From Serpula lacrymans var. lacrymans S7.9 (Eukaryota > Basidiomycota > Agaricomycetes > Boletales > Serpulaceae): DNA of 64,000 nucleotides. Where the stretch lies: positions 124,001-188,000 of the forward strand of contig NW_006763297.1 of assembly GCF_000218685.1 (NCBI RefSeq), in the 5' to 3' direction. The position numbers and the translations under genes were made by a program. The notes beneath the pieces are model-generated. The model worked only from the letters and a program-made list of their open reading frames with translations. It ran no database searches and was not told the origin of the DNA. Numbering within the stretch: the first letter of the stretch is position 1; each line of letters starts with the position of its first letter. This document shows, piece after piece, positions 1 through 64,000 of this stretch.

Positions 1-411
1 GCCATAGGACGTCATCTGTCACTGCGACTTTAATTTACAGCCCCGTTTCACGTCCCTTTCCGTCCATTCCAGTTTCCAGGAACTTCAGCGGATGTGAGAA
101 GTCTTCTGGGGAATGGCATAAGGAGACTTGGATATCCAAGGCTAGTTCAGGGGCTTCCAAGCTTTCGCCTATACAATGCCAAGTAAGTCTCCCCCATTCC
201 TTGATTAGTGGATCGAACGTCAACGGTCGCTTCCCATTTTCCATTTTAGTTTTCGTTCCCATCCTCGCGAGATTTTGGCGCATCCGAAACGATACCCTTC
301 CGTCTTCGTCTACACGCCCTTCCATCTTCGCTGAAGGCCCTCCTCAAATACAATTCCCCTGTTCGAGTCTCCCTCACTCGACGAATTATTATCAAATTCC
401 CCGAAAGCAGA
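1..411. other. Left edge, no supported gene
   Basis: Reading frames of about 100 codons exist on both strands, but none shows a recognisable motif, a good start or a splice chain. It may hold the promoter and 5' UTR of the small gene that starts at 412. Confidence 0.4.
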
Positions 412-752
412 ATGTCGGAAGAGTATGTACTCGGCGACGGACAACTCGACCTCCGTTCTTCCCTTTCTGTCTTGAATGCGTGCGGTGCGGAGCGTGTCAC
501 GCTAGATTGGGATGGCAAATTGTGTTGTACCAAGCCTGATGGTATTACCAACAGCGGGTTCGTTACTAACGAATTAACAGTCCAGGTTTGTCCAATTTCA
601 CCCATTGAGTTTCTCCATTAGTCAGGCTGTGGACCGTTACTGATTATTACCATGTTTTCCAGGATTTCATCACCGTATCTCTGGCCCCATTCAAGTCTTC
701 TTCACTGGAGCTCCAACGCAAGATTCCGATCAACCTTGTCGTCAAACCTTGA
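412..752 (+). CDS. Small hypothetical protein, two exons
   Basis: Exons 412-585 and 663-752 join in frame (58 + 29 codons, 87 aa). The 77-nt intron has a CAG/GTTTGT donor and a TTCCAG acceptor. The product is small and mixed in character; its second half (DFITVSLAPFKSSSLE) looks like alternating strand and helix. There is no signal peptide, membrane segment or metal motif, and I do not recognise the family. The start is the first in-frame ATG. The splice join and the neat stop make it a plausible gene, but without homology it remains a prediction. Confidence 0.5.
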
Positions 753-2068
753 GGGCTCACATGAAATTTCAACACCCCGACTCCCAGTCACAGTTCAACA
801 GACAAGGCAGATCAGTACTCGATCAGTTTGCACACTGATGTCATTAGGCAAATATAAATGTAGCTGCGTCCCCTTCATCAACATGTATTAATTAGTTGGG
901 GTGGTAGCTTCAGGACATTTTCTACTCTTTCATCTAACTTATCACAATGTGGGGGTGGGGGCTAGCCAAATTCTCCTCACGATCACCAGTTTATGATTAC
1001 ATATCACGCTGAGGTGGACGAACGCCACGGACGTCTAGGTACGATCGGAGATATCATATATCATGTTGAAGGTTTAGGGGACAGTATTATGTACCTTCTT
1101 TCATTTGCGATAGCGAGGTAGTTTTGACACGTGGACCTGCTTTGTACTTGTACGATTTTATTTCTGTGCCACACTCATTGTCAAAATGATCATATTCGGA
1201 ACAGACATATGATGGTAGTGTGCAACTTAGCTTCTGGGATCAGTTGTAGCTCGAAAAAAGGTTCAGGGTGAGTCATACGTGAACAAGCTATATGTCTATA
1301 TGTGATCCAAGACGAACCACAAGCATGGCGATCGCCACAGCATGACCATGGCTTGAGTGCCTGCTCCTCAAAATGGTAGAGTGTATCACGACTTATCATT
1401 TAGTACTAAAATTTGCGAAGATGTGATTTCTAAACATTCAACAGATATTTTAGCTTTCCCATACAAGACTGTTTCTTCAGCAACGGCAAACTGACTGCTA
1501 GTATTACCAAATACCATCTAGTGATATTCAAATATTGATCGTGCCCCGTTTCTCCTGAGTCGAGTCGAGGCTCGGCACTGCACCCCACTAACCCGACGAT
1601 TCAAAGCTGCCTCCTATGTAAGACTTCCTTTCTAACATTATGACCCGATCGAACATTCAGCAATGGCTTAGCTAGATTGGGAGTCCATTTTCGCCGATCA
1701 GTACAACGTGCGTCTTAATAGCTGTTCTTCGAGAAAAGCCAATTATGGATGTGCATGTATGGTGACCGTAACGAGGGAATGTCAAAAGATAGTCAAGAAT
1801 GCTCCCGACACGCTGGTACAAACGCTAGTATGCACTTATCACAATCTCAATGTTGAGTACTGAGCATCATGGCAGTAATTGGTTACCTAGTCTCACGATT
1901 CAGTCATGAGTGCAATAGTCTACATTAGATCGTTATTGATTTGAATTAGACCGAAGGACACGGTAGCTTACATGAACAATGCGGAGTACACTTATAGGGT
2001 GCATCCTCCATTGCAGTAGCACAAATGCTCATTCCAGCTTTATACCCCAAACCCCTTATTCATCATCC
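753..2068. other. Intergenic, nothing recognised
   Basis: About 1.3 kb between the small gene and the convergent F-box gene. Only short frames (under 70 codons) with no protein-like composition were seen. No tRNA-like fold or repeat was noticed. Confidence 0.5.
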
Positions 2069-3651
2069 TCACAACCCACCGCACAAACACGAGGCTGCAT
2101 CCAGCTGCTCCGTGCACCAATAGAAGTTCCCCACTTGTTCCTTAAACCACACCGCGTCTTCTGGCAATAGCCGAGGACCCCATCCAACGACTGCCAGAGT
2201 CTTGATCGCGTGTACAGGCTTTGGGACCCTATGCAGGGTCTGCTGGAGTTGGTCTGCATCGTAGTCATCTGCAGCCTTTCGTCTCGCAGCTACCATGTTT
2301 TTAAGTGCTTCGACAGAGAAACCAGTGCAACCGTCGATGGAGAGATACTGGAGCATCGGGCACATAAATCTACCGTCTTGGTCCTCGGTTCCAATAATGG
2401 ACATTTCGTGTAAAAAGGCGTCGTCGACAAAGGAAGAGGACCCGAGGGTAAGGTGGAAGCCGTACCAAAAGAAGAAATCCTCGTAGGCGTCTTTCGCCGC
2501 TGTGACGTTTCGAAGCTCGAGGGAGAGTGAGTCGGGGAGTAGCTCTGGAAAAGTTAACATAGCTTTGGTTATGTGTACTGTTCCAAGGTCTGCGAGCACG
2601 CAGTGGTGAAGTCCGGACAGAACGGAGTTGCTGATGTTGTGCAGATGCATAGTCTTCAAGTCTTCGAATTCAAATAAAGGGGGTTCAAGGTCCTCGTCCC
2701 AGTCGCAAACCATCTCCACATTGTTGAGGGTAAGGGATTCGAGAAATGTAACGTTTTGAAGTGCATCGAGCGCACGAACGATTGACAAGTTGTCACGACT
2801 ATACTTTTCGAATCCAATAGTTGAGATGGCAATTTCAAGAGCAGAATGGAACCAAACAGAGTTTTCCATGCACGCGATACGGAAATTACGCCCATCGATA
2901 TCTAGGTAACAGAGAACAGGGCACATAAATTTTGGGTGCACACATGGGTCGTAATTCGTCCCCGCTTCGTCATCCTCGCGGCATTTCAAGGAAAGACATC
3001 TGAGTTGACTTGCTAGGCCGTATAGATCGTACCCGATTTTGGGAAGCGAGGAGCTCTTGATAACGGAGATATCAAGCTGGTTGCAGCGGTAAAGGCGTGG
3101 AAGCAAAAGCTCAAGTATGGCCTTGACTCGGGTTTTCTCGGACGGGTCTTCACCCTTGAATGTGTTTTTCCTTTTTGTTATTTTGAGATCAAACAGACGA
3201 CCACGGGACCACGCAAGGAGAGATGAGACCACAGAAAGAGGCGTTGGAGGAGAATCGACCACCGCGACAAATTTGATCCAGAATTCCGAGGTTGATGACA
3301 GTATGTCCCGCCAGCGGGTACATACGTGAGTGAGAATGTACATGTAAGAAGAAGGAGTCTGATAATCCCCTTGCTCGAAACAAGTCAGGTAATAATCGTC
3401 GTGGAGCATTTTGAAAATCCCGAGGAGTAATTCAGTAGGTAGTGAATGGGTTGAAGCCTTAGATAGGGCTGCGGGGTATGGGATATTTAACCGTCCCAGA
3501 GACCTTGGGTAACTCGTTGCATTTGCAAATTCATGATTCTTGCCGCGTTCAGCAATATCTAGTGGTAAGTTTGTAAGGCTACTCAAAGGCTACAGTGACG
3601 TTGATAAGATCGTGTATAAGATACGGAAAAGTTACGTACGAGCTTGTTCAT
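2069..3651 (-). CDS. F-box-like domain protein
   Basis: Predicted 510 aa. The N-terminal part holds an F-box-like segment (STHSLPTELLLGIFKMLHDD, then HVCTRWRDILSSTSEFWIKF), the usual arrangement in the very large Agaricomycete F-box families; such proteins are substrate adaptors of SCF ubiquitin ligases. The rest resembles irregular leucine-rich repeats (for example LRCLSLKCRED, LESLTLNNVEM, LKTMHLHNISN). The long frame begins at a TTG, not an ATG. A 12-nt first exon at 3640-3651 (M-N-K-L) plus a 50-nt intron (3590-3639, GTACGT..CTGTAG) supplies an in-frame ATG, so I place the start at 3651. A TATA-like box lies about 105 bp upstream. The substrate is unknown. Confidence 0.8.
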
Positions 3652-4897
3652 ACTATTGGAGGAATAAACTGGGTGAGCTATCTCCAAGAAATGGACGTGA
3701 AATCAGTTAAAGTTGGGATGAAATTGAGGTACACCAGACGCTGACGAGAGAGAGGTTTTTATAGCATGGCTAGTGGCCATGCCACCAATCGTGGTGGCAG
3801 ACATAGACGAAAAGGCCCCTTCATCGACAAAGCTCCTTTTCCCACACCTTACGATACATTAATCTTTCTATTCATGTTGTTTGTCGTCCCGTAACGGTGT
3901 TTCTCAGTCCAGATATCCAAAGAACACCGCATCATGAACGCAGATGGTCCCGAGAAGACCTGGTGTTCCTGTGCCGTTAGAAGTGAGACCTTCGACGCAG
4001 CAGTTCTCTGGCTCGGGCATGCTGAGATAAAGATGCATGGCTTCTAATAGCTCTCTGGGCTCGGACCGGGCTTCTTAACACGATAAAGACTCGTGCATGG
4101 GAAACATTCTGAGATTGTGAGCGATATCGTGTGTAATGTTCTCCTGAAGCCTTTGGACGCCAGTGGGTATGTTTTATGGGGCCTGGGGCATGTTTGTGTC
4201 TCGATATGCATATGTTTCGAGTGGTTGCTGTGACGTGTCAAGAAATAAGCTTTGTTTTTAATTGCCGTGGTGGTATGGAGACGTGGCTGGATTGGGGCAG
4301 CCACAGCGTGATACTAGGTTCGGACTCGCACGAGAGTCCTCATGGTACTGAGACCTAAACATACAACACAGGAACTGGGCTTTTGGGGCTACAGATCCCA
4401 TTCGTATCCGTGATGCATCCATCATATGGCACATTTGCAGGTTCCTCTCCAGCAAGACAGGCACTTTTAGGTGTGCTCGGCCAGCTTTCTTGAGCTCGCC
4501 CTCGTGTCGCAATAGAGGGGCAAGCGTATCTTCCGCGTGGGTGCATTGTTTGATGCCAGTATCATTGCATGTGGTCTCTCTTCTTGTCCCTGTCATAATG
4601 CTGATGTTGGCCAATGCGTTCATTTACTCTATCAGTCATTATCGATCCATCTTCATGGCGGACCTCTGTATTGTCCTGATATAGGCACTTGTATATCTGT
4701 CTGCGCGTCTTGCTTGCAGCGTTCACATGCGTTATTTTCGAGGAAGCGGTATCTCGGTTTCAGACAAACTGGGTGAATCATTATAGCGCTCAGCCCATTT
4801 AAAAGCATCCCATCTCACCTCCCATCAGAAGCAGGACGCTTTGCCTCTTCCTCCCACTAAGTTCGTGACGATACTCTAACGCCGCCCTTTGCGTAAG
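3652..4897. other. Divergent intergenic region between F-box and chitinase genes
   Basis: About 1.25 kb separating two divergently transcribed genes; it should hold both promoters. A TATAAAAA on the minus strand (3756-3763) suits the F-box gene, and an ATTTAAAAG around 4797-4804 could serve the chitinase. The frames of 60-120 codons here show no family features. Confidence 0.5.
3756..3763 (-). promoter_or_regulatory. TATA box of the F-box gene
   Basis: TATAAAAA read on the minus strand, about 105 bp upstream of the proposed ATG at 3651. The spacing fits a fungal TATA promoter with a short leader. Confidence 0.45.
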
Positions 4898-7302
4898 ATG
4901 TTCCCTCTTTCAGCGTTCATTGCGTCAAGCATATACCTCGCTCAGGTCCATGCTTTCACCAGCTCTAACTATGATAACGTGCGTAGCTATCTTCCCTTAT
5001 CGCGATCTTCCTCAGCTCACACATTCACTTTAGGTCGCAGTGTATGATAAAGTTACCTCCGCACTGGTACGAGTTACTCATTATAAGTATCCAGGTACTG
5101 GGGCCAGAATTCTTACGGCGCTGCCAATCCTACCGGGACGGCCGGGTTCCAACAACCGATTTCGTACTACTGCCAAGTGAGTAGTTTAGCTCAATCACTC
5201 TATCTTCTCTTCTGATCCTTCCGACAGGATGACGCAATCGATGCCATACCCGTTGCATTCGTGAACACTTTCTTCGGTACTGGTGGGCTACCCTCTATGA
5301 ACCTCGCCAACGTATGTTTTTCTCGATGCTCTCGCTTCATGTATGCGTGCTAACTCATCTCGTCAGACATGTAACCCCACGGACAACGCCACTTTCCCTG
5401 GCACCGGACTTGCAAACTGTTCTGCTTTGGCATCCGACATCGAATACTGCCAGGCTCAGGGGAAGATCGTCACTATTTCCCTTGGTGGTGCAGGTGGCAG
5501 TGTCGGTTTCACGGATGATACTGAGGCACAGACCTTTGCTCAAACTAGTGAGATTTTTTCAGCCGCTTCAATGTATCATAACTGATGATCCGAAGTTTGG
5601 GACCTTTACTTGGGTGGAACCAGCACCACCAGGCCTTTCGGAGCTGCGGTCCTTGATGGGTAAACTGATTTGTGAAATTCGACTGAACCTCCATCTCACT
5701 TTTGTTCCATTCAGTGTTGACCTGGACATCGAAAACGGCGGATCTACAGGTTACGCTGCCTTCGTCACCGAGATACGTAGCTTGTCTAGCGGCGCCAGCA
5801 AGCCGTAAGTGTACAATTATCAATATTCTCAATCTCAGTTGCTGACGTTGTTTTCAAGATACTACATCACAGGTGAACATCATTAGTCGGCAATACTCTA
5901 AGGACGTCACCGACATTTATTTACTTTTGTCTGTTCACAGCTGCACCCCAATGCCCATTCCCGGACCAGAACCTTGGTTCTGTGATCGATCAAGTTGGTT
6001 TCGATGCTATCTACGTCCAGTTCTGTGAGTACAAGGTCTAGATGCCCGATCTATCATGTTATTAAGTATTGCTATAGACAACAACGTGTGCGGACTCCAG
6101 AACTACAATGTCGTCGCAGTAAGTTTTGACTTTGGCTCATTGTGACCGGTGTCTGACAAACATTTTAGGACTGGGACTTTGGAACATGGTAAGGGTATCC
6201 ATTTTTCTAGTACGCGGCTGCATACGAAATTTGTTTCTTGTTTACAGGGACATGTGGGCCAGCCAAGTTAGCCCCAACCCCGATGTATGTCTGCTTTCAT
6301 TTCTATAAAGAGTGGAATCTTGATATCAAATTATGGAAACCAGGTCAAAATCTACGTCGGTGCACCCGCTTCCAGTACAGCTGCAGGAACAGGTTACCAA
6401 TCCATCTCCAATCTCAGCACGATCGCCACAACTATGCGTAAAAGCTTCCCATCGTTTGGTGGAGTGATGCTGTGGGATGCATCTCAAGCATACGGTCAGT
6501 CTCCATCCTCTGTCGAGCAGTTGATCCTTCTTATTTATCAACGAATGAATATTACGCCAGATAACGATCGTTACGATCTTGGGATCAAGAACGCCCTTGT
6601 TGCTGCTGGAGCCACCGGATTCACTTATCCTGCTTGCACTGCCCCTGCTTATGTCTCGGGCAGTGATTACACTGGAGGCTCACAAGTTTCGTACAATGGC
6701 TATATGTGGCAGGTGAGAAATCGTACATTAAAAACATTTGATCTCGGCGTTTACTGGGTGCTGCTCAAATAGGCTGACTACTGGACCAATGCTACCCCTA
6801 GTAACTCGAGCAGCGGCGATTGGAGTGCCAGTAAGAAGAACATCTGCATATGCTCAGTTTTTGTTGATATTAATGTGTTTTCCCCTCTATGTAGTTAGTG
6901 TGTGTACTGGAACGTCCACTGCGACACCAACGTCCACCAGCAGTGCTGCATCTACGAGCGCTACTTCGAGCACGGCCTGCAGTGGCATAGCCGCTTGGTC
7001 ATCTTCAGCTGTTTACACTGCAGGAGATGAAGTATCTTACAAGTAAGTTTCATATATTTTTGAGAAGTTCAGGAACTCTCCTAACTTAAACCTGTGTTAC
7101 AGCGGAAACATCTACACGGCTAACTACTGGACGGAGAGCAACATTCCATCTGGTAAGCAGGAATTCCATTTGATGCTCCAGATGATCAAGATGTTGATAC
7201 TGATCTAAAAAAAAAATAGGTACTTCTGGAAGCTGGACTGAAGTTAGCTCTTGCACGACTACCACCGCGGCTCGAATGATGTCGCGATTCTTCAGGTTCT
7301 AA
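4898..7302 (+). CDS. Secreted GH18 chitinase with two chitin-binding modules
   Basis: Eighteen exons can be chained in frame: 4898-4978, 5034-5041, 5095-5176, 5228-5311, 5367-5547, 5596-5659, 5715-5804, 5859-5872, 5941-6024, 6078-6118, 6169-6188, 6248-6284, 6344-6494, 6561-6712, 6773-6830, 6895-7042, 7103-7152, 7220-7302 (1428 nt, 475 aa). A signal peptide (MFPLSAFIASSIYLAQVHA) is followed by a class III-type GH18 barrel. The catalytic motif DGVDLDIE is intact, with the general-acid Glu present. Two aromatic-rich modules follow, about residues 340-390 and 425-465 (YNGYMWQADYW and YNGNIYTANYW), separated by a Ser/Thr-rich linker; they resemble ChtBD3 (CBM5/12) chitin-binding domains. The enzyme hydrolyses chitin beta-1,4 links outside the cell or in the wall, for remodelling, autolysis or feeding. 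Exon 2 has only 8 nt and exon 8 only 14 nt. Confidence 0.92.
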
Positions 7303-7421
7303 GTCTGCACGTGCTGAAAAGGAGAAATAGGAGAATACGACGTTTACGTTTTCGCGAGATTCTTTTTGCGCTCATTTGCAGTGCCCCCGGATCTCCGTTG
7401 TATGACTCGTGACAAATGACT

Positions 7422-7466
7422 GAATGAGAAGTGATGGAATGAGAAGTGATGGAATGAGAAGTGATG
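7422..7466 (+). repeat. Three tandem 15-bp units
   Basis: GAATGAGAAGTGATG occurs three times head to tail in the region 3' of the chitinase stop. It is probably a simple replication-slippage minisatellite, possibly inside the 3' UTR. Confidence 0.85.
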
Positions 7467-7816
7467 AAAGGAGCAATGAGGGATTCTATATGGTTATGAA
7501 TCCGCGATGATTTGGGTTACGCCTTTTTGTTTTTTTATTAAATTTTGGGATCAATAAATTCATTAATACTCTCATAAAGGCTTGGATCAATGAGGCCTGT
7601 GCAAATCTTTGTATTGATTGCAGACTGCGGGACCCTGTACTTACGTTCACTCCCACGGAGCGAAGTTCACGATAAGCGCCTTTCAATCGGCCACCGCCTC
7701 AAAAACCGGTGTTTCCGACCACCAGTGGGAGAATACATGCAACATGCTCAAATTCGCAGTCACGTCTACTGATCACTAGACAAAGAATTAACGCCCATGC
7801 TTTGATCGTATCTATG

Positions 7817-7824
7817 TATATAAA
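7817..7824 (+). promoter_or_regulatory. TATA box of the carboxypeptidase gene
   Basis: TATATAAA, 81 bp upstream of the ATG at 7905, in a T/C-rich context typical of fungal core promoters. Confidence 0.5.
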
Positions 7825-7904
7825 CTCTCTTTTTCTCATGTGCTGCAATTTTGTCAGAATCCCCACTTACAACTTGTTGAAAGTTAGGTCACGCCTGGGC
7901 CACC

Positions 7905-10007
7905 ATGCGATTCAAGGCATTCACAGAATTCTTGATACCAGCTGCCTACTTTTGTGTGGCGCTAGCTGGTCAAGTACCTAGGGCGAATGGCGTGCCAGGT
8001 GGTGTTTTGGCGAAGAGACTATCTTCTAGAGACCTCGCCGCAGCTGTGACCACTAACTCATCATCTCCCACTGTAGGAAAACTGCGTATTACCTCTGAGA
8101 ACTCTAGCATTTGTGGTACGTCCATCCATTTCGATAAAAGTTTATACGTTAACCCCTGCTCACTCTTGGTCATCGTACTGGCAGAAACAACGCCTGGAGT
8201 ATATCAAGCAGCCGGGTATGGGGACATTGCAACAAACAAAAGTATGTGGTAAGTCACGCGTCTCAATGCCATCGTTGTATTGCATGGGCTTTGCTGATAT
8301 GATAGAAATCGCGTTTGATATTTTAGGTTTTGGTTCTTCGAGGCTAGGAGCAATCCAAGCACTGCTCCCTTGGTTTTATGGTTCAATGGAGGCGTGAGTG
8401 CCCTCATTCTGATTTCGAAGCCTCGTCGTATATTAGGATATTTATTATTCTCTTTAGCCTGGCTCCTCCAGCATGCTGGGTCTTTTCCAGGAGAATGGTC
8501 CCTGCCGTATCACGAATGACAGTTCCAGTGTGACGCTCAATCCCTATTCTTGGAACAACAATGCCAATGTGATGTACATTGACCAACCCATCGGCGTGGG
8601 ATTCTCGTACGGAGTCACTACCGTCGGAACGTCTGAAGAAGCTGCCGCAGACGTGTGGACGTTCTTGCAAATATGGCTGCAGGACTCGAGATTTACGACT
8701 TACCAAGGCCGTGATTTGGTTGTTTCGACTGAGTCTTATGGTGGCCACTATGGGCCTACTTTTGCATCGTAAGTACAGTAGGTTGCATAGGTATGAAAAC
8801 GGCTAACGAGTTCTCTTATGCTAGGTATTTCCTCTCACAAAACGAAGCCATTGCGAACGGCTCTGTTTCAGGTCTTGACCTCAATCTGAAGGTCCTTACC
8901 ATTGGCGATGGCTTGACTGTGAGTTTATGCTACCAAGGACTTGGATTCGGGCCTCCTATAACCCCCTTTTCTTGCGAACCTCCAGGATCCAATTACTCAA
9001 TATCCACAATATATTGTCTTTGCTGGAAATAATTCTTACCATCCATTGGTGAATAGCTCTGTGATTGAACAAGCAAACACGTCATACACCCAATCCGGTG
9101 GCTGTGAAGATCAGGTATGTGTTTCTCCTGGAAACACACATCCGCTCATGCCTACTCGTGGATTCAGATCATTGCTTGCAACAACAATGGGAGCAATGCG
9201 ATATGCTCTGGCGCACAAAACTTCTGCAATAACTATATACTCGAACCTTTAGCTGGGAACTATGACGTGCGCAATAACTTTTTTCTTTGATTGTCATCCA
9301 TGTCGGATTTCTAACTTATCGTCATAATTTATAGGTTTACTACATCTTGGCAGAAAACCCTGACCCATACCCTCCGGATCTCACTTCCTATCTTGCAGGC
9401 ATCCAAAGTACTATCGGCGCTGCAGTTACATGGGCAGAAACCAATGATACGGTCTATGCCAATTTTTCCAGTACTGGTGATTGGATGAGGACGTCTAAAC
9501 CCGATCTTGAATCTGTCATTGACAGTGGGATAAGGGTGTTGATATACGACGGAGATGCTGATTATATATTGAACCATGATGGAGTTGAGGCAATGGTGAG
9601 TGCGACGATTGAAACAACTGTTACTGAAGATAACCTGACGCGGTATATTCGCATGCTAGATCAACAGCCTCAACACAACATCATCTGCTTTGTACGCCCA
9701 GCAACAGTTCAGCCCATTCGTCGTCAACGGGACTGAAGCAGGTCTTATCAAGAACGCCGACAATTTCACTTTCGTTCTGATTTACGGCGCAGGACACGAA
9801 GTTCCTGCATACAAGTATGGCAATCTCTCGTATGGCCAGGCAGCTTCACAGATGTTCGAGCTGGCCATTTCCGGCGTTGTAAATGGAACTGATCCTGGGA
9901 ATGGGACTATCACCAAGTCTTCGTCAGCGGTGAGGTTCGGATCTTCTATCTTGCTGTCGAGTCTTTCGTTCTTCTTGGCTGTTTTTTCTGCATTCACTCT
10001 ACTCTGA
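7905..10007 (+). CDS. Serine carboxypeptidase (peptidase family S10), secreted
   Basis: Nine exons join in frame: 7905-8115, 8185-8248, 8327-8393, 8458-8768, 8825-8918, 8986-9114, 9168-9266, 9335-9595, 9660-10007 (527 aa). A hydrophobic N-terminal signal ([14 protein letters not shown]) directs secretion. S10 landmarks are present in order: LWFNGGPGSSS (oxyanion region), [10 protein letters not shown] (nucleophile Ser), [13 protein letters not shown] (Asp) and [10 protein letters not shown] (His). Many N-glycosylation sequons are visible. The C-terminus ends in a Ser-rich stretch and a hydrophobic tail ([20 protein letters not shown]), which suggests GPI anchoring or membrane retention. The enzyme removes C-terminal residues from peptides, in nutrition or vacuolar/cell-surface processing. 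The start ATG sits in a CACC context. Confidence 0.92.
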
Positions 10008-10929
10008 ATACCTATGTAACACCGAGTAAAATATCTAACTGGTCTTTCTTTGCCTTAAATACACAATGCTTTGGAAGGACGATGAAGTATAGTCTACGCA
10101 TTTTGTTTTCCACCTATCATGAACGACAACATCTAGCTTTCGGAACAATAGCCAGTCCTCTGCCGCCTTTATGACAGAGTCGCTGCAGCTTATACATGGT
10201 GTCGTGGACGTCTACTCGATTGTCGGTGGGACAGGCGCCGAAACGCTGCAAAAAAAAAGAGCTCTCCCTGCATACGTATCACTTATGTCGAACCACCTAC
10301 ATGCCAAATCATGACAAAAAGGACTTCAAGCTCGTCGTGTCAACGCAAGTGCTTCCAATGTTTTCGATCCAGGGGATCCACGACCATGAATGAAGGGGCG
10401 TCCATTTGTCGCCTCGGTCCAGCTTACTTTCCGATACTTGCAAGGTCGAAGTGACCAAGAACACCTCACATTGTACCATCCTTTAGGCCTTGGGGTGACA
10501 CATCACATTAGTGTGGCTAACATCACCATGGGGTATGTCGGCCTTTCCAGAGCCGTCTAATACTGAATAACATGTTAACGAGAGCACGTGCGAAGATACA
10601 AAGCTTGCCTTTATGAAGACGTCCTGATATTCTGGCAGCTATGCCTTTAATATTGTTCAAGTTTCCTAGTAAGAAAAGATCCTGATGAAAGATGACTGCC
10701 TGCTGTGCACAAATTCTTCGAAATGGTGAAACGGTCGATTTGTCTTTCGAGCTTTTGAGACATTCCTTAACACCTGTAGAAGTGTAAAACGCGTAAAACG
10801 CGAGCCCAAATGGCTCACGGGCCTCTAAATCTCATTCAAATTAACCTTGAACTGCAAGCGAAGTTTCAGTATACAGATAAAAGGGTGTTAAACAGCGCTC
10901 AATTTATGAAAAAGTCCACTTATGTAATA
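10008..10929. other. Convergent intergenic region, nothing recognised
   Basis: About 0.9 kb between the 3' ends of the carboxypeptidase and the desaturase. Only short frames without family features were seen. Confidence 0.5.
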
Positions 10930-12728
10930 CTACTGTCCTTTTTTCTCCATAGCACCTCTAATCTCGCTCTCTGTTACCATACTCATGATCCGGGCCTGAT
11001 CCGCGACACCTTTGAGGACATCGAGTACCTGCTTATTTCCACCCACAAACCCAAACTCGGCGTAAGTAAGCCCTTGCTCCTTGGCGAATTCTTTCACAAA
11101 GACGCTAGCTTGGAGAAGATTATGTCGTGGTAGACGCGGAAAGAGATGATGAGTAACTTGAAGATGTAAGCCACCGTGAAGGAAGGCGAGTGCTGGGGGA
11201 CAGATGACGTCCGTAGTTGTCCTCAGCTGACGGTGTGGGAACGACTCCATAGGTCCAAGGTCCTCGGTTGACATTGAGAAATGGGAAAGGACGATCTGCA
11301 GTATACAGGTCAGAACCACACAACATGACGAGATTGAAAATGATATTTATACCTGAACGTGCAAAGGAGTCGTCACGACGTGACTGACCAGCAGATAAGT
11401 CAACGCTTTAGACCAGCTTCCGCAGCCTATCAACACCGCTCCAAACCAGGTCCAGAAAAATAATAAGCCTATAATTTCAAGCCACCATGACCAACGTCCG
11501 CCCTTGGCTCGCTTGTGATCGAAAGCTTTCCGAAATAGAAATCCGTAGGCTAACGCATATAGGTTAAACCGACCGAACCCCAAAAGGACATAGAAAAGCT
11601 TGTGTTGTAAAGAAACTATGAAAGCAGTAAAGCGATTGAAAGTCATGATACGTTTGTGATAAGATGACCATAACGAATTGAAAAATGCAGTCGATATAGC
11701 CAGGAAGGGTAAATGTTCGATGTCAGGATCGCTAGTAAACGAGGATGAATAACGTTAAGGGAGGTAAATGATAAAAAGTGGACCAACTGTGAAGGATGGT
11801 TTGTTACCACTATAGCCTAAGTTAGCGACGCAAACTAAGGTGACAAGGAAAGACGTACAGTGATGTACATTGTGATTCTTGTCGAAATTATGAGAAAAAG
11901 TACAGTTGTATTAAAATAATAAAAATTGGGACTTACATCAACCCACCAACCGACACTCAAGCCACCAATAAAATCTGCAAGTATGATAGCGATCAGACGA
12001 TCTACCGTCCAGTTATGCGTGACGCCCATGTGTCCCAAATCATGTACAGTAAAGACAAGCTGATGCCATAGTAAACCAAGACAGACGGCGCTTGTTATGA
12101 GCCAGTTATGGGTATAAGCGACAGCCGATACAATGGCCAAGAGGGTATAGCGAGCAATTTCAGGGCCATAGCCCGTGGCATAGCGAGTTTGATATAGACC
12201 AGCATCGATGATACGTTTGTGAAGTCGTTTATAAGCTGCAGAGTGCTGTGATTGTACTTTGAGAGATAACTCAGTTGGAGGAAGAATTAGATCAGACATA
12301 GTTGGTCCGCGAGTTTGTGCCAGCGTGCTGTCGCCTGTGCCGACGAGAAGAACCTCAGAAGGGACGGTGCTGTGCGCGGTGTTTGCTTCGCGGAACCATT
12401 CTAGTTTACCATCTCTACCAGCTTTCCTGGTCCAACCGATCATTGTGGGTGGAACGAATGGTTCCCAGCCGTGCTCTGTCGTCTCCACCGTTCCCACTAC
12501 ATAGTACTTGAGTAGCCGCTGTAACGCGATATCCGAGTGGTACGCGTCTATTTCATCCGTTGCATCGCGTCCTACAAAGTGAAGAATTGCGAGAGAACCA
12601 CCGGGGTGAGCGTCCAGCCATGCTTGGGGGATGGAGAGAAGTAGCTTGTTGTAAATGACCAGCGTTTTGCCAGCCACAATCTGAGCTGCGACCTGCTCTC
12701 GGGTCCATAGTGGTTTGGTGGAACCCAT
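10930..12728 (-). CDS. Cytochrome b5-fused fatty-acid/sphingolipid desaturase (delta-8 type)
   Basis: Five exons on the minus strand: 11937-12728, 11859-11877, 11788-11809, 11353-11731, 10930-11295 (1578 nt, 525 aa). The N-terminal cytochrome b5 domain has the heme motif HPGG (in AWLDAHPGGSLAILHF). The desaturase domain carries the three histidine boxes: HDLGH, HNVHH (assembled from two short exons) and QVTHH. Several long hydrophobic stretches are the expected membrane spans. The family inserts a double bond at delta-8 of sphingoid bases in glucosylceramides, or a front-end bond in fatty acids, at the ER. Exons of 19 and 22 nt are unusually small, but they restore the second histidine box exactly. 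A longer frame upstream begins at GTG; the first ATG (12726-12728) directly precedes the conserved b5 start. Confidence 0.9.
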
Positions 12729-13300
12729 CTGTGATTGTTGCTTGGAATGGTCCTCAAGCTCAGGATGAAGCACTAGTACTGGTTGGTTAAGTACTACAAG
12801 TTAAGTACCTTGGCTGTCAGGGATACCAGCGTGGACTATTTGGTTTTTGCGGCTCCATTCATTGCCAGCTTTAGATAACAACAGACCACAACAACTTCTG
12901 CCACGGACATCCTGGCTTTCGTTCTTTGAGGCTCGGATCGGCATTGCGCTTTTAGTCAAGATTTAAGTAGCGGTCTATGAAGCTAAGGTTTGGTAAGTTT
13001 TTAAACGTTGTTCGTCCGATGATCTTCTGCTGAAGTGACTCGTACGCGTGTAGGTCCTCGTGCCAGCTTCTAGACGTAATAATTCAGCACTGGCACCTGC
13101 TCGGTTTATTCGAGTCATAACCATCATGCTAATATACTTATTCTGATCGCACGCTTTGAAATTGTCGACTCATTCCGTGTGAAACCTCTCACCAATCCAA
13201 AACATGGCAAACCAACCGTTCTAACCGCTCTTTACGTGATAGGGGCCTCTGTCCGTTTAAAACCATGACTTTGGCATAGTCAAAGCTCTTAAGATACATC
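12729..13300. other. Divergent promoter region, desaturase and oxygenase
   Basis: A 570-bp spacer between divergent genes. A TTTAAAA at about 13256 lies about 45 bp upstream of the oxygenase ATG and may be a weak TATA element. No other motif was noticed. Confidence 0.4.
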
Positions 13301-14742
13301 ATGCAAGCCAAAATCGCAGCACTTCAGGCGTGCCTCGCTGATCGCACCCTTTATTGCGGTGGCACTTTCTCTGTCTCTCCTGATGAACTTGTGTTGTACT
13401 ACGGAAAGAACGATGATGAGCATTCTCAGTAAGTTTCACTAGGAGTCAAGGGAAGTTGCGAGGTTCTGACAAGGCATATACAGTCGCATCAACTTTTCTC
13501 GCGCGTCTGAAGAACAGCTGGAACTCCTTTCACAGACATGCCAGCCTGCTACTTTTGGCGTTAATCAACAGGACGTGTTAGACGAGTCATATAGGAAAGC
13601 TGGGAAGATGGATACTACCGATTTTGCGACTCGGTTCAGTGCTGAAAGTGTGGGTCTCGTCGATGTCATTCGAAAGCAGTTACTGCAGGACAGTAACCAA
13701 GATAAAGGCATCCGCCTTGAGATGTACAAGTTGAATGTTTATGGTAAGTAAATTTTTTCAAATTATATTTTGGGGCAGCACACTGATGTTGTATTGATGC
13801 TCAGGAAAAGATTCCTTCTTTAAAGCACATCAAGATACTCCACGCGGTCAAAATATGTTCGGATCTCTGGTCATTGTTTTCCCTACCAACCACGATGGAG
13901 GTGCACTTGTCTTGCGACACGGTGGGAAGGAGTGGACGTTCGACTCTTCCGGGGCTATCTCAGCAGCCTCTGGGCCGTGCGTCGGTTATGTTGCATTTTA
14001 CAGCGACGTTGAACACGAAGTCACCTTGGTCAAATCGGGCTATCGTGTCACTATCACTTATAACCTCTACTTCGAAGACGAATCCAAAGCTATGGTTTCA
14101 GTAGATCCAGCACCAACTTCCTACGAAATAACCATGAAGGCTGCGTTGTCTGACCTGCTTAGCGACCCTGGTGTTCTTCCAGAAGGTGGTTATCTTGGAT
14201 TTGGGCTGCGCCATCAGTATCCTGTCAATTCTGAGACGGATATCCAGAACCTTGTTGATTGCTTGAAAGGGTCAGATGCTGTCATCGCTAGCATATGCGA
14301 CCAGCTCGCCCTACCATATTCGCTCAAAGTGTTTTATCGTTCCCCTGGATGGGAATCATCCATGTCAACGACAAATGTACTTTTCAACGAGGTCGTTGAC
14401 TTGCGTAACTGGATTGAGGTAGAGGATGTTGTGAAAGAAATGCTGAATTGTTATGACGGGCAGGTTGTGAAGTTCGTGGGTGAAGGCGGCGTGCCGCTTG
14501 GCGAGAGCATGTACTCGGACTCAGACTCGGACTCGGACTCGGAAGAAAAGTATATTGATGTTTTGGAAGTTGTGGACATGAATTCGGTGCAGGAGATAGA
14601 GACGTGCTATGCCGCATACGGCAATGAGGCATCCGTGGGTCATATATACGGACATATCTGTTTGATGGTCAAGGTGGAGGCTATCAAGAAATCAGAAAAT
14701 CATGTCGTGGCGCGTCATAATTGCGGGAGTGTACATGCGTAA
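13301..14742 (+). CDS. 2OG-Fe(II) oxygenase family protein (prolyl-4-hydroxylase-like)
   Basis: Exons 13301-13428, 13484-13743 and 13805-14742 encode 441 aa. The core follows the 2-oxoglutarate/Fe(II) dioxygenase pattern common in Agaricomycetes: an iron-binding HxD in HQDTPRG (about residue 138), the distal His in YSDVEHEV and a 2OG-binding Arg in SGYRVT. The stretch MFGSLVIVFPTNHDGGAL matches the double-stranded beta-helix core. The substrate is unknown; paralogues of this family are numerous in mushrooms. A Ser-Asp repeat (DSDSDSDS, bases about 14515-14543) makes an acidic linker before the C-terminal part. A decayed tandem copy follows at 15888-17280. Confidence 0.85.
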
Positions 14743-15887
14743 AAATGTAATTGTCGCGTTTCTATAAGTTTTTACATAGACAACAATTCATTAATAGTAC
14801 TCATTTCTCGTGAAAATACAAGAGGTCTATAGTAAGAGTCGTCGCAAGAATCATCGCTCAACTATTGTTTTTGGTCGGCCTTTTGATCACAATCAGTGAC
14901 ATTGACATTCTCGGGAGGTGTATCTCAGGCTATACAAATTGTAATTGCACGCACGCTGAACAAGCCATAAGGGACAAAAATGAGTTGTGGTCAGAACTTC
15001 AATACTCTTGAGTGAACGATGTCCGGTAAAGCATCAACAATCGCAGTATTTGTCTAATGCCGCACGATCAACTTCTGGTTATGTGCACCAGGATAACGTT
15101 GGATCCTAACAAAGGAAAACAAGGTGTAGTACCTGCTTGTCTGCGGCCAAGCCGCCTCTTGAGTATCCTTCAACGGTCTACTGATAACTGAAATTCTGCC
15201 ACTATCAATACAGCCCATACTTACGACTAGAGACTACCGTGACAGTGTCGTAACCTGCTCTTTCAGGTCGGGTATTGCATTAATAAAACACGCCTTTGAA
15301 TTGTATCCGGCTTTGGAGGATCATGGTCAGTATGTCAACAATTACATAGCACCGATACTGACAATAAATCTAAGGTAGAACAAAGGATTTGATAGTCCTC
15401 TACAGCAGCGATTCCATACCTTCAAATCCATGTATTGCCAGTGGGCCTCCGGACCGCTTGCATAGGGCGAAGATTATGTACACCGGTCAGAATCTCAGAG
15501 AACCGCAACATATCGTATATTGCCTCTGCCGATATGACTGACTCAACCTCTCCATGCACTTCTTGTAGATTTCCGATACAGTTCGGTGGGTCCAGTTATT
15601 TGTTATTTTACAGTCGAATGACTCAGGCCCATCTGCCTCGTTCCAGCTTCCAAAAAGCGTGTTCAGTCCTTGTTCGATTGTTCGAGTCAGAATCTTTAAT
15701 ATTCATGGGAAATCCTTGATTTTTTGACTCGGTGCATGAGAAAGTGGTTCGTATCGTGACGAGTGATATGGCATATCCCTGGATTGCATGGGATATGGCT
15801 ACTCGTATTACGCGACGAGGACTTCTCCTTAGCATATAAGGCCACAAAAAATATGGCAGAACGACACCGCACGTATTGCTCCCTACC
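14743..15887. other. Spacer between the tandem oxygenase copies
   Basis: About 1.1 kb with no recognised gene. Frames of about 100 codons at 15435-16010 lie on both strands and overlap the start of the paralogue, so they look like shadows. An ATATAAG at about 15833 lies upstream of the paralogue ATG. Confidence 0.4.
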
Positions 15888-17280
15888 ATGGAAAAGAAAC
15901 TCGCAGCATCGAAAGCTTGCCTTGCCGGCCGAGCTCCGTATTGCAGTGGCACTTGTGCTGTTCCTAGCGAAAAACTTGTGCTCTACCACGGTAAACAGGG
16001 CAACGAACATTCCTAGTGAGTTTCTGACCCATATTGAAGTCGTGTATGATCTGAAAGGAGATTTTCAGTCGAGTTGACTTATCTTGCACGCGCGTGCCAG
16101 CCTGCTACCTTTGGCGTTAACCAACAGGATATATACGACGAATCTTATAGAAAGGCTGGAAAGTTGGATGTTACTGATTTCGCTACGCAATTCAATGCCG
16201 AGAGCGCAGGTCTCATCGATGTGATTCGTAAAGATTTGCTACAAGGCAACAACGAGGATAGAGGTATACGCCTTGAAATGTACAAACTAAACGTGTATGG
16301 TGAGTATTATCGCAAGTTTTCCATAGGTCTCCGAGTGGCGTATTGACACTGCGATGAATGTGAATGCACAGGCCAAGATTCTTTTTTCAAGGTACACAAA
16401 GATACTCCACGCGGTGAAACAATGTTCGGTTCACTGGTAATCGTTTTCCCAACCACACACGACGGAGGTGCACTCCTTCTGCGTCATGGCGAACATGAAT
16501 GGACGTTTGATTCAGCGAAAGTTATCGCAGAGGCCTCTGAGCCGTGTGTTGGCTATGTTGCATTGTACAGTGATGTCGAGCACGAGGTTACCCTGGTCAA
16601 ATCGGGTTATCGTGTCACTCTGACTTACAACCTCTACTTCTGTGACCATATCAACTCATCGATTCGATCTGCCCCATCTCCGTACGAAGCTAACCTCAAG
16701 GACGCACTGATGGACCTCCTTCGTGATCCAGACGTCCTCCCGGAAGGTGGCTATCTTGGATTTGGCCTATGCCACCAATACCCTGTCACAACGGAAACGG
16801 AGATCCAAAATCTGCTGCCTGAAAGGATCAGATGCTGTCATCTCCAAGCTTTGTGACCAGCTCTCTCTGCCATACACTCTCCAAGTACTTTACCGTGACA
16901 TCAGTCATAGCTGGCCGAAAGTGCACGTACTTCTTCACGATGTCGTGGATTTCTCTCATCCCGAAGTGGAGAACATTGTGTTGGAGATGTTTAGCCGTGA
17001 TGGTTCACGAAGAGTGAAGTTTGTCGGGGAAGTCTATGAAACATTTCCCGATGAGAGTGTTGCTTGTCAAGATAACGATTACTACTATGAGGATGAATGC
17101 GACTTTGGACCCCGTGATGCTCCTTGCGTCACCATCATGGAGGTGGCAAGTATGAAGTCAGTAGTTGACGTCGAGACGCCGTACATCGCATATGGCAACG
17201 AGGCTTCGCTGGTTCACATATACGGGCATGTTTGCTTGCTGGTGGAAGTAAGAACGCCAGAGGATCGCTACACAAAGTGA
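15888..17280 (+). pseudogene. Decayed tandem paralogue of the 2OG-Fe(II) oxygenase
   Basis: The three-exon layout of the upstream oxygenase is kept: 15888-16015 (128 nt, same length as its partner), 16069-16299 and 16372-17280. HKDTPRG, DVEHEV and SGYRVT are all still present. Two lesions break the frame. In exon 2, about 39 nt of the partner are replaced by about 10 nt near 16085-16096, a net loss of 29 nt. In exon 3, five bases are missing near 16815. No alternative GT/AG choice that I tried rescues the first frame. The spacing and shared intron sites show a local duplication. Two assembly errors could mimic this, but the first is too large to be a simple miscall. Confidence 0.75.
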
Positions 17281-17714
17281 CACACTCGCTCAAGTAGTAT
17301 CGCTCAAGTGTTCGTAAATTGCTGGGATGCCGCTTGGACCTAGTCTCCTCTAATCAGACCTTCACAAAGGAATGTTTAGCTTGGACCATTTCGTGTGAAA
17401 TGGGACTGAAGTTTCTTTTCCGGGAATGTTATTGATTGCGGGCATTTGGAACCATTTGTTTTAGTTCTCTTTATCGCCTCAGTGTTTGCTTGTATTATAT
17501 AGTCGATATCCCTACAGAAAATATGTTATGATTTGCTTCATGCGAAGTTCGTAGTGCGATAACGCTGACATGCTGGAGACCCCGGTCACTTCAGGTCACT
17601 GCCACGAGTGTCGGAGGACCCCATCTCTTCTTTGATATTACACGACGACAGCGCTCTTGGACTGTCTTTCACATAACCATCAAATACCCAGGTAAAATCT
17701 TCACCTTTGAAAGG
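17281..17714. other. Intergenic, ArfGAP promoter side
   Basis: A 434-bp spacer. No gene or repeat was seen; it should hold the 3' UTR of the pseudogene and the ArfGAP promoter. Confidence 0.4.
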
Positions 17715-19485
17715 ATGGCAGACCCCGGCAAGACAGAGACTGAACAAGTCTTCAAGGTGCTCAGAGCACAGAAAGGGAACAAGGTATGGCAGCCGCCGAC
17801 TTCATGAGCGAAACTGATAACTTGGCTACTATGTCTGCAGATGTGTTTCGATTGCCAGGCTCGAAATCCGACATGGTCAAGTGTTACATTTGGAGTTTAT
17901 ATCTGCCTGGATTGCTCTAGCGTGCATCGCAACATGGGCGTGCACATTAGTTTCGTCCGGTTCGTCATATTTTTAAATTCTGGCATCGCCTTGTCTGTAA
18001 TACTCAAGAATCACTCGGTGGATGCCATTGTAGATCGACTAATCTTGATAGTTGGCAGCTGAATCAGCTAAGGACTATGAAGGTGGGCGGCAACGCGTCG
18101 GCGACGGAATTTTTCACCCGGCACGGAGGTGCTTCCCTGCTGAGTGACTCAGATCAAAAGAAGAAATATTCTGGTAGAGTGGCAGAATTGTATAGAGAAG
18201 AACTTGCCAAACGTGTCAAAGAGGATGCTGCTAGGTGCGATATCTCGCTTTTTGGAGTAACACCTCTTAAGTTTACTTGTGACCCGTTTACTTTGCTGTT
18301 TTGTGGCTCACAGATTCCCTGCCCGTGTGGTCGTTGATGGCACTGATGCATCACCGTCCGTACTTTCTACCGAATCAAAGGAAGATGAAGATTTTTTCTC
18401 ATCCTGGGATAAACCTGCCACTCCAAAATCATCAACAAGTCCGTCAACTGGTACTACCCCACCTCCTGTAATTGGCCGCCCTTCTTCTGCAGGCCCTGCA
18501 GGCTCACGAACTGTAACGTCGTCGTCCCTTCGCTCCAGCTCCACGCCAGCTGCACGTCCTGCGAAGCTTGGTGCATCTCGCCTAAACTCCTCTAGCACTA
18601 CCTCCTCGACTATCGCCCCTTCTGCAGCACCCAAAAAGTCTAAACTCGGTGGCCTTGGCGCGAAAAGAGCCGCAGCACCCATAGATTTTGCTGAGGCTGA
18701 GCGAAAGGCTGTCGAGGAAGCCGAACGGATCAAACAACTAGGATATGATCGACAGAGGGAGGAGGAGGAAGAACGAGCTAGAAAGGAAGCGGGGAAGGTA
18801 CAAGCAGCCTCACAGGCCAAGGCCAAGGTTTCCGAAGTGGGGAGTAAGGCAAATGCTGTTCCTGGTAAAGTAGATATACAGAAGGGTAATAGCCAGGACT
18901 TAGAGAGACTAGGGATGGGCTTCCGTAAATTGGGCTTTGGTGCTGTTCCCTCCGCTGCCGCTGCATCAACTTCGAAGGCGAGGTAAGCTTTTCCTGGTGT
19001 GTCATGTGTTGGCAGCGAATGTGAGTTGACGGACCCTCCATACATAGTTCATCTGGCGCCGACGATGCGCCTACTACAGCGCGTGACAAATTCGGTAACC
19101 AGAAAGCGATTTCATCAGACATGTATTTCGGCAGAAAAGATTACGACCCGAACACTGTTTCTGAGGCTCATTCGCGTTTGCAATCGTTCCAGGGAGCAAC
19201 CTCGATCTCTTCAAACCAATATTTCGGACGTGAAGAAGAGGATGAATTTGAACGGGCTGGTGGTCCTGATGGGGGCATGTTAGGCGATGGAAGTCTCGCC
19301 GGCTTTGAAGTAGCTGCAAGAGATGCCATCTCGAGAGTCATGGCAAACCCTGATGTGCAGAATGTAGGAGAGAGTATCAGAGCTGGCGCATTGAAGGTTC
19401 GTTTATAACTGATTCACGAGGTTTATCTGTATTCTGACGCGTAATTCAGCTGTCGGATTACCTCGCCCAGATGTCGGAGCGTTGA
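17715..19485 (+). CDS. GLO3: ADP-ribosylation factor GTPase-activating protein, Glo3/ArfGAP2-3 type
   Basis: Six exons: 17715-17783, 17841-17959, 18034-18234, 18314-18982, 19048-19396, 19450-19485 (480 aa). The N-terminal ArfGAP zinc finger is clear: C-F-D-C, 16 residues, C-L-D-C, followed by [13 protein letters not shown] with the catalytic Arg, then the usual WQLNQL. The middle is low-complexity Ser/Thr/Pro, followed by a charged, probably coiled segment ([20 protein letters not shown]). The C-terminal part has Glo3-type repeats ([26 protein letters not shown]). The protein stimulates GTP hydrolysis on Arf1 to drive COPI coat turnover in Golgi-ER traffic. The low-complexity middle is much less conserved than the finger in this family. 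The symbol is by domain layout. Confidence 0.9.
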
Positions 19486-19805
19486 TGATTTTGGACAAAT
19501 AGTATCGTTTTATCGTAGATATCTTTGTCGCTGGTTTGCCTTGTTTTTCTTCCTTGCCATTGACACATACATGGTTAATTTACAATTCCTGAAGTCGCTT
19601 TTTCTTTAGAATGGATTCTATAGTTTGAGAAAATCGTTTACAATTGTTTTCCTCGTCTTTGTACTGTGAGCATAAGTCCGATGGAAAGTTACCGCGATAG
19701 ATCGGCCTAGTCCGAATATGCACTTGTTTGGCATTGTCCTGTGAAATAAACAAACAAGCACCATTGGAAGGAATTTGCCGAGACCACTGAACACTTTCGA
19801 ATACC

Positions 19806-20530
19806 ATGATAAGATTTATTCTCGTTCAGGTCTGTTATTTGCAGCCAAATGGATACGGGAAGAGCATACCTTACACATATTCGCCTACATAGAATCGACA
19901 GGGCAAGACGCGGTTGTCCAAATGGTATGTACCTTACGACGACGAGGAGAAAGTGAGTGACAGGCAATGAGTAGTTGCATGGTCACGATCGTAACTTTTA
20001 TTCACTCAGGTCAGACTTCGGGGGGAAGTTCATAGACTGATCGCTCCTCGTGACCAGAAATATCAATCAAATTTTGTGGAGGTATGTTGTAGATTCGGCG
20101 AAACGGCAGTATCCAAATATTGATCATATATTCGAACCCATGCTAGTTCAGGAGCCATAAGGTGGTGTACAGACGTTACGCTGGATTGTTCTTTTGTGTT
20201 TGTGTCGACGCCAACGATAATGAGCTTGCGTATCTCGAAGCCATCCATCTATTTGTCGAAGTCCTAGGTATGTCTTTATTTTTTACCTAGAGATTCATGT
20301 TAAGCTCTATGCCCCAGATGCATTTTTCGATAACGTATGTGAGCTGGATCTAGTGTTTAATTTCTATAAAGTGCGTACCATTCGGTCATAGATGTGTATT
20401 TATGACCCACATAAACACATGCATGTAGGTATATGCGATCTTGGATGAGATATTCTTGGCTGGTGAGATTGAGGAAACCAGCAAAGAGGTCGTTCTATCC
20501 CGACTTGAGGAGCTGGAAAAGCTGGAATGA
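19806..20530 (+). CDS. APS2: AP-2 clathrin adaptor complex, sigma subunit
   Basis: Six exons: 19806-19829, 19893-19952, 20010-20081, 20147-20267, 20318-20370, 20429-20530 (143 aa, as expected for sigma adaptins). The sequence follows AP-2 sigma throughout: [20 protein letters not shown] at the start, [47 protein letters not shown], and a C-terminal [15 protein letters not shown]. Together with alpha, beta and mu chains it forms the clathrin adaptor for endocytosis at the plasma membrane; sigma helps bind dileucine cargo signals. AP-1 sigma is the main alternative, but the [10 protein letters not shown] and NFYKVY context fits AP-2 better. It lies 320 bp downstream of the ArfGAP gene on the same strand. 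Confidence 0.93.
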
Positions 20531-23121
20531 CGAGACCGGTGCTGCACTAAGTGATTACAGGTATTCAGCCACTTGCTGTCAGCCCAGATATCAGTTATTA
20601 ACGGTAGCGTTAGCAGGCCTATTTGTTTCTATCATATCAATCATAATCGTAATTGCACTATGAACTACCTTCCCCTTATCTGTCCACCGCCCTCGTAGGT
20701 GGATTATTCTCAAGCGTGACGCTGCTTGGGCTCCCGCACCACTCAATTTCTTTTGGAGTGTAGCGAATGAAATCGTTTTGTTTTCGATTGTCACCCATAA
20801 ATAGCATACTTAAATCCGAATCGTGAGTAAGGTCGCGACTCCGCACCTTCTTGCAGGTACCGAGCGTCTCTTTCTTAGGAGGAATTTAATGCCACGTGAG
20901 TTTCTTCGCTCTGTTGACATAGTATTTTTGAGAGAAGCACTGCAGAAATTTCTTCCACGTTTGGAAATCGGATTAGAAACTCCATTCTATCGAAGTACCG
21001 TCCCACGCATAACTATTCTAGACACTACGTTATCAAGCTCTTAGCGGAATTTTCATACTTGACATATCTCGTCATGACTCGTTTCGGCCTCAAACCTCGC
21101 GACAACTTTCTCCCATCTGTCCATGTGTCGTGCTTCAACAGGTGAGCATATCTTTGCAAATGCAAATGGTTGTGTCGGTATCGACTATGGTGTGGATGTG
21201 TGTGTAACTCTCGTGTTTGGCCCTCGTATACTGGCTCCGTGATTTCACTCACCGACATACTGATTCACCATTTTAATGAAATGCGCTGACTGGATAAGAG
21301 GCACTTAGCTGGCTTCTCGTGTAATCGTTATGCTGTTTTCAAGACGGCTACAATACTGAAATAACTTCTATCGAGCACTGTTGAGTGGCGTTAGGATTTA
21401 GGATGTGCGAAGGCGACAGTTTCGAGGCCGGCGGTCGACATGACATCCAGTGGGGAAATTATCCAAGAGAGCAGGGGTGTGTGAGCAGAGGATGGCCTCA
21501 GTAATCCCAGGATTCTTCTTCGCCCCAAAATCACTCCAGAAATGGTAATGGTCAAGAGAAAAAGAACTTCAATGCAGGTTTGTTCGACATGTTTTCTACT
21601 GTGGCGTTGTATAAAAGCTGAACTTCTGTGATATAAGTCTTCTGAACCGAACCCATGAAGAAGAAATCCCGGATGGAAAATATTATACACAATCAAAGCA
21701 GAGTCCTCCGAAGTCACTAGAACGTGCTAATGGAAGGGCAATAACGACCTGTGAACAATTTCTAGACCCACAGGCGAGGGAACAGGCGGAGAAATTCAAG
21801 GCTCGTCCCACCCTGATTTGTCTCTTCGTGTCAGTATCTGACGTGTTGAGTTCTTTAGTTTACAGAAGAACAGCGGTTACTATCGTGGAGCCATTTCCAT
21901 AATATGCGGGCTAGATTCCAAGCCTGAGTGGAGCTTATTAACCCTTTGCATGGGAGAATTGCACTACCTTTTGGCTTACATGTGAAGAAATCTATAACAA
22001 ACCTTGGCTTCGGCGTTGTGGCACTATCCGCCGCCGTTGGTGTAGATTCTGCCGGGTCTCCCTCGAGATCTTACTGTGATGGTGGAATAGTATCACTTTT
22101 CGCATCAGTACCAATTTCTAATATTTTACAAGCACAGGGTCGACATCATGCTACCCTCTATTTGCATTGACTTGCTTCCTTCGACAGTCGCTTAGGTTCA
22201 ATTTCAGTGGTAGTTGAAAGGCGATCATAGGGTGTCGAGGTAAATGGTAACTGAAGCATCAGATGATAGAGCACCTTATACCCAAGATTTCGCAATGTGA
22301 GAAGAACGTCAATACATGTGAAGATCGAAGTTCGGGGACACTGCTGCCCAATCTGCTTCCGGAAAACCCGATGGCAGCACTACCGTCGTGGTCCTTGCAT
22401 CGAAGCTGTGAAATTCATGCAGCTCAACGTGGAAACTGGAAAACGATGTAAACACGGCCAGGGTCTGTTATATTCTCGTCGTCAAGTCAAGGCTAACGGT
22501 AAAGTCGCACGCGACCGCCACATGATTTCCGCGTGTTTTTCTCAAGCACGCCGATGGCAATTTCAATTGTCCCGATTCTGTCAAAAGTTGTTTCTTCTCA
22601 ACGCTGCGAGAACACTATTCAGGATACTAGCAAAAATGAGGTCCCGGGCTCACTGATGCGGTGGCGGCACTCAAGATGGACTGTGCAGCCGGGGCGATTG
22701 TGCCTATCTGAATCCGGAATGTTCCCTGACTCCATCCCTCAGGTAAAGGGGTCATCTTGCTACTTCTACATAAATATAGTAACTTGGCTATACCACTTCT
22801 TGATATTTACCACTTTGTCGCCATCATAACCTAAATTATCGCTTTCCGTGCCACTTACATTTCCAGCTCTCAACGCTCAATATCTTGATTCTGAATTGTA
22901 AGTTTATTATGCTTTTAATCCATGTCCACGGTGCTGATACACCATTGTTTGTATCCAAATACAATGCAAGCTCCCTCTAGAAAACAACATAATTGACCAC
23001 CTTGACTATCTAAACGCTCTCTTGCGCTCCTTCGTGGAGTTTGTGAGTTATAATCCCCCCCCCCCCCTTACATGAGCGCTAGTATAACCATGACTTAGAC
23101 CATTTTTATGCTTGCTCTCGC
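20531..23121. other. Long stretch without a recognised gene
   Basis: About 2.6 kb. Frames of up to 119 codons occur (for example minus 21391-21717 and plus 22297-22656), but none has family motifs or a convincing splice chain. A run of 13 C residues lies at about 23055-23067 just before the next gene. It may hold decayed genes that I cannot identify. Confidence 0.4.
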
Positions 23122-24334
23122 ATGGATTTGTCGTTAGAGGCCCATCGTCTCATCGTGAAGTATGCGGGAAATCGCACCGACATCTGTAATTTGTGCAGAG
23201 TTTCCAGAGGATTCCAGTGTGCTGCGGAACGCGCGCTCTATAATACTATTTACATGAAAAATACCGCTGACACAGTGACACTCTGCAATCTCCTCGCAGA
23301 TCGCCCACGTCTCGCGATTCTGGTCGAAGCATTGACGATATATGTTGAGGACGAGGAAAACGGCGACAGTGACAGCAGTCTTGTTTCTTCCCACCCCTTC
23401 TGGCTCGCTGTCTCTCTCGGGTTGCAGAAGGTTACGAGGCTCCGCTATTTCAATATTCACATGGACCGTAGCTGGGATTCATCAGCCTGGATTCTGAGAA
23501 ATTGCACCTTTCGTCTGCGCACCTTTCACTGTGATCTCCAGTGGGATGACGATCTTGTTTCGTTTCTCAATAACCAGCCCGATATTGTCGACTTATTCAT
23601 CGTAGATTATAACGCTTCCAACCGCACCTTTCACTCTGCATCATCCTCCGACACATCTAGCCTATGCCCAGATGCCCTCATTGATCTTTCCATATTGGAA
23701 TGCACCTTTACAGAAGCTGCCTGTGCACTCGTTCCTAATCGCCCAATCACTCGTTTGAAAACTTGCTTTTCCCGCACCGTACTTCTCGAGAAGCGCGAGG
23801 AAATGGCAACATTACTTTCGAAACTTGATTTATCGACGTGCCCTCTAGTCTCGCTCGATATCGCCGATTCCTCCTACTCTGAATATTTTTCCATGGAGCT
23901 TCTTAGCTCTGTGGTGGAGCTTCAAAACCTGGTCCAAGAGTTGCACTATCTGGGAACTCTAGTGCTTCCAGTAATTGGTTCCGAGGTCCGAGTTGTCCAC
24001 TATTTTATCGCATACGTATCAATAACCGTTTGTCCCATAACATTCTATGTTGCTGCTGCTACGTTTTTCGCGTACAAAGCGTCTGAAGTTCTACGGGTTT
24101 CTCAGACGCTTTCCTCAACTCCAATGCGTTGAGGTTGATGTCTCTGACTGGGATCCATGTCCTTCTAATCCTGCAGGACTGCGTGCACTGGCTAGCGAGC
24201 TGCGTTTATACTGCCCTTCAATAGCACGCACTATATTCGTCATTGATTTTGAAAGAACGGTAATGACATTTGTCCGTGGTCTGTACGCGCTGGACAGTAA
24301 TGTTATTTCGGAGAATGCGTGGAGAGACGTGTAA
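23122..24334 (+). CDS. F-box/LRR-like protein
   Basis: Exon 1 starts at 23122 and exon 2 is 24080-24334. Three in-frame donors are possible (23971, 23992, 24016); the last gives a 64-nt intron, typical here, and a 382-aa protein. The N-terminus (LSLEAHRLIVKYAGNRTD, then LCRVSRGFQCAAERALYNTI) matches the short F-box-like start of Agaricomycete F-box proteins. The remainder has irregular leucine-rich strands. A role as SCF substrate adaptor is an inference from this layout. Exon 2 (LKFYGFLRRFPQLQCVEVDV) continues the leucine pattern, which supports the join. Confidence 0.65.
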
Positions 24335-26249
24335 TTTTCCGTACGATATGGTGAGTTTCTTCACACATGGGTCATCCTATATGTCTGATCCTTCACTGTT
24401 AGGCTAGATAGTTAATACCGTGCTCGCTCTATATTTTACAGGGCGTCCTGCCACCCTTTGTACCAACAGTTCGAGATTATCTTGTGATCAACCCCGTCGA
24501 CGCAATCACAATACACTTCATCTCCGTTCACCGCCTGCCCTTAAGGATATAGCGGTATCCAGCGATAAGCCACTAGTCCATTGATTGGCTGATTACATAT
24601 GTGTAAGGAAATTCCTCATCTTAATCGCAGTACCTCATGGCAGTGGATCTTCATATAAGTGCATATGGTGCACAACCGGTCGGCACTGCCCCCCTTCAAC
24701 GGATAACAAGACCGCCTATGCATGCCAAAAGCACATGGGTAAATGCCTCGTGTAATGCTGGGGTCATTAAGAAGGCTGGTCTCTTTTGCGTAACACATTC
24801 TCATCCCCAAAACACTGTCATTCTAAGCAATGTTTCGGGCATTTTAACTTTACCCACTTCTCTAAATCGTGAGTGTAAAACTTTTGAGCCATTTATTTTT
24901 ACGAGTTTGTTTTTGCTCACTACTTGGCTTTTAGGATGGACTCTAACAAATTGCCATACCATAATTTACTTAACAACAATAAATTACAAAATGGCGCAAC
25001 GTATACAAAGTAAGTTGAGTGTTCTCAGACGCAGGGAATCACAAGACATATTGCTGACATAAATCCAGGTACGCAGCACGTCCGGCCGGTAACCAGAAAG
25101 GAGGTCTGCGAGACAGTCAAGCGCACGATGCCGACGCTTTCATCACTTGCTCTGTGATAGATACCGAGGACGTGGTATGTCAATATGAATTCGGCATATC
25201 CCATTCTCTCTTTTCAGTTCCGCAGTCCCGTAATGTTCGCGACAGCGCTTGAGCTGTACAGATCGAGCTGAGTTTTCTTTTTGTGACGTAAACATAAAAC
25301 CTCCAGCTCTTCTGTGCCTTGACTGAATCAAATATTGGCCGGTCTTTCTGGCAATCGTGATTTGAGCGATGTCACCAACGCACTGTCCAGGGACGAGTAA
25401 GCGGAAAAAACTTGGTGGATTTCGTCAGGAACAATACTCTCAATCTCAGGCTTTACCGCATTATGCCCCTTTAGTTGTCTCCCTCTCTTTCCGCAACTCA
25501 TCGTCCGTAGTGATTCCAACGTAAGGTGATGTGGATCTCACCGTCGCACGAAACCCAAGTTGCATTAACTTTATTTGGCAGGCATATGCATGAGGTGCCC
25601 TCTCTTTGACTGAACAGTCTCAACTTGGGCTTCGTTCATTTACCACCCATTATTTTTTCATCCACTTCTCAGCATGCGGTTGCAATAATACCGTTCTTTC
25701 CGGATTATATAATTGGCTCAAATATTTTCGCCCGTGGGGATGCACAGAGGTACACTGACAGATGTGACAGACTGACAGATGGGCCATTCAGTAGGTTCTG
25801 CGTTGTAACATTACGAGTATCTTTCGATTTATTTGCAGTAAATCCTTTGGTTCGACTTGCACTTAGACACTGCCCACAGTGTATATCACATGCAGCCCCC
25901 GCTGTGCGCACGACGAGCAGCTGGAAATGGGGTGCTCCATTCTGCATCCCGTTTGCTCCAATAATGACGAGCACTATCTGATTTTCATTACTGTCAAATT
26001 GCTGGTCTGCGAGACGAAATTCTGTTACATCGTGGGGATAGGGCTTGCTGAGAGATGCGTCATTTCTACGTCATGGCATCACGATTCAAACATACGTCAC
26101 TGTCAACCACTACACTTTCCTTATTGGGGCTCCGCTGTTCAGAATATATAAGACCCACTCGCAAAAGCGATCGCTCCCCATCATCCGCACTCTATTATTA
26201 CTGCAACTGCCTTTCTATCAATCTTCATAAACACAATCAGCTTTTCATA
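24335..26249. other. Intergenic, nothing recognised
   Basis: About 1.9 kb. The largest frame (24637-25062, 141 codons) has no family features, and its hydrophobic stretch looks like AT-rich noise. The 3' end includes the CsbD promoter. Confidence 0.4.
26145..26152 (+). promoter_or_regulatory. TATA box of the CsbD-like gene
   Basis: TATATAAG, 98 bp upstream of the ATG. Strong TATA boxes are common on stress-induced fungal genes, which fits the product. Confidence 0.5.
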
Positions 26250-26713
26250 ATGTCTAACCAAGAGCCCAGGTCAGTCCATTTTTCCCTCTCACTTTTCTCT
26301 GGTTAACATGTAGAAATCGAATATCAGCAAAGCCTCTGGCCAGTATCACTCGTTGAAGGGTACCGTTGTCGAAACTGTAAGAAATGTGTGCCTAAATCCT
26401 ACAGCAGATATCTGAACGTCTGAAAGGTTGGAGATGTGACTGGCGCTCAATCCTGGAAGCAAACGGGTAAAGAAGAGCATGCCAAGGGCGAGGCCGAGTA
26501 CAATGCTGCTCAAGCCCAAGGGTACGCAGAGGGCGTGTCAGATAGAGTAGGGGGTTACAAAGACTCGGTTGTTGGAGCTGTGACAGGCGACAAAACTCAG
26601 CAGGCTACAGGTAAGTGCAGTGCAATTTCGAAGTGGAGGGTGCTGAGCTGTGTTTAGGAAATGCGAGGAACGAGAAGGGTCAAACTCAGCAGGAAGTTAA
26701 CAAGCCCCAATGA
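26250..26713 (+). CDS. CsbD-like stress-response protein
   Basis: Four exons: 26250-26269, 26328-26376, 26427-26610, 26658-26713 (102 aa). The small, hydrophilic product is rich in Gly, Lys, Gln and Glu, with CsbD-type segments: SGQYHSLKGTVVETVGDVTG, a WKQTGKEEHAKGEAEYNAAQ stretch, then VGGYKDSVVGAVTGDKTQQA. CsbD proteins were first described as bacterial sigma-B stress proteins; fungal homologues are abundant and of unclear biochemical function, probably disordered and protective. Intron phases and the TGA after VNKPQ are consistent. There is no signal peptide, so it should be cytosolic. Confidence 0.85.
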
Positions 26714-27213
26714 TCGTATAATTGACTGTGCATTTGTATTTAGAAATTATTGTATGGTCGCGTTGTTGGCGATAATCATAATTTTGATGTTAGTGTAGTG
26801 TCTCAGTCATTTGTAATACGCATTAACCACGAGTTCACCTGGACATTCAACCTCTAAAACAGAAGGTAAACAACCTTCATCTTGATGAGTCGTGTTGGGG
26901 GCGAATACATCAGTTGCATTCATGTCAGGCCGCTCAAATCATTTATGTGACGGATTAGCCTATATCATTTATTTCTGAATTTTTGGGAGTGACTCAAAAC
27001 AATGCACAAAATACTTTAATTCAGGTACATAGATTGGTTATCTAATGCATGTCTCGATATCTCACCCTGGGGATGGGGGACCAGATTCATGTCGAAGATA
27101 TTAACGCCAGTGGAGATCTTCGGCTTGGGTACTATTAATTTTGAGTGGTAAATAAGCAACACACGTGTGGACCGGTGAATCGAACGCACTATTGCAGGAT
27201 CGAAGATCAAAAC
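26714..27213. other. Convergent intergenic region
   Basis: 500 bp between the 3' ends of the CsbD-like gene and HEM13; AT-rich, no feature seen. Confidence 0.5.
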
Positions 27214-28289
27214 TTAAACCCACTCTTTTGGCTTCTTCAGCACTTCCAATAGTTTCCCTTCTTCGCTCGCCTCATCGCTTCCCATATCACTCATGTACTC
27301 CCATCTTGCGGTTTCGGGCAGACTCATCAGGATACTTTCAATCCGTGCACTGGGTGTTTGCAGTCCAAATTTTGTGCCTCTGTCATACACCAGATTAAAT
27401 TCGACGTATCGGCCTCTCCTGAGAAGCTGCCATCGTCTTTGGTGATGGTTGGTTGGTGTGCTCATCCTACGTTCCAAGATAGGGAGGTAAGCGGGGATAA
27501 AAGAGTTGCCCAAAGTCTGAATGAACGCAAAAATGTCCTCGGCCGATTTAGGCCTGGGAACATCATCTGAGAGTCGTGTATGCTTTTCGCTACTGAGGTC
27601 GTCAAAAAATAATCCGCCAATTCCTCGAGTTTCCCCCCGATGAGGTATGTGAAAGTATTCGTCGCACACTTTTTGAATGTTGGGTACAGTTCGCTGCCGT
27701 GCTGATTGCAGGCGTTTTTAATGGTACTGTGGAAGTGTATAGCGTCCTCTTCATAAAGATAAGATGGGGTAAGATCGGAGCCTCCGCCGAACCACCAAGC
27801 GACCACTTTTCCTGGGTCTACTGATCCTTCCGTCACGGGCTCAGTTATTTCGAAGTAGCGATAGTTTGCATGTACAGTGGGTGCATTGGGGTTACGCGGA
27901 TGGACGACGAGACTGATTCCCGCAGCGAAGAAGGGCAAGCTGCTAGTGCCATCGTAAGGGATGGAAGAATGATCCGCTCGCATCTGCTTGATTGCAGGGG
28001 GCGGTAACATGCCATGCACCACTGAGATATTGACACCAGCTTTTTCCAAGACAGTGTTTGGTTCTTGAGCTGATGGTGATGATGTAGGATCTGGGGATGG
28101 AGCTGAGAAAACGCAGGACATGCCCTTCCCTCCTGATCCATGAGCACGAACCCAAGAATCGCGCTTGAAAGGTGGTGCATTTGGGTCGATTTTCTCGAAC
28201 GCAGAGACTATCTCATCTTGTAATGCGAAGATGTAGGTCTCTACCTTCTTGCGCATGGTCTCTGGTATGGATGATTCAGAAGTTGCCAT
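27214..28289 (-). CDS. HEM13: Coproporphyrinogen III oxidase with an internal one-base frameshift
   Basis: Oxygen-dependent coproporphyrinogen oxidase decarboxylates two propionates of coproporphyrinogen III to give protoporphyrinogen IX in heme synthesis. Family motifs are present: WVRAHGSGGKGMSCVF, WWFGGGSDLTPSYLYEED, YFHIPHRGETRGIGGLFFDD, and RGRYVEFNLVYDRGTKFGL near the end. The N-terminal 206 or so codons (from 28289) and the C-terminal part lie in different frames. The switch falls at LYPTFKK, at a five-base A run (T run at 27671-27675 on the plus strand), exactly where the family signature K-x-x-C-D-x-Y should be. One extra base there, in the A run or in the next codon, gives about 358 aa. 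There is no intron-sized gap, so this is either a homopolymer sequencing error or a real null mutation. The enzyme is normally single-copy and essential, so an error is likelier. Confidence 0.88.
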
Positions 28290-29042
28290 GATCTATAACT
28301 TAGGTCTCATTCGGCCCAACGAATAAATTCCATTTGAAGTCAGTTTGAAGTCAGTTCAGGCTGGTCACATGACTATCCATGACAATTTCAGACGGAAAAA
28401 TCGGTCATTCAAAGGCAGGTCCCGCCGCGGAAGTTCCCGGCCTGTTGGGAGCCTCTCCAGGGCAGTGTCAGGCAATGAATACAAAGCTATATAACAAAAT
28501 ACAATGCCTGGTCAAGTCCTTGCTGGAAGGTGGTGAATCAGGGTATGAGTTTTGAAGAGTATCGGTATAGGCACAAATCCAAACTAATATTGAACTAGAG
28601 AATAATACATCGAGTATGTATTTCTTTATATAGTGAACAGCGATGGTCAGACCGAGAAAGGGAAGGACTAAGAAAGTGGTCTGACCAGCTAGCTAACCAA
28701 TAAGAAAAGAAGGAGAAAGTGGTCCAATCTATCGTATTTACTAATCGTATGAGAAAACGTATTGGTAAGGGGTGTGTGATTGGCTGTATCAGTAAGCCCA
28801 TGAGAAGGCGCTGACTCACAACCTTCTTTGCTTATCAATATCCCTCCGAAGTATCCCCAGACATAGCACTGGATCGTTGCTATGTCATTTGGATATCTTC
28901 TCGAGGGTCTACAACAAGTCTCCTTTGTTGTAAGTATGATAGGACGTGAGTGTGAATAGAGAATAAGAAGAAAAAGGATAAAAGTAATAAAACACCTGCT
29001 GTGATCTCTAGTCCAAGGGCCAGAGGGGTGACAGGGATCGAG

Positions 29043-29383
29043 TGTCACGACCTGAACAAGAGCGCTAGTTTCTTTTTCATTTTCTTTAATATCTGATCAC
29101 ATGACAGATATATTATGTTAAGCTGCTGCTATTAGCGCGGATAACATAATACTTAGTTATATCAGATCACGTGACCACCACGTGACAAAAGAGCCTAGAA
29201 CTATTACAAAGAACAGCAGTCAGCGCCTCATGGCTGACTTTCAGAAACGTATATATAGTGAACACCTATGTACATATTTCCCTCAGTTGTTGATTACTTC
29301 TCAATCGATTACTTGTGACGCTACTTGTCGATTTAAGGTCTTCATCCCTCCGTTAGTTCGGTATAAGGGATAAGGCTTTTACA
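29043..29383 (+). repeat. 5' LTR of the chromovirus
   Basis: 341 bp, TGTCACGACC..CTTTTACA. It contains TATATATAG at 29250-29258. The 3' LTR is 33 bp longer because a segment containing TCAGCGCCTCATGG is repeated there. Confidence 0.95.
29250..29295 (+). promoter_or_regulatory. Core promoter and predicted transcript 5' end in the LTR
   Basis: TATATATAG (29250-29258) lies 34 nt before CAGTTGTTGATT (29284-29295). The latter is the exact reverse complement of the 12 nt just after the LTR (29385-29396). In self-primed Tf1-type elements the transcript starts with the bases that pair with the primer site, so 29284 is the predicted start. The TATA spacing agrees with this. Confidence 0.7.
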
Positions 29384-29384
29384 C

Positions 29385-29396
29385 AATCAACAACTG
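29385..29396 (+). other. Self-priming primer-binding site
   Basis: AATCAACAACTG starts one base after the 5' LTR. It lacks the TGG that pairs with a tRNA CCA end and instead pairs perfectly with the predicted first 12 nt of the element's own RNA (29284-29295). This is the Tf1/sushi mechanism known for a branch of chromoviruses. Confidence 0.75.
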
Positions 29397-29411
29397 CCAC
29401 GAGTACCGTCC

Positions 29412-29621
29412 ATGAACGTAACAGCAACAATCCTAACCACCATCACCGTCATCATCATCATCATCTTCCTCATCCTAGCCCTACTCAAACGTTCAATCCA
29501 AACTACCACTACCCTCCCACTTCATCACATCCCCACTCGCCCCAACACCATTTTATCCTTCTTTCCCGCCAACGTATCACCCTCATCCTCCCAAGACTCT
29601 TTTGTCACCATCCCCCTCTAG
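29412..29621 (+). CDS. Short leader frame with one membrane segment in the chromovirus
   Basis: The first ATG after the primer site opens a 69-codon frame: a short start, a strongly hydrophobic segment (TTITVIIIIIFLILALLKRS) and a Ser/Thr/Pro-rich tail. It lies in the leader, 507 nt upstream of the gag ATG. Low-complexity codons (ATC repeats) could make such a frame by chance. It is listed because other LTR families in this window also carry small frames with one membrane segment. No homologue is known to me. Confidence 0.35.
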   Translation: MNVTATILTTITVIIIIIFLILALLKRSIQTTTTLPLHHIPTRPNTILSFFPANVSPSSSQDSFVTIPL

Positions 29622-30128
29622 TTACACTTTTATATCATCATAATCTCTTTGGTGTGGAACCACTGGGATTTTCTCGGTTTTACGTAATTTCATCCTTCGA
29701 ATTCCTCTGACCAGGCCGCGCATTTGCGTCCGCCAGTCGGGAGAAGAACTGACAGCTTAATAAGCGGGTTACATTGGGACAACCGTTCGGACCCCAATTT
29801 ATTACGATACTTTTTACATAAAATTCATAAAATACAAAAATAGTTACCTTACATACATAGTCAGTGGTGGACAGAAGAGGACCACCTTGACTCAAAGAGA
29901 AAAGATAGACTACTAAGATCTTAGAAAGCGGTGTATCGATCCAGCTTATCACTGGTGAACTCCTTTCTATGCTCAGTAGAGAATTATACATTTGGATAGG
30001 AGAGCAACGCGTCTACTCCCAAGATTACGTATTCAGAGGACAATTTCCTCTACCAGAAATAACAACAATCAGAATCCCATCCCCCGTGATTAAATCCGAA
30101 ACTCCCCCTCCTCCCCAACTCAAATTCG

Positions 30129-31247
30129 ATGTCAAACCTAGAATATCGAGATCTGCCCGAGCCATCCAACAGCACGGACAGCGCCTTCACCAGGGAAATG
30201 ATGGACTCATTACCCAGAATAGAAACTCCCCCCCCGAAAGAAGCGCAATTGGAAGCATTCGTAAAACAAGAAGTGGAAAAGGCAGTAAGAGCAACATGAA
30301 TGCTTTACCAATCACAATTAGACGAGGCACTCGAAGAAGTGAGCGTCTTAGAAAGAAAGTTAAAGAAGCAACCGCCACCACCTCCAGAAAGAACGGAGAG
30401 AAGTAGAACGGCATTGGAGAAGCCAGAAAACTTCTCCGGAGATAAGAAAAAGTACAGGGCCTTTAGAGAGTCCTTACTTCTACATTTCGAAGATGATGCC
30501 ATCTACTTCAAAGACGATAGAAAAAAGATAAGCTTCGTGCTATCTTTTATGAAAGAAGGAGAAGCCGCGGCCTTTCGGACCGACTGGCTGGAGAACCGGG
30601 TCGACGCTCAACAAATGGGGCTCGACATCACAAACACATACGGAAGCTGGCCGTATTTCGCAGACAAAATGGAAGAAAGATTCAAGGACAGCTTTGAAAA
30701 AGAAGCTGCCAAGAATGAAATATTGACCCTAAAACAGGGCAATGAAACCGCCCAAGCCTTTTTTGAAAGGTTTGAAGAAAAGAAAAGATGGGCGGGATAC
30801 ACAAATAGGATAAATGAAGAGTTCCTAATATCTCTACTCAGAAGAAATATGAATAAGCCGCTAATAGATAGGGTGATCTACGGTGGGCATATTCCTAGAG
30901 ATTACCAAGAGTGGAAAAGAGAACTCATCAGAATGGACTATATTTGGAGAGAAAGAGAGAAAGAAAAGAAAGGTTCCGAAAACGGAAAGAAATCCTATTC
31001 GGAACAAAAGAAAGAAGGAGAGAAGAAAAGAGACGGAACAGGGTATACTTATACCGGTAACGGAGAATGAATGGAGGTGGATAAAGCGAAGTTCCGCACC
31101 GAGGGACGATGTTACCGATGCGGAGAGAAGGGACATAGAAGCTTCGAGTGCAAAGACGCACAAAAAAAGAAGCCGCAATTTAATGTCCGAGAATTCTTAG
31201 AAAAAATGACGAAAGAAGAAAGGGAAAAACTCCTAGAGGGTTTTTAA
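30129..31247 (+). pseudogene. Chromovirus gag with two in-frame TGA stops
   Basis: The frame starts at ATG 30129 (MSNLEYRDLPEPSN) and runs to TAA 31245-31247. TGA codons at 30297-30299 and 31068-31070 interrupt it; both could have come from CGA or TGG by one transition. Between them lies a capsid-like helical region (PENFSGDKKKYRAFRESLLL, then ALEKP and WREREKE parts). After the second stop comes a nucleocapsid zinc knuckle, C-Y-R-C-x4-H-x4-C, at 31110-31151. Gag forms the virus-like particle that packages the element RNA. The pol frame is reached by a -1 shift at the very end. Confidence 0.85.
31238..31244 (+). promoter_or_regulatory. Candidate -1 ribosomal frameshift heptamer (gag to pol)
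   Basis: G-GGT-TTT, of the X-XXY-YYZ form, sits in the gag frame and is followed directly by the gag stop TAA. A slip of one base backwards enters the open pol frame (TTA AAA AGG). A palindrome GCGGTACCGC lies 11 bases downstream (31256-31265). The frame relation was checked: gag is in frame with 30129, and pol is in frame with the YLDD codons at 32984. Confidence 0.65.
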
Positions 31248-34188
31248 AAAGGCCAGCGGTACCGCATCGACCGACTGAGCCTAAAGACGTTTCGAATCGA
31301 TTTCTTCCTTTGACTGTAGATACGTATGACTCAGAATTGTTAAGCTGCAGCTTTAGCGCGGATGACAATAAAACTATTTCCACCCAGACAAAGAAAGAAA
31401 TCCGAAACAAAAAAGATGCAACTAGAGTAAAAGCGGCGCAGAGTGATGAGACATCCGCAGTTCCGACGGCGGGCAAATCGCTAGAAAGCGCAGCATTTAC
31501 AATAGATACTAAGATTCCTACACCCGATGCGGCGAACTCTACGGAGGAAAACGCAGCAGAGATTGTAGAAGAAAGGTCAGGAACCCCTTTAAAAAAACCT
31601 AGAACAGAAGTTTGGACCCCAGAGTGGGTAGTAGACAGGCTAAGAGACCAAAAGGAAGAAAGATCCATTGGGATTCTGAGTGCCTGGACACATAAAAAGA
31701 GAGTGAGAGAAGTAACCCGGGAAACGATAAAAGAAATCAACCGGTTACCAAAAGTAGAAGCGATACAAGCGATCATAGAAATTGCCTCCCCAAAAAAGTA
31801 CATCAGGGGCACCCAAGGCAATCAAATGAACGTAAAATGTAAGCTTACTACGTTAGATACTCTCCAAACAGAAACAGTCGAAGCACTATTGGATAGTGGA
31901 TGCACGGGGAGTTGCATCAACTCCCAATTTGTTAAAGACAAAAGATATGAGACAAGGAAGATACCGAGACCTATTCCAGTTTACAATGCAGATGGAACTC
32001 TTAATAAGAACGGAGCCATCAATGAATTTGTAACACTGCTCATGGAAATCGACGGACACGTCGAGAAGATACATCTTGCCGTAACCAATCTGGGTAGCGG
32101 AAAAATGTTTCTAGGACATGAGTGGTTAAACAAACACAATCCCAAGATAGACTGGAAAGAATCGAAGTTGACCTTTGAAAGATGTCCCGAAGAATGCAGA
32201 CCGAGAATCCGAATCTCTGATCCAGAGGAGGATCCGGAAATATTCTTTGAGGAACTAGGAGAAGACGAGCGGATGATACAGGTGAACCTCCATAATTTCG
32301 AAGATGCCACGATCGACGATCAATATTACCATATCAGAGCCCAAGGCACAATGGCACAGAAGCTAGCAGAAGCCGCGGGCAAGGATCGAAAAGAAGGAGG
32401 ATTCGAAAAGATAGTGCCAGCACACCTTCATCAATACAAAGACGTATTTGATAAAAAGGAGTTTGACACGTTACCTGAAAGAAGGCAATGGGATCACGCA
32501 GTTGAACTTATACCGGGAGATCACTCCCTAGATTGCAAGATCTATCCATTGGCAAGGGGAGAACAAGAAGAACTAGATGCGTTCCTAAAAGAGAATCTAA
32601 AATCGGGACAGATAAGACCATCGAAGTCCCCGTTCGCATCCCCATTCTTCTTCATAAAAAAGAAAGACGGAAAGTTAAGACCGGTTCAAGATTATAGGAA
32701 GCTAAATGATATCACTATCAAAAATAGATATCCACTTCCATTGATCGGAGAACTAGTAGACAAGTTGAGTGGAGCAAAATACTTCACAAAACTGGACGTA
32801 AGATGGGGATATAACAATATCCGAATGAGAGAAGGAGACGAGCATAAAGCAGCGTTTAGGACAAATCGAGGGTTATTCGAACCATTAGTCATGTTCTTCG
32901 GACTGACAAATTCCCCCGCCACGTTCCAAACAATGATGAACACGCTTTTCAAAGAGTTGATAGACGAAGGGTTAGTGATCATATATCTAGATGATATTAT
33001 GATATTCACCAAGGATATAAAAATGCACCGAGCAACGACGCAACGTGTGTTAGAAATCCTAAGAAAGAATCATCTCTATCTTAAACCAGAAAAATGCGAT
33101 TTCAAACAGACGGAAGTAGAATACCTGGGACTGATCATCTCAGAGAACGAAATTCGCATGGATCCGGTAAAAGTAGAAGGAATTAGCAAATGGCCAGAGT
33201 GCAAAAATAAGAAGGAGATACAAGCATTCTTGGGATTTGTAAATTTCTATAGAAGATTCATAGAAGGCTTCGGGGAAGTAGCCAAACCATTGACCAAGTT
33301 AACGGGAAAAGAGGATTTCATTTGGGGAAATGAACAACGCGAAGCATTTAAAACACTGAAACAACGCGTAGCTTCAGCCCCAGTGTTAGCTCTCCCAGTA
33401 CCACATGGCCAATACAAAGTAGAAGCGGACAGTAGTGACTTCGCTATGGGTGCTGTCTTATCACAAAGACAAAAGGATGACTGGAAGCCAATTGCATACC
33501 TCTCCAAAGTGTTAAACCCCACAGAACGCAATTACGAGATCTATGACAAAGAACTTCTTGCCATCATGACGGCACTTAACGAATGGAGACATTACTTAAT
33601 AGACGCAGAAGAGGAATTTGAGATATGGACAGATCATCAAAATCTGCTGTATTTCAAAGAACCAAAGAAGTTGAACAGGAGACAGGCGCGGTGGATGACG
33701 GAGTTAAGCCAGTATCATTTCACGATACATCATATGCCAGGAAGGAAGCATATAAAAGCAGATCTTCTCTCGAGGCGATCAGATCATAACAAAGGAGAAA
33801 ACAACAACGAAGACGTCGTGCTACTGGATGAGAAACTATTTGTAAGAATGACTCTCTCTCCAGAACAAAGACAAAAGATCGCAGACAGCCAAGAGAGAGA
33901 GCTAGAGATCTCAAAATGGATCGCAAAGAGAAAAGGAAATGTGGATGAACTGATAAAACAGATGAAAGGAAAGATAGAGAGGAGAGAGGATGGATGGCTA
34001 GACGAAGATGGTTGCATAGTATTCAAAGGCAGAATCTATGTACCAAAAGATGCCGCCTTAAGGGAAGAAATCATCCGACGAAACCACGACTCCGTCATTG
34101 CAGGTCATCCAGGAAGATATAAGACAAAAGAGCTAATCACTCGACAATACTGGTGGCCCTATATGGACAGAGATATCACGAGATACGT

Positions 34189-36002
34189 TGTCATGCACCA
34201 AAGTTGATTGGTAGCATGGACAGGTGTCAATAACGAAGCGAATATTCAAAAAAGACTCGCCTTTGCGCCACACAGGCACAGTGCCACGTGGAATAGTAAT
34301 TAATATAGCCCTTTTTGAACTTGTGGCTGATCAGCACCACCTCTATTAGGCAATCCAGTCACGCTCACCTTTGCTTTTCCATCCGGTACTTTCCGTGTTT
34401 CGGCATTTCGGCAAATTTTTGCGTCGCCACTGGCTACACATTGCATTGCGCCCTCGCTTTTGTCGTTTCCCTTACTCCCCTTCCTTTGCCTAGCCCCACC
34501 ATGGGCCCCTTCCTCTCCTTTTTATTCTCACCTGACGGTCGTTTCTGGGTCCCCATTCTAATCCACTTGTTTGTCACCTCCACCCTCCTCCTCCTCATCT
34601 TATTTGCACCCCCACCATTTCTGATGTCACCACTTCCTATCTGCTTCCGTCGCCAATCCGTTGACTACCACGTGCCACTGCTGATATCAGCAAAGCCCCG
34701 GCGGCCGGTCCAAATAGGGCAACAGGTCCATCTTCATGACGTCAATCTGCCATCATATACTATCAAAACATCGGTCGCTCGTCTTGCCTGGTTGGAGCGT
34801 GGGTGGGTAGTTTTTGAGCTGGAAAAGGTTCATCCCCTTGCGTCGCCCATGTTCATCGCTGTCCCATTCACTTGGGTACACTTATCATTTGTCCATTGTC
34901 TTCGCTACAGCTACACCTACCACATGCTGCCTGGGACTCACTTGTTCCAAATTGGAACTACTCCTCTCCCTCCCTCGTTTGATCAGGTGGTCCAACATAA
35001 CCAGTCCATTGGTAAGGCCATGGAACTGTCGGATTTGGACTAGGTGGTGGACTGGTGGCTCCAGTTTCTTTTTTTTAGCAGAACATTCATTTACAGTGCG
35101 ATTATTTTTGATTTTTGAATCATTTTTATGGACACATATTTTTTTAGAATGCCTGACTGACAATAAAGGAACTGTGTTGATACTGATAGTGTTTTGCCTT
35201 GCCCTTTTTTTACTGCATCTTCCCATGACATCATGATTTTCCTGCTCTCTTTTTGCTATTGGACTTTACTTTATGGCTGTACAAACCTGTGACATTACTC
35301 ACAGCATTTATTGTTCTATCCCTTTCTTTTCCTTTTTTTTGACAATCTTATCCTGTACTACCTACGCAGGATTTGTCAGCGTACATTCCTTCCTTCATAT
35401 TCTTTCTCATTCTTTTTGCACAGCTATACTGTGCATAGCCTACTTTTCTTTTACTATATAAACCCCTGTATTTTACCTTGTAAAATAGAACAAGAACTCC
35501 AATCCAGACTTCTTCTCTAATCTCAAGTTCACTACTCTCTGCTACTTGTGATCCAGTGTGGTCACAACACTTCCCACTTCTACCACTGTTAACTGCTGTC
35601 ATCGTCACTCGTCACTTTTTGAAAGTGATTGTCATCCCCTTCGATTAGAGTCCTTCTGAGCACTACAGTTTGTGCGTCAGGAGCCTGCTATCACTGGGAA
35701 CCTCGTCATATTGTCGTTCTCAAACCTACCTTGTGCTACGATTAGCAAGGTAGTGCTCGTCTATACTCGTCACCAAGCCTCTATCCTTCTATAAATTCAA
35801 CTATCCCTCCTCCTCAAAACCCACACTCATACACCTCTGGGTTTTACTTTGAAGGATCTTTATACGTACCACCCCACGAACAACCAGACCACTCCACTGT
35901 TCTAGGAGGCAAAGCCCATAAACAAGTTCCGTGGAATCTGGGAGGATTGTGTGTTAGTTTGTTTTGTGTGTGGTTTTCTAACTGCAGTTCTCATCATCGA
36001 CA
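34189..36002 (+). mobile_element. LTR-X copy 1, solo LTR inside the integrase gene
   Basis: 1814 bp, starting TGTCATGCACC and ending CATCATCGACA, flanked by ACGT at 34185-34188 and 36003-36006; removing it restores the integrase reading frame. It has no direct terminal repeats of its own and no inverted repeats beyond TGTC/GACA, as expected for a single LTR. An ACTATATAAACC TATA box lies near 35452-35463, so roughly the first 1.27 kb is U3. It carries a 180-codon frame at 34501-35043. Confidence 0.88.
34501..35043 (+). CDS. U3-encoded single-span membrane protein, LTR-X copy 1
   Basis: 180 aa from the ATG in a CCCACCATGGG context. A short N-terminus (MGPFLSFLFSPDGRFW) is followed by a hydrophobic segment at about residues 17-38 (PILIHLFVTSTLLLLILF). 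The rest is a roughly 135-residue globular-looking region with strand-like pieces (GQQVHLHDVNLPSYTIKTSV, RGWVVFELEKV, FTWVHLSFVH) and a conserved AMELSDLD end. The frame lies in U3, between the pol end and the TATA box. The longer upstream frame has only a TTG start. I do not recognise a family. Copies 2, 3 and 4 encode the same length protein without stops. Confidence 0.6.
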   Translation: MGPFLSFLFSPDGRFWVPILIHLFVTSTLLLLILFAPPPFLMSPLPICFRRQSVDYHVPLLISAKPRRPVQIGQQVHLHDVNLPSYTIKTSVARLAWLERGWVVFELEKVHPLASPMFIAVPFTWVHLSFVHCLRYSYTYHMLPGTHLFQIGTTPLPPSFDQVVQHNQSIGKAMELSDLD

Positions 36003-37266
36003 ACGTAGATGGATGCGAAGTCTGCCAAAGAACCAAGACAGACCATAAAAAGAAAGCAGCACCGCTCCATCCAAACGAGATCCCGGATAAACCGTGGCAG
36101 ATCATATCGGACCATTACCAGAATCAAATGGATATAACATGATAATGGTAATAGTGGATCGGTTTACAAAAATGATCAAGGTAATTCCCACGCAGATGGA
36201 AATCACATCGGAAGGAGTGGCATGATTATTTAGAGATCATGTATTCAGAAACCACGGCATACCCGAAAAGATCATCTCAGATCGAGGACCGCAGTTCGTT
36301 TCAAAATTCATGAAAGATCTACATACACTTCTTCAGATAAAAGCAAACCCATTGACGGCTTGGCACCCACAAACGGATGGACAAACGGAGAGGATCAATC
36401 AAGAGATAGAGCAGTATCTCAGAATCTTCGTAAACCATAAACAAGATGATTGGGCAGAATGGCTTACCCTAGCAGAGTTCTCTTACAATAACAAACAACA
36501 TTCTGCAACGGGATATAGCCCGTTCTACTTGAATCATGGACATCATCCGAGAACACAGGAAGTAGTGAAAGTGGGGGTAAAGAACGAAAATGCGGAAGAT
36601 TTCGTAAAAAGAATGACAGAAACGAGGAAGAAAGCAGAAGAGTCGCTGCAAAAAGCAGCTGAATAGATGAAGAGGCAGTACGATAAGAAGAAAAGAGAAG
36701 CGGTGGAATATAGAGTAGGAGATAAGGTGTATGTGGAAGCAACAAATATCTCAACGGATCGACCAGCTAAGAAACTGGACGATAAGAGACACGGCCCGTT
36801 CGAGATACTGGAAAAAATAGGCGAATCAGCCTATAAACTAGCATTACCACCGACATGGCGACCCATTCATCCAGTCTTTAACGAAATAAAACTCACGCCA
36901 TATAAAGAACCACAATTCCCTTCCCAACAGAAACCTAAACCGATACCGCCGGTAATAGTAGACGGACAAGAAGAATATGAAGTCGAAGAAGTTCTAGACT
37001 CACGTCTAAAAAAGGGAAAATTGGAATATTTAGTACATTGGAAGAATTATCCAAAAGAGGAACGCACATGGGAACCCGAACAACACCTAAACAACTCACC
37101 AGACAAAGTAAAAACATTCCACGATAACAACCCTAGTGCACCCCGACGGATACGATTCCAATTACATTTCCAACCGTTCGAAAACTTCACAACGACTAGA
37201 GTCCGAAAACAATTGTTCAATTGGGAAAACGGAAAAATGGACCCCTACTTTCGAGACGAAAGTCCT

Positions 37267-37276
37267 AAGGAGGGGG
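37267..37276 (+). other. Polypurine tract
   Basis: AAGGAGGGGG, three bases before the 3' LTR; the expected plus-strand DNA primer site of the chromovirus. Confidence 0.8.
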
Positions 37277-37279
37277 TAA

Positions 37280-37653
37280 TGTCACGACCTGAACAAGAGC
37301 GCTAGTTTCTTTTTCATTTTCTTTAATATCTGATCACATGACAGATATATTATGTTAAGCTGCTGCTATTAGCGCGGATAACATAATACTTAGTTATATC
37401 AGATCACGTGACCACCACATGACAAAAGAGCCTAGAACTATTACAAAGAACAGCAGTCAGCGCCTCATGGCTACTGCATGTTATATCAGTCAGCGCCTCA
37501 TGGCTGACTTTCAGAAACGTATATATAGTGAACACCTATGTACATATTTCCCTCAGTTGTTGATTACTTCTCAATCGATTACTTGTGACGCTACTTGTCG
37601 ATTTAAGGTCTTCATCCCTCCGTTAGTTCGGTATAAGGGATAAGGCTTTTACA
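37280..37653 (+). repeat. 3' LTR of the chromovirus
   Basis: 374 bp, matching the 5' LTR apart from one visible base change and a 33-bp insertion at about 37470-37502 that repeats TCAGCGCCTCATGG. The last pol codons overlap its first 26 bases. Confidence 0.95.
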
Positions 37654-37896
37654 TCGAGTCTGTTAACCACAACATGACGGGAATGCGATAAGAAAAATCG
37701 ATTCCTCACAGGCAGGTTCTATTATAAGGGGCATTGTATGTGCTGTACATGAGCTCAAGTCGGGTGGCCATACCGAACTTGTTAATTTCCGTGTGCTTCT
37801 GAAGCTTCTGATATGGATCGGTTTGCTGAAGCTGGTAAGCTAATTACTCTAATATCTAGTAAAATCCTGAGCTACCAATAAACAGATCATGATGAT

Positions 37897-38649
37897 TTGT
37901 TGTCCGCTGATTTTTGCGTGGTCCCTGCTCCTATGGCTGGTGAATTTCTTGAGAATCTAGTTTTTCTTGAGGTGGGGTTAGATCAAGCCATCCTGGCTTG
38001 GAAGTATCCACTGGAAAGAATACAGCCTCCCCTCTACTTCAAGGCTACTTTCCAGATTGACTGTCAGATCTTGAAGAGAGGATGTTACAACATCAGCTTG
38101 TTTGACAACAACAACCCTGAAATCGTGAAAAACCCCTTGGCTTTTTGTTGGCTAAAGCCTGTGGCCTTTGAAGGATCCAGATTCAATGAATGGCAACAAC
38201 TCATGCAAGCCATTCATGCAATTGTAGCCAGAGTAGGTGAAGATACTTGCACATCAGAGTTACTGTGCAGTCATCCGGAGTACAACACTAGCATTTTGTG
38301 TCTTGGCCCCTTAACTCCCCAGATGATAATCATCAGGTATGTTCTTACTTTGAAAATGCTTTCGGATATTACTACCTAATTTCTAGACTTCATGCGCAGA
38401 TCAATTGCCCATTTACAATTCTCGTGGCAACCACTGTCCAGCGACTCTCTTGGACAATGTTCCATTCTCCAAGCCCGTCTCCGTGATCTTCACACTTTGG
38501 AGAGCTCCTGGTATTCACAACAGGAGCATGGTTGGTGCCAGATTTTATTCAATCCGCAAGATCAGTGTGAAAGCTACACCCTATGCCAAGTTAACGGAAG
38601 TGCAACTATCAAATCGCCAACAGAGTCAAGAACAACAGTATAAAGATTA
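37897..38649 (+). pseudogene. Fragment of an unknown protein-coding gene
   Basis: An open stretch (FLENLVFLEVGLDQAILAWK, then PPLYFKATFQIDCQILKRGC) leads to a GTATGT donor at about 38337. A second stretch at about 38398-38649 has protein-like composition in one frame (VSVIFTLWRAPGIHNRSMVG, then ARFYSIRKISVKATPYAKLT). The two do not join in a single frame through the obvious splice sites, so I call it broken. It lies between TE copies and may be a captured host gene or part of a transposon. I do not recognise the family. Confidence 0.4.
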
Positions 38650-38650
38650 A

Positions 38651-38980
38651 ATCAACGACTGGGGAATATGTACATGAAGAGGGCTGTATATATACTAGCT
38701 AACATGAGGCACTGACTGAGCAACATGCGTAGGGCATAAGGTGCTTGGTAAGTATCTACATCATAGGTCACATGACTGGTCAGGTGACTAGATAAGATAA
38801 GATCAGCTTAGATAATATAATGATGTGACTATTCTAGATAAGGGGAAACTATAGTAATAACGTCTTCGTCTTCAGTTTCGGGTTGAACTAGGATTTGAAT
38901 TTGACATCGTGACAATCAAGCCTTCATTTCTATCTAGGCTACTGACTGTTTAGATTTTTTTCAGACCCTTATATATCACT
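38651..38980. other. Non-coding stretch between TE fragments
   Basis: 330 bp, AT-rich, with no frame or repeat that I could assign. Confidence 0.4.
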
Positions 38981-39207
38981 TGTAACAACCAAGAGTTTCT
39001 TACTCTGGCGCACAACTTGGACAAGCAAAGAGAGAGAGAGAGAGAGGGAGGGATCACCCCTCAGGTTTCAACAGTTTTGTTGTGCTAGACAACAGGAGGA
39101 CTCGCTGAGTCCTTCCCCATATATTGCTCCTGTATATATACTAAAATACATGAGGTACTGTACAGTTGTAAATAGAGTTTAAAGTCCGATGTTTAGCATG
39201 TGACCGG
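38981..39207 (+). repeat. LTR-Y copy 1, truncated
   Basis: Starts TGTAACAACCAAGAG like the other LTR-Y copies and follows them to about the TATA region, then is cut by LTR-X copy 2. It includes an (AG)n run at about 39028-39046. Its missing 3' part is not found on the far side of LTR-X copy 2. Confidence 0.7.
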
Positions 39208-41028
39208 TGTCATGCACCAAAGTTGATTGGTAGCATGGACAGGTGTCAATAACGAAGCGAATATTCAAAAAGACTCGCCTTTGCGCCACACAGGCACAGT
39301 GCCACGTGGAATAGTAATTAATATTGCCTTTTTCAAACTTGTGGCTAATCAGCACCACCTCTATTAGGCAATCCAGTCACGTTCACCTTTGCTTTTCCAT
39401 CCGGTACTTTCCGCGTTTTGGCATTTCGGCAAATTTTCGCGTCGCCACTGGCTACACATTGCATTGCGCCCTCGCTTTTGTCGTTTCCTTTACTCCCCTT
39501 CCTTTGCCTAGCCCCACCATGGGCCCCTTCCTCTCCTTTTTATTCTCACCTGACGGTCGTTTCTGGATCCCCATTCTAATCCACTTTTTCGTCACCTCTA
39601 CCCTCCTCCTCCTCATCTTATTTGCACCCCCACCATTTCTAATGTCACCACTTCCTATCTGCTTCCGTCGCCAATCCGTTGACTACCACGTGCCACTGCT
39701 GATATCAGCAAAGCCCCGGCGGCCGGTCCAAATAGGGCAACAGGTCCATCTTCATGACGTCAATCTGCCATCATATACTATCAAAACATCGGTCACTCGT
39801 CTTGCCTGGTTGGAGCGTGGGTGGGTAGTTTTTGAGCTGGAGAAGGTTCATCCCCTTGCGTTGCCTATGTACATTGCTGTCCCATTCACTTGGGTACACT
39901 TATCTTTTGTCCATCGTCTTCGCTACAGCTACACCTACCACATGCTGCCTGGGACTCACTTGTTCCAAATTGGAACTACTTCCCTCCCTCCCTCGTTTGA
40001 CCAGGTGGTCCAGTACAACCAGTCCATTGGTAAGGCCATGGAACTGTCGGATTTGGACTAGGTGGTGGACCGGTGGCTCCAGTTTCTTTTTCTTCAGCAG
40101 AACATTCATTTACAGTGCGATTATTTTTGATTTTTGAATCATTTTTATGGACACATATTTTTTTAGAATGCCTGACTGACAATAAAGGAACTGTGTTGAT
40201 ACTGATATTTTTTTGCCTTGCCCTTTTTTTACTGCATCTTCCCATGACATTATGATTTTCTTGCTCTCTTTCTGCTATTGGACTTTACTTTATGGCTGTA
40301 CAAACCTGTAACATTACTTACACAGCATTCATTGTTCTATCTCTTTCTTTTCCTTATTTTGACGATCTTATCCTGTACTACCTATGCAGGATTTGTCAGC
40401 ATACATTCCTTCCTTCATGTTCTTTCTCATTCTTTTTACACAGCTATACTGTGTATAGCCTACCCCCCTTTTACTATATAAACCCCTGTATTTTACCTTG
40501 TAAAAACAACAAGAAATCCAACCCAGACTTATTCTCTAATCTCAAGTTCACTACTCTCTGCTACTTGTGATCCAGTGTGGTCACAATACTTCCCGCTGCT
40601 ACTACTGTTAACTGCTATCATTGTCACTCGCCACTTTTTGAAGTCATTGTTATCCCTTTCAATTAGAGTCCTTCTGAGCACTACAGTTTGTGCATCAGGA
40701 GCCTGCTATCACTGGGAGCCTTGTCACCTTGTTATTCTCAAACCTACCTTGTACTACTATTAGCAAGATTGTGCTTGTCCATACTTGTCATAAAAACCCT
40801 ATCCTCTATATTTCAACTACCCCTCCTCCTCAAAACCCACATCCACATATTCTTGGGTTTGACTTTGAAGGATCATTGTACATACCACCCCACGAACAAC
40901 CAGATCACCCACTGTTCTAGGAGGCAAAGCCCACAAACAAGTTCTGTGGAATCTGGGAGGATTGTGTGTTAGTTTGTTTTTGTGTGTGGTTTTCTGACTA
41001 CAGTTCTCATCATTGACACCGCTGACCT
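39208..41028 (+). mobile_element. LTR-X copy 2
   Basis: 1821 bp, TGTCATGC..CATTGACA, plus orientation, highly similar to copy 1. The left flank is CCGG and the right flank CCGC, which agree in three of four bases. The two flanks also come from different sequences (LTR-Y on the left, a transposase-like gene on the right), so this copy may be a recombinant. The TATA box is near 40474. Confidence 0.85.
39519..40061 (+). CDS. U3-encoded single-span membrane protein, LTR-X copy 2
   Basis: 180 aa, same length and layout as the copy at 34501-35043, no stop or frameshift. Differences are scattered, for example I for V and F for L next to the membrane segment, and T for A in KTSVTRLAWLE. The intact frame in a repeat copy that no longer transposes is notable. 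Confidence 0.6.
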   Translation: MGPFLSFLFSPDGRFWIPILIHFFVTSTLLLLILFAPPPFLMSPLPICFRRQSVDYHVPLLISAKPRRPVQIGQQVHLHDVNLPSYTIKTSVTRLAWLERGWVVFELEKVHPLALPMYIAVPFTWVHLSFVHRLRYSYTYHMLPGTHLFQIGTTSLPPSFDQVVQYNQSIGKAMELSDLD

Positions 41029-42399
41029 AATTACAGATGTGTTTCTTGAATTCAACAGGCGCACACGGAAGGCAGAATCATCTGAGTATCTGAAAACATT
41101 ATCTGGTAAGCACTTTTAACTTTCAGGGCTTTACCATGTCACTTACAATGTGTTTGACCCCCACAGGAGTTTGCATTTTGCTTGATAGCACATTCAAAGT
41201 CGCAAAGAAGGCAACAGTAGTGGATTCAAATAAGTCAAGGACAAATCTAATGAAGGGAGGAATTTTGAGTGTCATAAATGAGAAGAATGAAATACTAATG
41301 TGGGTGAGTGCATTTGGACCTGATCTGAATGATATACTAATCCAATATATATTGTAGTGTTTCTGTCTCAGTCAAGCAACTGCTGAGATTGCAGAATCAC
41401 TCATGGGACTGAAGTGTCAATATTCCCAACTCAGTATTCCCCTTCCAGAAATGGTGGTGGTCAACAACTGTTGCCATGTCAGAGGCGCTGTGTTTGAAAG
41501 TCCTCCCTGATACTCATGTCGTCCTAGATGTGTTTCATTTTATGATGTGGTATGTCCTTTCTTATATACTACATTGCTACCTTGCAGAAATTGCTACTGG
41601 CAATAAGTGCAAAGTTAGTGCTGATAAGTCTCTTGAGGCTTATAAGGCTGCTTCTGATATGTGTTGTGTGTTAACAGCAATGGGTGCAAAGTTAGCGCTG
41701 ACAAGTCTCTTGAGGCTTACAAGGCTGCTTATGATGCTGACATCCTCTCAATCTTTAGGTATCTTGCTACACTTCTAAATTCAACCCCGAAAACCGAGTG
41801 TGCTGAAGTTGCACAGGATATTAGTAATGCCATCTTCAAAACACACACTGGTGCAGGAGAAAGAGCAGAGTATAACTCAAAGGAAGAACAAGAGGTCCGC
41901 ATGCAACTGATGTTCGAGAAATGGCTAGGGAAAAGAGTCTGGACAGCAGCATCAACCCAAGTAAGTTAATCCTGGCTATTAGTATATTACCTATCTCGCT
42001 GATCACACTTCAGGTTCATGCAGGTCAGCTTGAACACATCAAAAATGGCTGCTTGATGCAAACACAGCAAGATGTGAGTTCTGATGGAAGCCGTATTGAG
42101 GGGTCTCACAAAGGCTGGAACCATCTCATGCGCTCCTTCATGAGTGGCATTGAGATGTTCAAAGCTTTAGGCCATGACCATGTTCTCCGCCGGAACATCT
42201 GTATCAACTACAACTCAAAGAATCCCAATGACTTTATCACTTTGACTCATGGCACCTACCATCTCCAACTTGTCAATAACATTTTGAAGCTGTGGAATAT
42301 TCTTGTTGGAAAAGAAGCCCTTCACAAGAACGGGAAAAAGCACCTCCTTTGAGCTGTCTTACTCCCTCCCAACTCACAGGAACAATTTGGCCTCGCCGC

Positions 42400-44214
42400 T
42401 GTCGATGATGAGAACTGTTGTTAGAAAACCACACACAAAACAAACTAACACACAATCCTCCCAGATTCCACGGAACTTGTTTATGGGCTTTGCCTCCTAG
42501 AACAGTGGAGTGGTCTGGTTGTTCGTGGGGTGGTACATATAAAGATCCTTCAAAGTAAAACCCAGAGGTGTATGAGCGTGGGTTTTGAGGAGGAGGGATA
42601 GTTGAATTTATAGAAGATAGGGGCTTAGTGACGAGTATAGATGAGCACTACCTTGCTAATGGTAGCACAAGGTAGGTTTGAGAACAACAAGGATGACGAG
42701 GTGACGAGGTTCCCAGTGATAGCAGGCTCCTGACGCACAAACTGTAGTGCTCAGATGGACTCTAATTGAAAGGGATAACAATGACTTCAAAAGTGGGAAG
42801 TGACGATGACAGCAGTTGACAGTGGTAGAAGTGGGAAGTGTTGTGACCACACTGGATCACAAGTAGCAGAGTAGTGAACTTGAGAGTAGAGAAGAAGTCT
42901 GGATTGGAGTTCTTGTTCTATTTTACAAGGTAAAATACAGGGGTTTATATAGTAAAAGAAAAGTAGGCTATGCACAGTATAGCTGTGTAAAAAGAATGAG
43001 AAAGAACATGAAGGAAGGAATGTATGCTGACGAATCCTGCGTAGGTAGTACAGGATAAGATTGTCAAAAAAAGGAAAAGAAAGAGATAGAACAATGAATG
43101 CTGTGAGTAATGTCACAGGTTTGTACAGCCATAAAGTAAAGTCCAATAGCAAAAAGAGAGCAGGAAAATCATGATGTCATGGGAAGATGCAGTAAAAAAA
43201 GGGCAAGGCAAAACACTATCAGTATCAACACAGTTCCTTTATTGTCAGTCAGGCATTCTAAAAAAATATGTGTCCATAAAAATGATTCAAAAATCAAAAA
43301 TAATCGCACTGTAAATGAATGTTCTGCTAAAAAAAAGAAACTGGAGCCACCAGTCCACCACCTAGTCCAAATCCGACAGTTCCATGGCCTTACCAATGGA
43401 CTGGTTATGTTGGACCACCTGATCAAACGAGGGAGGGAGAGGAGTAGTTCCAATTTGGAACAAGTGAGTCCCAGGCAGCATGTGGTAGGTGTAGCTGTAG
43501 CGAAGACGATGGACAAAAGATAAGTGTACCCAAGTGAATGGGACAGCAATGTACATAGGCAACGCAAGGGGATGAACCTTTTCCAGCTCAAAAACTACCC
43601 ACCCACGCTCCAACCAGGCAAGACGAGCGACCGATGTTTTGATAGTATATGATGGCAGATTGACGTCATGAAGATGGACCTGTTGCCCTATTTGGACCGG
43701 CCGCCGGGGCTTTGCTGATATCAGCAGTGGCACGTGGTAGTCAACGGATTGGCGACGGAAGCAGATAGGAAGTGGTGACATCAGAAATGGTGGGGGTGCA
43801 AATAAAATGAGGAGGAGGAGGGTGGAGGTGACGGAAAAGTGGATTAGAATGGGGATCCAGAAACGACCGTCAGGTGAGAATAAAAAGGAGAGGAAGGGGC
43901 CCATGGTGGGGCTAGGCAAAGGAAGGGGAGTAAAGGAAACGACAAAAGCGAGGGCGCAATGCAATGTGTAGCCAGTGGCGACGCAAAAATTTGCCGAAAT
44001 GCCGAAACACGGAAAGTACCGGATGGAAAAGCAAAGGTGAGCGTGACTGGATTGCCTAATAGAGGTGGTGCTGATCAGCCACAAGTTCAAAAAGGGCAAT
44101 ATTAATTACTATTCCACGTGGCACTGTGCCTGTGTGGCGCAAAGGCGAGTCTTTTGAATATTCGCTTCATTATTGACACCTGTCCATGCTACCAATCAAC
44201 TTTGGTGCATGACA
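42400..44214 (-). mobile_element. LTR-X copy 3, solo LTR in the transposase-like gene
   Basis: 1815 bp, minus orientation, flanked by CCGC at 42396-42399 and 44215-44218. Removing the element and one CCGC restores a continuous frame across the site (ending FGLAA, continuing SNNTITFGG). It forms an inverted pair with copy 2 around a 1.4-kb spacer. Confidence 0.92.
43362..43904 (-). CDS. U3-encoded single-span membrane protein, LTR-X copy 3
   Basis: 180 aa, intact. The membrane segment reads PILIHFSVTSTLLLLILF. The ATG context CCCACCATGGG is identical in all four copies. Confidence 0.6.
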   Translation of the reverse strand: MGPFLSFLFSPDGRFWIPILIHFSVTSTLLLLILFAPPPFLMSPLPICFRRQSVDYHVPLLISAKPRRPVQIGQQVHLHDVNLPSYTIKTSVARLAWLERGWVVFELEKVHPLALPMYIAVPFTWVHLSFVHRLRYSYTYHMLPGTHLFQIGTTPLPPSFDQVVQHNQSIGKAMELSDLD

Positions 44215-45397
44215 CCGCTTCAAATAATACCATTACTTTTGGCGGCCTTCTGGAGACCAAGACTGAAGATGAGCCCGACAAACTCAAGGATGGGCAAGAC
44301 TTATTACAGCAAGCATTTGAGAGCACTTTAGAACTGGCAGGTATCCTTTGGGATATGAATATTACCCGGCACTTGCTCTTGTCCCTGAAGGTTTGACCTC
44401 GACCATTGGCTCTAGCAATGGGGGAAAATAATTGAACATCATTGTTGACCTCACAGCTGATGAAGTCAGGCTGGCAAAGCGCAAAATAATTGATGACAAT
44501 GTCTCACCAGAACTTCCATCAAAGAGGAGCCACACTAGCAATATCTCTGTTTTGGATACTGAGGTATGTTCTATTTTTTCTAACCTTTTTTACTATACTA
44601 AACCATAGATATTTGTACAGCAATGCACACAAAAGACTCAGAAGGGCGACATTATCAGCGTGAAGATGCCCCCAGTATCTACCACCACCACAGCCTTGAC
44701 AACTCAATTCCCCGCTATGACAGCCCCTGCTGCTGCCACAACGACCCTTGAAACTTTCTTCAAATCTCAGAACCCCAAGGTGGCAATTTTTACTGAAAAG
44801 GCATCCTGTCCCCAGCATTCTGGGCCATCCTCCAATCCTGTGACAACTGAGGCTCTTATACAGCCACTCCCACCTCCAGGGGTTCCAGGCCTTTCTTGCT
44901 TGCAACACTTATTTGCAATCACCACAGGCGTCGACCCCCGTGCTCTTACGATCTCCTCTGACAAGGAAATTTTCGCCTTCATGGACTTACAATACGAACA
45001 CAGGTGGACCTCATTTGGTATGACCTCCCAAAGGTGGGTAGAAACTACAGAATTATACAATGTCAAACTTGAAGAAATTGGCCGGAGGGATGGTATTTTT
45101 GTCAGTAAGAAGCATCCTGATGCCCTCTTTGAAAAACTGGGAGATATAGAAGAAAAAGTGATTGAAAGAATTCGTACTGGTAACTATACCTATAAGTTTT
45201 GCAATTCTCTTTCTTCATTACTTATGCTTGCTGATATGTTTATTGTTGTAAACTAGCTAGGAAAGGCTCCAAGGACTTCTGGAGGAAACACTGCACCGTT
45301 ATCTTATTTGTCAAGATCGAACCAAATGCAAAAGAAGGTGACATGAAACTGGTGAGTGCCGTCATGTCTTCTCTATTATCACTGAGCTACTCATAGC

Positions 45398-45813
45398 TGT
45401 AACAACCAAGAGTTTGTTACTCTGGTGCACAACTAGAACTAACTATAGAGATAAATGATGAGGGAGTGGTTACCCTTTAGGCTTCAACAAGTTAGTTGTG
45501 AGGATACAACAGGAGGACTCGCTGAGGAGTCTCCTTGATCTATTGGGGTATATATACTACTACAGGTTTGTTTGTACATATGTACTATACAGTTGATGAA
45601 GGCAGTGGCTGATGATGTCAGAGGGCGCAGCCCATGTGACCAGCTCCACTGCGTGAGAGACTTGTATCTAAAATAGAAAGAAAAGCAGCGCCGCATGAGA
45701 AAGTGGAGTTTGAACAAAAGGGAAAGTGCTGCATGGCATGGAGTGTGAAAACTACAGTAAAAGGTTAAAGAGGAGAATGAAAATTAAAGGTCCGAAAATG
45801 TGTTATTGTAACA
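45398..45813 (+). mobile_element. LTR-Y copy 2, solo LTR
   Basis: 416 bp, TGTAACAACC..TTATTGTAACA, flanked by ATAGC at 45393-45397 and 45814-45818. A TATA-like ATATATACTAC lies near 45549. No membrane-type frame was seen in this LTR family. Confidence 0.9.
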
Positions 45814-46690
45814 ATAGCTCGTGTTTCATACAGAGGAAAGTCCAAACCTGCAGTTGCTGCCCCACTATCAAATACCCTGAGGCCCCCGGCTCTTCTGAAA
45901 ACCACAAAAAGTGTTGCTGTTCTGATGGTGTGGCCGTCAAAGTGAAAAATGACACTGCACCTCCCTGGCCACAACCCAGGGGCATATTCAGCGCCAGCTC
46001 ATTTTTTCATCCATTCAACTTCTTGGCCACTGTTTGCGAGATGTACGAAAGGGTTATTGTCCAGGGTGGGGATGGTGAGGACTGCACTCTGTGAAGCACT
46101 GGCTAACATGCTCAGCCAGTGCATCATCACCAGTCCAAACGGCAGCATTTTATTTTGTTTATATGACAGGTTTACCATCACCCCCGCTATGCCAGACTTT
46201 GTCATCCAACACAACGGCAGAAATTACCTCAAGATTGATTGTTTGACAGACCAGGCTTGATGGGCTTGTCTTGGTCTGTCCATTGCTTCTCTTACTCGTT
46301 ATTCACACTATGCAGTTTACTATGCTGTTTACCGTTCTATGATCTCCATTGGTGTATAACTACTACTACTCTATGCCTATGTACATGCTTACCTTTTTTC
46401 CCTCCCTCTTTTCTCTTCCTTTTTCTCTTGCCATTCTTGTGTCATTTGTTGTTGCTGCCATTGTTCCTATTATAGCTAGTTCCTATCTTTGTATGGTATC
46501 ATTGCTTGCCAACCCAGACAATATTATTGTCAGCTTTTGTTGCCCGACTGTGATTTTGAGAAGTTGAGGGGATGTACCTGTGTATTTGTACTGTGAATGC
46601 CTGGCCCTAGCAATTTTTTGAGTGTGGAGTAAAATCAAACGGTCGGGGTGACGTGACAAATTAGTCAATTGGTTAATCAATACGTGCCTT
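45814..46690 (+). other. Unassigned TE-derived stretch
   Basis: A protein-like frame (ITSPNGSILFCLYDRFTITP, then PDFVIQHNGRNYLKIDCLTD) ends at 46260, and short frames occur upstream. It may be the remaining 3' part of the transposase-like locus or another element. Not recognised. Confidence 0.3.
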
Positions 46691-46695
46691 GGAAT

Positions 46696-47331
46696 TGTCA
46701 GGCAACAAATACAAAGCTATATAACAAGAACAGATGTCTGGTTAAGTCCCTTGAAAAGGGCGGTGAATCGGAGTACTGAAGTTGAAGAGTATTGGTATAG
46801 GCGCAAATCCAAACTAATATTGAACTAAGGAATGATACATCGAGTATGTACTTCCTTATATAGTGAATAGCAATGGTCAGACCAAAAGAGGGAAGAGTTA
46901 AGAAAGTGGTCTGACCAGCCAACTAACCAATAAAAAAAAGAAGGCAAAAGTGATCCGATCTATCATATTTACTATTTGTGTGAGAAAGAGTATTGGTAAG
47001 AGATGTACAATTGGCTATATCAGTAAGCCCATGAGAAGGCACTGATTCATAGCCTACCTCACTTATCTATATTCCTCCGAAGTATTCCCAGACATGGCAT
47101 TGGATTATTGCTATGTCATCTGGATATCTTCTTGAGGATCTACAACAGTTCTCCTTCGTTGTAAATATGATAGGATGTGAGTATGAATGGAAAATAAAAA
47201 GGACAATAAAAAGGATAAAAGTAATAGAATGCCGATTGTGATCTCTAGTCCAAGAGCGAGAGGAGTGACAGGGAAAGAGTTGGATAACCACGACATGACT
47301 GGAATGCAATAAGAAAAATTGATTCCTCACA
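46696..47331 (-). mobile_element. LTR-B copy B, solo LTR
   Basis: 636 bp, minus orientation, flanked by GGAAT at 46691-46695 and 47332-47336. A TATATAG box on the minus strand near 46858 places most of the LTR in U3. Confidence 0.93.
47111..47296 (-). CDS. U3-encoded small membrane protein, LTR-B copy B
   Basis: 61 aa, starting 35 nt inside the LTR. N-terminus MSWLSNSFPVTPLALGLEIT, then a hydrophobic segment (IGILLLLSFLLSFLFSI), then a basic tail (YLQRRRTVVDPQEDIQMT). Copies A and C encode the same tail ending DIQMT, and the diverged LTR-D keeps the N-terminal motif. No known family comes to mind. Confidence 0.55.
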   Translation of the reverse strand: MSWLSNSFPVTPLALGLEITIGILLLLSFLLSFLFSIHTHILSYLQRRRTVVDPQEDIQMT

Positions 47332-47744
47332 GGAATGGTGAAGTTGCCATTTGAAAGATCTGAACCTTTGCTTAGCAGATATTGTGTGATAACACTGATA
47401 AGATCATCATGCCGCAACCGCCATGGATCCTCAAGCTCAATAAGCAAGCCATCAACAAAGGTTTTTTACCATATTCACTACCATCCTTGCATAAGTTGTA
47501 TACTATTATAAAAGTGTTTTCTTGTCTACTATTAAGCCTATCTCATCCCATACATCATTACTGACCGGTGAGGCCTGGGTTTGTGAACTGATGAATAGAC
47601 ATCCAGACTGAATCTGACACAATCTCAATGTCAATCTCAAGGTTTTTGAGCTCTTGCTTGACAACTTACACCAAAATGGTTTTACAATGTCATGCAATGG
47701 GGTAGCACTTGAGGAGGGAGCAGCTATCAATTTTCTAATATGGG

Positions 47745-48328
47745 TGCTACAATTAAAGTTTTGATACTCTGGCGCACAACTCAGACAAAGCTATGGAGGA
47801 AGTGAGGGGGAGTGGTTACCCCTTAGGATAGGACCAAGTTAGTTGTAGGTGAACAACAGGAGGACTCGCTGAGGAGTTTCCTGGATCTATTGTGGTATAT
47901 ATACTACTACAGGTTTGTTTGTACATGTGTACTATACAGTTTTGATGGAGGCAGTGGCTGGTGGTGTCGTGGGGCACAGCCCGTGTGACCAGCCCCACTG
48001 CGTGAGATACTTGTAGCTAAAAATAAGAAAAGGCAGCGCAGCGTGAGAAGGTGGAGTTTGAACAAAATGGAAAGTGAGAAACTATTTAATGCGGATACTA
48101 TGCAGAGCATTTTCAAGTTGGTGTTTTGGCGAGGTTCATTGTCAATGGGATAACATTATGGAGAGAACATCGCCCACTGGTTTTTGTCGTTGGCAGAGGG
48201 ATTGGTGGTACTATCCCCAGGCATACATTTCACAGAAATTTGCCGCATGGCACAAGGTGTGAAAACTACAAGAGAAAGTTGAAGAGGAGAATGAATTCTA
48301 AAGGTCCAAAAATTGTGTTATCATAACA
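47745..48328 (+). mobile_element. LTR-Y copy 4, longer variant
   Basis: 584 bp, flanked by ATGGG at 47740-47744 and 48329-48333. It matches LTR-Y along its ends but carries about 170 bp extra at about 48075-48245 that the 414-416 bp copies lack. Confidence 0.85.
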
Positions 48329-49125
48329 ATGGGTTTGTTACGGGATTATCTAGCCACTATATTGGAAAACATTTCCAATTTTCACCAGAAACCATCTCCC
48401 AGTACATATTTGAACATTCATAAGAACACTACTGACACAACCAATTCAGATATTCTAAAAGATTATTTTTTGTCCACTCCACTTCACACAATATGTGTAC
48501 AACTCCCCAGCACTCAGACCCCCATTTCCAACAAAATTTGCTTTGAGCTAAAATTCTGGTTCTTTGCAGACGCGCTCAGTGCTGTAGACGGCACAAACAT
48601 CCAAGTCACATCTATTAGCAATGGAGATCACACTATAATGCACAACTGCAAGGGTTTCTTATTGCAAAACTTCTTCTTCATTTGCAAGTTCAATTTTTTC
48701 TTCACATATTTACTTTGTGGCTGGGATGGGTCTATCACAGATACATTCCAGAAATGATGCACACAAACATGACATGTTTCCCTGCAGGCAAGTATCTGCT
48801 TGCAGATGCAGGCATTGGTACTTGTGATGCACTGCTTGTGCCTTATTACAGTGTCTGTTATCATTTGAAATAGTGGACTCAAACTGGCTCAAGGTGAGTA
48901 CCATTTTCTTTTTTTTTTCTCTACTAAAGCAAGTAAAAAAAAACCAGTCCAAAGAATCCACAAGTACTTTTTAATTTGCGGCACACTATGTTGCGCAATG
49001 TTGTTGAACAGATTTTTTGTGTTCTCAAGTGTTAATGGTGGATCCTCTAGCTTCCTCCTGAATACAGCTTGCAAATTCAAGCCCATATCCCATTAGCACT
49101 ATGTGCCTTGCATATTTTCATCCAT

Positions 49126-49798
49126 TGTGAGGCAACAATAAACTATAACAAAAATACTACTCGTCTCCGACTGCACTTGCAGGGAGTAAGAGGTACAGTG
49201 AGTCTTGAAGATCGACAGATGCTAGTGAATATAGCAAATTGAGGATATGGGAGTAGACTCAGCAGTTTCTGATGAGAGGTAAAACAGATAATTCAAGTAA
49301 TAGAAAGCTAAAGAACAATACATGAGTATATAGGGTTTTTATAGCTAACTGTCTATCCCTCAGACCGAAAGAAGAATAAAAGGAAAGTGGTCTGAGGGGA
49401 AAATCAACCAATAAGAAAAAGGATAACTATCATACAACTTTGACGATTAATCAGCAGGTGGGAAAGTGTACTAATAATAAGTGTTGTCACGCGTGTTCAG
49501 GAACTGTATCCTCATGATGAGGTACAATCCTGACTAAAGCGTCTATTAGTATCTCCAGGCACTGATGGGGCTTGGAGCTGGTTGGCGAGATGTCTACCAC
49601 TAGCCCTTACCCATTGTGCTGGCTGGCTGGGGGTGATACCCAGTCTCTGATCTATAAAGTGGTAACAATGGTTGAGAAAGCCTGTGAGGGCTATGAGAAG
49701 TAGAATAGCAAATGATACCTCCAGCCCTAGAGCCAGAGGTGTAATGGGAAAAGCGTTCAAAAACCAAGACATAGAGAAAATAATAAATGGTCCTTACA
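49126..49798 (-). mobile_element. LTR-D, solo LTR related to LTR-B
   Basis: 673 bp, minus orientation, flanked by TCCAT at 49121-49125 and 49799-49803. Its 3' end (read as TGTGAGGCAACAATA on plus) matches LTR-B (TGTCAGGCAACAAAT), and the segments with GTGGTCTGA and CCAATAAGAAAA are shared, but most of the sequence has diverged. Confidence 0.88.
49512..49772 (-). CDS. U3-encoded small membrane protein, LTR-D
   Basis: 86 aa, starting 26 nt inside the LTR. The N-terminus MSWFLNAFPITPLALGLEVS aligns with LTR-B copy B over 19 codons: 14 residues are identical, and 8 of those 14 codons differ only at the third base. A hydrophobic segment follows (FAILLLIALTGFL); the C-terminal tail is longer and different. 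The synonymous pattern argues that this frame was under protein-level selection. Confidence 0.6.
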   Translation of the reverse strand: MSWFLNAFPITPLALGLEVSFAILLLIALTGFLNHCYHFIDQRLGITPSQPAQWVRASGRHLANQLQAPSVPGDTNRRFSQDCTSS

Positions 49799-49861
49799 TC
49801 CATAAGCACAATCTAATGTGTTCCTTGCAAGAATTTGACAACAGCAGTGATGACTAGGAGG

Positions 49862-50266
49862 TGTGACAACACCAACAAGACATAGTCTTGGGGTACTGGA
49901 GCATAACCACAGCAATATTCAGTGGGGGATAAGGAAGTGTACAACTCATTAAGAGAGGGAGGTTGTCATACTAATGTTGGTATACACTAGAAGAGGACTT
50001 GCTGAGTCCCTCCCCTTCAATTAGAGTCCTTCTGAGCACTACAGTTTGTGCGTCAGGAGCCTGCTATCACTGGGAACCTCATTATCTCGTCATTCTCAAA
50101 CCTACCTTGTGCTACAATTAGCAAGGTAGTGCTCATCTATACTCGTCACTAAGCCCCTATCTTCTATAAATTCAACTATCCCTCCTCCTCAAAACCCACA
50201 CTCATACATCTCTGGGTTTTACTTTGAGGGATCCTTATACGTACCACCCCATGAACAACCAGACCA
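49862..50266 (+). repeat. Chimeric fragment: LTR-Y-like piece joined to an LTR-X 3' piece
   Basis: 49862-50010 starts TGTGACAACACC and ends with the GGACTTGCTGAGTCC block seen in LTR-Y. 50012-50266 matches the last part of LTR-X (TTAGAGTCCTTCTGAGCACT onwards) but stops before its terminus. The join falls in a short CCCCTT-like shared run. Confidence 0.55.
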
Positions 50267-50591
50267 AGTTACACTGTTGAAGCGTACAATCATATTGAAG
50301 ATGGTAACTACAATACAGGTGTATATATATACTTGTCTACTTTAGGGTAGGTGTTTGTGTTGAACAAACAATGACAGGTGAAACCATAATAGGTAACAAT
50401 ATGTGGGAAAGTAAAGGTAAGTAGCGGTGTATAGCTACTTGAGAAAGAAAATGAAGTCCGTAGAGAACATAGTTTGTAACACCTGGGAGGTGAAGGATAG
50501 GATCATCTGGATCAAAAGAGAGTCCGCAACGAGTTCCTACCCGATCCCATTAGCTGACCGTGTCTACATCCCTCAGAACCATAAACTACGT

Positions 50592-52678
50592 TGTCGATGA
50601 TGAGAACTGCTGTTAGAAAACCACACACAAAAACAAAATAACACACAATCCTCCCAGATTCCACGGAACTTGTTTATGGGCTTTGCCTCCTAGAACAGTG
50701 GAGTGGTCTGGTTGTTCGTGGGGTGGTACATATAAAGATCCTTCAAAGTAAAACCCAGAGGTGTATGAGCGTGGGTTTTGAGGAGGAGGGATAGTTGAAT
50801 TTATAGAAGATAGGGGCTTAGTGACGAGTATAGATGAGCACTACCTTGCTAATGGTAGCACAAGGTAGGTTTGAGAACAACAAGGATGACGAGGTGACGA
50901 GGTTCCCAGTGATAGCAGGCTCCTGACGCACAAACTGTAGTGCTCAGAAGGACTCTAATTGAAAGGGATAACAATGACTTCAAAAGTGGGAAGTGACGAT
51001 GACAGCAATTAACAGTGGTAGTAGTGGGAAGTGTTGTGACCACACTGGATCACAAGTAGCAGAGAGTAGTGAACTTGAGATTAGAGAAGAAGTCTGGATT
51101 GGAGTTCTTGTTCCTTTTTACAAGGTAAAATACAGGGGTTTATATAGTGAAAGAAAAGTAGGCTATGCACAGTATAGCTGTGTAAAAAGAATGAGAAAGA
51201 ACATGAATTGAAGGAATGTACGCTGACAAATCCTGCATAGGTAGTACAGGATAAGATTGTCGAAAAAGGAAAAGAAAGGGATAGAACAATGAATGCTGTG
51301 AGTAATGTCACAGGTTTGTACAGCCATAAAGTAAAGTCCAATAGCAAAAAGAGAGCAGGAAAATCATGATGTCATGGGAAGATGCAGTAAAAAAAGGGCA
51401 AGGCAAAACACTATCAGTATCAACACAGTTCCTTTATTGTCAGTCAGGCATTCTATAAAATATGTGTCCATAAAAATGATTCAAAAATCAAAAATAATCG
51501 CACTGTAAATAAATGTTCTGCTGAAAAAAAAGAAACTGGAGCCACCGGTCCACCACCTAGTCCAAATCCGACAGTTCCATGGCCTTACCAATGGACTGGT
51601 TGTACTGGACCACCTGGTCAAACGAGGGAGGGAGGGAAGTAGTTCCAATTTGGAACAAGTGAGTCCCAGGCAGCATGTGGTAGGTGTAGCTGTAGCGAAG
51701 ACGATGGACAAAAGATAAGTGTACCCAAGTGAATGGGACAGCAATGTACATAGGCAACGCAAGGGGATGAACCTTCTCCAGCTCAAAAACTACCCACCCA
51801 CGCTCCAACCAGGCAAGACGAGTGACCGATGTTTTGATAGTATATGATGGCAGATTGACGTCATGAAGATGGACCTGTTGCCCTATTTGGACCGGCCGCC
51901 GGGGCTTTGCTGATATCAGCAGTGGCACGTGGTAGTCAACGGATTGGCGACGGAAGCGGATAGGAAGTGGTGACATTAGAAATGGTGGGGGTGCAAATAA
52001 GATGAGGAGGAGGAGGGTAGAGGTGACGGAAAAGTGGATTAGAATGGGGATCCAGAAACGACCGTCAGGTGAGAATAAAAAGGAGAGGAAGGGGCCCATG
52101 GTGGGGCTAGGCAAAGGAAGGGGAGTAAAGGAAACGACAAAAGCGAGGGCGCAATGCAATGTGTAGCCAGTGGCGACGCGAAAATTTGCCGAAATGCCAA
52201 AACGCGGAAAGTACCGGATGGAAAAGCAAAGGTGAACGTGACTGGATTGCCTAATAGAGGTGGTGCTGATTAGCCACAAGTTTGAAAAAGGCAATATTAA
52301 TTACTATTCCACGTGGCACTGTGCCTGTGTGGCGCAAAGGCAAGTCTTTTTTGAATATTTGCTCCGTTATTGACACCTGTCCATGCTACCAATCAACTTT
52401 GGTGCATGACAACGCCCTTCAATATGCATCTCGTGTTGCACAATATCTTCCCCTGGAGCATTTGCAAGAAACGCGGAAAGTACTGAATGGAAAAGCAAAG
52501 GTGAGCGTGACTAGATTGCCTAATAGAGGTGGTGCTGATTAGCCACAAGTTCGGAAAAGGCAATATTAATTACTATTCCACGTGGCACTGTGCCTGTGTG
52601 GCGCAAAGGCGAGTCTTTTTGAATATTCGCTTCGTTATTGACACCTGTCTATGCTACCAATCAACTTTGGTGCATGAC
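50592..52678 (-). mobile_element. LTR-X copy 4 plus partial 5' LTR: internally deleted LTR-X retrotransposon
   Basis: A full LTR-X on the minus strand (50592-52411) is separated by 56 bp from the first 211 bp of another LTR-X (52468-52678). The outer flanks are ACGT (50588-50591) and ACAT (52679-52682), a 4-bp duplication with one G-to-A change. This fits a two-LTR element that lost its inside. The 56 bp reads, on the minus strand, as a polyprotein end that runs into U3 (EMHIEGRCHAPKLIGS, then MDRCQ and stop), so LTR-X belongs to an LTR retrotransposon whose pol overlaps its 3' LTR. Confidence 0.75.
51557..52099 (-). CDS. U3-encoded single-span membrane protein, LTR-X copy 4
   Basis: 180 aa, intact, closest to copy 2 (shares KTSVTRLAWLE and GTTSLPPSFDQVVQYNQS). 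One difference is PIRF for PICF after the membrane segment. Confidence 0.6.
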   Translation of the reverse strand: MGPFLSFLFSPDGRFWIPILIHFSVTSTLLLLILFAPPPFLMSPLPIRFRRQSVDYHVPLLISAKPRRPVQIGQQVHLHDVNLPSYTIKTSVTRLAWLERGWVVFELEKVHPLALPMYIAVPFTWVHLSFVHRLRYSYTYHMLPGTHLFQIGTTSLPPSFDQVVQYNQSIGKAMELSDLD

Positions 52679-53344
52679 AACATGCACAAATATTGAAAGA
52701 TCATCACAACAAAGCTCTTGTGGGACACCCAGGAGAAAGGACAATGTTTGAATGAGTAAACCAAGAACTCTGGTGGCCGAGTCATTGCACAGATATCAGA
52801 CGAAATGTATGAGGATGCGAGACTTGTCAACAAACCAAGGCACATTGGACAAAGTCTAAGGCCCCTCTACATCTGAATCCAATACCCGATTGGCCCTGGC
52901 AAGTTATCACCACTGACCTCATAGGTGCGCTCCTGGAATCTAAGGGATAAACCACCATTCAGGTCTTTGTAGACTGATTTAGCAAGACTTTTGTCACCCT
53001 TGACTCCGCCGGTTACGCACATCAGCTCAGAGACAATGTAATACAACTCCATGGAATTCCTGAAAAAATCATCTCTGATTGAGGCCCTCAGTTTATGCCG
53101 TGATTTACTAAAGACTTCTATGAATTGATGGGAATAATGCCAGGCCTTTCTACAGGTTATCACCCTCTGACGGATGGACAGTCTGAATGGATCAACCAGG
53201 ATCTGGAGCACTACCTTTGTGTCTTCATAAATCACAGACAGGACAACTGGGCAGATTGGCTCTCCATCGCTGAATTCACATACAATGATCATCTCCATAC
53301 TGCAACAAATCAAACACCTTTCTTTTTAAACTATGGTCTGCACC

Positions 53345-53758
53345 TGTAACAACCAAGAGTTAGTTACTCTGGCGCACAACTAGAACAAACTATAAAGGTA
53401 GTGAGGAGGGAGTGGTTACCCCTTAGGTAGGACCGACTTAGTTGTGGGTAAACAACAGGAGGACTCACCGAGGAGTCTCCTGGATCTATTGAGGTATATA
53501 TACTAATACAGAGTGTTTGTACTTATGTACTGTACAGTTGATAAAAGCAGGGGCTGATGATGTCAGAGGGCGCAGCCCATGTGACCAGCTCCACTGCGTG
53601 AGAGACTTGTATCTAAAATAGAAGGAAGGGCAGCGCCGCGCGAGAAAGGGGAGTTTGAACAAAAGGGAAAGTGCTGCATGGCACGGAGTGTGAAAACTAC
53701 GGTAAAAGGTTATAGAGGAGAATGAAAATTAAAGGTCCGAAAATGTGTTATCGTAACA
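53345..53758 (+). mobile_element. LTR-Y copy 3, solo LTR in the second pol remnant
   Basis: 414 bp, TGTAACAACC..TTATCGTAACA, flanked by GCACC at 53340-53344 and 53759-53763, inserted between integrase core and GPY/F coding sequence. Confidence 0.92.
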
Positions 53759-54510
53759 GCACCCACAAACAAATACTACCATTACATCATCCCCTCTATC
53801 TGTCTTCGCCACCGAGTTTGGTGAACAAATGAAACAGCTCCATGACCTCACAAAATCCTCCCTTCTTTTAGCAAACGACAATCTCAGACATTACTATGAC
53901 TGTAAGAGATCCCCACCCCAAGAATATCAAACTGGCAACAAAGTCTGGTTGGAAGGACACAACATCACAACAGACAGACCAATGAAGAAACTGGGCAACA
54001 AGCATTTTGGTCCTTTTAAAATCATCCAAGAAGTTGGATCTTCCACCTACCGACTTGACATCCCAAAAAGTTGGAAATTCATTCACCCAGTGTTCAATGA
54101 AGCCATCCTATTGCCATACCATACTCCCAAATTCTCTAATCAACCTATCTCCTCAAGGCCACCACCTGAAATTGCTGAAGGAGTAGACAGATACGAAGTA
54201 GAAAGTATAGTTGCATCCAGACCTACCAAACTATGAACCACTAAACTCGACTACTTGGTCCACTGGCATGGTTATCCAGTCTCAGAGCAAACTTGGGAAC
54301 CTGACACCAACTTACACATGTCTCCAATTTGCTCGCCATAAAACGCATTCTGCTGCCCCTTGCATCATCACTGCTTCACTTCATTTCTGTCCCTATGAGA
54401 ATTACACTGCAATTTCTAAATCTCCAATGCTTTTTGATTGGATTACCAATCAGTTCCAAAGTGCCACTTCCGGACTTATGAGGACACAAGTCTTATAAAA
54501 GGAGAGCTGA

Positions 54511-55138
54511 TGTGAGGAATCAATTTTTCTCATTGCATTCCCATCATGTCGTGGTTAGCAGACTCAATCCCTGTCACTCCTCTTGCCCTTGGACTAGAGA
54601 TTACAGCAGGTGTTTTATTACTTTTATCCTTTTTCTTCTTATTCTCTATTCACACTCACGTCCTATCGTACCTACAACAAAGGAGACTTGTTGTAGACCC
54701 TCGAGAAGATATCCAGATGACATAGCCACGATCCAGCGCTATGTCTGGGAATACTTTGGAGGAATATGGATAAGCGAAGAAGGTTATGAGTCAGCGCCTT
54801 CTCATGGGCTTACTGATACAGCCAATCGCACATCCCTTACCAATACGTTTTCTCATACGATTAGTAAATACGATAGATCAGACCACTTTCTCCTTTTTTT
54901 CTTATTGGTTAGCTGACTGGTCAGACCACTTCCTTAGTTCTTCCCTTTCTCGGTCTGACCATCACCGTTCACTATATAACGAAGTACATACTCGATGTAC
55001 TGTTCTCTAGTTCAATATTAGTTTGGATTTGCGCTTATACCAATACTCTTCATCCTCATACCCTGATTCACCACCTTCCAGCAAGGACTTGACCAGGCAT
55101 TGAGCTTTGTTATATAGCTTCGTATTTGTTGCCTGACA
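54511..55138 (+). mobile_element. LTR-B copy C, probably the 3' LTR of the pol remnant
   Basis: 628 bp, TGTGAGGAATC..TTGCCTGACA, with no matching short repeats on its two sides (GCTGA and GTACA). Its 5' side is a purine-rich tract after chromodomain coding sequence, so it is best read as the 3' LTR of that element, its partner LTR lost. TATATAA lies at about 54973. Confidence 0.8.
54546..54725 (+). CDS. U3-encoded small membrane protein, LTR-B copy C
   Basis: 59 aa, starting 35 nt inside the LTR: N-terminal MSWLADSIPVTPLALGLEIT, a hydrophobic segment (GVLLLLSFFFLFSI), and a tail ending VVDPREDIQMT. A second, longer frame (from 54512, 134 codons) overlaps in another phase. I prefer the MSW frame because LTR-D conserves it by synonymous changes and the other frame is not kept there. 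Confidence 0.55.
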   Translation: MSWLADSIPVTPLALGLEITAGVLLLLSFFFLFSIHTHVLSYLQQRRLVVDPREDIQMT

Positions 55139-55139
55139 G

Positions 55140-55430
55140 TACAATCCCATACACCATATTACAATACTGTAGTATGATTCTGATACACTGTTTACCCAGA
55201 TACAGTCTTATACAACTATAGCAGTGTATTACAGTATGGTTTTGCCACACCACTTATCAAAGTATAGTTGTATATATCCATATCACTGTGATATGGCTTC
55301 AATACCCTGTTCCCATGGTATAGTCTTGAAAAACCAAATTGTTATATTACAGTATAGTTCTAGTAAACTATTTATCTAAGTACAGTTTTGTGCAACTATA
55401 TTATTACTTTTGGATACAGTTTTCACAGCC
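55140..55430. repeat. Degenerate tandem repeat, period about 60-70 bp
   Basis: AT-rich units each contain a TTACAGTATGGTT-like start, a TTTATCTAAGTACAGTT-like middle and ATACAACTATA-like end, repeated about four times with strong divergence. The sequence lies directly after LTR-B copy C. Confidence 0.5.
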
Positions 55431-55632
55431 CATATCAGGTAGCATTCATATGGTGTGTAATAAGCCAAAGTATATAATTTGGTTTGTCTGAATCATATGA
55501 ATTAATTCCAGCGGGCTGTGAATAATATCTGGCTTTAGTCTGTATACCAATTACAGTGTGGGAATGTGAGTGTTTGAACAGCATGCCATGTGTAGGCTAT
55601 CCGCGGTTCTGATATACTAGCTGGTTAATCCT

Positions 55633-55830
55633 CAAAGTTGTATGATAGTTATTCTTTTCTTATTGGTTAGTCACATCCTCAGACCACTTTTCTTCATTCC
55701 CCCTCCAGCCTGGGAAGATAGACAATTAGCTATAAAAGACCCTACATATCTATATATGTATGATTCTTTAGCTTTTTATTACTTAAATAACTTGAACCTG
55801 TTCTACTCCATATCAGAAACCCTCTGAGTC
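55633..55830 (+). repeat. LTR-D-like fragment
   Basis: Shares with LTR-D (opposite orientation) TTGTATGATAGTTAT, TTATTGGTTAG, CTCAGACCACTTT, a TATATATGTAT box, TTCTTTAGCTTT and ATCAGAAACC. The 5' part with the small frame is missing. Confidence 0.65.
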
Positions 55831-56349
55831 TAACCTTGTTCTTGACCTGCAATAATCTCTCACATCTATTGACATTCAGACTCATTAATTCCCTCATTGC
55901 CGAGGTTTCCCACCCAAGTATATATATACAGCCATACTTTTTGGCACTTGAACAACCCTCTGCAAACCCTCCCGTTGTGCCCTCTGGAGTCTGTAAAGGA
56001 TTTCTTCATTCCAGAGGCTTTCTAGGGAAATATGTACAGCATTATTTCCATATAATGCATACATTTTATGTGCTCTGTCAAACCTCTGTCAGACCCTCAG
56101 ACAACCTGTAGGGATCCCTCTACATCTGTGAAACCTCGTGAGAACCCTCCAGCCGGAAGGCTCCGAGTCATCCAAACCAGCTTGTCCGTTGTCCGGTCCA
56201 GGGCCATGCTATATCACATGACTGGATGCTTAGATAATCACACACATTGATTGATTCCTTGAACCTATATCCTTGTCTTTAGCTCAAGCCAGCCCGTCAT
56301 CAACCTTTTCATTTCTGTCTGTCTGTATCACTAGTGCCTATCGTGTATC
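55831..56349. other. Boundary of the TE block and UBC1 promoter side
   Basis: About 520 bp, no repeat recognised. It marks the return to host sequence. Confidence 0.4.
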
Positions 56350-57177
56350 ATGGACGCCCGTCTTCGTCGTGTAAACAAAGAAATCACTGGTATGTTTGCA
56401 TTATGCCAATATCCTCGTTCTCTGACTCATGTGGCGGCCAAGACTGCAAGAACGATAAATCTTCAAATATTAAAATCGACCTTATCGATGAATCGCCATT
56501 CCATCTAAAAGGGTCGTTCCCAGGACCACAGGATACGCCTTACGAGGGAGGGCATTTTGAAGTCGTCAGTCTCATAAACTTCCTAACTGGGAATCACACA
56601 GAACTTATTTTGTGGTAAAAGGATATCGTGATCCCCGAGTCGTACCCATTCCAGCCAGTGAAGATGAAATTCATCACCAAAGTGTATCATCCCAATGTCT
56701 CATCAGCATCTGGTGCCATCTGTCTCGATATTCTGAAGGACGCCTGGTCTCCCGTACTCACGTTGAAATCCACCCTAATCTCCCTCCAATCCCTCCTATG
56801 TTCTCCTGAACCAAACGACCCTCAAGATGCAGAAGTAGCCAAGCATTTCACGACTAGCAAACGTAGTTTTGAAGAAACAGCGAGATATTGGACCCAAATA
56901 TATGCTGGTGGACCTGGTGGGATAGCCAAGAGTGGCAAGAGTCCCGAAGCAGTCAGGGATGATGTGGCTATCGCTGGGCTAGAGAAAGCGCATGTAGATC
57001 AGTTCGAAGCTATCGGTTTCGAACGAGGCAAAGTCGTATGTCTACCTCTTCCATCGTCAATGTCAGCTATGAGCTGAGCTTTCCGACCAGATTGATGTCC
57101 TCCGGCGGTTGAACTACAGGGGAGCCAACGTCGCCAACATCTCAGAAGATAGAGTCGTAGAGGAACTATTAAAATAG
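56350..57177 (+). CDS. UBC1: Ubiquitin-conjugating enzyme E2, Ubc1/UBE2K type
   Basis: Exons 56350-56389, 56443-56564, 56622-57035 and 57091-57177 encode 220 aa. The N-terminal UBC fold has the expected FHLKGSFPGPQDTPYEGGHF, then IPESYPFQPVKMKFITKVYH and PNVSSASGAICLDILKDAWS with the active-site Cys, followed by LTLKSTLISLQSLLCSPEPN. After the fold, a linker leads to a C-terminal helix bundle (LEKAHVDQFEAIGFERGKVI, then DVLRRLNYRGANVANISEDR) that matches a UBA domain. This UBC plus UBA layout is the mark of Ubc1/E2-25K, which extends K48-linked ubiquitin chains. Length is close to yeast Ubc1. Confidence 0.92.
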
Positions 57178-60055
57178 CAGTTAATCACGAAGTTGCATAC
57201 CCTTCAGCGTGTTTCTATTTTTTGAAATTGTCTAGCGAATTGACTGCGTTATGTAGACGATCCTCGTGTCTGAAGTGGTGACTTATCATTTTCGGTTGAG
57301 ACGGAGATCCACTACGCACTAGCCTCAGGAGTTAATACTTTGTCAAAGACAAAGCACTGAACTCAATGTTACAGAGCTGCTCATACGGAATGAATCCTTG
57401 CCGCATCACGGCGTTCCAATGAACGACTCTGTATCCACCAATCATGAATGTTATCCGCACATGGTTCCAACGTCTTTCCTGATGGCGAAGCGCTATGAGC
57501 CCATAACGCTGTTTATGAACTCGTAACTTACAGGCAGCCATCACGGTCTGTGTGCTAGACTTGTTCATACGATAGACTGCCACAAGTGGGCGATGTGAGT
57601 GTGAAACAGATATTTATGTAATCTACCCGATGATCATAGCATTTCAACCACATGTGAGAAAAGGGGGCGCAGGGCAGCCGATAACGCTACTGACACGCAT
57701 ATAAGTGTGTTGCTTGACACATCCTTGACAAGTTATCAATTGGTTGGCCCGTAAACACGTCCCCTCTGATCAAATGAATGTAACGAGGTCCTATTGTATT
57801 ACAAGTAATCTCACACCATGACTTATTCACACCTTTTCTTACACATGCATATCCGGATCAGGTACTTTGCGGGGCTATTGAGGCATCAATAAAAGTTAAA
57901 ACCATTAAAGTTTAAACAACGAGGGGACTGACTATGATATTCTCAACGAGGCTTGTGGGTAGTAGTAGTATGATATGAGTGAACTATGAGCATTGGACAG
58001 ATACGACGGATATGAGTGAATATAGCTACGTGTTTCCTCGAGGGGAAATTTCGGGCCCGTATGCATGCTAGTGGGTAAAGGATACAGAACCTATGCTATG
58101 GCTACACAGTTCCTTAAGAACTCGAAAAAATATAGCAACAGTCTTCTTTGACCGCCCGCAGTGGCACATCTGCTGAAAGGTGAGCAACAGCGCTCCACCC
58201 TACTATTTAGGCTATGAACCAAATTCATGGTGCCAAAGTTCAAGAGAAATTGACACAAGGAAAATTTGGATTCATAGTAAAAAGTAGTGGTGGAGCGGCG
58301 AAGCAAACTGTCTAGCAAGTGTCTCGAACCAGCGGATTGACGATTCGCCGTGGAGCAAGCTCGACGACTGAGAGGAAGAATAAAGAGAGTACTAGGGGGG
58401 GAACTCGGGTACATGGGTTGATGAGTCCAGTCCAGTCATTGCATTGTACTCTTTTATACTGCTACGGTAACGCAAACATAGGGCAGTTACTTATCGTCCA
58501 AATCTGTCTAGAGATCTACGATACATATTGTAGCACAGGTATTCCTCAAAAACCCCAACGCGCGTCGTCATAAAACAATTTACCTTTACACCATCCACGT
58601 ATCAGCTGACAGGCTGCTGACCCTTTCCAGATTTTCAGATTGATTGAGATATCATGCCGGTTCCACAGAAAAGGAAAACAAAGCAACTAGTGCGATGGTA
58701 AATTTCATCATCATCAAGGAGTTCTAACCGCCAGCTGAAACTATTGCCGCGTCCGAGAAATTGGCTGTAGCACGGCCAAGATTGGGAGTGATACTAGCAT
58801 ATCGGAGCGAATTGCCGCTAAAAAAAGGGGGGGGGGGGGGGGATTTTTGCTATTGTGATTCCAAAATCCGAGGGGTGGACACATATGTAACAGAGGTGGG
58901 CCATGTTCCCCCTCAAGACGGATCAAGAGAAAGTAGCCGACGTCGTGTCAGCCTATTTGCGGTCGTGTATACCCCGTGCTTCCCTCGCCGAGATATGAAA
59001 GGAACTCGTGTCTTGTGATTCTAACCCAACTTTTCTAGAGGCCCCCAGAGATTACTGCGATGTGATCAGTTTTACACCCAGTTCCTTTTTAGGGAACCGG
59101 AGAACACAGCAGCAAGAGAAGACGCTGCCACCACATGGTGAACTTGAAGTAGAAGAAACATTTTCATTTCTCGTTTAAAGCTCCAGATCTCCCTCCCGAA
59201 AAACGGTGAAAGCGTCATAGGGGAATTCATTTCATGTTCGCTATCGGATCAGTGATATCAACGGGTCCCTGGATGTCAAAAAGTTTTACGCTGTGCTCCT
59301 CAAGCAGATGTGACAGTGTGGTGAAAATCGGCGGAAGCTCCCAGCAGCAATTGCTCAGCTTTTCTGACAGAACTTTTCGCTAGGCCTATCAATTTGCAAG
59401 CGGAAAATTGCGAGAATAGCCACGAAGGCAATAATCACACCCGGAGACATATGACAGCGGCCATGACACCGATTCCTGGATGAAGAAACAAGAGAATAGG
59501 ACTCGCATCAACTTCAAAACCACGTAGGGTTATGCTTTGGCCAAAATCGACGGGGCCACAGATACGAATCTACGGAAGCTGAAAGCAGTGGAAGTGTCCG
59601 GTGACGAGCGAGGCAGCGCGTAGAGGGAAGCAGACAGCTCAGAATCTTCGGACCGGTCACCGGGAATGCGTCGCAAGTATCTGGCGGTAGCAAAAAGAAC
59701 AATCGCTGACAAGCGAGGGTGCTTCATAAGTGAAGCTGAAGAATATAGTGAATGTAAATATGCAACAAATGAGAGGCACGAGAGCGATGTCTGTTTTTTT
59801 GACGCTGAGCGATACGACCGATCATCGTCATCTTTTTCAAGAATCATGGTGAAACATCTAAGGAGGGGGACCATATTCATAATCATGGAACTGAGGGTCT
59901 ACAATTTTGTCAGTACAAAGCTCAACCGAAGAGACATAGCCGTGACTTACTCTATAAAGAGAATCGTGAAGATGACGATAGCAACGAAAGCGTCGACGCC
60001 GCATGTAAAGGCCGCCGTTAGCTTGCCACACCTCCCCTCAGACAGACTAACCACC
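57178..60055. other. Long stretch without a supported gene
   Basis: About 2.9 kb. A run of 7 A then 16 G lies at 58820-58842. On the minus strand at about 59900-60050 a membrane-like piece (LTAAFTCGVDAFVAIVIFTI, followed by a GTAAGT donor and then SSMIMNM) resembles the DUF6534 membrane family of Agaricomycetes, but its N-terminal part is absent and the rest does not join, so it is at most a remnant. Confidence 0.35.
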
Positions 60056-60607
60056 TTAGGCGTTCCGGAGATCCGTTCTCATACGAATGTACTCCACAGA
60101 GCCCTTATAGAAAGGTTCCCCAAACGGAATCATTCCGCGTTTGCCATACCAGCTCGAAGTGGAGAGACGCGCATCGCACCATATCACGTTGACTGCTAGT
60201 TCTGAACTAGCAGCTTTGAAGACATGTTGTAATAAACTTGTCCCAATTCCTTGGCATTGATACAAAGGATCGCAGGCAAACTTGCGAAAACGGGCTGCAG
60301 ATTCAGAGGGTGTGTCACCCTCACTCGCAGCTGCGGACTCAATGGCCACACTGGTAGGCATGGATTCTTTGAATAGTGAGATAACTGCGACAGGTTTGTC
60401 AATCGCAGGCAAGAATGCGCCGTAATGATGACCGGCGTCATCCTCAGGAAGACGAACGTAAGATAGTGGTTCGTTTGGCCAGAGAACTGCGTGGCGTAGC
60501 TCTAGTGTGTCCTCTACTGGAACCTTCGCGATACGCAGCGACAAGTGTGGCGCTAGTGAGTCAGGTCATTAGGTACCATTATGAATTTTGACACCATAGT
60601 AACTCAT
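60056..60607 (-). CDS. GNAT-family N-acetyltransferase
   Basis: Two exons on the minus strand: 60595-60607 (13 nt) and 60056-60552, 169 aa. The acetyl-CoA motif A is present (RKFACDPLYQCQGIGTSLLQ), preceded by an acidic beta-strand region (VRLPEDDAGHHYGAFLP) and followed by NVIWCDARLSTSSWYGKRGM, the usual Asn/Tyr positions. The family transfers acetyl from acetyl-CoA to an amine; the substrate cannot be told. The long frame begins at a TTG, so an upstream start is needed. A 42-nt intron (GTGTCA..CACTAG) joins MSYY to APHLSLRIAKV in frame and supplies it. Confidence 0.82.
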
Positions 60608-63458
60608 ATTGACGGACCAATTTCCTGGTAGTTGTTTGCACTCCGAGTCTCCTGATTGCTCATTATTTTCTGGTGAAATTATGCGAAAGACTGGGAAAAC
60701 AAAGTTAGATGAAAGCTTGGGCCGACAGAATTGAATGACCTCGGTTTTGCTTGTGGATATAGTTGAAGTTAACAATTGAAAGAAAGTGTGGTACTATAAT
60801 AGTTGCTCCAGCCACTCTGACCGCTTTTCGATGGGCGCTAAAGCTTACCAATCTACCCAAAAGGTATCATCGTTCTTCTCATCCTGTTTAGTTTTAACCG
60901 AGAAAACTGAGGTTAGTGTCATTTTCGGCTCATTCCCAAGCTGATGAATATCTGATAGGGCTCTAACTATCTCTATTGTTCAATACCACACTGCCAGGTC
61001 ATTTTTATCTCCGTGGGTGGCAGATTCTCCTGTCTTTACTCTTCAAAACGTTCTCGACATAACGTAAAAGTCAACGCAAATGCAGGTAAATTTTATGAGC
61101 CTCGAGTTATATCGGTTACTGGAGGCTACTTGGAAGTACCCGAAACGCAACGACTATACAGCGATCTTCTCCTGAACCCGACGCCGCCGCATCTTGACAT
61201 ACCGTTCTATACAAGCTCCAATAACCAGTGTCCTCAGCGAATGACGGCCCTGAGCGTATCTTTGAACATGTGCAAAGCACCGCGGCCCGCGGTGACTCCT
61301 TTGGAACTATTTCTGGACGTCGGACTCGGCCAACTTGCACCGCGACTTCGAACCTTATAAGCTGCATCAAGATCGTCAGGTCTGATAGGAGTGTCGACTG
61401 TCCACGGGGCTTAACATTCGCGAAAACGAGAAGACTTTATGGATTCGTGGCGGCTATCAAAACAGCTGGCTAACACCTGTTACGAAAACTCCCCACGTTC
61501 TTGGCTGTTGTTCTTTCGGAGAACGCTGATTCTTACTGCCAGTGGAAATCCAGAGGACCAAAAGTCTTAAGTTCTATCATAGTAGCAATTGAAAAAGACA
61601 ATGACCTTTCCAATTGAAGTCAAGGCTCCTTAGCTCATGCTTTTCATTGGATAAATCAGCCGCCAGCGCCAGGCTCTTTCTAATATCTTTCTGATTTATC
61701 AAGATAGGAATTGCCTCGTAAGTCTAGCTCACATGAAGACGAAGGCATCTATTACTGAACTTTTATCGTCATGCCGTTAAGAATTTCCAGAACACAAGCG
61801 CACGAATAACAAATCGACGGTTTGACTTTGTCATGTGACAAATTAGCGAAATCGTATACTAGCATCACTCCCGCCTAAAGATCTTCCGATTCCTAGTGTC
61901 ATTATAATATTCAAGGTACTAGCAGAACAGTTTATGGAAGTAGGTCTTTTCTAACGCAGTTCCTAGACTAGCCCGCATCAGGTCGAAACTGGTCACCTTT
62001 TTGTCTTCAATGATTATTGGAAAGTGCCTCGTGTCGCATCGGCTGGAAATGTGTAAATATTGACAGGACAGTGGCGCAGCCTATCTGGATTTAGTCTTCA
62101 AGTTGAACACGTTCATATGACTTAGTAGCCCTCACTCTAGCGTATACGCGTCCTCTGTTTTAAACTTGTTTCCTCTGGAGAGAAGTACAAAATATGATTT
62201 ACGCCTCAGCTTATCTTAAATCTCCGGACCAAAAGAAGAGCTCTTTGTTATTCGTTCTAAGACCCGCTGTGACTGCGCTGCGAGTGGCCTTTCGAGTGGT
62301 GGTTTTGAGTTATCGCTGACACCGAACCCTCACATAGCGGTAAGCTACTCTTTTACCGCTTGAATTTATGAAAACTAAGTTGGAATATATTGTTTTGTGC
62401 ACACCAAGATCCGTTATCGCACCAATGGCGTTGTTTACAAAAACCGCACTATACAAGCATGGGGTCAATACTTCTCTGGACACCGCTGCGCAATGATATG
62501 TACGAGTGAAAGGAGCGCTCTTAGGGCTATTCCATGACGTTTAGTAAGTGAAAATTTTATGTATCTATTCTTCTCCTGGCCTTTCATTGCATCGTGTCGA
62601 ACGGTACCTGCGCCGTTATATTACATTGTTATCTAATTTCAGGATTTTAGTCACTTACCTCGCGCTTGCAGCTCTCTATCACAATTACACGTCGAGAATA
62701 CTATATGCCTTGCCTTCAGCACGATTCAAACCTCCTTCAGTGCAGTTCTGGGCTTGTGCTAGTGCAGCTCTCAGCTTCTCGTCGCCAACGTTGATCACTT
62801 CGCGGCCGTATTTCTCTATAAAGTTTCACCTATCAATTCACCCACCTGTTTCAGATGAAAATTTAATGGATCGGGGAAAGATCAGAAATGCTGGTTATGC
62901 GGATGTCTGGAAAATGTGAGGCCTCGCCACTTCCACGAGGATACCTTTGGCTGAGTGACATTGTCCTGAAAGCTTGCTATTCGATCACTTAATTTATCAG
63001 CGTACAAGCAATCGATAGGATAGGTCGTCCTCGCCTACGCCAGGTCTCTGAAGGGTTGGTGTTTGATCTGCTGTCGCCTCTTGTGTTATGGTTGGTGCTG
63101 GAGGTCGTGATTTACGGAAAAGTGACATGGGGTTACGGGCACCAGCTCACTCTGTTGTTTTATGTATAAGCTACTTATTCATCATTATATAAATATTACT
63201 GATTGCTAATCGCTGGCGTTACAGACGTCATATGCAGTGTTATGAAAGTGTGTGGAGCTGGTATAATTCGAGTAACAGTCGCCTTGTCATGCGGACATTG
63301 ATACTTACCGTATTTATCACTGGTGAGCTCATCGTGCTACAACAGTATCATTCACTGACAACTACACTTTCACATTCGCTTTCAGGCACATGTTCACAAT
63401 TATGTCAAGTCTCAAGTCTATTCTTTTATACTCCTAAGATATCGTGATATCATTTAAT
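60608..63458. other. Long stretch without a supported gene
   Basis: About 2.9 kb. The frame 62548-62919 ends in a phrase (KIRNAGYADVWKM) resembling the glycine-loop start of Agaricomycete protein kinases and is followed by a GTGAGG donor, but no kinase core follows, so it is at best a remnant. Other frames show no features. Confidence 0.35.
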
Positions 63459-64000
63459 CTAAACGTTCGTAGATGGGTCTGTCTTTTCTGTCTGTGCGTC
63501 ATCCTTCTTTTCCGTCTCGGTCCCCGCTCCATGTGTCAGTTTTTCACCCACCTTCCCATCCTCGTGGGATATTGCCAGAGGTGCAGTGGATTTCTCTCGA
63601 TTCTTTTCGGGGTCATTTAACTCTATGTCACGTTTTGCTTCTCTTTGCGCTATCACATCCTTTCTAGCTTCAAGACCACCTTCGTAACCAAACCATCGCT
63701 TTCGTGAACAATGCGGTCCTCGTAACAACAAGATGAAAAACTGCCATCCAAACAATGCCATCGATAGGCCGGATGCCGCTCGCCAACCATATTTAGTGAA
63801 AACTTGCGTCCCAACAGACGTCCCAATCACTTGACCAATGAAAAGCTGGCAGAAGGGTGAGTAAACTAAAACATAACGAATAAGTGTGACTAGCTACCGA
63901 TAGAATCAAAATAGCGTTAAGACGAGCACGTGCAGCCGATGAGATGCTGTATACACAAAGTTCTGGTTCAGACTTTTCCCCTATCGTTAGTGAACACTTG
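63459..64000 (-). CDS. Major facilitator superfamily transporter, C-terminal part (runs off the edge)
   Basis: The last exon (63459-63845) and part of the previous one (63898 to about 63950) are visible, joined by an intron at 63846-63897 (GTAGCT..TGCCAG). The joined sequence gives SSAARARLNAILILSLFIGQ followed by VIGTSVGTQVFTKYGWRA, a pattern of late MFS helices, and one more membrane span (LSMALFGWQFFILLLRGP). A long charged cytoplasmic tail follows (about 80 residues rich in Lys, Glu, Asp). The substrate is unknown. The N-terminal helices lie beyond the right edge. Confidence 0.78.

Follow-up and report, generated by a model that had tools for sequence, protein, structure and literature searches.

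The long terminal repeats (LTRs) of two Ty3 retrotransposon families of Serpula lacrymans, here called B and D, carry within U3 a short open frame that is almost certainly a real gene under selection, as judged from the way in which its copies have diverged. Taken as a whole, the observations are probably best explained by a selected U3 accessory gene that would be expressed from a promoter at the 3′ end of the element and whose product would act as a membrane tether. The LTR is a place where some retroviruses likewise keep an accessory gene, and in retrotransposons it is usually taken as non-coding; because retrotransposon LTRs are generally treated as non-coding regulatory DNA, such frames are discarded by annotation and masking. 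A selected U3 gene in an abundant fungal Ty3 element would make each solo LTR a gene copy as well, would place a retroviral-style accessory-gene layout outside the retroviruses, and would provide a small testable protein for asking what an envelope-less retrotransposon does at the membrane.

The window, that is, the whole stretch of 64,000 nucleotides that was analysed, contains three copies of the frame in LTR-B and one in LTR-D, with the following features:

54511..55138, + strand: LTR-B copy C, a 92% match to the LTR-B of element L069 over positions 1-629
54546..54725, + strand: LTR ORF copy C (LTR-B), 59 aa, MSWLADSIPVTPLALGLE, with a predicted transmembrane helix and a basic tail
54494..54501, + strand: TATAAAAG just outside the copy C 3′ LTR, to which the pol stop codon (54496-54498) and the polypurine tract both contribute, with the ATG 52 nt further on
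54973..54979, + strand: TATA box of the own promoter of LTR-B copy C, downstream of the ORF and within the core-promoter block that B and D have kept in common
46696..47331, - strand: LTR-B copy B, from alignment to B LTRs
47111..47296, - strand: LTR ORF copy B (LTR-B), 61 aa, with a 6-nt in-frame insertion relative to L069
28880..29043, - strand: 3′ part of LTR ORF copy A, open by itself as far as the usual stop
37653..37675, - strand: LTR ORF copy A, 5′ piece of 23 nt that begins with ATG, cut off by a later LTR-element insertion
49126..49798, - strand: LTR-D, the part aligning to the LTR-D of element L070
49512..49772, - strand: LTR-D ORF, open but frameshifted after about codon 40

The frame, first described in LTR-B and LTR-D by a sequence-only reading, is confirmed, with corrections to details. 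It had been said to open 26-35 nt inside the LTR, and it does so at 35 nt in LTR-B and at 26 nt in the LTR-D of the window, the distance in the LTR of the D element L070 being 35 nt. The motif FPxTPLALGLE, which had been ascribed to all copies, holds for copy B and LTR-D; copies A and C read IPVTPLALGLE. The comparison of copy B with LTR-D was reproduced exactly: 14 of the first 19 residues are identical, 8 of these 14 codons differ and do so at the third base only, and the five replacements, which had been called mostly hydrophobic exchanges, are L/F, S/L, S/A, V/I, and I/V. The insertion in copy A is an LTR element of about 8.6 kb whose first LTR starts at 29043 and whose second starts at 37280. 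The family forms of the protein have 59 aa (B) and 56 aa (D); the LTR-D of the window reads 86 aa because of its frameshift.

The B element encodes a zf-CCHC domain in gag and RVP_2, RVT_1, RT_RNaseH, Integrase_H2C2, rve, and Chromo domains in a pol frame open over 1339 aa (Pfam), a domain content that classes it as a chromodomain-bearing Ty3 retrotransposon (chromovirus). The D element likewise has a gag with zf-CCHC, and its pol, interrupted in L070, is in pieces 56-71% identical to that of B. LTR pairs are identical to 100% (B, over 560 nt) and 99.9% (D, over 856 nt), and a purine tract precedes the 3′ LTR; a primer-binding site after the 5′ LTR was not found in the B and D elements. TATA lies at LTR nt 464 in B and 478 in D, and the B frame occupies LTR nt 36-215; since the TATA of the LTR's own promoter is downstream of the ORF, the ORF belongs to U3. 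The proposed placement at the 3′ end of the genomic RNA agrees with these positions, as pol stop, polypurine tract, LTR start, and ATG all fall within about 52 nt. Lying after pol and upstream of the LTR TATA, the frame has, as judged from these landmarks, the layout of a 3′-terminal U3 accessory gene, and by geometry it should be present once in the genomic RNA, directly after pol.

The main samples for the analysis of selection consisted of LTR copies chosen by non-coding LTR similarity within this one genome (23 B rows and 22 D rows), and the signal persisted with this choice, so that selection of copies by protein score was rejected as its whole cause. NG86 estimates of dN/dS for the frame were 0.20 in B (95% codon bootstrap 0.13-0.29) and 0.19 in D (0.11-0.32), as opposed to 0.73-1.63 for other frames of the same DNA and 0.50-0.77 for non-coding LTR, with the exception of mirror frame -2, which gave 0.22 and 0.29; the comparison of this frame with the others that the sequence-only reading had called for, made within this genome, came out in favour of selection. 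A codon model yielded omega values of 0.386 (B), 0.389 (D), and 0.345 (joint), compared with 0.72-1.22 for six non-coding pseudo-frames. An omega of about 0.39 is not particularly low, as would be expected from a sample with dead copies among its sequences. Third codon positions change most (B 0.243 versus 0.109 and 0.097; D 0.161 versus 0.087 and 0.055), and indels, counted per copy against one reference such that shared indels count more than once, are 5-8 times rarer within the frame than outside it (1.31 versus 6.54 per kb in B, 2.06 versus 16.77 in D). Equal conservation of the non-coding LTR was not observed: between the LTRs of B and D, only the beginning of the ORF and the core promoter can still be aligned. 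The frame is intact in 8/23 B rows and 12/22 D rows, rows with the 5′ part missing or unrelated included. Among the 150 scored of 695 candidate genome matches to the B protein, 139 have no stop, a count that is biased because candidates were picked by protein score. Weaker evidence comes from a single-pair neutral test of B against D (P 0.001-0.003 over 19 codons, 0.03-0.09 over 34, and 0.06-0.20 over 44), in which one of three non-coding control frames also gave P 0.0055. Within young D copies the ratio is 0.41, other frames starting from 0.53; ten LTR pairs furnished no neutral yardstick, the pairs being too alike. At the level of sequence, these comparisons demonstrate purifying selection on the protein of the frame and support the earlier reading that the LTR codes for a selected protein at the 3′ end of the genomic RNA.

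The encoded protein follows the pattern MSW(L/F)..(F/I)P(V/I)TPLALGLE, followed by a single predicted transmembrane helix and a basic tail; when B and D are compared, the N-terminus is conserved and the tail has diverged. The single hydrophobic segment reported earlier was recovered as a single predicted helix (residues 12-49; mean pLDDT 90 for residues 11-20, 96 for 21-30, and 88 for 31-40) with a hydropathy peak of 2.25-2.55, an acidic or neutral N side, and a basic C side. Based on these models, insertion into a membrane is highly probable. No known family was found by Pfam search, where the only match had E 0.25 (an unrelated channel family, in 1/8 members), nor was a relative found in a PDB sequence search, where the best chain had E 0.13. 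The protein lacks the features of a retroviral-type Env—signal peptide, furin site, fusion peptide, coiled coil, and C-terminal anchor—and with 56-59 aa and a single predicted helix it has no room for them.

Such frames carry hypothetical-protein annotation in Serpula lacrymans, and protein-database searches of limited reach returned Serpula proteins and one relative only, P0010, a protein of 63 aa that is 64% identical and is located in a separate ENA contig. A third Ty3 lineage, E, with a pol 23% identical, encodes upstream of pol a related 78-aa protein that matches the LTR ORF protein at E 1.1e-7 with 53% identity over 34 columns, although low-complexity helices inflate such profile scores. 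When the genome was searched with the lineage E protein, 23 copies of its own kind were followed by B LTR ORFs from E 2.7e-4 (150 scored of 180). Three odd loci at the tail of this search were dismissed: two are B copies, one of them interrupted by a D LTR, and the third, without the MSW start, is an unrelated weak match. No clear selection signal was found for the 78-aa protein in a set of three copies that included two old, broken ones (uncorrected ratio 0.51-0.80; other forward frames 0.43-1.13). Since the same N-terminus and helix recur in lineage E, and a 63-aa relative occurs in another record, the gene probably predates the separation of B and D.

In both B and D, the pol stop codon and the polypurine tract together spell TATAAAAG. 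This box lies 52-53 nt ahead of the ATG and occurs solely at the 3′ LTR. It is present in 13/14 distinct internal contexts of the two families, the 14th reading TATAAAAA, and in 0/61 other flanks; it is absent at the corresponding place in one family C and one family E element. We propose that TATAAAAG serves as a promoter element driving a short 3′ transcript, which would start just inside the 3′ LTR and template translation of the frame. Since the box comes with the element sequence in front of an LTR, 5′ and solo LTRs, which lack such sequence, would be silent for the frame. An internal 3′ promoter of this kind is conceivable but falls short of being probable, and TATAAAAG could be the result of shared ancestry plus chance. 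The protein would reside in an internal membrane with its N-terminus out and its C-terminus in, and its basic tail might tether Gag or the retrotransposon ribonucleoprotein, thereby aiding assembly or trafficking; topology and role are derived from general rules, and the tether role is advanced somewhat more tentatively than the promoter.

A real gene could also be expressed from the genomic RNA by reinitiation, with ribosomes stopping at the pol stop and restarting at the LTR ATG. The short distance between the two (47 nt in copy C and L069, 48 nt in L070) and a purine at -3 of the ATG in both B and D are consistent with this route, but eukaryotic ribosomes usually reinitiate poorly once they have translated a long frame, and the B pol has 1339 codons, and in both families an ATG with an immediate stop (ATGTGA, ATGTAA) spans the LTR boundary, which makes it unlikely, if still a serious competitor. 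Slightly less likely still is a protein that counteracts a host defence factor in the manner of Nef or Vpu, or works as a viroporin, and is not a particle tether. A predicted single-helix membrane microprotein placed in the 3′ U3, with a tail diverged between B and D, would suit such a function; however, the Pfam and PDB searches linked it to no known family, no host target is known, and the N-terminal motif is conserved, not fast-evolving.

Retroelements do capture genes, and the frame might have been a small host membrane-protein gene taken up by the retrotransposon. This origin appears improbable, since whole-assembly searches with the B, D, and E proteins (best 150 of 695, 1025, and 180 candidates, not each match inspected) revealed no obvious host relative and the public searches gave none beyond the proteins named above. 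Least credible of all, and rejected on third-position bias, dN/dS, and indels, is a frame left open by chance in LTR DNA conserved otherwise, for example as a regulatory element. The control frame with P 0.0055 speaks for it, as does the fact that open frames in copies are not independent because many copies are recent and nearly identical; the relatives in another record and in lineage E also stand against it. Returning to the selected accessory gene, we tentatively consider the MSW proteins an ancient single-helix microprotein family of fungal Ty3 elements that would have moved between a site before pol (E) and the LTR (B and D), there acquiring a 3′-only promoter from the pol stop codon and polypurine tract. 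A U3 accessory gene would thus have evolved independently of retroviruses, with a second one in the E LTR.

The likeness to Nef and Sag drawn in the sequence-only reading stands for position, in U3 at the 3′ end of the genomic RNA, and fails for sequence, no family match having been found. Lentiviral Nef, a membrane-associated protein, is encoded by an accessory gene that lies 3′-terminally in the genomic RNA and runs into the U3 of the 3′ LTR; it is myristoylated, has about 200 aa, is made from a spliced mRNA, and begins upstream of the LTR. In contrast, the LTR ORF lies wholly inside U3 of a fungal Ty3 element and encodes a predicted transmembrane helix, with no sequence relation found to Nef. 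The MMTV Sag frame likewise lies within U3 and specifies a membrane protein, as is predicted here, again with no sequence relation found; Sag differs in being far larger, a type II glycoprotein that works as a superantigen, and fungi have no adaptive immune system. Foamy viruses possess an internal promoter, a second TATA promoter near the 3′ end that serves accessory genes; in the putative counterpart described here, pol stop codon and polypurine tract would supply the box. Among retrotransposons, bdelloid LTR elements are described as having a small extra ORF3 that codes for transmembrane segments, in one clade with 220-230 aa, two hydrophobic regions, and cysteines (PMC5408684); the passages do not put it within the LTR, and the likeness, that of a small transmembrane extra ORF, is one of description. 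A survey of chromodomain-bearing Ty3 elements in 25 species, Serpula not among them, names in a figure legend an additional ORF that may be of the same kind, and its text passages do not describe an ORF inside the LTR. Literature searches by titles, beginnings of abstracts, and passages revealed no published ORF within the LTR of a fungal element, the phrases 'gene in the LTR' (PMC3087523) and 'LTR ORF' (PMC12037069) being other uses of the words, and a search on six Serpula locus tags found no paper. Among viral contigs, 22 pattern matches included no relative of the protein.

A different ORF is present in the LTR, about 1.8 kb long, of family E:

51557..52099, - strand: family E LTR ORF, 180 aa, one hydrophobic segment near the N-terminus
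34501-35043 (+), 39519-40061 (+), and 43362-43904 (-): further copies of this ORF

Pfam searches gave no family for this protein or for ORF1, the AlphaFold model of the 180-aa protein has a mean pLDDT of 45, and common descent with the MSW protein was rejected for want of a profile match (E 0.27). The uncorrected pN/pS of the 180-aa frame is 0.31, whereas the two remaining forward frames give 0.77 and 1.69. With this second, unrelated frame in another LTR family of the same genome, the practice may be more common than has been noticed.

The small open reading frame in the U3 of the LTR-B and LTR-D repeats, which encodes a predicted membrane microprotein (the MSW protein), lies in copies B and C of LTR-B and in LTR-D where the sequence-only reading had placed it:

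47111–47296, minus strand: LTR ORF of copy B, 61 aa
49512–49772, minus strand: LTR ORF of LTR-D, 86 aa, with a frameshift after about codon 40; the family form has 56 aa
54546–54725, plus strand: LTR ORF of copy C, 59 aa

These window copies open 35 nt into the LTR in B and 26 nt into it in D. Copy A is interrupted by an LTR element that inserted later and measures about 8.6 kb: the ATG lies in a 23-nt piece on one side, the open 3′ part is on the other, and the two parts were read separately. This element, located at 29043–37653 within the ORF, belongs to a further family, C, and contains a nested stand-alone LTR of family E; its own LTRs, about 340 and 375 bp long, are 99–100% identical in two blocks. 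The motif FPxTPLALGLE, previously attributed to all copies, is found in copy B and LTR-D, whereas copies A and C read IPVTPLALGLE. Copy B and LTR-D have 14 of 19 residues in common, as first described, and 8 of these 14 codons differ, exclusively at the third base. Scanned with a family profile, the window gave matches above threshold at the three LTR-B copies and LTR-D and nowhere else. A short open stretch at 63621–63704 (plus strand) matches the profile weakly (E 0.011, under the inclusion threshold). An LTR-like repeat starting TGTAACAACC occupies 53345–53758, inserted in a disrupted pol that lies upstream of copy C, with related stretches at 45436–45813 and 47783–47912.

Selection on the frame was assessed in pooled copies. 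Since the first set had been obtained partly by protein searches, which favour conserved proteins, the test was redone on copies chosen by their non-coding LTR sequence. Twenty of 41 listed B places and 20 of 42 listed D places were fetched; together with the window copies and references these gave 23 B and 22 D rows, 18 of each being used after removal of 5 B and 4 D rows that lacked the ORF region, had another sequence in its place, or bore no relation to it along its length. The frame is intact in 8/23 B and 12/22 D rows. For the ORF frame, NG86 dN/dS comes to 0.20 (0.13–0.29) in B and 0.19 (0.11–0.32) in D, as against 0.73–1.63 when the same DNA is read in other frames, in keeping with the selection initially proposed; the exception is frame −2 (0.22 and 0.29), whose third positions coincide with those of the ORF frame. 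The non-coding LTR yields 0.50–0.77, probably below 1 owing to the preponderance of transitions, which make up 81% and 78% of the differences there. A codon model allowing for the transition excess puts omega at 0.386 for B, at 0.389 for D, and at 0.345 for both together over the first 44 codons, versus 0.717–1.218 in six non-coding pseudo-frames. Mean pairwise differences at codon positions 1, 2, and 3 amount to 0.109, 0.097, and 0.243 in B and to 0.087, 0.055, and 0.161 in D; the non-coding LTR differs by 0.10–0.17, a low value because the samples were selected for similarity there. Scored against one reference, so that shared indels are counted repeatedly, the frame carries 1.31 indels per kb in B and 2.06 in D versus 6.54 and 16.77, respectively, in the remaining LTR. 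Old and young B copies of the first set are separated by a dS of 0.653 and a dN of 0.100; subtraction of the mean within-group values, which include self-comparisons, leaves about 0.46 and 0.06, a ratio of about 0.14. Judged by sequence evidence, the LTR ORF is very probably a real gene.

Several results weigh against this conclusion. Single-pair tests under a simulated neutral spectrum returned P values of 0.001–0.003 for B versus D over the first 19 codons and of 0.0005–0.0035 within B and within D. Single pairs are weak evidence, since P rises over longer spans (0.03–0.09 over 34 codons, 0.06–0.20 over 44) and 0.0055 was reached even by one non-coding control frame out of three; the claim is carried by the pooled results. 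In young D copies the ratio of 0.41 stands out less from that of the other frames (0.53–1.33), and the LTR pairs of ten young elements are unusable as a neutral yardstick because they hold too few differences (one synonymous and two nonsynonymous in total). 

Equal conservation of the non-coding LTR, the second of the refuting outcomes named beforehand, is absent. The B and D LTRs align only at the ORF start (LTR nt 15–89, 68%; some of the short leader together with codons 1–18) and at the core promoter (379–529, 70%), an understandable exception to the lower non-coding conservation; all further matches are at most 23 nt long, with E of at least 0.38.

The MSW proteins of B, D, E, and a relative from ENA share one hydrophobic stretch of 19 residues (peak hydropathy 2.25–2.55), neutral or acidic on its N side and basic on its C side. 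AlphaFold, run with nine sequences, predicts a long helix (residues 12–49) and a short one (53–56), with a mean pLDDT of 90, 96, and 88 for residues 11–20, 21–30, and 31–40, and of 77.5 for the whole model (pTM 0.42). Insertion of the protein in a membrane is likely. The basic side of a transmembrane helix faces the cytosol according to the positive-inside rule, so the C-terminus, on the basic side, would be cytosolic. A tethering role is the favoured mechanism, though unproven and less likely than not. The proposed parallel to Nef and Sag holds for position; the LTR ORF belongs to neither family, and its product matched no known one.

For the elements themselves, L069 served as the B example and L070, short by a few bases at its 5′ end, as the D example. 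The B element encodes a gag with a zinc knuckle and an open pol of 1339 aa with protease, RT, RNase H, integrase, and chromodomain; the D element shares the gag zinc knuckle, and its pol is interrupted. The two pols match in two pieces (71% and 56% protein identity). As the ORF (LTR nt 36–215 in B) precedes the LTR TATA box (at 464 in B, 478 in D), its sequence position puts it in U3, and it should occur once in the genomic RNA, at the 3′ end immediately after pol. Downstream of the 5′ LTR, both elements also have a long extra ORF ahead of gag, without a Pfam match; it is open for 395 aa in B and 384 aa in D, and the two products share 25% identity across 308 aligned positions. A shorter overlapping frame, alike by eye in both, precedes it, which suggests a spliced or frameshifted ORF1.

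How the ORF might be expressed was approached through the 75 distinct flanks upstream of LTR starts in the fetched loci, 14 of which are element sequence (9 B, 5 D). The pol stop codon and polypurine tract read TATAAAAG in 13 of these 14 and TATAAAAA in one; where the distance was measured, in three contexts, the box begins 52–53 nt ahead of the ATG. Of the remaining 61 flanks, which belong to 5′ and solo LTRs, none contains TATAAAAG or TATAAAA. A box formed by the pol stop codon and polypurine tract would activate the ORF only at an element's 3′ LTR. The window's C element and the E element have no box at that place, and an internal 3′ promoter, considered across four families of which B and D share ancestry, is the favoured mechanism, if somewhat short of an even prospect and unproven. 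The main alternative is reinitiation after pol. Downstream of the pol stop and ahead of the ORF, an ATG with a stop directly behind it (ATGTGA or ATGTAA) spans the LTR boundary in B and D, at 54510–54515 and at the equivalent sites of L069 and L070.

Relatives were sought in the 42.6-Mb assembly (29 contigs) and among annotated proteins. Hypothetical proteins of Serpula lacrymans var. lacrymans are 92–93% identical to the copy C product, one being exactly 59 aa long, and D-type 56-aa forms are likewise annotated there; S. lacrymans is therefore the probable host. A 63-aa protein in a 603-base ENA record aligns with the B type at 64% identity. The literature searched, mostly outside subscription journals, yielded no account of an ORF within the LTR of a fungal retrotransposon; a figure on fungal chromoviruses has an 'additional ORF' (PMC2864245), which may be of this kind. 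The more telling relative comes from family E, a separate Ty3 family with 23% pol identity to B. The family is represented in the window by stand-alone LTRs of about 1.8 kb, each with a second kind of frame, and at another locus (last entry) by an element that carries the relative:

34189–36002, plus strand: E LTR; 180-aa frame at 34501–35043, plus strand
39208–41018, plus strand: E LTR; 180-aa frame at 39519–40061, plus strand
42400–44214, minus strand: E LTR; 180-aa frame at 43362–43904, minus strand
50592–52411, minus strand: E LTR; 180-aa frame at 51557–52099, minus strand
L131:438–674 (locus with an E element): 78-aa MSW-type frame, starting MSWLEGFHITKEALIIEIVVGVLLVLALF, immediately upstream of E pol

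The start of the E LTR (about 215 nt) is duplicated at 52412–52679 (minus strand), directly upstream of the LTR at 50592–52411. The 78-aa protein matches the B/D/ENA profile with an E of 1.1e-7 (53% identity over 34 columns, from residue 1 of both), a score of the kind that hydrophobic helices inflate; its matches across the whole assembly were 23 copies of the same type, followed by B LTR ORFs from E 2.7e-4. Because start, register, and motif spacing are shared, a chance likeness appears unlikely. Selection on this frame was undetected among three copies, two of them degraded (0.51–0.80; other forward frames 0.43–1.13).

The 180-aa protein has one hydrophobic segment close to its N-terminus, gave no Pfam match, and showed no relation to the MSW protein upon comparison. 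Its frame is stop-free in 146 of 150 listed genome matches (the best 150 of 1042 candidates by protein score), and uncorrected pN/pS among five copies is 0.31, the two remaining forward frames giving 0.77 and 1.69.
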